This document shows, in pieces, positions 1-31,383 of a stretch of 31,383 nucleotides of DNA. The position numbers and the translations under genes are program-made. The DNA comes from a virus. How positions within the stretch are numbered: the first letter of the stretch is position 1; every line of letters begins with the position of its first letter. A model generated the notes under the pieces. The model ran no database searches. It was not told the DNA's origin and saw only the letters and a program-made list of their open reading frames with translations. Location of the stretch: positions 1-31,383 of the IMG/VR virus record IMGVR_UViG_3300010430_000326; one strand, written 5' to 3'.

Positions 1-442
1 CGTCGAGGGCGGAGAAATCGAGGCCGACAATGGCACGCAGCTCTTCGAGTTGCTTCGCTGCCGGGAGGTCACAGAACTCCAGCGGGTTGAAGCTCCGCGG
101 GTTAACCAGATCCTTCAGGATGGCCTGTCCGTGCTTGCCGCCATCGACCTTGCTCGTCACGCTGAGATACGAATTCCCCGTCTCGGCGACGAAACTCCGA
201 CGCACCATTAGGTCTTCGGTCTCGAGGACGATGTAGCCGTTTTCAGCGTTTCCGTGGACCGGCTTCGGGGGGATCGCACGCGCCCCCCCGAGGACCATCT
301 CGATGGAGTCGAGAGCGGAGGTTTTGCCCTGGGCATTCCGCCCGGCCAGGAAGACAGCGTGCCCCTCCGGATCCGGGTGAATCTCAAGGGCACGGAGACG
401 AAGGACGTTGTTGACTTCGAGTCGGACGATGCGGGTGTTCAT
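1..442 (-). CDS. SbcC/RecF-like ATPase, N-terminal part (cut by window edge)
   Basis: The reading frame is open from the ATG at 442 to the window edge, giving 147 residues and no stop. It opens MNTRIVRLEVNNVLRLRALE, the typical first strand of SMC/RecF/SbcC ATPases. A Walker A motif, GRNAQGKTS, lies at residues 34-42 and is followed by a Ser-Ile-Glu helix. The start is supported by a GGAGGG ribosome site just upstream. In this family the ATPase head binds DNA ends and works with a nuclease in recombination or repair. The next genes upstream on this strand are an exonuclease and a Rad52-like annealing protein, so it fits a phage recombination module. The Walker B, signature motif and coiled coil would lie outside the window, so SbcC, RecF or another AAA type cannot be separated. 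Confidence 0.8.
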   Translation of the reverse strand, partial: MNTRIVRLEVNNVLRLRALEIHPDPEGHAVFLAGRNAQGKTSALDSIEMVLGGARAIPPKPVHGNAENGYIVLETEDLMVRRSFVAETGNSYLSVTSKVDGGKHGQAILKDLVNPRSFNPLEFCDLPAAKQLEELRAIVGLDFSALD

Positions 443-501
443 GGTCCCTCCATATCGTTGGTTGTCGATGCAGATCAGCGGGATCCCCCCCGTACGAATC
501 G

Positions 502-1140
502 TCACAGGGCGATGCGCTGGTAGACTTGCCGGGCCCGCTCCACGTCCTGTCGGCAGTACTCGGCGACCTCTTCCCACCGGCCCTCCTGCACGGCATCCCA
601 GACCTTGGAGCCGTCGATGTCTCCTTTGCCCTCGAGGCCCAGGGCGAGGCAGAGATTGTCGAGGGAGGTGTAGTTTTTCGGGTCCCACATGAGCATTGTG
701 TCGCGCACGGTGTCATCCCAGGGCTTGGAGTCGATGGCCAAGTCCACGCTGGGCCTAATCCCGCGGACCATGGAACGCTGCCACAAGAAGCGCAGGTCCC
801 ATCGGACGTTGTGCCCGATCCATGTGGGCGTCCCTAGTCCCTCCTGACCATACGAGATGATGTCGTACCACTCCTCGAGGAGTTTCTCTTCGGGGTCCTC
901 CAGCGACTGACGGGTAACGACCAGGGGTTGCCCCTGGTCGACCGCCCACGAAATGCACCAGACCTCGCCGAACGTCCCGGCGAGGGCCGTCTTCCGCCAG
1001 ATCTCGTCCTCGGCCGCCTCGATGTACTGCTTGATCTTCACGGGATCCTTGTAGTTCTTCGGGGCTCCGATCTGTCCCACGACGTGGTCGCGGATCTCTT
1101 TGGCCTGCGTGGGGATGGTCTCGATGTCGAGGACGTGCAT
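502..1140 (-). CDS. DnaQ-fold 3'-5' exonuclease (PolB-like exonuclease family)
   Basis: The protein has 212 residues. The start at 1140 is set by an AAGGAG ribosome site; a longer frame to 1230 has no such site and reads as low-complexity leader. Exo I is DIET at residues 5-8, right at the N-terminus. Exo II is the GHNVRWDLRFLW segment mid-protein. Exo III is YCRQDVERARQVY near the C-terminus (Y-x3-D type). Together these give the four acidic metal ligands of DEDDy exonucleases. The arrangement fits the predicted PolB-type stand-alone exonucleases found in phages. It probably trims 3' ends during recombination or replication, beside the Rad52-like protein upstream and the SbcC-like ATPase downstream. 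Specificity for single- or double-stranded DNA cannot be read from sequence. Confidence 0.85.
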   Translation of the reverse strand: MHVLDIETIPTQAKEIRDHVVGQIGAPKNYKDPVKIKQYIEAAEDEIWRKTALAGTFGEVWCISWAVDQGQPLVVTRQSLEDPEEKLLEEWYDIISYGQEGLGTPTWIGHNVRWDLRFLWQRSMVRGIRPSVDLAIDSKPWDDTVRDTMLMWDPKNYTSLDNLCLALGLEGKGDIDGSKVWDAVQEGRWEEVAEYCRQDVERARQVYQRIAL

Positions 1141-1175
1141 GGCGCTCTCCTTCCGCTCTTGGCGGCTCAGGTTGC

Positions 1176-1198
1176 CGCCCCGGGGCCTTCCCGGGGCG
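1176..1198 (-). terminator. strong GC hairpin between annealing protein and exonuclease genes
   Basis: CGCCCCGGG at 1176-1184 pairs with CCCGGGGCG at 1190-1198 around a 5-base loop. It lies in the 96-base gap between two minus-strand genes. There is no T-tract, so it is at best a weak terminator. Stabilising or attenuating a shared transcript is equally possible. Confidence 0.4.
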
Positions 1199-1236
1199 AT
1201 TGGTGGTGGATTGTATTTGGTTTGCCCCACCGTGAT

Positions 1237-2295
1237 TTATTGCGCGCGATGCTCTCGGAGCCAAGAGGAAACCTCGCCTCCCGCGGGCTCCAGTTTCTTG
1301 ATCAGGGCTACCAGGGCCCCCCCGGACATAAGGTCCAGGGGCCGCCTGAGAATGTTGTTCCGGCAGAACACGTCCAGCGATCCCTCATCGATGCCGTGCT
1401 CTGCGGCCTTCGCGATGGCATCCGCCTGCGCGTTCCTGTCCTTATCGGTCACCTGACTTCCGTTTCCGTTCCCGTTCTTCGGCTTGGCGGAGCTCGGCTG
1501 CGAGCTCGTCGTCGGTGAGGGAGATGCGGGCGAGGGGGTCGCTGGCGGCGTCGGAGGGTTTTCGGATTCGAACTCCGAACTGCTCCAGGAGGCCCAGGGG
1601 CGGTCATTCGATCCCCCGGTGCAGGATTGGTTCGTGCAACGCCAAGCGGGCGACTTATGGTTCTCCTGGTGGCGCGCGCGGTTGTCCTCGACAGGGGCAT
1701 TGCAGCTCGGGCACTGGTAGGGGGACGCTGCGGCTGGTGGACCTGCCGGCGGTCTCGCGGACGATTGCTGTTGCCGGGGGGGCGTCCTACGCGTGCCGTT
1801 CCCTCCCTGGTGGGATCTCAGTCCCTTGTACACGGACACCTGATAGCCCATGTGCGAGACGACCATCCCCAGGGCATTAGTCACCGCACCCTTTTCGGCC
1901 CACTCCCGGCGTTCGTTCTCCGAGCCACCGGCCCCGGGAATCAAAACAGAGCGCTTCGGTTCGTCTGAGCCGCTGGTGAGATACGCGTACCAGAAGTTGA
2001 CGCGCGCATTGGCAATCCAGACGTCTCGTGACCCTCCCTTAGACCGCTCTCGCGTCTCACAGGATGAATCGAGCGTTTCCACCTCGTAAGCCCAGCCGAT
2101 TCCCAGGGGCCCGAAGGTCTCCAGGAGCACCTCCACGAGAAACCCGGGAGTGATATCGGTGAGGCCGGCGGCAGCTCCCGCGCCACCCGTAATCGCTTTG
2201 TAGGCCTCGGCGAATGGTGACAGCTCCTGGTCGAGGCCCCGGAACGCTTCCATGATCGGCGTCCCGGTCAAGGTTGTAACCGCGTTGAGCTTCAT
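1237..2295 (-). CDS. Rad52-like single-strand annealing protein with zinc ribbon and Pro-rich tail
   Basis: The protein has 352 residues. The start at 2295 follows AAAGGAGAATAC; a longer frame to 2508 overlaps another gene and is not supported. The N-terminal half (about 20-165) has features of Rad52-type annealing proteins: LLETFGPLGIGWAYEV, then ERREWAEKGAVTNALGMV and a following GYQVSVYKG. The phrase KGAVTNALG before a conserved Gly is characteristic of this superfamily. A Pro/Gln-rich linker follows. Next is a zinc ribbon, CPSC followed about 30 residues later by CTNQSC. The rest is a low-complexity Pro/Ser/Thr region and a C-terminal helix. The inferred role is to coat single strands and anneal complementary DNA. 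Exonuclease and ATPase genes lie directly downstream. The zinc ribbon is an unusual addition. Fold-level homology is inferred from motifs only. Confidence 0.72.
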   Translation of the reverse strand: MKLNAVTTLTGTPIMEAFRGLDQELSPFAEAYKAITGGAGAAAGLTDITPGFLVEVLLETFGPLGIGWAYEVETLDSSCETRERSKGGSRDVWIANARVNFWYAYLTSGSDEPKRSVLIPGAGGSENERREWAEKGAVTNALGMVVSHMGYQVSVYKGLRSHQGGNGTRRTPPRQQQSSARPPAGPPAAASPYQCPSCNAPVEDNRARHQENHKSPAWRCTNQSCTGGSNDRPWASWSSSEFESENPPTPPATPSPASPSPTTSSQPSSAKPKNGNGNGSQVTDKDRNAQADAIAKAAEHGIDEGSLDVFCRNNILRRPLDLMSGGALVALIKKLEPAGGEVSSWLREHRAQ

Positions 2296-2362
2296 GTATT
2301 CTCCTTTCCGTCGCTTGGCGGCGACAGAGAATGCCCCTGGGTTGCACCTTGGCGGGTTTGGC

Positions 2363-2620
2363 TCAGGGGCGTTTCTGTGTCTGGTTGTGTACTCCTTTGT
2401 CATCGGCAATAGTCTTCCATCCGCATCCTGCTGCACACACCAAATAGATCCCCCGACTCCGAATCGCATGGGAGCAGATGGGGCATAGTCGCTGTTCCCA
2501 TTGCGCAATCAGCCGCGAAATGGCCAGCCACCTCGGTTCGCCTTCACGCACCACAACCGACGCACGATCCCACGGGCGCCCCGGTGCAGATATCGTCTCG
2601 ACCTGAATTGGTGTCATCAT
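2363..2620 (-). CDS. small zinc-ribbon protein, function unknown
   Basis: The protein has 85 residues and starts MMTPIQVETISAPGRPW. Its ATG at 2620 overlaps the TGA of the upstream gene by four bases (ATGA), and GGGGAGGG lies just before it, so the two are translationally coupled. A CPIC pair near residue 50 and a CAAGC group about 16 residues later look like a zinc ribbon. The Trp-rich middle (PRWLAISRLIAQWEQRLCP) may form a helix. It sits just upstream of the annealing protein in the same operon. No specific function is assigned. Confidence 0.65.
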   Translation of the reverse strand: MMTPIQVETISAPGRPWDRASVVVREGEPRWLAISRLIAQWEQRLCPICSHAIRSRGIYLVCAAGCGWKTIADDKGVHNQTQKRP

Positions 2621-2856
2621 CCCTCCCCCTCGGCCGCCGGGATAACTAACCCGCGCTCCAGTTTGTCGGCGCACTCTCGAAGGGCCGCGATGCAGTCGTC
2701 TCTAAGACCGTTGCTGACGTAATCCGACACGCCGGGTTGGCCAAAGACAAAGACATTCAGAAAGAACCCCATTTTCTGTCCGTAGGTCTCCTCAAGGACC
2801 TCTTCGAGTGCTTCGGCGAGGGCTCGCAGGTTTTGCTCTTGGTGACGCGTTGCCAT
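2617..2856 (-). CDS. small acidic helical protein, function unknown
   Basis: The protein has 79 residues. The ATG at 2856 has an AGGAGGTG ribosome site, which excludes the longer frame from 2922. It is largely helical and acidic (LRALAEALEEVLEETYGQKMG, written here as a motif), with a short hydrophobic middle (FFLNVFVFGQPG) and a second helix holding Cys residues (DDCIAALRECADKLERG). It is not recognised. It is tightly spaced with both neighbours, so it belongs to the early leftward operon. Confidence 0.6.
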   Translation of the reverse strand: MATRHQEQNLRALAEALEEVLEETYGQKMGFFLNVFVFGQPGVSDYVSNGLRDDCIAALRECADKLERGLVIPAAEGEG

Positions 2857-2857
2857 T

Positions 2858-3019
2858 TCATCCACCTCCTGTCCGCGCGACCAACCACGCGAACGCCTCC
2901 GGGAACAGGTAGCCAGCGGCAAGCAGCATCACGACGAACGAGAGCGCCGCGCGGCAGTAACCATCGCGCATTCCCTTCCGGCGGGCTTCCTCCAGGTCCG
3001 GGCAGTAAACGCACTTCAT
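2858..3019 (-). CDS. small single-pass membrane protein with N-terminal CxxC
   Basis: The protein has 53 residues. The ATG at 3019 is preceded by GAGGAGG, and a longer frame from 3079 would run through the promoter. The N-terminus MKCVYCPDLEEARRKG holds one CxxC pair. A hydrophobic segment follows (ALSFVVMLLAAGYLFPEAFAW), long enough for one membrane span. It is the first gene of the leftward operon, about 50 bases after the predicted promoter. No family is recognised. Early phage operons often carry such small host-interaction proteins, but nothing here proves that role. Confidence 0.6.
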   Translation of the reverse strand: MKCVYCPDLEEARRKGMRDGYCRAALSFVVMLLAAGYLFPEAFAWLVARTGGG

Positions 3020-3070
3020 GTCGTCCTCCTCTCGATTGCACGCGGTTCGGCGTGATTGATGCCTGATCGA

Positions 3071-3099
3071 AAGATACACCTGTTACCTTTGGCTGTCAA
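3071..3099 (-). promoter_or_regulatory. leftward sigma-70 promoter
   Basis: Read on the minus strand, TTGACA (3099-3094) is followed after exactly 17 bases by TATCTT (3076-3071). It would drive the leftward recombination operon that starts at 3019. Its -35 box is one arm of a palindrome shared with the rightward promoter. Confidence 0.8.
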
Positions 3100-3109
3100 G
3101 CCCTTGACA
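3094..3109. promoter_or_regulatory. palindromic operator candidate spanning both -35 boxes
   Basis: TGTCAAG (3094-3100) and CTTGACA (3103-3109) form a perfect 7-bp inverted repeat around CC. Each arm contains one of the divergent -35 boxes, so a dimeric protein bound here would block both promoters. The palindrome may also be a by-product of two consensus -35 boxes back to back. Confidence 0.5.
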
Positions 3110-3132
3110 AAAAAAAGTTCCTCTGGTATCTT
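3104..3132 (+). promoter_or_regulatory. rightward sigma-70 promoter
   Basis: TTGACA at 3104-3109 and TATCTT at 3127-3132 are separated by 17 bases, with an A-rich spacer start. Both hexamers and the spacing match the leftward promoter exactly. The helix-turn-helix gene starts 38 bases downstream, at 3171. Confidence 0.82.
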
Positions 3133-3170
3133 TTCGGCTGAACCCGGCACCGGCATGAGGGAGAGAGCAC

Positions 3171-3383
3171 ATGGAACGAGCAAGAGAGATCATTCGCCTA
3201 CAGGAACGGCTGCGCATCTTGTACCGGGATCGGGAACGCGAGGCGTGGGAGTTGCGCAAGGAGGGCCTCCGGTGGGACGAGATCGGGCTGCGCATCGGCA
3301 CGTCGCGGATTATGGCGATGCGCTGCGCCGGGCGGTACGAGCAGAGAGCGGCAAATGGCGAAATCATCAGCGCTGCGGTCTGA
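3171..3383 (+). CDS. small helix-turn-helix DNA-binding protein, putative regulator
   Basis: The protein has 70 residues and starts after a GGGAGAGAG ribosome site. An Arg/Glu-rich helix occupies residues 1-25. A helix-turn-helix candidate follows at about 27-56 (ELRKEGLRWDEIGLRIGTS then RIMAMRCAGRYE); the pattern resembles sigma region 4 or a homeodomain-like recognition unit. It is the first gene after the rightward promoter and lies beside the palindrome that overlaps both early promoters. Autoregulation and control of the early switch are therefore plausible, but this is inferred from position and size. No repressor family is recognised. Confidence 0.6.
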   Translation: MERAREIIRLQERLRILYRDREREAWELRKEGLRWDEIGLRIGTSRIMAMRCAGRYEQRAANGEIISAAV

Positions 3384-3386
3384 TCC

Positions 3387-4184
3387 ATGGCCGCCCGCAA
3401 AACCTGGGCCCATTGGTACACCCACAAGGGCCGAAGGCACCGGCTGAAGCTCACCGAGGAAGAGTTGATGCAGGTGACCCTTTACGAGTGGGTGCAATAT
3501 CAACCCCCCCCAGTAGACCTCCTGCACCACGTGCCCAACGGTGGTGCGCGTGATCCGCGGACGGGCCTCAAGATGCTCGCCATGGGCACCCGGGCCGGCG
3601 TGCCCGATAATCACCTCCCGGTGGCCTCCCGAGGGTATACAGGTCTTTGGATCGAGCTCAAGCGGCCCAAGGGGGGCTCTTTGTCAGCCGCACAGAAGGA
3701 CTGGATCCGGCGCCTCGAGGCAGCGGGGAACCTCTGCCGGGTTTGCGTGACGTGGGAAGCGGCTGCCAACCTCGTTTGCTGGTATCTACACCGTCGGCCG
3801 CCCTTTCCGGCTGAACACAACAGCGAATATGCTGAAATGATCTTTCACGCAATGTCTAGAGAGCCACCGAAGAGGGGAATAACGACAATGCCTTCCAGCC
3901 ACAGCACCGACGCTGCGACTCGTCCGGTTGACACCGTGGTTATGCGCCTCGCTCATTTGCTGGCCTGCTATGAGGCGGACGAGCCGCATGTGTCCTCGCC
4001 AGGGTACGATTTCGGCACCGAAGAAGAGCAAAGCTACCAAGGCCCAACCTATGCTGCGCTGGCCGAATGGCAACAAATGGAACACCATGGTGACTGTGTA
4101 AAACAACCAACAACGTGCCTACGATGTTGGTCTGACCACCTTCTGCATAAAGCAAACTGGATCAGTCAGAGATTGGACGCATAA
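3387..4184 (+). CDS. VRR-NUC family nuclease with an extra C-terminal Cys/His domain
   Basis: The protein has 265 residues. Residues about 25-132 form a VRR-NUC (PD-(D/E)XK-like) nuclease: HVPNGGARD at 48-56, GVPD at 71-74, a WIELKRP strand with E90 and K92, then a Gln in SAAQKDW at about 103. Stand-alone phage VRR-NUC proteins usually end soon after this point. Here about 130 more residues follow, including HGDC and CLRC motifs near the end. The extra part lies in lower-GC DNA, and an internal ATG at 3888 follows GAGGGGAATAACGACA, so it may be a separate gene fused in frame. The stop lies inside an attC-like site. The start at 3387 has no clear ribosome site; ATG 3468 after GAGGAAGAG is an alternative. 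VRR-NUC nucleases cut structured DNA such as junctions. Confidence 0.75.
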   Translation: MAARKTWAHWYTHKGRRHRLKLTEEELMQVTLYEWVQYQPPPVDLLHHVPNGGARDPRTGLKMLAMGTRAGVPDNHLPVASRGYTGLWIELKRPKGGSLSAAQKDWIRRLEAAGNLCRVCVTWEAAANLVCWYLHRRPPFPAEHNSEYAEMIFHAMSREPPKRGITTMPSSHSTDAATRPVDTVVMRLAHLLACYEADEPHVSSPGYDFGTEEEQSYQGPTYAALAEWQQMEHHGDCVKQPTTCLRCWSDHLLHKANWISQRLDA

Positions 4185-4240
4185 CGGCAAGCATAACCGG
4201 CGCCGGTCTTATGGCGTCCGTGTTCATGCTCTGGTTCTAA
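4179..4240 (+). other. attC-like cassette recombination site 1
   Basis: GCATAAC (4179-4185) fits the R'' box consensus RYYYAAC in six of seven positions. AGCAT at 4190-4194 pairs with ATGCT at 4226-4230, as L''/L' arms would. The central 25 bases (4196-4220) are identical to 5355-5379. The right end, GTTCTAA, departs from GTTRRRY, so the right core is degenerate. The stop codon of the preceding gene lies inside the R'' box, as is usual for integron cassettes. Confidence 0.6.
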
Positions 4241-4279
4241 GGACTTTGCGCACGGCGCGAAGCGACACATGGTTTTGAC

Positions 4280-5074
4280 ATGGATGAATACCGAAACCGG
4301 ATCATCTGCGGCGATAACTGCGACGTCATGGGGCAGTTCCCACGAGGGTGCGTTGACCTCGTGGTCACGAGCCCACCCTACGACGGACTGCGAACCTACG
4401 GCGGGCACTCGTGGGACTTCTTTGGTGTAGCTTGGCAACTGAAACGGGTATTGAAGCCTGGCGGTGTGATTGTGTGGGTGGTGGCAGACCAGACCAAGGA
4501 CGGCAGCGAGACCGGCACGAGCATGGAGCAGGCGCTGCACTTCAAACGGCTAGGGCTGAACCTGCACGACACGATGATATATGCAACAGACAAGCCTCCG
4601 TTGACACACAACAGGTATGAACAGTCGTGGGAATACTGTTTCGTTTTGTCAAACGGAACGCCGAAAACATTCAACCCGATACTAAGGAGAACCAGGACGC
4701 GGGGGTCTTTGCCGGGGAAGTTCGTTCACAAAGCCACTGAAAACACGTATTCAGCGGCGCACAAACAAGCGCGGACAGGCGAAACAACAATGTTGCCCAA
4801 CTTGTGGTATTACACAAGCGGCATCGATGAGAACCAAACAAGAGGACACCCAGCACCTTTCCCTGTAGCACTAGCAAAAGACTTCGTGCAAACATGGAGC
4901 AACCCCGGAGACATAGTGTTAGACCCATTCAGTGGCAGCGGCACGACGCCGAAAGCCGCGAAGGAATTGGGCCGGAACTTCGTCGGGATTGAAGTGAACC
5001 CAGATTACTGCGCCATTTCAGAGCGGCGGCTGGCACAGGGAGTATTGCCGTTTGGTTTTGCGCAAAGTCTTTAG
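4280..5074 (+). CDS. DNA methyltransferase, beta-class motif order (N4-cytosine or N6-adenine)
   Basis: The protein has 264 residues. Catalytic motif IV, TSPPY, is at 30-34 and the AdoMet-binding motif, DPFSGSGTT, at 215-223. This order (IV before I) is that of beta-class amino-methyltransferases. The C-terminus continues with GRNFVGIEVNPDY. SPPY is commonest in N4-cytosine enzymes but is not exclusive, so the base is unresolved. The variable middle (about 130-200) would hold target recognition. No restriction gene lies beside it, so it is an orphan enzyme, probably protecting phage DNA from host restriction. It has no good ribosome site. It sits between attC-like sequences in lower-GC DNA, so it looks acquired as a cassette. 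Confidence 0.88.
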   Translation: MDEYRNRIICGDNCDVMGQFPRGCVDLVVTSPPYDGLRTYGGHSWDFFGVAWQLKRVLKPGGVIVWVVADQTKDGSETGTSMEQALHFKRLGLNLHDTMIYATDKPPLTHNRYEQSWEYCFVLSNGTPKTFNPILRRTRTRGSLPGKFVHKATENTYSAAHKQARTGETTMLPNLWYYTSGIDENQTRGHPAPFPVALAKDFVQTWSNPGDIVLDPFSGSGTTPKAAKELGRNFVGIEVNPDYCAISERRLAQGVLPFGFAQSL

Positions 5075-5095
5075 AACGCCCGGTGTAACCGGATT
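5071..5095 (+). other. left half of an attC-like site after the methyltransferase gene
   Basis: From 5075 the sequence AACGCCCGGTGTAACCGG matches 16 of 18 positions at the left end of the complete site at 5341. The methyltransferase stop TAG sits directly before AAC. No right-hand GTTRRRY core was found before the next gene, so the site is truncated or decayed. Confidence 0.45.
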
Positions 5096-5109
5096 TGCGG
5101 AGAGTTGCA

Positions 5110-5343
5110 ATGGAAGATAGGCAATGCGAAGAATGCTTGACCGATTTGAAAGTTTGCAAACACGCCACTGTAGCAAATTCCGAGTTGACACCGTTGTTAG
5201 CTTGCGATGGATGGTCAAAGGATCTCGGTTGCGATGGCACCGCTACAGTTTTCAAGCCAGGATACGGCAAGAAAAAATACTGTGAGCGGTGCGCCAACCG
5301 GCTCGAGGCTGCAAACCGGGAGTGGATATATTTGACAAGCTAA
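5110..5343 (+). CDS. small Cys-rich protein in a cassette, function unknown
   Basis: The protein has 77 residues. The ATG at 5110 follows GGAGAG; a TTG at 5095 is less likely. Metal-type Cys pairs are spread along it: CEEC near the start, a CKH, single Cys residues in the middle, and CERC near residue 60. It probably binds zinc. The stop TAA at 5341-5343 overlaps the R'' box of the best attC-like site. Base composition is lower in GC than the replication and structural genes. It is not recognised. Confidence 0.6.
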   Translation: MEDRQCEECLTDLKVCKHATVANSELTPLLACDGWSKDLGCDGTATVFKPGYGKKKYCERCANRLEAANREWIYLTS

Positions 5344-5399
5344 CGCCCGGTTTCACCGGCGCCGGTCTTATGGCGTCCGCGTGCAAACCGTTGTTAGGC
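5338..5399 (+). other. attC-like cassette recombination site 2 (most complete)
   Basis: AGCTAAC (5338-5344) is the R'' box, with one mismatch to RYYYAAC. CGGTTT (5348-5353) pairs with AAACCG (5385-5390) as L''/L'. GTTAGGC at 5393-5399 is a perfect GTTRRRY R' box. The inner part, with GGCGCC and GGCGTCC, extends the hairpin. Its 62-base length is within the known attC range. The centre (5355-5379) is identical over 25 bases to site 1. This is the main evidence for integron-type cassettes here. Confidence 0.7.
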
Positions 5400-5411
5400 G
5401 CAAAGGAGGCA

Positions 5412-5600
5412 ATGATGGGCGGGAAAATCCGAAGCACCAAGCTGACAAAAATTGAGCATCCATATTGCCTTGAGGCCGACGGGAAAAGGTTCACGGTGAA
5501 AATCGCAGATGACGGGTCACTACACGTTTTCACGGATAGACCGATCCGAATCTACCCTTACGGCCCCCAGACGATTGTTCTGCGGTTGAATGATTCATAG
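5412..5600 (+). CDS. small beta-rich protein in a cassette, function unknown
   Basis: The protein has 62 residues and starts MMGGKIRSTKLTKIEHPYC. The start at 5412 follows AAAGGAGG with ideal spacing; an upstream in-frame start at 5289 would run through the previous gene and the attC-like site. Alternating polar and hydrophobic residues (RFTVKIADDGSLHVF, then QTIVLRLND) suggest a small beta fold. The ribosome site lies only two bases after the GTTAGGC core, a typical cassette geometry. Another attC-like left half follows the stop. No function is recognised. Confidence 0.6.
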   Translation: MMGGKIRSTKLTKIEHPYCLEADGKRFTVKIADDGSLHVFTDRPIRIYPYGPQTIVLRLNDS

Positions 5601-5602
5601 GC

Positions 5603-5630
5603 GCATAACAGCCGCATATCACGACCGTGC
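5603..5630 (+). other. left half of an attC-like site after the last cassette gene
   Basis: GCATAAC (5603-5609) followed by GCATA (5613-5617) repeats the R''/L'' arrangement of site 1. No L'/R' partner is found before the next gene at 5659, so only a half-site remains. Confidence 0.35.
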
Positions 5631-5658
5631 AAGGTAGAGAGGCGAGAGGAGGACCGAG

Positions 5659-5931
5659 ATGGCAGAGCTAGACGGCAGAAACGAGTCCCTCGTCCCAAAG
5701 GTCCGATGCGCCTGGGTGGCGGACGACATGGGATGCTACGAGACCGAGTGCGGCCGCCGGGTCCGTCTCCGGCGGCTGGAGCCTGAGTTTGAAATGTTCC
5801 GGTGGTGCCCGTACTGCGGGGTGATGATCGACGCCGAGGTGAGAGATGAGCTACCCAAAGACCAGAGAGGAGAAGTGGGCCCGGATGCTCGGCCGACCAC
5901 TGGGCGGGCGGGACCATTTCTGGTTCTGTGA
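5659..5931 (+). CDS. small zinc-finger protein, function unknown
   Basis: The protein has 90 residues. The ATG follows GAGAGGAGG. A GCYETECGRR segment near residue 35 and RWCPYCG near 55 together form a likely zinc knuckle (two Cys pairs). This resembles many small phage Lar-like proteins, but the resemblance is to the metal site only. The last 30 residues overlap the next gene in another frame and look disordered. It is the first gene after the cassette region, where GC rises again. Confidence 0.55.
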   Translation: MAELDGRNESLVPKVRCAWVADDMGCYETECGRRVRLRRLEPEFEMFRWCPYCGVMIDAEVRDELPKDQRGEVGPDARPTTGRAGPFLVL

Positions 5932-6106
5932 CGGTGGCTACTGGCACCACAGCGTGTGCGGGCTGATGGAGAGCGCGTGGGCTCTGGGAGTTGGTGGTGT
6001 CGACGGCCGCGAGTGCAAAAACTGCCTGCGTGGGATGCAGAACGCACTGGACAGGCGACGGAAGAGGTTGACACGGCACAACGAAAGAGGAGGAACCATA
6101 AAATGA
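5846..6106 (+). CDS. small Cys/His protein, function unknown
   Basis: The protein has 86 residues and starts MSYPKTREEKWARML after GAGGTGAGAG. It overlaps the preceding gene by 86 bases. Cys and His residues are spaced FWFCDGGYWHHSVCG and ECKNCLRG, a possible metal site. The tail is strongly basic (DRRRKRLTRHNERGG). Its TGA overlaps the start of the next gene (ATGA), so translation is coupled. No family is recognised. Confidence 0.55.
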   Translation: MSYPKTREEKWARMLGRPLGGRDHFWFCDGGYWHHSVCGLMESAWALGVGGVDGRECKNCLRGMQNALDRRRKRLTRHNERGGTIK

Positions 6107-6360
6107 AGAACATCGCGAGTGTGTTGTTGATGGCAGCGTTCTGCTGGATCACTGTTCACCCAAAGGGCATTTTCGGTAATGATGTCGATTCGATTGTAAT
6201 CACCAAAGCAAGTATCTCTGACCTCAAGGTAACAGCGAATCCAGCTCCGTTCTCCGGGTGGGGTACTAAGATTTGGTGGAGTCGTGGTGACGGCGTTGTG
6301 CGCACCACTCATGCGCTGAACTCCATCGACGGGATCATGGATCAATGCCCCAACTACTGA
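6103..6360 (+). CDS. small secreted or membrane-anchored protein
   Basis: The protein has 85 residues. The ATG at 6103 follows AGAGGAGGAACC and overlaps the previous stop by four bases; an in-frame start at 5956 would overlap the previous gene fully. The N-terminus MKNIASVLLMAAFCWITVHP is a signal peptide or membrane anchor. The remainder (residues 30-85) is a short beta-rich domain with two Trp in a row. Nothing identifies its role. A lipoprotein gene follows, so both may act in the envelope. Confidence 0.55.
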   Translation: MKNIASVLLMAAFCWITVHPKGIFGNDVDSIVITKASISDLKVTANPAPFSGWGTKIWWSRGDGVVRTTHALNSIDGIMDQCPNY

Positions 6361-6635
6361 AGTTCTTCGCTGTGGTTGTAATTCTGTTGGGTGTAGGCTG
6401 CGGGGAAGAAGATGAAGTTGATGTCCCCAAAGCGTATACAGGCGCCGTCGCCGAATCGGAGGCGGACGATACGATATTCGTCTACAAGGTCCCGAACGAC
6501 CTCGTGGAGTCAATCGAGTTCGTTCCAGGGAGGGCGGTCCGGGTTGTTCTCGTGGGCCCGGATGCGAAGTTCCATTCTGGGGTTTCGAGAATTTTCATCT
6601 CGCCGACCGGGCTCGTATTTATCGACGAGGATTAG
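6345..6635 (+). CDS. small predicted lipoprotein
   Basis: The protein has 96 residues and starts MPQLLKFFAVVVILLGVGCG. The hydrophobic stretch ends in LLGVGC at about residue 19, which fits the relaxed bacterial lipobox although Gly at -3 is uncommon. The mature part is acidic at first (EEDEVDVPKAY), then beta-rich. The gene overlaps the previous one by 16 bases, and the ribosome site is weak. Phage lipoproteins often alter the infected cell surface, for example in superinfection exclusion, but that is only a possibility here. Confidence 0.5.
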   Translation: MPQLLKFFAVVVILLGVGCGEEDEVDVPKAYTGAVAESEADDTIFVYKVPNDLVESIEFVPGRAVRVVLVGPDAKFHSGVSRIFISPTGLVFIDED

Positions 6636-6648
6636 TCACGGATATCGA

Positions 6649-6669
6649 TTGACCCGCTAGGCGGGGAGG
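6649..6669 (+). repeat. 21-bp direct repeat, left copy
   Basis: These 21 bases recur exactly at 7352-7372 and bracket the DpdA-like gene. The repeat contains CCCGC-TAG-GCGGG, a small hairpin. In this copy the GGGGAGG end serves as ribosome site for the gene at 6680. Confidence 0.8.
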
Positions 6670-6679
6670 TGAAGTGTGG

Positions 6680-7363
6680 ATGCAGACACCAGAACCGAAC
6701 TGCAACTCCTGCGAGAAGAAATACGGTGTATACGCTTCGAGGCCCCTTGTCTTCGTCGGAGAAACACGCTCCCGGGAGATGGTCAAGCGTTTGCAAACTA
6801 TGGGATGGGGGCGGATGTGGGCGCACAGGAAGAACGTGAACGCAGAAACCCTGTGGGCGTTCGACAACGGGGCGTTTGTGGCGTGGAAGAATGGGGAACC
6901 CTTCCCTGCACGGAGGTTCAAAGAAAGGCTGGAGCTTGCCGTATCTGTCGGTACGCCGTATCTGGCGGTTGCGCCGGATTTGGTGGCAAAGGGACGTGAG
7001 AGTTTGGCATTTAGCCTGTCGTGGCTGGCGGGACTTCCGGCGTGGCCATGGTTCCTGGCTGTCCAGGATGGGATGACGGTGGCTGACGTGGAACCGCACG
7101 CCCACCGATTCGCGGGGATTTTTCTGGGCGGCACCGACGCCTATAAGGCGACGGCTCGCGAGTGGTGCGGCTGGGCACATGAACGGGAACTCCGGTTCCA
7201 CTTTGGCAGAGCGGGAACGCTGAAAAAACTCTACGAAGCGCAAAGGATCGGCGCGGACTCTGTGGATAGTGGGTTCCCGCTTTGGACGCGCAAACGGTTT
7301 GAAGCGTTCGCGGCGGCGTGGCGAAGAGGTGATCCACAAATGCGATTGAACTTGACCCGCTAG
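6680..7363 (+). CDS. TGT-fold protein resembling DpdA (7-deazaguanine DNA modification)
   Basis: The protein has 227 residues. The ATG at 6680 lies nine bases after GGGGAGGT; a GTG at 6674 is too close. Features resemble the tRNA-guanine transglycosylase/DpdA fold: FDNGAF at 61-66, APD with D100, VQDGM at 128-132, a GIFLGGT strand at about 146-152, H-x-GR at about 174, and GADSVDS at 191-197. Small phage DpdA-type proteins exchange guanine in DNA for a deazapurine. No queuosine or preQ0 synthesis gene is in the window, so the base would come from the host or from genes elsewhere. The last codons and stop lie inside the right copy of a 21-bp repeat. The assignment is from motif memory, so moderate confidence. 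Confidence 0.55.
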   Translation: MQTPEPNCNSCEKKYGVYASRPLVFVGETRSREMVKRLQTMGWGRMWAHRKNVNAETLWAFDNGAFVAWKNGEPFPARRFKERLELAVSVGTPYLAVAPDLVAKGRESLAFSLSWLAGLPAWPWFLAVQDGMTVADVEPHAHRFAGIFLGGTDAYKATAREWCGWAHERELRFHFGRAGTLKKLYEAQRIGADSVDSGFPLWTRKRFEAFAAAWRRGDPQMRLNLTR

Positions 7364-7372
7364 GCGGGGAGG
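7352..7372 (+). repeat. 21-bp direct repeat, right copy
   Basis: This is an exact copy of 6649-6669. It encodes the last residues (L-T-R) and the TAG stop of the DpdA-like gene. The 703-base period equals one gene, as expected from insertion or excision between short repeats. Confidence 0.8.
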
Positions 7373-7385
7373 GGTAATCTGTGAA

Positions 7386-7516
7386 GTGCCAGCACAGGAC
7401 AAGAGCCCGCCTAAAACTCAGAGAAAAATCGATCCCTCACAGGAGGGGCGTGCTTGCCTTGGCGGGTCTAGCGTCGCCCCGTGGCTCTTGTCAGCCGCTG
7501 GCACCCTGTGAGGGAT
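7386..7516 (+). ncRNA. structured RNA candidate with crossing helices (pseudoknot)
   Basis: Four perfect inverted repeats fill this noncoding stretch. Helix A is 7386-7393 with 7497-7504 (8 bp). Helix B is 7398-7407 with 7483-7492 (10 bp), inside A with a 4x4 internal loop. Helix E is 7445-7450 with 7475-7480 (6 bp). Helix D is 7432-7443 with 7505-7516 (12 bp). D has one arm inside B and one outside A, so it crosses A and B. CGCC (7408-7411) can also pair with GGCG (7461-7464) in the loop of E. The element ends 14 bases before the ribosome site of the initiator gene. It may be a cis-regulator, a separate RNA or a DNA structure. No known class was recognised. Confidence 0.6.
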
Positions 7517-7542
7517 TCGTTTGTCTGTGGTTGGAGGTGACG

Positions 7543-8301
7543 ATGTCTGGATGGTTCCGGTTTTCGCGCCGCTTGTTGAAGAGCGATCTTTGGTTAGCGG
7601 AACCGTTCACACGTGGCCAGGCCTGGATTGATTTGGTGGGACTCGCGAAGCACCAACCCGGCACGATCCGGAAGCGGGGAGTCCCCGTGGAGATCCCCCG
7701 CGGCGCTTGCGGATGGTCGGAAAATGAACTCGCCGAGAGATGGCAGTGGAGCCGCGGAAAAGTGCGGCGTTTCCTCGGTGAACTGGAAACGGTACAGCAA
7801 ATAGTACAGCAGAAAAACAACGTAACGTCCTGTATCCACGTCGTAAACTACGAGCGATACCAGACAGACGGTACAGCAAACGGTACAGCAGACGGACAGC
7901 AAACGGTACAGCAGAACGGAGCGCTATATAGTAAAGACCTAGTTCTTAAGAAGGTAAAGAAGGTAAAGAAAGACCTAACCCCCCCTATATCCCCCCCACG
8001 GAATCGCATCCCTCACGTCGAAATCATCGCGCACCTCAACCACGTCGCAGGCCGGAACTTCAAAGCGAACGGCACCAACCGGAAGAGCATCGAGGCACGC
8101 TGGCACGAAGGGCACCGGCCCGTAGACTTCCTGCTGATTCACTGGCACAAGTGCGCGACGTGGCTCACAGACGCCAAGATGAGCGAGTACGTGAGACCAT
8201 CGACCCTCTACCGCCCGAGCCACTTCTCAGAGTACCTCGAAGCCGCCGAACGCTGGGCAACCGAAGCGCCCATCCCCTTCGAGAAGGATATTTTCGCATG
8301 A
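7543..8301 (+). CDS. phage replication initiator (winged-helix N-terminus, Phg_2220_C-like C-terminus)
   Basis: The protein has 252 residues. The ATG at 7543 follows GGAGGTGA; the frame open to 7381 runs through the structured element. Residues 1-105 look like the winged-helix N-terminus of phage initiators (MSGWFRFSRRLLKSDLW, then W-S-E-N-E-L-A at about 58-64). Residues 106-155 are a Gln/Lys-rich linker encoded by iteron-like DNA. Residues 157-235 (EIIAHLNHVAGRNFK, then YVRPSTLYRPSHFSEYL) match the conserved phage C-terminal domain found in DnaD/O-like replication proteins. The next gene looks like a helicase loader, so the pair resembles lambda O/P. It should bind the origin and recruit the host helicase. 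Confidence 0.75.
   Translation: MSGWFRFSRRLLKSDLWLAEPFTRGQAWIDLVGLAKHQPGTIRKRGVPVEIPRGACGWSENELAERWQWSRGKVRRFLGELETVQQIVQQKNNVTSCIHVVNYERYQTDGTANGTADGQQTVQQNGALYSKDLVLKKVKKVKKDLTPPISPPRNRIPHVEIIAHLNHVAGRNFKANGTNRKSIEARWHEGHRPVDFLLIHWHKCATWLTDAKMSEYVRPSTLYRPSHFSEYLEAAERWATEAPIPFEKDIFA
7789..7913 (+). repeat. iteron-like repeats inside the initiator gene, probable replication origin
   Basis: Copies of ACGGTACAGCA begin at 7789, 7868, 7880 and 7903. Variants begin at 7801 (ATAGTACAGCA) and 7892 (one base shorter). Starts are about 12 bases apart, near one helical turn. They fall in the linker-coding part of the initiator gene, and an A/T-rich run (7920-7970) follows. This is the same plan as lambda ori inside gene O. 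The repeats could simply encode a low-complexity linker. Confidence 0.55.
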
Positions 8302-8828
8302 CGAGTGAACAGGCCAAAAAGATAGTGACCGCCATTTTCGCACGGTGGACGAAGGCCCACCTGTCCCCGGCGGTACTCGAGGCGTGGGCCGGGAGCTTCG
8401 TTGAGTTTGATTTCGAGTTTGCGGGGCGGCACCTCAAGCCGGTAATCACGACGGCCACGGGGGACCACCCGCCGCCGCTGAACGTGCTGCGCAGGCTGCT
8501 GGTGGACCGCAGGGAACAGGAACGGCCGAAGGAACCGGATCCGCCACCCGTGACGACGGTGGATGAAGCGCTGAATCGAGCCGCGAAAACCCCGACACAT
8601 CTCAAATATCTCGCGATGATCGCGTACCTGAGAACCAATGCCGAAACCCCACGCCGGAAACGAGGGACGCCGCCACGACTAGGCGGGCGGAATCGGATAG
8701 AGGCGAGGCTGGACGAACGCTACGGCGCCGACTGGAGGTTCGAGCACGACTGGGGGATGGAAGGCGGGTCTGCGTACCCGTTGAACGGGGAAGAAGGCGA
8801 GCGGTACAGAAAGGAGCGAGGACGATGA
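8298..8828 (+). CDS. putative replicative helicase loader (G39P-like N-terminus)
   Basis: The protein has 176 residues. Its ATG overlaps the TGA of the initiator by four bases. Residues 1-75 (TSEQAKKIVTAIFARW, then VLEAWAGSFVEFDFEFAGRH, then a PPPLNVLRRLL helix) follow the layout of the G39P helicase loader/inhibitor family: two helices, an acidic aromatic helix and a Pro-led helix. The middle is Pro/Lys-rich. The C-terminus (EARLDERYGADWRFEHDWG) is Trp-rich and may contact the helicase. Its position directly after the initiator supports the role. Motif similarity is modest, so another replication accessory role is possible. Confidence 0.5.
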   Translation: MTSEQAKKIVTAIFARWTKAHLSPAVLEAWAGSFVEFDFEFAGRHLKPVITTATGDHPPPLNVLRRLLVDRREQERPKEPDPPPVTTVDEALNRAAKTPTHLKYLAMIAYLRTNAETPRRKRGTPPRLGGRNRIEARLDERYGADWRFEHDWGMEGGSAYPLNGEEGERYRKERGR

Positions 8829-9037
8829 CGTACGAAGAAAACATCAACAGCCTCATCCCGCGGGCTGAGCGCCACGCGAACGAGAACTGCAAGCGTGAGG
8901 ACCACGCCACGAAATTGGAATTTGGGCAGTCTTGGGACCGAAGCTACTTCGGCGAGATGGACCGGTTGGCGCACGAGCACGGGTATCGGGCCGCACGCGG
9001 GCAGAAACTTGGTCCCGCGATCCTTGCCGGGTGTTGA
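8825..9037 (+). CDS. small hypothetical protein
   Basis: The protein has 70 residues. The ATG overlaps the preceding stop (ATGA), with AAGGAG upstream. It is charged and His-rich (PRAERHANENCKREDHATK), with a second helix around EMDRLAHEHGYRAARG. There is no membrane span and no recognised domain. It is coupled to the helicase-loader gene and may be a replication accessory. Confidence 0.55.
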   Translation: MTYEENINSLIPRAERHANENCKREDHATKLEFGQSWDRSYFGEMDRLAHEHGYRAARGQKLGPAILAGC

Positions 9038-9089
9038 GAGAGGTGATCGCCATCCTCCGGTGTTTCGGCTGGTACAGGGTGTTCGACTG

Positions 9090-9260
9090 ATGCCTGACTG
9101 GCCGCGTTGGTGCTCGACGTGCATCTGCGCGCACCCCTCTGGGTGGGGAGTGTTCTGCAACGAGTTCGACGTGGAGCAGAGCCGGCAGCAGGAGGCGTGC
9201 GAACTTTGGGCACCGATGGACAGGAAGCGGAAGGAACTGGATTCTGACCCCGAGCGGTGA
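9090..9260 (+). CDS. small Cys-rich protein (possible zinc binder)
   Basis: The protein has 56 residues and starts MPDWPRWCSTCICAHPSGWG. Cys residues at CSTC, ICAH, FCN and ACELW could form a zinc site; the CxxC...W pattern is common in small phage proteins. The ribosome site (AGGGTG) is weak. The frame is open upstream to 8895, but that part overlaps the previous gene. A real but unassigned gene is likely. Confidence 0.45.
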   Translation: MPDWPRWCSTCICAHPSGWGVFCNEFDVEQSRQQEACELWAPMDRKRKELDSDPER

Positions 9261-9276
9261 GGGGGGAGCGTGACCG

Positions 9277-9453
9277 ATGACCGGATTGGTGTTGATTCTT
9301 GGAGCATTGGCGCTGATAGCGGTTTTCATCTATCACCTCGTTAACGCACCTCTGGTCGACGAGGACAACTGTCCGGTGCCAGGCATGGACGATTGCGGCG
9401 GACCATGCGTCGAGAACCCACCGTGCGTCGACCGGAGGCACGACTTCCCGTGA
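9277..9453 (+). CDS. small membrane protein with acidic Cys-rich tail
   Basis: The protein has 58 residues. The ATG at 9277 follows a GGGGGGAG ribosome site. The N-terminus MTGLVLILGALALIAVFIYH is one membrane span. The rest is acidic with five Cys (NCPVPGMDDCGGPCVENPPC), perhaps disulfide-bonded outside the cytoplasm. It ends two bases before a strong promoter. No family is recognised. A lysis or envelope role is possible but unproven. Confidence 0.5.
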   Translation: MTGLVLILGALALIAVFIYHLVNAPLVDEDNCPVPGMDDCGGPCVENPPCVDRRHDFP

Positions 9454-9454
9454 G

Positions 9455-9483
9455 TTGACAAGCGCCTAGGGCTTCGGTATAAA
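9455..9483 (+). promoter_or_regulatory. strong sigma-70 promoter before the late region
   Basis: TTGACA (9455-9460) and TATAAA (9478-9483) are separated by exactly 17 bases, a near-perfect consensus. It is the only such promoter seen before the structural genes. Transcription would begin near 9490. Confidence 0.8.
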
Positions 9484-9489
9484 CAGTCG

Positions 9490-9586
9490 CCGAGGTCCCA
9501 AGGCCCATGAGAATACGAAGCCAGGCGTCACAGGCGGCGTCCAGTGCTCAGCCCCAGGCCAGAAATGGTTTGGGGTTTTTTGTTTT
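9490..9586 (+). ncRNA. short transcript candidate: small RNA or attenuated late leader
   Basis: The region runs from the expected start of the 9455 promoter to the terminator at 9552-9586, about 97 bases. No convincing gene lies inside; an ATG at 9508 opens a frame with no clear ribosome site that reads through the terminator. It could be a stable small RNA, or a leader where an antiterminator or host factor lets transcription continue into the structural genes. Confidence 0.4.
9552..9586 (+). terminator. rho-independent terminator
   Basis: CCCCAGGCCA (9552-9561) pairs with TGGTTTGGGG (9566-9575), ten pairs including two G-U, closed by a GAAA tetraloop. TTTTTTGTTTT follows. It lies only about 70 bases after the -10 box of the 9455 promoter. 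Confidence 0.85.
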
Positions 9587-9657
9587 GAGGCCCGGGATCG
9601 AGTCAACCGCAACCGGACATGCCGAGCCATGTAGGGGGCATTGAGGAGAAGCAGAAA

Positions 9658-9671
9658 CAGGGAGTGCCGTT
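9658..9671. repeat. 14-bp inverted repeat, left arm
   Basis: CAGGGAGTGCCGTT is the exact reverse complement of 10055-10068. Both arms are noncoding and flank the gene at 9708-10031. This may be a footprint of insertion or a long-range RNA pairing. Confidence 0.6.
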
Positions 9672-9707
9672 AACCAACCACACAACACAAACAGAATGAG
9701 GTGAAAG

Positions 9708-10031
9708 ATGGCAGACGACACAGGCGAAATCGGCAGAGAAGCAGCAGAGGCAGTGGGTTTCCGCGACATCAAGGAGACAGAAGTCACCTCTGGGGGCCCT
9801 GCGTACTGGACCAACCTGGCCATGGCCCACGCAGTGAACCAACAGGCGCAGATGTATCAGATCGGAAATGCGATCACCGGGAAGGTCGCGGAGATGATCA
9901 TGGCGACCTCGCCGGCGGAAGGGGGATCGGACATCGCGACGATGATGACGTTCGCCCGCATGCTCGTTTCGACGCCGAGCCCCGGCCCGGGAGCCGCGCC
10001 GGCAGGTGCAGCGGAGAAAGCGGCGGCGTAG
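9708..10031 (+). CDS. hypothetical protein, helical with Ala/Pro-rich tail
   Basis: The protein has 107 residues and starts MADDTGEIGREAAEAVGFRD after TGAGGTGAAAG. A helical middle (NLAMAHAVNQQAQMYQIGNA) resembles, only loosely, small R-body (RebB-type) proteins. The tail is Pro/Gly/Ala-rich. It is the first gene after the terminator and leads the terminase region. It is flanked by a 14-bp inverted repeat. No function is assigned. Confidence 0.6.
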   Translation: MADDTGEIGREAAEAVGFRDIKETEVTSGGPAYWTNLAMAHAVNQQAQMYQIGNAITGKVAEMIMATSPAEGGSDIATMMTFARMLVSTPSPGPGAAPAGAAEKAAA

Positions 10032-10042
10032 CTGAATGCTGG

Positions 10043-10087
10043 GCACCCGCCCACAACGGCACTCCCTGAGGAAGGCCGGGCGGGTGT
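10043..10087 (+). terminator. GC-rich hairpin after the first late gene, no T-tract
   Basis: GCACCCGCCC (10043-10052) pairs with GGGCGGGTGT (10078-10087), with one G-U, around a 25-base loop that contains the right inverted-repeat arm. No T-run follows, so a pause or mRNA-stability element is as likely as a terminator. Confidence 0.35.
10055..10068. repeat. 14-bp inverted repeat, right arm
   Basis: AACGGCACTCCCTG pairs exactly with 9658-9671. It lies within the loop of the hairpin at 10043-10087. Confidence 0.6.
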
Positions 10088-10120
10088 CTGGCTTAATCTT
10101 GGGAGCAGAGGGGTGCGCTA

Positions 10121-10357
10121 ATGGCAAAGCCGGGTGAGGCAAGATACGTGGTCAGGGTTCATTTTCAGAGTTGGAAGGTCGGCGAGGTCGATGAAGAGGG
10201 GGACCAGATCTACATGAACGAGACGGACTCCTTGTGGGATGGGCATAGCTATAATACGATGACTGTCCAGAGCATCGAGGTGATCAAGGCTTTTGCCGGG
10301 ATGATTGAAGAGCTCGGGGCGGCGGGGATGAAGATGAAGGAGATTGCGAACGAGTGA
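10121..10357 (+). CDS. small hypothetical protein
   Basis: The protein has 78 residues and starts MAKPGEARYVVRVHFQSWKV, with GGGAGCAGAGGGG upstream. A beta-strand start is followed by an acidic middle (EVDEEGDQIYMNETDS) and a C-terminal helix with several Met (IEELGAAGMKMKEIANE). It is not recognised. Its stop overlaps a GTG that opens a 27-codon hydrophobic frame. Confidence 0.6.
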   Translation: MAKPGEARYVVRVHFQSWKVGEVDEEGDQIYMNETDSLWDGHSYNTMTVQSIEVIKAFAGMIEELGAAGMKMKEIANE

Positions 10358-10437
10358 TCGAGTTCACGGCATACTTCGCGCTCGCCCTCGTGCTTCTGTG
10401 CGCGCTGGCGAGCGCTAGCGCTATGCTCTGGAGATGA
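10354..10437 (+). CDS. possible 27-residue hydrophobic peptide
   Basis: The GTG at 10354 overlaps the previous stop (GTGA), and AAGGAG lies 11 bases upstream. The peptide IEFTAYFALALVLLCALASA is one membrane span with a short tail. Such tiny frames are common by chance, but the overlap and ribosome site favour translation. Confidence 0.35.
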   Translation: MIEFTAYFALALVLLCALASASAMLWR

Positions 10438-10443
10438 GAGTTT

Positions 10444-10656
10444 TTGGCGTGGAACGAGCTGATCCAGGCCGCCGAGTGGTGGCGAAAAGACCGTATGCCG
10501 ACGAAGGATAGCATGACTCGCTGGACGGGCCAGGGATACTGTCGCATGAACTGGGGCGCGTGCGAAAGTCTGGCAAAGGCGATCGATGCATGGATTGCCG
10601 CCGGCCGCCCGATGCCGTGCCAATGTCGCGACGACGACCAGCAGGGAGACGAGTAG
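10444..10656 (+). CDS. small hypothetical protein upstream of terminase
   Basis: The protein has 70 residues with a likely TTG start at 10444; GGAGATGAGAG lies just upstream. It is Trp-rich (AWNELIQAAEWWRKDRMP), then CRMNWGACESLAKAIDAWIA, and ends with CQCRDDDQQGDE. It abuts the small terminase gene. Not recognised; a packaging accessory or unrelated role are both possible. Confidence 0.5.
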   Translation: MAWNELIQAAEWWRKDRMPTKDSMTRWTGQGYCRMNWGACESLAKAIDAWIAAGRPMPCQCRDDDQQGDE

Positions 10657-11115
10657 GTGCCAGCGCCGAAGGGTAATCAGTTTTGGAAGGCGCGGAGCTC
10701 GCACGGGAGAACCCCCACGTTTGCGAGCCCGGAGGTCCTCTGGGGAGCGTGCTGCGAGTACTTCGAATGGGTGGCGAGCAACCCACTGCAAGCCGCGGAA
10801 CTCGTGAAGTTCCAGGGGAAGGCGACGGTAAAGTACACTCCTCGGATGCGGGCGATGACGGTGCGGGGATTATGTATCTTCCTCGACATCGTAAAGGCTA
10901 CTTGGCAGAACTACCAAAAGCGGGGAGAAGGCTTTTTGACCGTCTGCACGCGAGTGGAGGAGATCATCGCCCAGCAGAAGTTCGAGGGAGCGGCCGGCGA
11001 CCTGCTGAACGCCTCGATCATTGCCCGGGATCTCGGGCTCGCCGACAAGCGGGAAATCCGAGTGGAGAAACTGGAAGACCTGCACGAGTGGGATGAACTC
11101 GATGGCGACACTTGA
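10657..11115 (+). CDS. terminase small subunit (P22 gp3-like DNA-packaging protein)
   Basis: The protein has 152 residues with a GTG start after GGGAGACGAG. The opening MPAPKGNQFWKARSSHGRTP, the LWGACCEYFEWVASNPL segment, the TWQNYQ phrase and the NASIIARDLGLADKREI end match the gp3-type small terminase family. The middle would form a helical DNA-binding unit. It recognises the packaging site and regulates the large subunit, whose gene overlaps its end by 14 bases. Confidence 0.85.
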   Translation: MPAPKGNQFWKARSSHGRTPTFASPEVLWGACCEYFEWVASNPLQAAELVKFQGKATVKYTPRMRAMTVRGLCIFLDIVKATWQNYQKRGEGFLTVCTRVEEIIAQQKFEGAAGDLLNASIIARDLGLADKREIRVEKLEDLHEWDELDGDT

Positions 11116-12559
11116 CCAGATAAAGAGCCGTCTGCGCGGGTGGCGCCGGAACCCAGTGGCTTTCGTTCACGAGATCTTCGGCGTGGAACCGGATGCCTGG
11201 CAGCGGGGGGCCCTCGAGGCCTCCATTGCCGGCGATGGCCCGGATCATCGTGTGGTCATGCGCGCCTGCACGGGGCCCGGGAAGTCGGCAGTCCTGGCCT
11301 GGATCGGTTGGCACCGGTTGTTTGCCTTCGGCGCCCCAGGGGAGCACCCGAAGGGCGCGGCCCTCTCCATCACCAAGGAAAACCTCAGCGACAACCTCTG
11401 GGCAGAACTCTCGAAGTGGCAGCAGCGCTCGGAGATCCTCAAATACGCTTTCACCTGGACCAAATCTCTCATCTACGCGAACGATCACCCTGAGACATGG
11501 TTCTTGTCCGCGCGTTCCTTCGCTCAGAATGCGGATCCCGAGGCGATCGGCCGCACCCTCTCCGGCCTCCATAGTCGCTTCCCGTTCATCCTCCTCGATG
11601 AGATTGGCGACATGCCGCGCCCCGTGGGGCGGGCCGCCGAGCAGATTTTCACCGGGGAACCCGAGGACGGACTGATCGCAGCAGCCGGGAACCCCACCGC
11701 AGTGGATGGTCTGCTATACGACATCGTCCAGAGGTTGCGGAGCGGTTGGCACACGATCACGATCACCGCAGACCCGGACGACGCGGAGCGCACCCCCCGG
11801 GTCTCCGTGGAGCACGCCCGCCGGCAGATCGATCTCTACGGACGGGACAACCCCTGGGTCATGGCGACGATCCTGGGGCAGTTCCCTCCCGGAGGATTCC
11901 AGAACCTGCTGAGCCTCGACGACGTCGAGCGGGCTATGAAACGTTTCTACCGGCCCGAAGACTACCGGCACGCACCCAAAATCATTGGCGTGGACGTGGC
12001 CCGGGAAGGCGACGACCAGAGCGTGATCTTTCGCCGTCAGGGCCTCCAGACCTGGGAACCGAAGAGCTTCCGCAACCTGAAGTCCCGCCAACTCTGCGGC
12101 CATGTGGCGCAGGGCGAGGACAACTGGGAAGCCGACGGTGTGATCGTGGACGGGACCGGCGGATACGGCGCCTCCCTCATCGATGCCCTCGAGGATCTCA
12201 ACCGGCACCCGTGGGACTGCCAGTTCGCCGGGAAGCCCGACAACCCGAAGTACTACAACAAGCGAGCAGAGATCTGGTACGAGATGGCGGAGTGGGTGCA
12301 GGATGGTGGGGCGCTCCCCGACGTCCCGGAGCTCCTCGAGGAGCTCACGCAGACCAAGTACTCGTTCAAGGGGGATAGGATCATCATCGAGCCCAAGGAC
12401 GAGCTGAAGAAGCGCATCGGGAGATCGCCGGATACGGCGGACGCCCTGGCGGTGACATTCGCCTTCCGCGTGACGCCGAAGGAGCCGGTAGTCCCGGCGG
12501 GCCTCCTGAAGAACCGCAGCAGAGCGGAGGCCTGGAGTCCCTATGAGTCGCTCGAATGA
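11102..12559 (+). CDS. terminase large subunit (packaging ATPase and nuclease)
   Basis: The protein has 485 residues. The ATPase has Walker A ACTGPGKS at 55-62 and Walker B FILLDE at 162-167; AGNPT at 195-199 may be the coupling motif. The RNase H-like nuclease has GVDVAREGDD with D298, VDGTGGYG with D350, and PDTADALAV with D447, the expected three acidic ligands. It pumps DNA into the prohead through the portal and cuts the concatemer. The start at 11102 is chosen over 11093 (one in-frame ATG earlier); both overlap the small subunit. Headful or cohesive-end type cannot be decided without phylogeny. Confidence 0.95.
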   Translation: MATLDQIKSRLRGWRRNPVAFVHEIFGVEPDAWQRGALEASIAGDGPDHRVVMRACTGPGKSAVLAWIGWHRLFAFGAPGEHPKGAALSITKENLSDNLWAELSKWQQRSEILKYAFTWTKSLIYANDHPETWFLSARSFAQNADPEAIGRTLSGLHSRFPFILLDEIGDMPRPVGRAAEQIFTGEPEDGLIAAAGNPTAVDGLLYDIVQRLRSGWHTITITADPDDAERTPRVSVEHARRQIDLYGRDNPWVMATILGQFPPGGFQNLLSLDDVERAMKRFYRPEDYRHAPKIIGVDVAREGDDQSVIFRRQGLQTWEPKSFRNLKSRQLCGHVAQGEDNWEADGVIVDGTGGYGASLIDALEDLNRHPWDCQFAGKPDNPKYYNKRAEIWYEMAEWVQDGGALPDVPELLEELTQTKYSFKGDRIIIEPKDELKKRIGRSPDTADALAVTFAFRVTPKEPVVPAGLLKNRSRAEAWSPYESLE

Positions 12560-13005
12560 AAATACGCGGTCTCCAGGACCGGGACATCCCCCAGGTGATC
12601 ACCCTCGGGGAGCTCTTCCACCAGGAGAGTCAGTACCGGGACTTGACCTTCGAGCCGGGAAAGATACTATCGCTTTGCGGAAAAGCACTCATGGATCCCA
12701 CCGAGTTGGGGCTCGTTGCGCTGGACCAGGAAGTGGTAGTGGGCATTCTCGGGGCCTACATCGGGCGCTACGAGTTCGGCCAGGACTTGCTGGCTTTCGA
12801 TCGAATCGTATATGTGCGTCCATCCTATCGCGGCTCGAGGGCCTTCGTGCGGATGGTCCGCGAGTACGTGCAGTGGGCGCGTAGCTGTGGGGTTAAGCAA
12901 ATCTTCCTCAGTCAGTCAACGGGACTCAAAACGGACCGGGTAAGCGGTCTCTTCCGCCGCTTGCGCTTCGAGCAGGTGGGCGGTGTATCCAGAATGAGGG
13001 TGTGA
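12556..13005 (+). CDS. GNAT-family acetyltransferase
   Basis: The protein has 149 residues. The ATG overlaps the terminase stop (ATGA). The GNAT layout is clear: an N-terminal strand and helix, VVVGILGAYIG as central strands, then VYVRPSYRGSRAFVRMV at about 85-101, where R-x-S-R replaces the usual acetyl-CoA loop Q/R-x-x-G-x-G/A. A Ser/Thr strand FLSQSTG and a C-terminal RLRFEQVGG (typical GF-like end) follow. Acetyltransferases beside terminase genes are frequent in podoviruses of this kind. The substrate is unknown. Confidence 0.75.
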   Translation: MKIRGLQDRDIPQVITLGELFHQESQYRDLTFEPGKILSLCGKALMDPTELGLVALDQEVVVGILGAYIGRYEFGQDLLAFDRIVYVRPSYRGSRAFVRMVREYVQWARSCGVKQIFLSQSTGLKTDRVSGLFRRLRFEQVGGVSRMRV

Positions 13006-13211
13006 TGTGCGGAAGCAGAAGGCCGAAGTTCCAGCCAGTTGAGGCACCACCTGAGGCACCACCGGAGATGACGGATCCCGAGGTCCAGGAGGCCATCGAA
13101 CGCGAGCAGGAACTCGCCCGGAGGCGGCGAGGCCGGCGCGCAACGATCCTCACCGGACCGCAGGGGATCCAGGAACCGGATCGGAGGCAGAAGACCCTCC
13201 TGGGGCAGTGA
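13005..13211 (+). CDS. small conserved podovirus protein (MCG...TLLGQ type)
   Basis: The protein has 68 residues. The ATG overlaps the previous TGA by one base (TGATG), and GAGGGTG lies before it. It begins MCGSRRPKFQPVEAPPEAPP, has an Arg-rich helix in the middle and ends with RATILTGPQGI and KTLLGQ. This pattern (N-terminal MCG, TILTG and terminal KTLLGQ) is familiar from small proteins between terminase and portal in many T7-like phages. Its role is unknown to me. Confidence 0.65.
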   Translation: MCGSRRPKFQPVEAPPEAPPEMTDPEVQEAIEREQELARRRRGRRATILTGPQGIQEPDRRQKTLLGQ

Positions 13212-13213
13212 CG

Positions 13214-13399
13214 ATGGCCGACCTCAAAGACTTCGGCTTGTGGACGCGGAGAATCCTGGCCCTTATGGTGGTCGGAACATTCGTCTACCTGGCGGTTACA
13301 TCCTCGGGCACCGAGGTGAGTCCGGTGCTGAGCTTGTCGAACGGCCTCGCGGGGATGGTTTTGGGTTTCTACTTCGGGCAAGCTCTGGAGGCGACATAG
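13214..13399 (+). CDS. small two-span membrane protein, possible holin
   Basis: The protein has 61 residues. Two hydrophobic segments are visible: ILALMVVGTFVYLAV (about 13-28) and the segment from about residue 40 to 58 (LSNGLAGMVLGFYFGQA). The size and topology fit a small holin, and a second membrane protein follows. No endolysin is in the window. The ribosome site for ATG 13214 is weak; a GTG at 13208 is also possible. Confidence 0.5.
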   Translation: MADLKDFGLWTRRILALMVVGTFVYLAVTSSGTEVSPVLSLSNGLAGMVLGFYFGQALEAT

Positions 13400-13429
13400 G
13401 AGAAAGTACCACCATTGGGCGGTTCGACC

Positions 13430-13726
13430 ATGGATGAGCGGAGAAACGAGGGCCGCAGGACGGAATGCCGAGATTCATGTTTCCGTAACGGTGGAATCTG
13501 TGTTTTCCATGACGGCATACAGGAACGTTCCAAAGCGGCTCGAGTCGCGCGCGGGGTTTTCGTCGTCGCGGCACTTCCCATCGCGGCGATTTTCGTCATT
13601 TATCTGGTGCAAATAAAAACAGACCTCGCGCTTTTGAAGCAGCAAACGAAGGAAAACAGCGGCCATATCAAGTCGATTGACAAGCTTTTAACGGACTTAC
13701 TCTCGAAACGCATTGGCATTCCATGA
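13430..13726 (+). CDS. membrane protein with coiled coil; C-terminus probably frameshifted
   Basis: The protein has 98 residues from ATG 13430; a TTG at 13415 has the better ribosome site (AGGAGAAAG). The N-terminal part is Cys-rich. Residues 46-66 (GVFVVAALPIAAIFVIYLVQ) are one membrane span. A coiled-coil segment follows (DLALLKQQTKENSGHIKSID). The frame then stops. In the +1 frame at once continues R-N-A-L-A-F-H-E-R-T and later RVDRIDEKLTDHIEKHHMP to a TAA at 13812, which looks like the natural rest of such a protein. It is probably lysis- or envelope-related, resembling XhlA-like proteins only in layout. Confidence 0.5.
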   Translation: MDERRNEGRRTECRDSCFRNGGICVFHDGIQERSKAARVARGVFVVAALPIAAIFVIYLVQIKTDLALLKQQTKENSGHIKSIDKLLTDLLSKRIGIP

Positions 13727-13854
13727 GCGTACAAACAGCACTCACTCGAGAGCCCGGGTGGACCGGATCGACGAGAAACTGACAGACCACATCGAGAAAC
13801 ACCATATGCCGTAAGGTAAACAATGACTCACGACAACGAGAAGGGAGGCCCAAA

Positions 13855-14271
13855 GTGAAAACCCAACGCGCCCAAGTGGGAATAGGCGCATTGTGCGCCG
13901 CGCTCTGGGTCTCCCTGTCTTTTGCTCATCCGGTTACGTTCGGCTGGTTGCCGAATCCGCCGGAGGACAACGTCACCGAATACTGCATGTATACCCAAGA
14001 GCCAAACATCGATGGGGGCCTGCCTGTAACGTGGACGGAGCCACGGCTAGAATGGTGTGGGCCGGGGACTTTCCGCGAGCCCTGGCTCACCCACGCACTT
14101 GATCTAGACCCGAGCCATTACAGAGTAACGGCGACGGCCCGCGGCGCTTGGCATACGGAAGAAACGCCTCATGAATCCGAACCGTCGAAACCGGTCATTC
14201 TCATGGGCCCGGACCTGCTACCAACCAAAACGCTAGAGCTGTGTGTTATTCCACCAGATGGGCCGAAATAG
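13855..14271 (+). CDS. secreted protein with fibronectin III-like domain
   Basis: The protein has 138 residues with a GTG start after AAGGGAGG. Residues 1-24 are a signal peptide (CAALWVSLSFA before H25). The mature part (VTFGWLPNPPEDNVTEYCMY) resembles a fibronectin III first strand, with conserved W, P, Y. Several Cys may be disulfide-bonded. Export suggests action in the envelope or outside the cell. It sits between membrane-protein and fibre genes. Function is not assigned. Confidence 0.55.
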   Translation: MKTQRAQVGIGALCAALWVSLSFAHPVTFGWLPNPPEDNVTEYCMYTQEPNIDGGLPVTWTEPRLEWCGPGTFREPWLTHALDLDPSHYRVTATARGAWHTEETPHESEPSKPVILMGPDLLPTKTLELCVIPPDGPK

Positions 14272-14289
14272 TAAAGGAGGAGAACAGAG

Positions 14290-14613
14290 ATGGCAATTAC
14301 AGACGTTCAGGCGATCGCTTTTTCAAACGAGCAGGTTCGGCCGGCAGCGGATGTTCTTGAAAGCGCCTACAACACGGCGAAACGGGTGCTCCAGGACTGG
14401 GCCTCTCAGGACATGGCGAGCCTGATCCCCAATGACGCCGGGGAACAACTGTTCGACGGGGCGGAAGCAGACGGACGACCGATCATCAACGGGGCCGACG
14501 TCCACAACATCATCAACCGGCTCACTGAACTTGTGACCGATTACGAGGCGGCGGGGTTCGCGAAGCTGAACACCATAACCGCAGTTGCCGTAAACGGAGA
14601 ATCGAGGGTCTAG
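14290..14613 (+). CDS. probable virion-associated protein
   Basis: The protein has 107 residues and starts MAITDVQAIAFSNEQVRPAA after AAAGGAGGAG. A helical first half is followed by IPNDAGEQLFDGAEADGRP and an INGADVHNIINRLTELV helix, ending KLNTITAVAVNGESRV. This arrangement is often seen in small proteins upstream of phage fibre genes, from memory only. The position just before the beta-helix protein supports a virion role. Confidence 0.5.
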   Translation: MAITDVQAIAFSNEQVRPAADVLESAYNTAKRVLQDWASQDMASLIPNDAGEQLFDGAEADGRPIINGADVHNIINRLTELVTDYEAAGFAKLNTITAVAVNGESRV

Positions 14614-14616
14614 GCA

Positions 14617-15732
14617 ATGGCCGAAGTATCCCCAGACTATTACATCTCGTCCGCAGCATCGGACGGGACAGGAAGCGGTACGTTCGGAGATCCCTACACA
14701 TTGGCGGATCTTTCGATTGTCGGGGGGGCCTACAAGGCCGTTGCCGCAAGTGACATCATTGCCGCGATTGCAGACGGGGACTACTCTCTGCCGGCCGCCA
14801 TGAACCTGACCGCAGGAGCACTTGCCGCGCCAACCATGATCCGCGGCTGTAAGTCTTCAGATGGTAGCTGGGACGCTACGGGGGCCACAAAGGCGGCAAT
14901 CGCCCTTGGTGGTTATTACGTAGGTCAAAATAATCATTATTGGACGTATGCAGATCTAGACTTCAAAGATCCAACGGTCAACACGAACCCGCACATAAGC
15001 CTAATTGGCGATTATGGTCTATTCTATAACTGCGGCGTTCGATATGGGAGCGGGACCTCCAGAACCACGGCATTAAATGCAGCGTCCGCTTCACAACACA
15101 ACCACATCGTTAGATGCTACTTTGAGGAGCTGGGACCTGTTCATCTGGACGGCAGTGACAACAAACTAATGTACTGTCACAGCAAGGACGCTATCAACAC
15201 CGCCGGGACACAGGGAGCGTTTTGGCTTCAAAATGACTGGTCAATGGCGTCCCACTGTATAGCAGAAGGCGGGGCCGGTTATGGGTTCCACGTGGACAAT
15301 TCCCTGTCTACGTCGACCTTTCACTGCCTGGCTCGAGGTATGGCGAGTCACGGGTTCTATTGGTCTGGGGTTTACGGTACCTCAAACATCGCCGCCGCCT
15401 GTATCGCCGCAGGGAACGGTGGTTATGGGTACAATAACGCCATGACGGCCAATGCCATGCCAAGCATGGTTGATTGTAATGCCTACAACAACACCAGCGG
15501 AGCGGTAAATGGAACGTTTCTTATCGGGGGAGTTGCGATTGATACGACCGACCCAGGTTTTGTCGGAGGCACACCCTACGACAACACGCCGCAAGCAGCG
15601 TTGCCGACGTTCGAGGCGTGGTTCCGGAACGTTGGAAGCGGAGCAAACATGATAGGGCCCATTAGCCCGGCTGGGGCCGGTGGCGGTAACGGCGGCGGTG
15701 GTGGAACCGGTGGGTTTTTTTGGATGAGCTGA
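14617..15732 (+). CDS. tail fibre/spike-like protein with right-handed beta-helix
   Basis: The protein has 371 residues. It begins with a short strand region and TFGDPYTLADL (the typical start of an extracellular beta-helix repeat). Between about 90 and 310 it shows repeated short strands with Asn/Gly turns (HIVRCYFEE, NKLMYCHSKD, SHCIAEGGAGYG, NIAAACIAAGNGG). The end is a Gly-rich run (AGGGNGGGGGTGG) before FFWMS. Similar folds act as receptor-binding or polysaccharide-degrading spikes. No catalytic residues are identifiable. The gene starts three bases after the previous stop. Confidence 0.6.
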   Translation: MAEVSPDYYISSAASDGTGSGTFGDPYTLADLSIVGGAYKAVAASDIIAAIADGDYSLPAAMNLTAGALAAPTMIRGCKSSDGSWDATGATKAAIALGGYYVGQNNHYWTYADLDFKDPTVNTNPHISLIGDYGLFYNCGVRYGSGTSRTTALNAASASQHNHIVRCYFEELGPVHLDGSDNKLMYCHSKDAINTAGTQGAFWLQNDWSMASHCIAEGGAGYGFHVDNSLSTSTFHCLARGMASHGFYWSGVYGTSNIAAACIAAGNGGYGYNNAMTANAMPSMVDCNAYNNTSGAVNGTFLIGGVAIDTTDPGFVGGTPYDNTPQAALPTFEAWFRNVGSGANMIGPISPAGAGGGNGGGGGTGGFFWMS

Positions 15733-15760
15733 CAACCATCCCCGCGAGGTGATTCTATAA

Positions 15761-16342
15761 ATGGCTGTCGTCCTTCTGGACAACTTCACCGACGCGAACG
15801 GGACTGCACTCCCGGATCACGATCCAGATACAGGAGACGCTGGCTCGTGGAGCGGCCCATCTGTCGGCGATACGATCCAAAACAACCGGTTCGAAGCCAA
15901 TGCGCAATATAATAACAGCACAGATCCACAGAACGCAGATCACTCGGTCAAGGCCACGATCGTTGCAACGGCTACGAACTTTGATGCCGCAGTAGTCGGC
16001 GGGCGATGGGCTTCGGGAGGGCAAAACGGTTACATCTTGGAATTAACGAATGGGGTAGCCGATAGCTCGCTGATTTTGTACGGAGATGGGCAATTAGATA
16101 CTCATACATTCACTAGGCTTACGAATGGACAGGTGGTCGAAATTGAACTCAGGATGGCTGGGGAATCGATCCAAGGGTACCTTGACGGCCAGCTAGTCGT
16201 ATCGGCAACCGACTCTGGATCGCCTGCAACAGGAAACGCCTATATTGACGGAGCGGGATTCGAGTTCGATCAGTTTTCTGTGGAAGCATCTCTGCCCTCG
16301 GGGATCTGGTATTGGGAGATACACGGGTTGCCCATATTATGA
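15761..16342 (+). CDS. receptor/tail protein with LamG-like jelly-roll domain (copy 1)
   Basis: The protein has 193 residues. GAGGTGATTC precedes the start. The domain has the concanavalin/LamG pattern: LLDNFTDANGTALPDH at the N-terminus, an NNRFEANAQ strand, VVEIELRMAGESIQGYLDGQ and an FEFDQFSVEA end. These jelly rolls bind carbohydrates. The DNA for residues about 7-176 is repeated with the same spacing in the large gene at 16791. It is overlapped by the next gene (ATGA). Confidence 0.6.
   Translation: MAVVLLDNFTDANGTALPDHDPDTGDAGSWSGPSVGDTIQNNRFEANAQYNNSTDPQNADHSVKATIVATATNFDAAVVGGRWASGGQNGYILELTNGVADSSLILYGDGQLDTHTFTRLTNGQVVEIELRMAGESIQGYLDGQLVVSATDSGSPATGNAYIDGAGFEFDQFSVEASLPSGIWYWEIHGLPIL
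15779..16288 (+). repeat. 510-bp intragenic duplication, copy 1
   Basis: This segment aligns without gaps to 16872-17381, at a constant offset of 1093 bases, with long identical runs. It encodes the LamG-like domain, so a receptor-binding domain was duplicated and has since diverged. Confidence 0.8.
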
Positions 16343-16794
16343 ATAGCCGACGAGAACGAATCACACCCACGACAGAGCAGGACTTCGGACAGGACGAGCG
16401 TCGTGGACGAACCTTGCGATTAGCCCTGGAGGACCACACGCATGGGACGCCAGGCGAGCAGGCCGTTCTTGACGTTGTTCAGCCGTCGCTCGACGACAAA
16501 GCCGATATCGACCATGGGCACCTCACAGTACGTATCGTCATCGCGAATTACACGATTACGACCGACGACCGGACGATTCTTGCAGATGCGACGGCGGGGC
16601 CGATCACAATCGAACTCCCGGCACCAGCGAATTCCGGACCCTACTACGTCAAGAAAATCGACTCGACGGTGAATCATGTAACGATTGCGACCCCCGGCAG
16701 CGAGACTGTCGACGGTGCCGCGAGCTTTGCCCTTGAATGCGAGGCCGAAAGTGTGCGGCTTGAGCCTGATGGTAGCGATTGGTTCATCCTATGA
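16339..16794 (+). CDS. probable tail/fibre accessory protein
   Basis: The protein has 151 residues. The ATG at 16339 overlaps the previous stop (ATGA); a TTG at 16312 is an alternative. The N-terminal third is charged (QDERRGRTLRLALEDHTHGT, with an HGT turn). The C-terminal half (ITTDDRTILADATAGPITIE, then YVKKIDSTVNHVTIAT) is the strand-rich module ending in PDGSDWFIL that is common in phage tail fibres and baseplate proteins. A connector between the fibre modules is plausible. Confidence 0.5.
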   Translation: MNSRRERITPTTEQDFGQDERRGRTLRLALEDHTHGTPGEQAVLDVVQPSLDDKADIDHGHLTVRIVIANYTITTDDRTILADATAGPITIELPAPANSGPYYVKKIDSTVNHVTIATPGSETVDGAASFALECEAESVRLEPDGSDWFIL

Positions 16795-19052
16795 CTGAGC
16801 TCCGAAAACTCAAAGGCGAGATTTCCACTCTCAACTCCAGTTCGACACCCCTCGGGGTTGTCTTTATTTTAGATAACTTCACGGACGCGAACGGGACTGC
16901 ACTCCCGGATCACGATCCAGACACAGGAGACGCAGGCTCCTGGAGTGGCCCCGCAGTCGGCGATACGATCCAGAACAACCGATTCGAAGCCAACGCACAA
17001 TACAATAACAGCACAGATCCACAGAACGCAGATTACTCAGTCAAGGCCACGATCGTTGCAACGGCTACGAACTTTGATGCCGCAATAGTCGCCGGCAGGT
17101 GGGTTTCGGGAGGGCAAAACGGTTACAGCATAGAGTTAACGAATGGAATATCCGACAGCTCACTCATCTTGAGTGGAGGGGGACAACTAGATAGCCATAC
17201 ATTCACGAAACTGACAAATGGACAGGTGGTCGAAATTGAGCTCAGGATGTCCGGGACGTCCATCAGTGGGTTCCTGGATGGGCAGGAGGTCGTGTCGGCA
17301 GTCGATTCCGCGTCGCCCGCAACAGGCAACGCGTATATTGACGGAGCGGGATTCGAGTTCGATCAGTTTTCTGTGGAAGCACCTGGCGTATTCACCGGCA
17401 CGGCAGAGGACATGACGGACTGGGGCGTGCTCGAGATCTCAGTGTATTCCGACGTGGCATCCGCTACGGATGGCCTATCGATTCAGCAGTCGTCAGACGG
17501 GACGAACTGGGACCACACGGACGAGTACACCGTTCCGGCCGCAACCGGAAAGAACTACAGCATTCAGCGGATCGCGCAGTGGTTCCGAATCGTGTACACG
17601 AACGGGGGAGGAGCCCAATCGGTCTTCAGGCTCCAAACCATCAAGAACCAGTTCTACATCAAGCCGTCAAGCCACCGTGTGCAGGACAACATCGCCACCG
17701 ACGATGATGCGGAGCTTTCCAAGGCAGTCCTCTCCATCGATTCGGGAGACGGCCAAACATTAAAAAATTTGAACGCTCAGCATCCTCTGACGATTTCATC
17801 GGACTCGGTCTTCGAAGCGGATATCGACCAGGACAACAGCAGCTCAAGCGGGTTCACGGGCGGCACTGCCATTGACCTGTTCAATGACCGAACCACGACC
17901 ATTATTAATTCAACGGCGTCCAACCCGAAAACGATTGTCGTCGAGCTAAAAAGGCCAGTCCAAACGAACATTCTCGGGTTTTCCGCCGCCTCGGGGAACT
18001 TCAGCAACACGAAGATCGTGGCAAGGGTGGGGCAGGGCGCAGACGCCATTGACACGACGCTGATTGACGAGAGCGCCGACGCCACGGATAAAACGCTGCT
18101 CATTCCGCAGTTCGCCCCAGCGACATTCAGTAGACTCACGATCACGTTCTCGACAGCCGACGCCGTATCTCTGAGCACGATCGGAATATCAAAGGCACTA
18201 CAAAGAATCGCAAGGCTCCAGGGGATCAGCCCGTCCAATGTCATCAAGAACGTGTCCGTTACCGAGGACGGGTATCTCTCGATCAGCGACCAAAGCAGTG
18301 GGCTTTCGATCGCCATCGGAAACGTAACCAAGACAACGTTCATCCATAAATTCGGTGCGGCGCCAAACTTCGACACCGGCGACGGAGTCGTAGCTGTATG
18401 GGACGGAGCCGATGACGCTAACATAGACCAGATGGTTTACCAGTATTCGTCCACCGACGACATTGATTCCATCTCGAGTTCGAACGCAGGAGACACACAA
18501 GACATTGAAATACTAGGACTAGATGTTAACTTTGATGTCGTAACGCAAACAAGAACATTGAGCGGACAAACACGGGTCGCGCTCAGCACAGACCTCTTGC
18601 GCGTTTTTCGAATGAAAAACGTTGGCACAACAGACAACGCAGGGCACGTTTACTGCTATGTCAACGGAGCCATAACGGCGGGAGTACCAGACACGCCGGC
18701 AGACGTGAGAGCGGTTATCCAGCCAGGAAACAACCAGACGTTAATGGCGATTTATACGATCCCGGACGGCAAAACAGGATATATGCGAGATTGGTTTGCC
18801 GCCCTCGGAGGAGCAAGCAGGTCGGCAAATTATACGATAGAGTTGAGAGCCAGACCTACCGGGCAAGTTTTTCAGCTAAAACACTTGTCAGCGATAGCAG
18901 AAGAGGGAAGCTCGACGATTAAGCACGATTACGTAGAGCCAGAAGTTTTCGCAGCCCGGACAGACATAGAAATGCGGGTATCCATCGCGACCGGTGCAAT
19001 AACAGCGGCGTCCATCGCGGCAGGTTTTGATTTGGTTCTGATCGATGATTAA
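16791..19052 (+). CDS. large multi-domain tail fibre/receptor protein
   Basis: The protein has 753 residues and overlaps the previous gene by four bases. Residues about 25-200 are a second LamG-like domain nearly identical to the gene at 15761. Later parts show strand-rich modules: TDGLSIQQSSDGTNWDHTDE, then a discoidin-like segment (SNTKIVARVGQGADAIDTTL), then a C-terminal beta sandwich ending IAAGFDLVLIDD. Domain duplication and length point to a host-recognition fibre. No enzymatic motif is visible. The start at 16791 has a weak ribosome site and depends on coupling. Confidence 0.6.
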   Translation: MTELRKLKGEISTLNSSSTPLGVVFILDNFTDANGTALPDHDPDTGDAGSWSGPAVGDTIQNNRFEANAQYNNSTDPQNADYSVKATIVATATNFDAAIVAGRWVSGGQNGYSIELTNGISDSSLILSGGGQLDSHTFTKLTNGQVVEIELRMSGTSISGFLDGQEVVSAVDSASPATGNAYIDGAGFEFDQFSVEAPGVFTGTAEDMTDWGVLEISVYSDVASATDGLSIQQSSDGTNWDHTDEYTVPAATGKNYSIQRIAQWFRIVYTNGGGAQSVFRLQTIKNQFYIKPSSHRVQDNIATDDDAELSKAVLSIDSGDGQTLKNLNAQHPLTISSDSVFEADIDQDNSSSSGFTGGTAIDLFNDRTTTIINSTASNPKTIVVELKRPVQTNILGFSAASGNFSNTKIVARVGQGADAIDTTLIDESADATDKTLLIPQFAPATFSRLTITFSTADAVSLSTIGISKALQRIARLQGISPSNVIKNVSVTEDGYLSISDQSSGLSIAIGNVTKTTFIHKFGAAPNFDTGDGVVAVWDGADDANIDQMVYQYSSTDDIDSISSSNAGDTQDIEILGLDVNFDVVTQTRTLSGQTRVALSTDLLRVFRMKNVGTTDNAGHVYCYVNGAITAGVPDTPADVRAVIQPGNNQTLMAIYTIPDGKTGYMRDWFAALGGASRSANYTIELRARPTGQVFQLKHLSAIAEEGSSTIKHDYVEPEVFAARTDIEMRVSIATGAITAASIAAGFDLVLIDD
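16872..17381 (+). repeat. 510-bp intragenic duplication, copy 2
   Basis: Second copy of the LamG-domain DNA (see 15779-16288). No indels separate the copies. Confidence 0.8.
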
Positions 19053-19083
19053 GGAGAAACCCTGACGCAATAAGGAGCAGATA

Positions 19084-19455
19084 ATGAGCATTGATTATCA
19101 GTCCACAAAAGCTCTTGGGGGGACGGGAGGAGCCAGTCTCCGCGCTGTAGCAACGCTCACGAGCGACGGGTCGGGGGATGCCGCTCAGGCCTTTCCTCTT
19201 ACCGGTTGGATCGTGAAGGTCGTGACGAATCCCGATGGTAGTGCCGCGCCAACCGCAGACTGGGACCTGACGATTGTCGACGAGGATGCGTTGGACATCC
19301 TCGCGGCCGCCGGCGCGGACCGACACACCAGCAATAGCGAATTGTGCGCACTCCCGAACAACAATCCAATCTGGGTTGATGGCATCATCACGGTCACGGG
19401 TGCCAACATGGGAGACACAAAAACCGCAGTCGTGCGTATCTATGTGAAACTCTAA
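19084..19455 (+). CDS. probable virion protein, beta-rich
   Basis: The protein has 123 residues and starts MSIDYQSTKALGGTGGASLR after AAGGAGCAGATA. Beta strands (WIVKVVTNPDGS, DWDLTIVDEDALDILAAAGA, DGIITVTGANMGD, AVVRIYVKL) fill most of it; the layout resembles a small jelly-roll or decoration protein. Position between fibre and portal genes suggests a particle component. Not specifically recognised. Confidence 0.5.
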   Translation: MSIDYQSTKALGGTGGASLRAVATLTSDGSGDAAQAFPLTGWIVKVVTNPDGSAAPTADWDLTIVDEDALDILAAAGADRHTSNSELCALPNNNPIWVDGIITVTGANMGDTKTAVVRIYVKL

Positions 19456-19471
19456 CCAAAGGAGAAATGCC

Positions 19472-20002
19472 ATGAAACGAATCAGAACTCTCGTGCTCGC
19501 AATCCTGTTTGCGCTCAGCACCTCGCTAGCGTTGGGCGTCAATTTCGGCGACAGAGTCACCTTCGAGGGGCCGGTAACGCTCGAAGGCGCGACGACGATC
19601 ACCGGGGCCTTGCTCGTATCCACGGAGATTGTAACCGCAGCCAACACGATCACCGCCGCAGAGTGCGGAACCACCTACTACCTGAACTCGGCGACAGAAT
19701 TTGCGAGCACTTTGCCCGCGATCTCCACCGTTTCGGCAGGCTGCGTATTCCGCTTCGTCATCAAAGCGGCGGCCGCCTCGGCCAACTACACGGTGCTCAC
19801 GGGGAATTCCCTGGAAAACCTAGTGTATGGCTCGATGGAAGTGGCCGGCGCCGTCATTGCGTGTGCCCAGGAGGACACGATTACCCTGGTGGATGGGAAC
19901 GCCATCGGGGATTGGGTGGAGCTCGAGAGCGATGGAGTTCTCTGGTATATCTCCGGCTCGACGGTGACCACCGCAAAGGCGACCTGCACCCAGGCTGATT
20001 GA
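19472..20002 (+). CDS. secreted/virion-associated protein with signal peptide
   Basis: The protein has 176 residues. Residues 1-22 (RIRTLVLAILFALSTSLALG) form a signal peptide, which is unusual for a virion protein. Strand-rich mature part: FGDRVTFEGPVTLEGATTI, AAECGTTYYLNSATEFAST, GVLWYISGSTVTTAKA. It carries the short repeats seen in fibre modules. AAGGAGAAATGCC precedes the ATG. It may coat the cell surface or be exported late. Function unknown. Confidence 0.5.
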   Translation: MKRIRTLVLAILFALSTSLALGVNFGDRVTFEGPVTLEGATTITGALLVSTEIVTAANTITAAECGTTYYLNSATEFASTLPAISTVSAGCVFRFVIKAAAASANYTVLTGNSLENLVYGSMEVAGAVIACAQEDTITLVDGNAIGDWVELESDGVLWYISGSTVTTAKATCTQAD

Positions 20003-20017
20003 TCAACGGAGCCCCCT

Positions 20018-21721
20018 ATGCCTGACGAAGAGCGCCGGCGGGACGATGGCCGCCTCGCCCAGAAGGAGGCGGTCATCAAGCTCGTGACGACGCGCCAGAA
20101 GAAGCTGGAGAGCGACCGTACGCAGTGGGACGACCAACTCCAGGACGTCGCCGACTACGTCTGCCCGCACCGCGACGACATCCGCGGCACGTATACGAAG
20201 GGCCAGCAACAAGGCGACAAGCTCTACGACGGTACGGCAGTCTCTGCGGCAGTCCTCGCGACGGACGGCATCCACGGCTATCACGTCTCACCGGCGTTCC
20301 CCTGGTTCCGATACGAGATGAACCGGAAGGACGTGAACCGGATCCCCGAGGTCCGAGAGTGGCTCCAGGAGTTGGAGTGGTTGGTCTATGGGGCGCTCAA
20401 CCGCTCCAATTTCTACGGGGAAATGTGGCCGTACATCTACGACGGCTTCAGTCTGGGAACGGCTTCTCTGTTCCCCGAGGAGGATCTCGGCCAGGGACGA
20501 ATCGTCTTTGAAGCCGTGCATCCGGGAGAGGCGTACATCGCCGAGAACAAGTTCGGCGAGGTCGATGTTTACCACCGCAAACGGAAGCTGACCGCGCGCC
20601 AGATCGTGCAGCGCTTCGGCGATGCCGTCCCCGAAGAGGTGCGCAACGTAGAGAAACATCAGCCATTCCAGGAGTATGAAGTCCTCCACGCGATCTACCC
20701 GCGGGAGGACTACAACGACTCGAAGATGGATGCCGCGAACAAGAGGTACGCGTCCTGTTGGCTCCTATCGAAGGGCAACGCCCTCCTCGGTGTTTCAGGC
20801 TTCGACCGATTCCCTTACTCCGTCTGGAGGTACATGAGAAGCGGGAAGGACGCCTACGGGAGGAGCCCTGCACACTTGGCCATGTCCGACATCAAGGGCC
20901 TGCAGGTCATGGGGAAGACCCTCCTGGGAGCGGCCCAGCTCGCCGTAGACCCGGCCTACAACGTGCCCGAGTACCTTGAGGGGAAGGTCCAGCTCAAGCC
21001 CCGCGGCCTCAACTACGTTCGCAGCGGCGACAACATCACCGCAGTGAATGATCCCCGTGGATTTCCGATTGGTCTCGACCGCGAGCAGGCCAAGCAGCAG
21101 TCCATTCGGGAGCGGTTCCACGTCGATACGTTCCTTCTCCTGACCCAGCTCGCGAACCAGGGTGGGCAGCGTACGGCCACCGAGGTCATCGAGTTAACCG
21201 CGGAGAAGGCCGCGATCCTCGGCGCGGAACTCGGCCCACTGAACTCGGAGCTCGACAAGATCCTCGACCAGGTCTATTCCATTGAGGACGAGGCGGGGCG
21301 CCTCCCGGGGCCACCGGACATCCTGCTGGAGTTGGCGGATCTGGATCCTAACCTTCGCTTCGATCCGGTCTACCTCGGTCCCCTTGCGCAGGCGCAGCGG
21401 GAGCGATTCAGCCGGGATTGGGTTACCAAGTTCATGGTCCAAATCGGCCCGGTAGCGGAGATCCAGCCGGGAGTCCTGGAGAACTTCGACCTCGACGCCG
21501 CCGTGCGGGAGATCGCCGAGAACATCAACATGCCGGCGGAAGCCCTGCGGCCAATGCGCGACGTGCAGCGATTCCGCGAGCAGAAGGCCCAGGCCATGCA
21601 GGCAGAGCAGCAGAAGCAGGACCTGGAGCGCCTGGCGGCGGCCGGCAAGGACGTGGCGGCCCTCGACAGGGAGGGCACCCTGGTCGACTCGATCATGGGA
21701 CAAGTGAATGCACCGGCTTGA
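20018..21721 (+). CDS. head-tail connector (T7-type portal) protein
   Basis: The protein has 567 residues. Typical T7-like portal features: QWDDQLQDVADYVCPHRDDI near the start, GTAVSAAVLATDGIHGYHVSP, then PWFRYEM (about 96-102), GTASLFPEED at about 150, and a Gln/Glu-rich helical C-terminus (QAEQQKQDLERLAAAGKD). Twelve copies would form the ring at the capsid vertex through which DNA is packaged and ejected. Length fits the family. Its neighbours (terminase upstream, scaffold and capsid downstream) agree. Confidence 0.93.
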   Translation: MPDEERRRDDGRLAQKEAVIKLVTTRQKKLESDRTQWDDQLQDVADYVCPHRDDIRGTYTKGQQQGDKLYDGTAVSAAVLATDGIHGYHVSPAFPWFRYEMNRKDVNRIPEVREWLQELEWLVYGALNRSNFYGEMWPYIYDGFSLGTASLFPEEDLGQGRIVFEAVHPGEAYIAENKFGEVDVYHRKRKLTARQIVQRFGDAVPEEVRNVEKHQPFQEYEVLHAIYPREDYNDSKMDAANKRYASCWLLSKGNALLGVSGFDRFPYSVWRYMRSGKDAYGRSPAHLAMSDIKGLQVMGKTLLGAAQLAVDPAYNVPEYLEGKVQLKPRGLNYVRSGDNITAVNDPRGFPIGLDREQAKQQSIRERFHVDTFLLLTQLANQGGQRTATEVIELTAEKAAILGAELGPLNSELDKILDQVYSIEDEAGRLPGPPDILLELADLDPNLRFDPVYLGPLAQAQRERFSRDWVTKFMVQIGPVAEIQPGVLENFDLDAAVREIAENINMPAEALRPMRDVQRFREQKAQAMQAEQQKQDLERLAAAGKDVAALDREGTLVDSIMGQVNAPA

Positions 21722-21980
21722 TACGTTTCCCGACGAGACGCTGATCGGGCAGTATCGCACGGTCTTCTCCTCCCGCTCGGGCCTCGATGTCCTGGGGCAC
21801 ATGCTCTGGGATCTCGGCGTATTCCAGCAGATCAGCGACGGCGCGGAGGATGTAGCGCTCAAGAACTACGGACTCCGCCTGGTGTCGATCCTGGCCGGCG
21901 GAGAGGTCGCGGCAGGGAGTCTGCACGCGTTTCTCGAAGCCGCCATGCGACAGCCAGTTAGCAGGGGAGGCACGGAGTGA
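21708..21980 (+). CDS. Bbp19-like small virion protein
   Basis: The protein has 90 residues. The ATG overlaps the portal gene by 14 bases. The arrangement (FPDETLIGQYRTVFSSRSGL, then VLGHMLWDLGVFQQIS, then KNYGLRLVSILAGG) is that of the small Bbp19-type protein beside portal genes in Bordetella BPP-1-like podoviruses. Its exact role (connector adaptor or assembly) is not known to me. Confidence 0.6.
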   Translation: MHRLDTFPDETLIGQYRTVFSSRSGLDVLGHMLWDLGVFQQISDGAEDVALKNYGLRLVSILAGGEVAAGSLHAFLEAAMRQPVSRGGTE

Positions 21981-22198
21981 TAAAGCCACGAATGGTCTTG
22001 GTCCACCCAACCCAGCAGCACCTGGCGGTGGAAATGTGGGTGGAGGGATCGGAACTGCGGTATTGGGCGGCGGATGGCGTGCTCTCGCCCCAACTACGGG
22101 CCGCACTCCAACAGTTAAAGCCGCATCTCGTTCGTGTTTTGCATTTGGCCGATCAGTCCATGTCCAGATCGGCGACCGACAGTAACATTCTGACATGA
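21977..22198 (+). CDS. small protein resembling a TubC N-terminal docking domain
   Basis: The protein has 73 residues with a GTG start overlapping the previous stop (GTGA); GGGGAGGC lies before it. The core (EMWVEGSELRYWAADGVLSP, then LRAALQQLKPHLVRVLH) fits the TubC docking pattern: a strand-turn-strand and A-A/L-x-P helix. Such docking domains also occur in phage primases. Here it stands alone between a connector gene and the scaffold. A protein-protein adaptor in head assembly is a guess. Confidence 0.45.
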   Translation: MIKPRMVLVHPTQQHLAVEMWVEGSELRYWAADGVLSPQLRAALQQLKPHLVRVLHLADQSMSRSATDSNILT

Positions 22199-22229
22199 AA
22201 CCGGAAACCATCGATTCAGGAGAAAGACC

Positions 22230-22985
22230 ATGTCTGACGAAGCCGGGACCGACTTAGCGGGCGAAGGCGGGGACGCTGGTGGTGGTGAGGATCGTGGATG
22301 GTTGAGCAGCATTCCCGAAAACCTGCGTGAGCACGAGGCGATCAAAGGTGCGGAGTCCCTGACGGACATCTACACCGGATTCGCCGAGCTCTCGGACAGG
22401 TCCAGGGATTCGCTGTCGATACCGGGCGACGATGCCACCGACGAGGACCGGGCCGCGTTCTACCAGCGGCTCGGGCGCCCGGAAGCCGCGGAGCAGTACG
22501 ACTTCACGAAACCGGAGTTGCCGGATGGCATCCCTTACGACGAAGCGGTCGAGGGGGCGTTCAAGGAGATCGGGTTCAAGCACGGTCTCTCTCAGGAACA
22601 GGCCGCCGGCCTTCACGCGTGGTACTGGTCCACGGTGAAAGCGGGCGCAGAAGAGCAGCAGCAGAAGACGGAAGCGGAGGTCAACAAGCTCAAGTCCGAA
22701 GACTGGAAGGGGGACGCGTTCGCGGAGAACTCGGAACGCGCCCGCCGAGCGTTCGAGAGGTTCGACAACGGCGACAAGGAAGCAGCGGGAGAGTTCCTCG
22801 CCAAAACGGTGGACGGCATCGCAATCGGAGACCATCCGCGATTCCTGAAGCTATTCGCGGCAGTCGGTGCGGCGATCTCGGATGACACGATGACCGGGGA
22901 CCGCTCGCACTCCCTCGACGCGATCCAGTCGGCAGACGCCCAAGCCAAAAAACGCTTCCCCAACACAAAATGGAATGACGGCTAA
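22230..22985 (+). CDS. capsid scaffolding protein
   Basis: The protein has 251 residues. It is acidic with Gly-rich start (AGTDLAGEGGDAGGGEDR), then long helices (EAVEGAFKEIGFKHGLSQEQ, KTEAEVNKLKSEDW, ERARRAFERFDN). The layout (acidic N-terminus, helical body, basic end KKRFPNTKW) and position directly before the major capsid gene are those of T7-like scaffolds. The ribosome site AGGAGAAAGACC precedes the ATG. No protease domain is visible. Confidence 0.8.
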   Translation: MSDEAGTDLAGEGGDAGGGEDRGWLSSIPENLREHEAIKGAESLTDIYTGFAELSDRSRDSLSIPGDDATDEDRAAFYQRLGRPEAAEQYDFTKPELPDGIPYDEAVEGAFKEIGFKHGLSQEQAAGLHAWYWSTVKAGAEEQQQKTEAEVNKLKSEDWKGDAFAENSERARRAFERFDNGDKEAAGEFLAKTVDGIAIGDHPRFLKLFAAVGAAISDDTMTGDRSHSLDAIQSADAQAKKRFPNTKWNDG

Positions 22986-22998
22986 AGGAGAGACATAG

Positions 22999-23976
22999 AT
23001 GGCGACCCTTACGAGTCAATACAGCCTGGTCGAACAGGCCAAAAGGATCGATCCCGACGGCGACCAGGCCAAGATTGTCGAGGTCCTGAACCGTCGAATG
23101 GGGGGCATCCTGCAGGAAGCCCCGTGGATTCCCTCGAACGACGTCTGGACGAACAAGACCACCCGCCGGGGCACCCTGCCCACGGGATCCAGGCGCAAAT
23201 TGAATCAGCGTGTCAGTCAATCCGTGAGCAGGACCACCGAGATCATGGACGTCATCGAGCAGTTGGAGGACTACTGCGACGTCGATGCCGCCCTGGTGGA
23301 TTCGATGCCGAGCGCGGCCATGTTCCGTTCCCAGGAGGTCGACGCCTTCATCGAGGGCCTGGGGCAGACGATCGCCTCGGACATCCTCTACGCCGACGCC
23401 AACGCGGATCCCGACTCCATGCACGGTCTGGCGGCCCGCATGGGCACCCTGGACGGCCGTTTCGTGATCGGCGAGGGAGGCACTGGGAGCGACGTCACGT
23501 CCATTTTCGTGGTCACCTGGGGCCCGGAGTGGGCGCACCTGATCTACCCGAAAAATATGGCCGCCGAGATGGGCGTGCGTCATGTCGACAAGGGGCAGGT
23601 CACCTCGGAGACGACCAACGGTTTGATCGAGGTCTACCGAGACCATTTCTGCATTCGGGTGGGGATGGTGGTCAGGCATCCTCGGGCGATCGGGCGACTT
23701 GCGAATATCGAGTCCGCTGGCACGAGCAATACCTTCGACGAGGACAACCTGATCACCCTGATCAACAACATGGAGACGGGCCCCGGAACGAGGATCTACT
23801 GCAACGAGACGGTTCTCACGCAGATGCAGATCCGGGCAAAGGACAAGAACAACATCAACTACTACATGGACTCGTCCTTCGCCCTGTCCGGTCAGCCGCC
23901 GCTGGCGTTCCAGGGGACCCCGGTGCGCCGGTTTGATCGCGAGATCTTGCTGAACACGGAGAGCGCGATCAGCTAA
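22999..23976 (+). CDS. major capsid protein (HK97 fold expected)
   Basis: The protein has 325 residues. AAAGGAGAGACAT precedes the ATG. It begins MATLTSQYSLVEQAKRIDPD, has an extended arm (WTNKTTRRGTLPTGSRRKLN), a spine helix region (EAFIEGLGQTI-type at about 115) and typical late strands (VVTWGPEWAHLIYPKNMAAE, then CIRVGMVVRHPRAIGRL). It resembles podovirus major capsid proteins of the BPP-1 group. Position after the scaffold supports it. Confidence 0.85.
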   Translation: MATLTSQYSLVEQAKRIDPDGDQAKIVEVLNRRMGGILQEAPWIPSNDVWTNKTTRRGTLPTGSRRKLNQRVSQSVSRTTEIMDVIEQLEDYCDVDAALVDSMPSAAMFRSQEVDAFIEGLGQTIASDILYADANADPDSMHGLAARMGTLDGRFVIGEGGTGSDVTSIFVVTWGPEWAHLIYPKNMAAEMGVRHVDKGQVTSETTNGLIEVYRDHFCIRVGMVVRHPRAIGRLANIESAGTSNTFDEDNLITLINNMETGPGTRIYCNETVLTQMQIRAKDKNNINYYMDSSFALSGQPPLAFQGTPVRRFDREILLNTESAIS

Positions 23977-24034
23977 TCCATTCGCCGCCGAGCGCTCAAC
24001 GTATTGAACACGGCACAATAGAAGGAGACAACAC

Positions 24035-24505
24035 ATGCCGATCATGGACGCCCAATTGCTGCTCGCGGAATCGCAGGATGTCAGTGCGAATTCCGGCGCC
24101 AGCACGGATACCACGAACGAAGTCTACATCCCGGCGGTCAACGATCACACCGGGACCAGCCGCAGCGATCGCCCCGGCACCAGTGGCCGACTGTTTTGGA
24201 ACGGAGTGGTGGAGGACACCGCATGGGCCGGGAGCGGTGCGGTGGTGACGATCACCCTCTATCATCACACCGCAACGGGAGCAGTCGCCGGCGGGGCCAT
24301 TCTGATCACGGTCCCGGTGATCACCCTCGGGGCTTCGGGCCTGCCCGACGGCACGCAACTGTTCTCGATCGCGCTTCCCCAGGGGACGATCAATCCCTAC
24401 CTCGAGGGGAACGTCGCTGTCGCCACTGCGAACATGACCGCTGCCGGACTCACCAGTTGGATTGGCGGACCGATCCAGCAGGGCGGCGAGCACGGCGCAC
24501 TGTAA
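24035..24505 (+). CDS. capsid cement/decoration protein (Bbp16-like)
   Basis: The protein has 156 residues and starts MPIMDAQLLLAESQDVSANS after AGAAGGAGACAAC. The DAQLLLAESQDV opening is typical of Bbp16-type cement proteins; the rest is a jelly-roll-like beta fold (GAVVTITLYHHTATGAVAGG, ILITVPVITLG, LFSIALPQGTINPYLEGN). It probably stabilises the expanded capsid. The gene lies next to the major capsid gene as in related phages. Confidence 0.7.
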   Translation: MPIMDAQLLLAESQDVSANSGASTDTTNEVYIPAVNDHTGTSRSDRPGTSGRLFWNGVVEDTAWAGSGAVVTITLYHHTATGAVAGGAILITVPVITLGASGLPDGTQLFSIALPQGTINPYLEGNVAVATANMTAAGLTSWIGGPIQQGGEHGAL

Positions 24506-24534
24506 GCGGGACGAACCCCGGGAGGGGTAGAAAG

Positions 24535-24556
24535 GAGGGGGCCTCCGGGCCCCCTC
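24535..24556 (+). terminator. strong GC hairpin after head genes, no T-tract
   Basis: GAGGGGGC (24535-24542) and GCCCCCTC (24549-24556) pair around CTCCGG. It could set a ratio of head to tail transcripts by pausing or RNA stability. The following gene starts 14 bases later. Confidence 0.45.
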
Positions 24557-24569
24557 TGGGGAGGCGATC

Positions 24570-24743
24570 ATGCCGAGGCCGACCAAGAGCGAGAGCGAAG
24601 ACGACTTCGTCAGCCGCTGAATTCCTTATGTGCTCCGTGAGGGCACCGCAAAGAATCAAAGCCACGCCGCGGCCAAATGCCACGGCATGTACCGGGAGAA
24701 GCAGGCCCGCAAGCGCTTTCCCAACACCTATCGGAAGGAGTAA
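24570..24743 (+). CDS. small phage protein with in-frame TGA at a Cys position
   Basis: From ATG 24570 (after GGGGAGG) the frame reads MPRPTKSESEDDFVSR, then TGA (24618-24620), then IPYVLREGTAKNQSHAAAKC and HGMYREKQARKRFPNTYRKE to TAA at 24741. The parts on both sides of the TGA form one protein: similar short phage proteins read D-F-x-S-R-C-I/M-P, with Cys at this site. The TAA abuts the next gene. Either a Cys codon mutated to stop, or the TGA is recoded (selenocysteine). A small hairpin follows the TGA. Full length with recoding is 57 residues. The family match is from memory. Confidence 0.5.
24630..24646 (+). promoter_or_regulatory. hairpin downstream of the in-frame TGA (SECIS-like candidate)
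   Basis: GTGCTC (24630-24635) pairs with GGGCAC (24641-24646), six pairs including one G-U, loop CGTGA. The loop starts 15 bases after the TGA and has G as its second base. Bacterial SECIS elements lie just after the UGA and carry a G near the loop start. The stem is short, and a hairpin in GC-rich DNA may be chance. Confidence 0.3.
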
Positions 24744-24745
24744 CC

Positions 24746-25180
24746 ATGAACGCCACTCTTTTTGTCCTCCGCACGTTCCAACACGCGGGACACTTCATCC
24801 GCGCCGGCGAGGAGCCGGAGGACGCGACGATCACGGTGCCCGCAGATGAGTTCCGGGAGGAACGGGACCGCGGGCGCAACCCGGAGACCGGCCGTTGGCT
24901 GTCTGGTTTACTGAACCACTGCGAGCCAGCCGACCAGGTCGCTGCGCAGATCTTCGAAGAGGACCCGGGGACTCCGGGACCACCCAGTTCGAAGGCCAAA
25001 TCCGCACGGTCCACGGGATTGCGGCAGCAAGCTAAAGCCGAAAGGAATCCCGAGGTCGAGAAGGAACTGGAGGAGTTGTGGGCCGAATTCGACGCGATCG
25101 GCAAGGCCTATGACCGACGGTGGAGCCTGGCGCGGACCCGACAGGAACTGACCAGGGCCAAGAAGGAGGTGGGTGGCTGA
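24746..25180 (+). CDS. hypothetical protein between head and tail genes
   Basis: The protein has 144 residues. ATG at 24746 follows GGAAGGAG. It begins MNATLFVLRTFQHAGHFIRA, has a beta-rich first half (ITVPADEFREER) and a basic helical end (SLARTRQELTRAKKEV) after an EVEKELEELWAEFDAIGKAY coiled coil. Its position fits a head-tail joining or assembly role, but it is not recognised. Confidence 0.5.
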   Translation: MNATLFVLRTFQHAGHFIRAGEEPEDATITVPADEFREERDRGRNPETGRWLSGLLNHCEPADQVAAQIFEEDPGTPGPPSSKAKSARSTGLRQQAKAERNPEVEKELEELWAEFDAIGKAYDRRWSLARTRQELTRAKKEVGG

Positions 25181-25353
25181 TGAGCGGGAAACGAGCCAGG
25201 GCTTTGCGCGGGCAATTCCGAGTGGAGGTCCGTGCGCCGGCGTATGAGGCGGGAAGCCCAGCATATGCTGGCCCGGGGCGTGCCCGGTATCGTCAGGCCA
25301 AGAAATATTGGGCGAGCACACATGGTCCCGGGACAACCGGACGAGGTAGGTGA
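25180..25353 (+). CDS. small basic hypothetical protein
   Basis: The protein has 57 residues. The ATG overlaps the previous TGA by one base (TGATG) with GGAGGTGGG upstream, and its own TGA overlaps the next ATG the same way. It is rich in Arg, Gly and Ala (MSGKRARALRGQFRVEVRAP, then ARYRQAKKYWASTHGPG). It may bind nucleic acid; no function is recognised. Confidence 0.5.
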   Translation: MSGKRARALRGQFRVEVRAPAYEAGSPAYAGPGRARYRQAKKYWASTHGPGTTGRGR

Positions 25354-26006
25354 TGGCGAGCGAACCCGAGATCTGCAACCTGGCCCTGATGAAGTACGGC
25401 GACAAGCTCATCTCGTCCATAGACGACGACACCAAGGAGGGCCGGGCGTGCAAGGTTCTCTATCCGTTGATGCGCGACGAGATCATGTACAGCCATCCCT
25501 GGAACTTCGCGATGCGGCGGGTGGACATTACGGGCGCCATCGTTACGGCACCGGTCTTCGGTTACGAGTTCGCCTATCAACTGCCCCCAAGTTGCCTGCG
25601 CGTCTGGGAGCTGTTCGACCCGAACCTGGACACGACCTCGTCGCGCGTCTGGCTTTCCGAAGGCCAACTGGACAAGACGCACGTCATCCCCGAGGATCTA
25701 TGGGAGGTGGAGGACGACAAGCTCCTGACGAATCGGGAAGAGGATGTCTGGATCCGGTACATCTTCCGCGTGACCGAAACCGGCAAGTTCAACCCGGCTT
25801 TCGTCAACTGCGTTGCCACACGTCTCGCCGCCGAGCTGGCGGTCTATCTCGCCAAATCCAAAACGATGCGCCGAGAACTCCTCGATGAGCTGGATAAAGT
25901 CGTTTTGCCCGCGGCCATGAGGCTCAACGCCTTCGAAGGGAACAAACGTCGGCATCGGGACAGCCAGCCCATGGACGAGGGCAACTTCTCCTGGCAGGCT
26001 CGATGA
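25353..26006 (+). CDS. tail tubular protein A (T7 gp11-like)
   Basis: The protein has 217 residues. The opening SEPEICNLALMKYGDKLISS, then DEIMYSHPWNFAMRRVDI, LPPSCLRVWEL and a conserved late helix (TRLAAELAVYLAKS) are the standard features of T7-type adaptor proteins. It forms the ring below the portal. The order gp11-like then gp12-like is preserved; the two genes overlap by four bases. Confidence 0.9.
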   Translation: MASEPEICNLALMKYGDKLISSIDDDTKEGRACKVLYPLMRDEIMYSHPWNFAMRRVDITGAIVTAPVFGYEFAYQLPPSCLRVWELFDPNLDTTSSRVWLSEGQLDKTHVIPEDLWEVEDDKLLTNREEDVWIRYIFRVTETGKFNPAFVNCVATRLAAELAVYLAKSKTMRRELLDELDKVVLPAAMRLNAFEGNKRRHRDSQPMDEGNFSWQAR

Positions 26007-28537
26007 AGCCGATTCAGACGTCGTTCAACGCCGGGCAATGGAGCCCGCTCCTCGAGGGGCGTGTGGATCTCGAGAAGTACGACAGCGCGCTCTTCCGCTG
26101 CGAGGGATTCCTGCTCGATCCTCGGGGTCCCGCCCATCTCTGCCCGGGGCTGCGGTACATCGCCGGGACGAAGACGAACGCCTCGGTATCCCGCCTCATC
26201 CCTTTCGAGTTCTCGGTCACCCAGGCCTACATCCTCGAGTTCGGGGACCTCTACATTCGTTTCTATCGGGACCAGGCCCAGATCCTGGACGGCGGCAGTC
26301 CCTACGAGATCGTTTCACCCTATGCCGCGGCGGACCTCGCGGCTCTGAAGTGGACGCAATCCGCGGACGTCCTCTACCTCTTCCACGAGGACCACGAACC
26401 GCGGAAACTCAGCCGGACCGGTCATACGTCCTGGACGCTCTCAATCATCAATTTCCGGCCTCCGGCCATCAGCGAACAAGGGCTCCAGCCGGCTGCGACC
26501 CTGACGCCCGCGGCCGTTAGCGGGACGGCCGTGACGTTCACCGCCGGATCGGCGGTCTTCCTCTCGGGCGACGTCGGCCGGCTTTTGACCTCGGGTGTCG
26601 GCCGAGCGTCCATCGTCGCATTTCTCTCCACGACGCAAGTCCAGGCGGACATCATCGACGACTTTGCGAGCACGGACCCGATCGCCGCCGGCAGTTGGTC
26701 GATGCTCGGGAGTCCGGACGGGACGCTGACTGCGAGTGCCGTGGGCCCCGTGGGCAAGATCATTACCCTCACGGGCTCGGATGAATCCGAGGCCTTCGCC
26801 GCCCTCCTCGGCCAGGATCAGGATTATTGGACGGTCAGCGCGTCGGGGACCAATGAGTACTATCTGGAGAATACGGCCCCGGGTTATACCGCGACGGAAC
26901 CCAGCAACGTCTACATCGACGACGTTCAGGCCGCAACGGGAACCCTCGGAAGCCTGGGGGTTGTGCAGTGGGGTTGGGGCGACAACGACACCCTCGGCTA
27001 CAACACGATCTACGTACGGTTGTCGGACGGCGCGGACCCCGATGACAAGAGCACGGTCTTGGACCCGGACAACGACTTCCTGCAACGATCGACCATCTCC
27101 GGGGACAAGGACATCTGGCGGACGACCGACGTCGGGAAATACGTACGGATCAACTCCGGTCTCGTCCGGATCACGTCCTACACGTCCACGACCGTCGTCA
27201 GTGGCGAGGTCGTCAAGGAATTGGTTTCGATCGACGCGGCCACGGCCTGGACGCTCGAGGACGCCGTCTGGAGCGCAACAAACGGCTTTCCGTCCTCGGG
27301 GACATTCTTCGAGGATCGGCTGGTGCTCGCGGGATCGACGGCTTTCCCCGAAACCGTGTGGGGTTCCGTGGTCGGGGACTACGAGAACTTTACCCCCGGG
27401 ATCGATGACGCGGACTCCTTCGCGTTCACGTTGAACTCCCGCAAGGTCCAGGTCATTCGCTGGATCGAACCCCGCGAGTATCTCGTGATCGGAACCGCCT
27501 CGGGTATCTGGCGGCTGGGGCCGGAGGACACGGGGGACCCTCTGACGCCGTTGAACGTCGACGCGAAGGAAGAGAGCAGCCGCGGGAGCGCGGATATCCT
27601 CCCCGTGACGATCGACAGCGCCACGCTCTTCGTCCAGCGCGCCGCGCGCAAGATCCGCGAATTCGTCTACCACCTCGCCGATGACGGCTACCGGGCCCCG
27701 GATCTCACGCTCCTCGCCGAGGACATCACCCTCGGGGGCCTTGCGGAGATCGCCTACCAGGAGGAGCCCTTCTCGATTGTCTGGGGCCGGCTGGTGGACG
27801 GGACCCTGGTCGCTCTCAGCTATCTACGCGATCAGGACGTGATCGGCTGGAGCGAATTCTCGAAGGGCACGATCGAGAGCCTGGCGGTCATCCCCGGCGA
27901 CGGTTACGACGAGGTCTGGGCAGTCGTCAATCGGACCGTCAATGGCAGCGTGGTCCGCTACGTCGAGATGCTGGAGCAGGTCTTCCGCGACGATCCGGCA
28001 ACGTACGCCGAGAATCTCGGTCTGAACGCATTCTTTCTCGATTCGGGAATCACCTACAACGGCGCCGCGACGACAACGATCACGGGCCTCGACCACCTGG
28101 AAGGGGAGGCGGTGACCTGCTTGGTCAACGGCGCCGTGCTGACCGGCCAGACCGTTTCCAGTGGACAGATCACGCTGCCGATCTCCGCGACCGTGGTCCA
28201 TGTGGGCCTCTGGAGCAACGCCACCCTCCAATTGCAGCGCCTCGAGGGCTCGCTTCGGTCGGGCGGAACGCTCCAGGGCGAGCGCAAGAAGATCGACGAG
28301 CTGACCGTGCGTGTGCTGTCTTCCGGAGTGTTCAGGGCGGGCCCGGATGAAAGCAACCTCGACGACGTGCGCGACCGGGAGCAGTCCCTGGTCATGGGGG
28401 GGCCATATCCGCTCTACACGGGGGACCTCGAGATGGGGTACGACGGCGGATGGGAGCAGGACGCCCGGCCCATGATCCGGCAGACGATGCCGCTTCCGTT
28501 GACGGTTTTGGCGGTGATGGCGGATGTCGACGTCTAG
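26003..28537 (+). CDS. tail tubular protein B (T7 gp12-like nozzle)
   Basis: The protein has 844 residues. It begins MKPIQTSFNAGQWSPLLEGR and then DLEKYDSALFRCEGFLLDPR, GLRYIAGTKT, typical of tail tubular protein B. Further features are RLIPFEFSVTQAYILEFGDL, PPAISEQGLQPAATLTPAAV, AWTLEDAVWSATNGFPSSGT and a QVIRWIEPREYLVIGTASGI segment. It forms the hexameric nozzle through which DNA exits. The last 14 bases overlap the next gene. Confidence 0.9.
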   Translation: MKPIQTSFNAGQWSPLLEGRVDLEKYDSALFRCEGFLLDPRGPAHLCPGLRYIAGTKTNASVSRLIPFEFSVTQAYILEFGDLYIRFYRDQAQILDGGSPYEIVSPYAAADLAALKWTQSADVLYLFHEDHEPRKLSRTGHTSWTLSIINFRPPAISEQGLQPAATLTPAAVSGTAVTFTAGSAVFLSGDVGRLLTSGVGRASIVAFLSTTQVQADIIDDFASTDPIAAGSWSMLGSPDGTLTASAVGPVGKIITLTGSDESEAFAALLGQDQDYWTVSASGTNEYYLENTAPGYTATEPSNVYIDDVQAATGTLGSLGVVQWGWGDNDTLGYNTIYVRLSDGADPDDKSTVLDPDNDFLQRSTISGDKDIWRTTDVGKYVRINSGLVRITSYTSTTVVSGEVVKELVSIDAATAWTLEDAVWSATNGFPSSGTFFEDRLVLAGSTAFPETVWGSVVGDYENFTPGIDDADSFAFTLNSRKVQVIRWIEPREYLVIGTASGIWRLGPEDTGDPLTPLNVDAKEESSRGSADILPVTIDSATLFVQRAARKIREFVYHLADDGYRAPDLTLLAEDITLGGLAEIAYQEEPFSIVWGRLVDGTLVALSYLRDQDVIGWSEFSKGTIESLAVIPGDGYDEVWAVVNRTVNGSVVRYVEMLEQVFRDDPATYAENLGLNAFFLDSGITYNGAATTTITGLDHLEGEAVTCLVNGAVLTGQTVSSGQITLPISATVVHVGLWSNATLQLQRLEGSLRSGGTLQGERKKIDELTVRVLSSGVFRAGPDESNLDDVRDREQSLVMGGPYPLYTGDLEMGYDGGWEQDARPMIRQTMPLPLTVLAVMADVDV

Positions 28538-28904
28538 CGTCCGTGAACCGGAAGATCATAGGCTTGAGGTCGACCTGTGGATGCACGAAGAGGACGACCG
28601 CATCTTTTTCTGCGCAGTGGAGGGTGAGGAGTTCGCGTGTGTGCTCGTAGTCCATCCGTACGATGACGCAGCGGTGCTGCACTGCGAGGTCTATCGGTGG
28701 AACCTCCGGTATCTTGCCCTCTACCGAGAGATGTTCGGCGATATCCGTGCGGTTCTCCGGGAGAAGGGAATCCGCCAACTGGTCCCTGCCACGGGAGAAA
28801 ACGGCGAGAAGATGCAGCGATTCGCACAACTTTTCGGCTTCCGCTGCCTCGACGTTTTCGAACAGGGATCCGACACGGTTCACTTCGCGGTCATGGAGGC
28901 GTGA
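28524..28904 (+). CDS. internal virion protein A-like (T7 gp13 position), GNAT-like fold
   Basis: The protein has 126 residues. It has two acidic segments early (DLWMHEEDDRIFFCAVEGEE), then strand-helix elements of a GNAT-like fold (RYLALYREMFGDIRAVLREK, GIRQLVPATGENGEKMQRFA, FGFRCLDVFEQG). The position between gp12-like and gp14-like genes equals that of gp13 in T7. Such proteins assist assembly of the internal core. Enzymatic activity is not implied, and the usual acetyl-CoA loop is not evident. Confidence 0.55.
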   Translation: MSTSSVREPEDHRLEVDLWMHEEDDRIFFCAVEGEEFACVLVVHPYDDAAVLHCEVYRWNLRYLALYREMFGDIRAVLREKGIRQLVPATGENGEKMQRFAQLFGFRCLDVFEQGSDTVHFAVMEA

Positions 28905-28905
28905 G

Positions 28906-29352
28906 ATGGGAGCAGCACCAGCGGTAGCAATCTTGATCGGCTCCGTGGTGTCGGCCGCAGCCACGGCCTATGCCGGATACCAACAACAGCAACAGGGGAA
29001 GTACAACGAAAAGATCCTGAAGGAAGAAGGCCGGGCCGCGCGCCAAAAGGCCAAGTACGACGAGACGGCCCACCGAGAGCGGGTGCGTAGCCTTCTGAGC
29101 CGGCAGCGGGCGCTCTACGGGGCGTCGGGTGTCACGCAACAGGGGAGCCCCAGTCTCGCGCTCCAGGAAACCGTCGCCCGGGGCGAGATGGACGCACAGG
29201 CCATTCGCTATGGGGGGCAGGTCGCAGAGCGATCGATGCGGAACCGTGGCCAACTCCGTCGCCGGGAGGGGCAGGCAGCGTTCCAGTCCGGGCTGGTTCG
29301 GGCCGGTGGGACCCTCTTGCAGGGATACGGTCAGTACCGGACCGCGCCGTAA
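28906..29352 (+). CDS. internal virion protein B (T7 gp14-like)
   Basis: The protein has 148 residues and starts MGAAPAVAILIGSVVSAAAT. A hydrophobic N-terminus of about 20 residues is followed by a QQQQQGKYNEKILKEEGRAA helix and ALYGASGVTQQGSPSLALQE, the conserved G-x-T/S-P-S-x-A-L motif of gp14-like proteins. It probably inserts into the outer membrane during ejection. An in-frame frame from 28663 is rejected since it would overlap the previous gene. Confidence 0.75.
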   Translation: MGAAPAVAILIGSVVSAAATAYAGYQQQQQGKYNEKILKEEGRAARQKAKYDETAHRERVRSLLSRQRALYGASGVTQQGSPSLALQETVARGEMDAQAIRYGGQVAERSMRNRGQLRRREGQAAFQSGLVRAGGTLLQGYGQYRTAP

Positions 29353-29364
29353 TCAGAGGGAACC

Positions 29365-31023
29365 ATGCCGAGAATTCCCCGCTACCAGAGAACGCAGACG
29401 ATCCCCGGAACCGCTGGAGGAGTAGAGGCCCGCGGTGCCGGGAGGGTTGCGGAGGCGGTGGCCGACACGGCGGGCATTGCGGGAGAGACGGCCGTACGAA
29501 TCCAACGTGTAGAGGCGCGCGAAGAAGAAGAGCGGCAGCGGGCCGCAGCCCTCCTCGAGGAGGAAGAGCGCCACTACTCGACTGTGCGCCTCGGCAACCA
29601 GATCAACGAGTCTGCCCTGCAACTCCAGCAGGATCGTACGGAGATCCGCGGAGTTGAAGCTTTCGGGACGATGGAGGCTGTCGACGAATGGGAAGCCCTC
29701 ACTCGAGAGCAACACCTCACCGGGCTCGACGATCTCCAAATGCGGCGGGATCTCGAGGCCCATATCGACAAGACGACCCTCCGCCTTCGTGGGGCGCTCT
29801 TCCCGCATGAGGCCCGCGAACGGGACCAGGCCGCAGCGGACACCCGCGTGCAGGCGTTCGAGAGCGCCGAGAAAGCCGCCCGCAACGGCGCCGGCACCCT
29901 CGACGAAATCATGGCGGGATACGACGACATCATCGCCCGGGATCCCCGACTGACCGCAGAGGAGAAAGAGGATGCCCTAGTGGAGGGAGAGTCCGCACTC
30001 GCTCTCGCGTATCTCGAGGGAATGGTCGAGAACGACCCGGAGGCGGCGATTGCACTGATCGAGTCGGGGAGCCTCGACGACTACCTCGACGACGGGGAGC
30101 AAAGGGATGCAGAAAAAGATGCGCGAAAAGCGCTGAAAGCGGCCGATGACTCCCGCCGCCTCGCAGAGAAACAAGAGCGGGCCCGAGCAAAGGCGGAACT
30201 CGAAGCCGCGCGGGAGAAAACTCGAAACCTGTTCGTGGCAAAGGGAGCAGCCGATATGCTCCTGCCATCCGATGTCCTGAATAGCAACCTCTCGGCGAAA
30301 GAAAAGCAGCAGTGGCTGGACTTCATCGCCAAGCAAGAGAAGGAGATCGACAAGGAACTCAAAGCGACGGAGACAGAAGAGGAGAAGGCCGAGAAGGAAC
30401 GGAAGAAAGAGGAAGCCCGCGAAGCGGAGGCCGACCTTACCGGGCAGGTAATAGAAGCGACACCCGACGAGGAGCAGGAAACCCGGCAGACCATCCTCGA
30501 CGCCATGCACGAGGGGCGGATCAAGCCCGAAACCGCCCGCACGTTAAACAATCTCCTGGACCGCAGACAGGAAGAGGATCCGCTGAAAGGCGAACAGGCG
30601 AAGGTCGCGCTCCAGCGGCTGAACAGGGCCCGGACGGATGGACTTTTCGGCGATGCCGATGAGCGTTCCGCGAAATGGGCGGAGGCCACCCTCCTCTTGC
30701 AGCGGTACGTTCGCAACAGCTATGGCCAACCCGACTACGATCCAGATAGCTTCGTCGACCAACTCCTCGAAGAACCGAAGGACTCCCTCTGGCGCAGGGT
30801 ATTCGGTGACCATGAAACCGAGGAGCAGAGACAGGAAAGGCTGGAGACTGAAGCGGGCCCCCGCAGGCGCGAAGAGCGCCCCACCCTCCGGGAAACGCCA
30901 CCATCCGCAGTCCCCCCCCTCGAAAAATGGCTCTCCGAGGTGCGTCCTCTCAACCCTGGGGTTTCTGACAAAGAATTGAGAGAGCACTATCAGCAAAGGT
31001 ACGGGAATGCCAGAAATCGTTGA
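29365..31023 (+). CDS. internal virion protein C (T7 gp15-like position)
   Basis: The protein has 552 residues. It is highly charged and helical, with coiled-coil segments (REEEERQRAAALLEEEERHY, EAREAEADLTGQ, KATETEEEKAEKERKKEEA) and a C-terminal PLEKWLSEVRPLNPGVSDKE. Position and composition fit the core or ejection protein after gp14-like; sequence motifs of T7 gp15 are not obvious. It ends 17 bases into the next gene. Confidence 0.6.
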   Translation: MPRIPRYQRTQTIPGTAGGVEARGAGRVAEAVADTAGIAGETAVRIQRVEAREEEERQRAAALLEEEERHYSTVRLGNQINESALQLQQDRTEIRGVEAFGTMEAVDEWEALTREQHLTGLDDLQMRRDLEAHIDKTTLRLRGALFPHEARERDQAAADTRVQAFESAEKAARNGAGTLDEIMAGYDDIIARDPRLTAEEKEDALVEGESALALAYLEGMVENDPEAAIALIESGSLDDYLDDGEQRDAEKDARKALKAADDSRRLAEKQERARAKAELEAAREKTRNLFVAKGAADMLLPSDVLNSNLSAKEKQQWLDFIAKQEKEIDKELKATETEEEKAEKERKKEEAREAEADLTGQVIEATPDEEQETRQTILDAMHEGRIKPETARTLNNLLDRRQEEDPLKGEQAKVALQRLNRARTDGLFGDADERSAKWAEATLLLQRYVRNSYGQPDYDPDSFVDQLLEEPKDSLWRRVFGDHETEEQRQERLETEAGPRRREERPTLRETPPSAVPPLEKWLSEVRPLNPGVSDKELREHYQQRYGNARNR

Positions 31024-31383
31024 TCCGTACGATTCCCGCCCCAAGATCGTTGATCCCCATGCGGATCCAGAAACGGAGGGTACGGAGCCTGCTCCTCCCC
31101 GCACGGGTCCAGGACCGCTACTCGTCCCGAGCGATCTCCCCGACGAGATGGCCGAGCGTCTTCTCCAGTACTCAGACAATCCCGCCGAAGACCATGCTCG
31201 GGTCCACAAGGCCCTGTTCTACGCTGAAGTTTTCGACATCGAGCCCTCTCTGGCGTTTGAATATGCCGAGGGCATCGACAATGCCGTTGCGAACCAACAG
31301 GAGACACCCTTCGGGAAGGTAGACATCACGCGGGATCAGGTACTCCGCGAGATCGAGAAGATCCGCACTGCGCCGGGATGGGA
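31007..31383 (+). CDS. large internal virion protein (T7 gp16-like position), N-terminal part
   Basis: The frame is open from ATG 31007 (after AAAGG) to the window edge. It opens MPEIVDPYDSRPKIVDPHAD with an IVDP repeat, then a Pro-rich linker, then EMAERLLQYSDNPAEDHARV and DIEPSLAFEYAEGIDNAVAN, a helical pattern seen in internal virion proteins. It is the last gene of the operon, and a lytic transglycosylase domain could follow outside the window. Identity is inferred from order. Confidence 0.6.
   Translation, partial: MPEIVDPYDSRPKIVDPHADPETEGTEPAPPRTGPGPLLVPSDLPDEMAERLLQYSDNPAEDHARVHKALFYAEVFDIEPSLAFEYAEGIDNAVANQQETPFGKVDITRDQVLREIEKIRTAPGW

Follow-up and report, generated by a model that had tools for sequence, protein, structure and literature searches.

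Genes and Features of the Locus

The stretch of DNA analysed here, referred to as the window, comprises all 31,383 bases of IMG/VR virus record IMGVR_UViG_3300010430_000326, which derives from a podovirus in environmental DNA. Its genes, as assigned by PHROG, include a head–tail connector or portal protein (332), a major head protein (212), and a tail protein (376), together with replication proteins; the closest annotated relatives of the portal are found in Pelagibacter phages, at approximately 35% identity. A second contig (L012) is 99.95% identical to window positions 14511–31351, indicating that this phage has been assembled twice, and ends short of the array described below. Comparison of the two also brought out a 510-base direct repeat in the late region (15779–16288 and 16872–17381, 85% identity), and a phage acetyltransferase (PHROG 1249) is encoded at 12556–13005, close to the structural genes. 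The features of the array and its border are as follows, with arrows marking putative cut points:

3387–3828, +, VRR-NUC nuclease gene, the phage's own, bordering the array (Pfam VRR_NUC; PHROG 824 to residue 147)
3922–3945, +, half attC site with R box GTTATGC and a right arm that repeats those of attC2 and attC3 (direct repeat D2)
4179–4240, +, attC1 (31.8 bits, E 2e-5); the + strand carries the bottom-strand sequence
4185–5076, +, putative mobile unit of attC1 and methyltransferase (bounded by GCATAA↓C and TTAGAA↓C, on the model of the exact junctions of relatives)
4280–5074, +, N6/N4 DNA methyltransferase, cassette cargo (Pfam N6_N4_Mtase, E 5e-40; relatives in phage attC arrays)
5071–5202, +, attC2, with a long variable terminal part (24.6 bits, E 8e-4; L arms CGGTGT and ACACCG)
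5077–5343, +, putative mobile unit of attC2 and a short open reading frame (ORF; bounded by TTAGAA↓C and AGCTAA↓C)
5110–5343, +, small Cys-rich ORF of uncertain coding status (stop inside R box AGCTAAC)
5338–5399, +, attC3, the most complete site (52.0 bits, E 5.5e-10)
5344–5608, +, putative mobile unit of attC3 and a small gene (bounded by AGCTAA↓C and GCATAA↓C)
5412–5600, +, ORF for a small protein of 62 aa with AGGAGG upstream, cassette cargo of unknown function
5603–5609, +, terminal R box GCATAAC, from the sequence (no model match and no attC beyond it)

The ORF of the VRR-NUC gene extends to 4184, and the viral relatives of its product have 145 and 171 aa; we infer that the native 3' end lies at 3828. 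The first-pass annotation had listed four successive genes ending at attC-like sites, the first of which (ORF 3387–4184) is this nuclease gene read through into the first cassette. It had also named a methyltransferase as cassette cargo in a phage, which holds for this record without intI; the enzyme probably modifies the phage DNA against host restriction. Cys-rich cargo, as likewise proposed, is not established: the ORF at 5110–5343 crosses attC2, matches no family, and has no relatives in viral contigs. The 62-aa protein matched no family and had no relatives, and the seed made of the two small cassette proteins retrieved none. The GC content of 3922–5608 is 0.538 compared with 0.623 in the left and 0.602 in the right flank, so the stretch does differ from both sides as initially noted.

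The attC Sites of the Window

To interrogate the sites, we built and calibrated a covariance model from 25 attC sites of arrays in intI-bearing Gammaproteobacteria, aligned in bottom-strand orientation, and scanned the window with filters off; the E-values are rough. Three complete sites were found, all on the + strand and all within 1.3 kb, and the next-best match in the window scored 13.9 bits (E 0.22); a model of the type that the first-pass annotation had suggested as a check thus recognizes its sites. A hand-made scan for R and L boxes was unable to tell attC1 and attC2 from chance matches, and the covariance model took its place. The first-pass positions of the stops, the R boxes, the L arms, and the 25-base repeat all hold. 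For two of the boxes the reading has changed: TTAGAAC, of which only the start of a site had been seen, opens a full attC of 132 nt (box at 5071–5077) whose right end, ACACCG TT GTTAGCT, is at 5202, and GCATAAC at 5603 is present as an R box, with no attC following. An earlier reading of this right end as a cut-off attC4 was replaced by that of a terminal R box followed by phage DNA, which places the probable right-hand junction between array and phage DNA at 5608/5609. At the other, eroded end the half site at 3922–3945 has lost its left half; its R box is complementary to GCATAAC at 4179–4185. Neither an empty site nor a close relative of this phage lacking the array came to light.

All three sites are predicted to fold in a common way, their unpaired single bases being located on the same arm; the L arms vary from site to site yet remain complementary. 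The sites thus show the R''–L''...L'–R' inverted repeats, unpaired spacer, and extrahelical bases of bacterial attC. No integron integrase was found in the record with the TIGR02249 profile, confirming the reported lack of intI, and the array is a cluster of attC sites lacking an integrase (CALIN), not a complete integron. The window sites had no match in Rfam, and scans of viral contigs for the exact 26 bases and for the arm pattern of the window attC returned nothing. The arm pattern is present in one gammaproteobacterial MAG with two intI genes. Nucleotide searches gave nothing for attC1 against phages and two weak partial matches for attC3 against plasmids.

Cassette Units and R-Box Pairing

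A free cassette requires its R'' to fold onto its R'. In the window, the boxes bounding one unit pair far better than the two boxes of one site: GTTATGC/GCATAAC, GTTCTAA/TTAGAAC, and GTTAGCT/AGCTAAC each match at 7/7 positions, and GTTAGGC/GCATAAC, bounding the attC3 unit, at 6/7. The fully complementary boxes of the attC2 unit lie at 5196–5202 and 5338–5344, and the pair GTTCTAA/TTAGAAC of the methyltransferase unit is contained in a 19-nt inverted repeat (4234–4252 and 5059–5077, 95%). The same holds more widely. Among 66 phage units, a match at all four variable positions was seen for 68% of own-unit pairs, 22% of pairs within sites, and 12% of random pairs, and the values for 95 reference units (bacterial arrays plus the phages TJE1 and Va p16) were 86%, 13%, and 7%, respectively. 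R' and R'' of one cassette are therefore complementary, as is the case for attC, and we read this own-unit pairing as the trace of circular cassettes.

Polarity of the Sites Relative to the Genes

In a normal cassette, gene and attC top strand share one direction, and it is an extrahelical G in L'' that singles out the bottom strand for recombination; this strand discrimination has been described as essential to expression from the integron platform (PMC2727003). Unlike canonical gene cassettes, the three window sites and the phage set carry the bottom strand on the gene strand: the model represents the bottom strand and, both in the window and among its relatives, matches the coding strand. 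Of the phage-set ORFs ending at an R box, 41 lie on the bottom strand (inverted) and 9 on the top strand (normal), compared with 8 and 38 in the references, which are mainly of one bacterial class; it should be noted that such ORF counts are noisy at this GC content. The attC sites are thus inverted on the evidence of their sequences, with the recombinogenic bottom strand as the coding strand, and each mobile unit reads attC and then gene on the phage sense strand. The R'', L'', L', and R' labels of the first-pass annotation have to be reversed. The inversion, which it missed, is a more surprising fact than the array itself.

The arrays near methyltransferase relatives are inverted, and with an RNA-ligase seed 46/46 attC matches were inverted, in 9/80 loci; two of the nine are contigs that the methyltransferase set also contains, and three are near-identical. 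A broader scan of viral contigs for attC patterns, small in size, yielded 18 loci and points in the same direction as the main polarity counts, one normal array included: L216, L218, and L229 have their Pfam-recognised genes inverted and L224 has them in normal polarity, whereas the raw ORF counts (48 to 25) are noisy, antisense ORFs being common at this GC content. An outer-membrane-protein gene lies on the top strand in L217, which may be host DNA. With the normal array of L224 (4766–5929), which includes a WDGH-domain gene, viral contigs show both polarities; most of the seeds used were phage genes.

Sharing of Cassettes between Unrelated Phages

Of 21 contigs bearing a relative of the methyltransferase, 17 carry attC sites at E ≤ 1e-3, and as two pairs are near-identical these represent 15 distinct contigs; in one (G207) the attC site lies far from the methyltransferase. 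The structural genes of these contigs differ (L104, portal PHROG 156 and head PHROG 283; L115, portal 1216; L113, portal 145; L119, portal 332 and tail 376), and further phage markers comprise a lambda-J-type tail protein (L106), a tape-measure protein (L103), and a tail protein (L105). By these gene contents, several unrelated types of phage are represented among the contigs tested. DNA similarity among the nonduplicate contigs is mostly in the methyltransferase cassettes. L077, L079, L082, L083, L084, and L087 have common sequence up to GTATAAC and diverge immediately beyond it, and in the closest pairs the common sequence extends back as far as the left R box of the attC upstream; as the shared DNA spans the left R box to GTATAAC, what is exchanged, read on the gene strand, consists of attC and the gene after it. 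The junction GTATAA↓C reads G↓TTATAC on the opposite strand, which is the integrase cut expected if polarity is inverted. The methyltransferase of the window, on which its tie to the shared pool rests, has approximately 75–83% DNA identity to its cassette relatives, confined to the gene, and the exact junctions are consequently those of the relatives and not of the window.

These breaks bear on the reading of the repeats as phage hairpins, such as intergenic transcription terminators, that merely resemble attC and never involved an integrase. The hairpins do lie between genes read in the same direction, and attC sites themselves are thought to contain weak terminators, as stated in PMC9892861. 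Terminators, however, predict neither the gap of more than 10 bits by which a model of bacterial attC sets the sites above the rest of the window, nor R boxes that pair with the far end of their own unit rather than within the hairpin, nor the break of homology at the R box in different phages, and we consider this explanation extremely improbable.

The cassettes carry further cargo, including C5 and MT-A70 methyltransferases, a DUF5131 protein, and a PAPS-reductase-like protein. In L079, one cassette gene (622–984) has a subthreshold match to the Acb2/Tad1 hairpin domain and is a possible anti-defence sponge, and the methyltransferases of two adjoining cassettes (2153–2893 and 2989–3762) begin with related sequence, one of the two being rearranged or truncated, as if a cassette had been duplicated. 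A 40-kb phage contig (G208) has three separate attC arrays, on both strands (L115 2823–4388; L116 5100–9815 and 18694–19916).

Outside the arrays, the isolate Idiomarinaceae phage 1N2-2 encodes a related methyltransferase in an ordinary operon without attC, so that the cassette form is not simply a stable phage arrangement; genes and repeats held as stable noncassette DNA, the outcome named at first pass as counting against cassettes, are not what this homologue presents. Similarly, 71/80 RNA-ligase loci are without attC. In a limited sample of 369 gammaproteobacterial genomes, the methyltransferase had two matches at E ≤ 1e-50, with 40–43% identity, and the RNA ligase none at E ≤ 1e-30. Given the ordinary operon of 1N2-2, the ligase loci without attC, and the scarce gammaproteobacterial matches, the data fit phage genes turned into cassettes.

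Comparison with Known Arrays

Phage arrays of attC cassettes have been known since 2023, when Qi et al. (PMC9892861) reported CALINs in phages, some with methyltransferases, including Tetrasphaera TJE1, Pseudoalteromonas H101/PH101, and others, and five of six phage attC sites tested there recombined with attI1 through IntI1. The array of the window, presented at first pass as a notable rarity, is real but belongs to this published kind: like the CALINs reported there, it has attC sites without intI, and several of those also carry DNA methyltransferases. TJE1 has normal polarity, unlike the window, whereas the H101 array (L124 25919–27987) is inverted relative to its own genes, like the window. 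We did not find this inversion discussed in the main text of PMC9892861, nor did we find cassettes common to unrelated phages with exact junctions described there. What appears new is the inverted, phage-shared variant, of which no account was found in the open-access papers covered. The sedentary chromosomal integrons of Gammaproteobacteria share the attC fold and the own-unit R-box pairing with the window; they encode an integrase (TIGR02249) and have their genes with the top strand, whereas the window has no integrase and the bottom strand is the one along which its genes are read. Vibrio anguillarum phage Va_90-11-286_p16 also has an attC array in a phage record but, unlike the window, an integrase gene beside it and normal polarity.

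The array might alternatively be an inert piece of a host chromosomal integron, caught by illegitimate recombination from an unsampled lineage in which the inversion is ordinary. The left end of the array is cut within a site, Vibrio phage p16 shows that phages are able to take up host integron pieces, the arm pattern recurs in the MAG with two intI genes, and the reference covers mainly one bacterial class. This origin nevertheless seems unlikely to us in view of the same inverted cassettes in unrelated phages with exact R-box junctions, the distant or missing relatives of methyltransferase and ligase in the sampled gammaproteobacterial genomes, and the opposite polarity of the reference arrays.

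Proposed Mechanism

Taken together, 3922–5608 is most probably a small integrase-less cassette array (CALIN) in a podovirus, with inverted sites, that forms part of an inverted set common to unrelated phages and is moved by integron integrase in trans. Cutting and joining of the cassettes would take place at G↓TTRRRY on the minus strand. The TIGR02249 profile found no match above its cut-off in 20 records; as no record tested has an integron integrase above this cut-off, host IntI acting in trans would be the simplest agent, and the acting integrase is most likely the host's. A phage-encoded tyrosine recombinase could in principle move the inverted cassettes instead, and 6/21 contigs do encode a tyrosine integrase, several of them within approximately 3 kb of an array; we regard this as very improbable, since none of these integrases reaches the integron-integrase cut-off, they look by sequence like ordinary, mutually dissimilar phage integrases, and the remaining 15/21 contigs, many of which are fragments, show none.

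The genes would be read from phage promoters and not from the integron Pc promoter. Through the inversion, the coding strand is also the recombinogenic one and, wherever genes follow the replication fork, forms the lagging-strand template; inverting the Vibrio cholerae array, with that strand on the lagging-strand template, greatly raised cassette excision (PMC11023631). It is a matter of speculation whether the phage arrays were selected for such a placement; alternatively, a founding inverted pool may have spread, with later cassettes forced to match.

Implications for Phage Biology

Clusters of attC sites in phages were formerly known from few genomes, where they might be taken for strays from bacterial integrons. 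If unrelated phages do exchange back-to-front cassettes at exact junctions of the integrase type, they exploit integron chemistry to swap genes among themselves. The cargo (three methyltransferase families, an RNA ligase, a DUF5131 protein, and a weak Acb2/Tad1-like match) fits counter-defence. More tentatively, and somewhat short of an even chance in our estimate, unrelated phages may share a private pool of cassettes with genes antisense to attC, highly recombinogenic for any host integrase during infection, through which counter-defence genes are swapped. Such cassettes would be silent once caught by a host integron, and their coding strand would also be the strand displaced by transcription. 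The finding makes testable the question of whether a host integron integrase moves phage genes during infection, and whether strand polarity sets the frequency.
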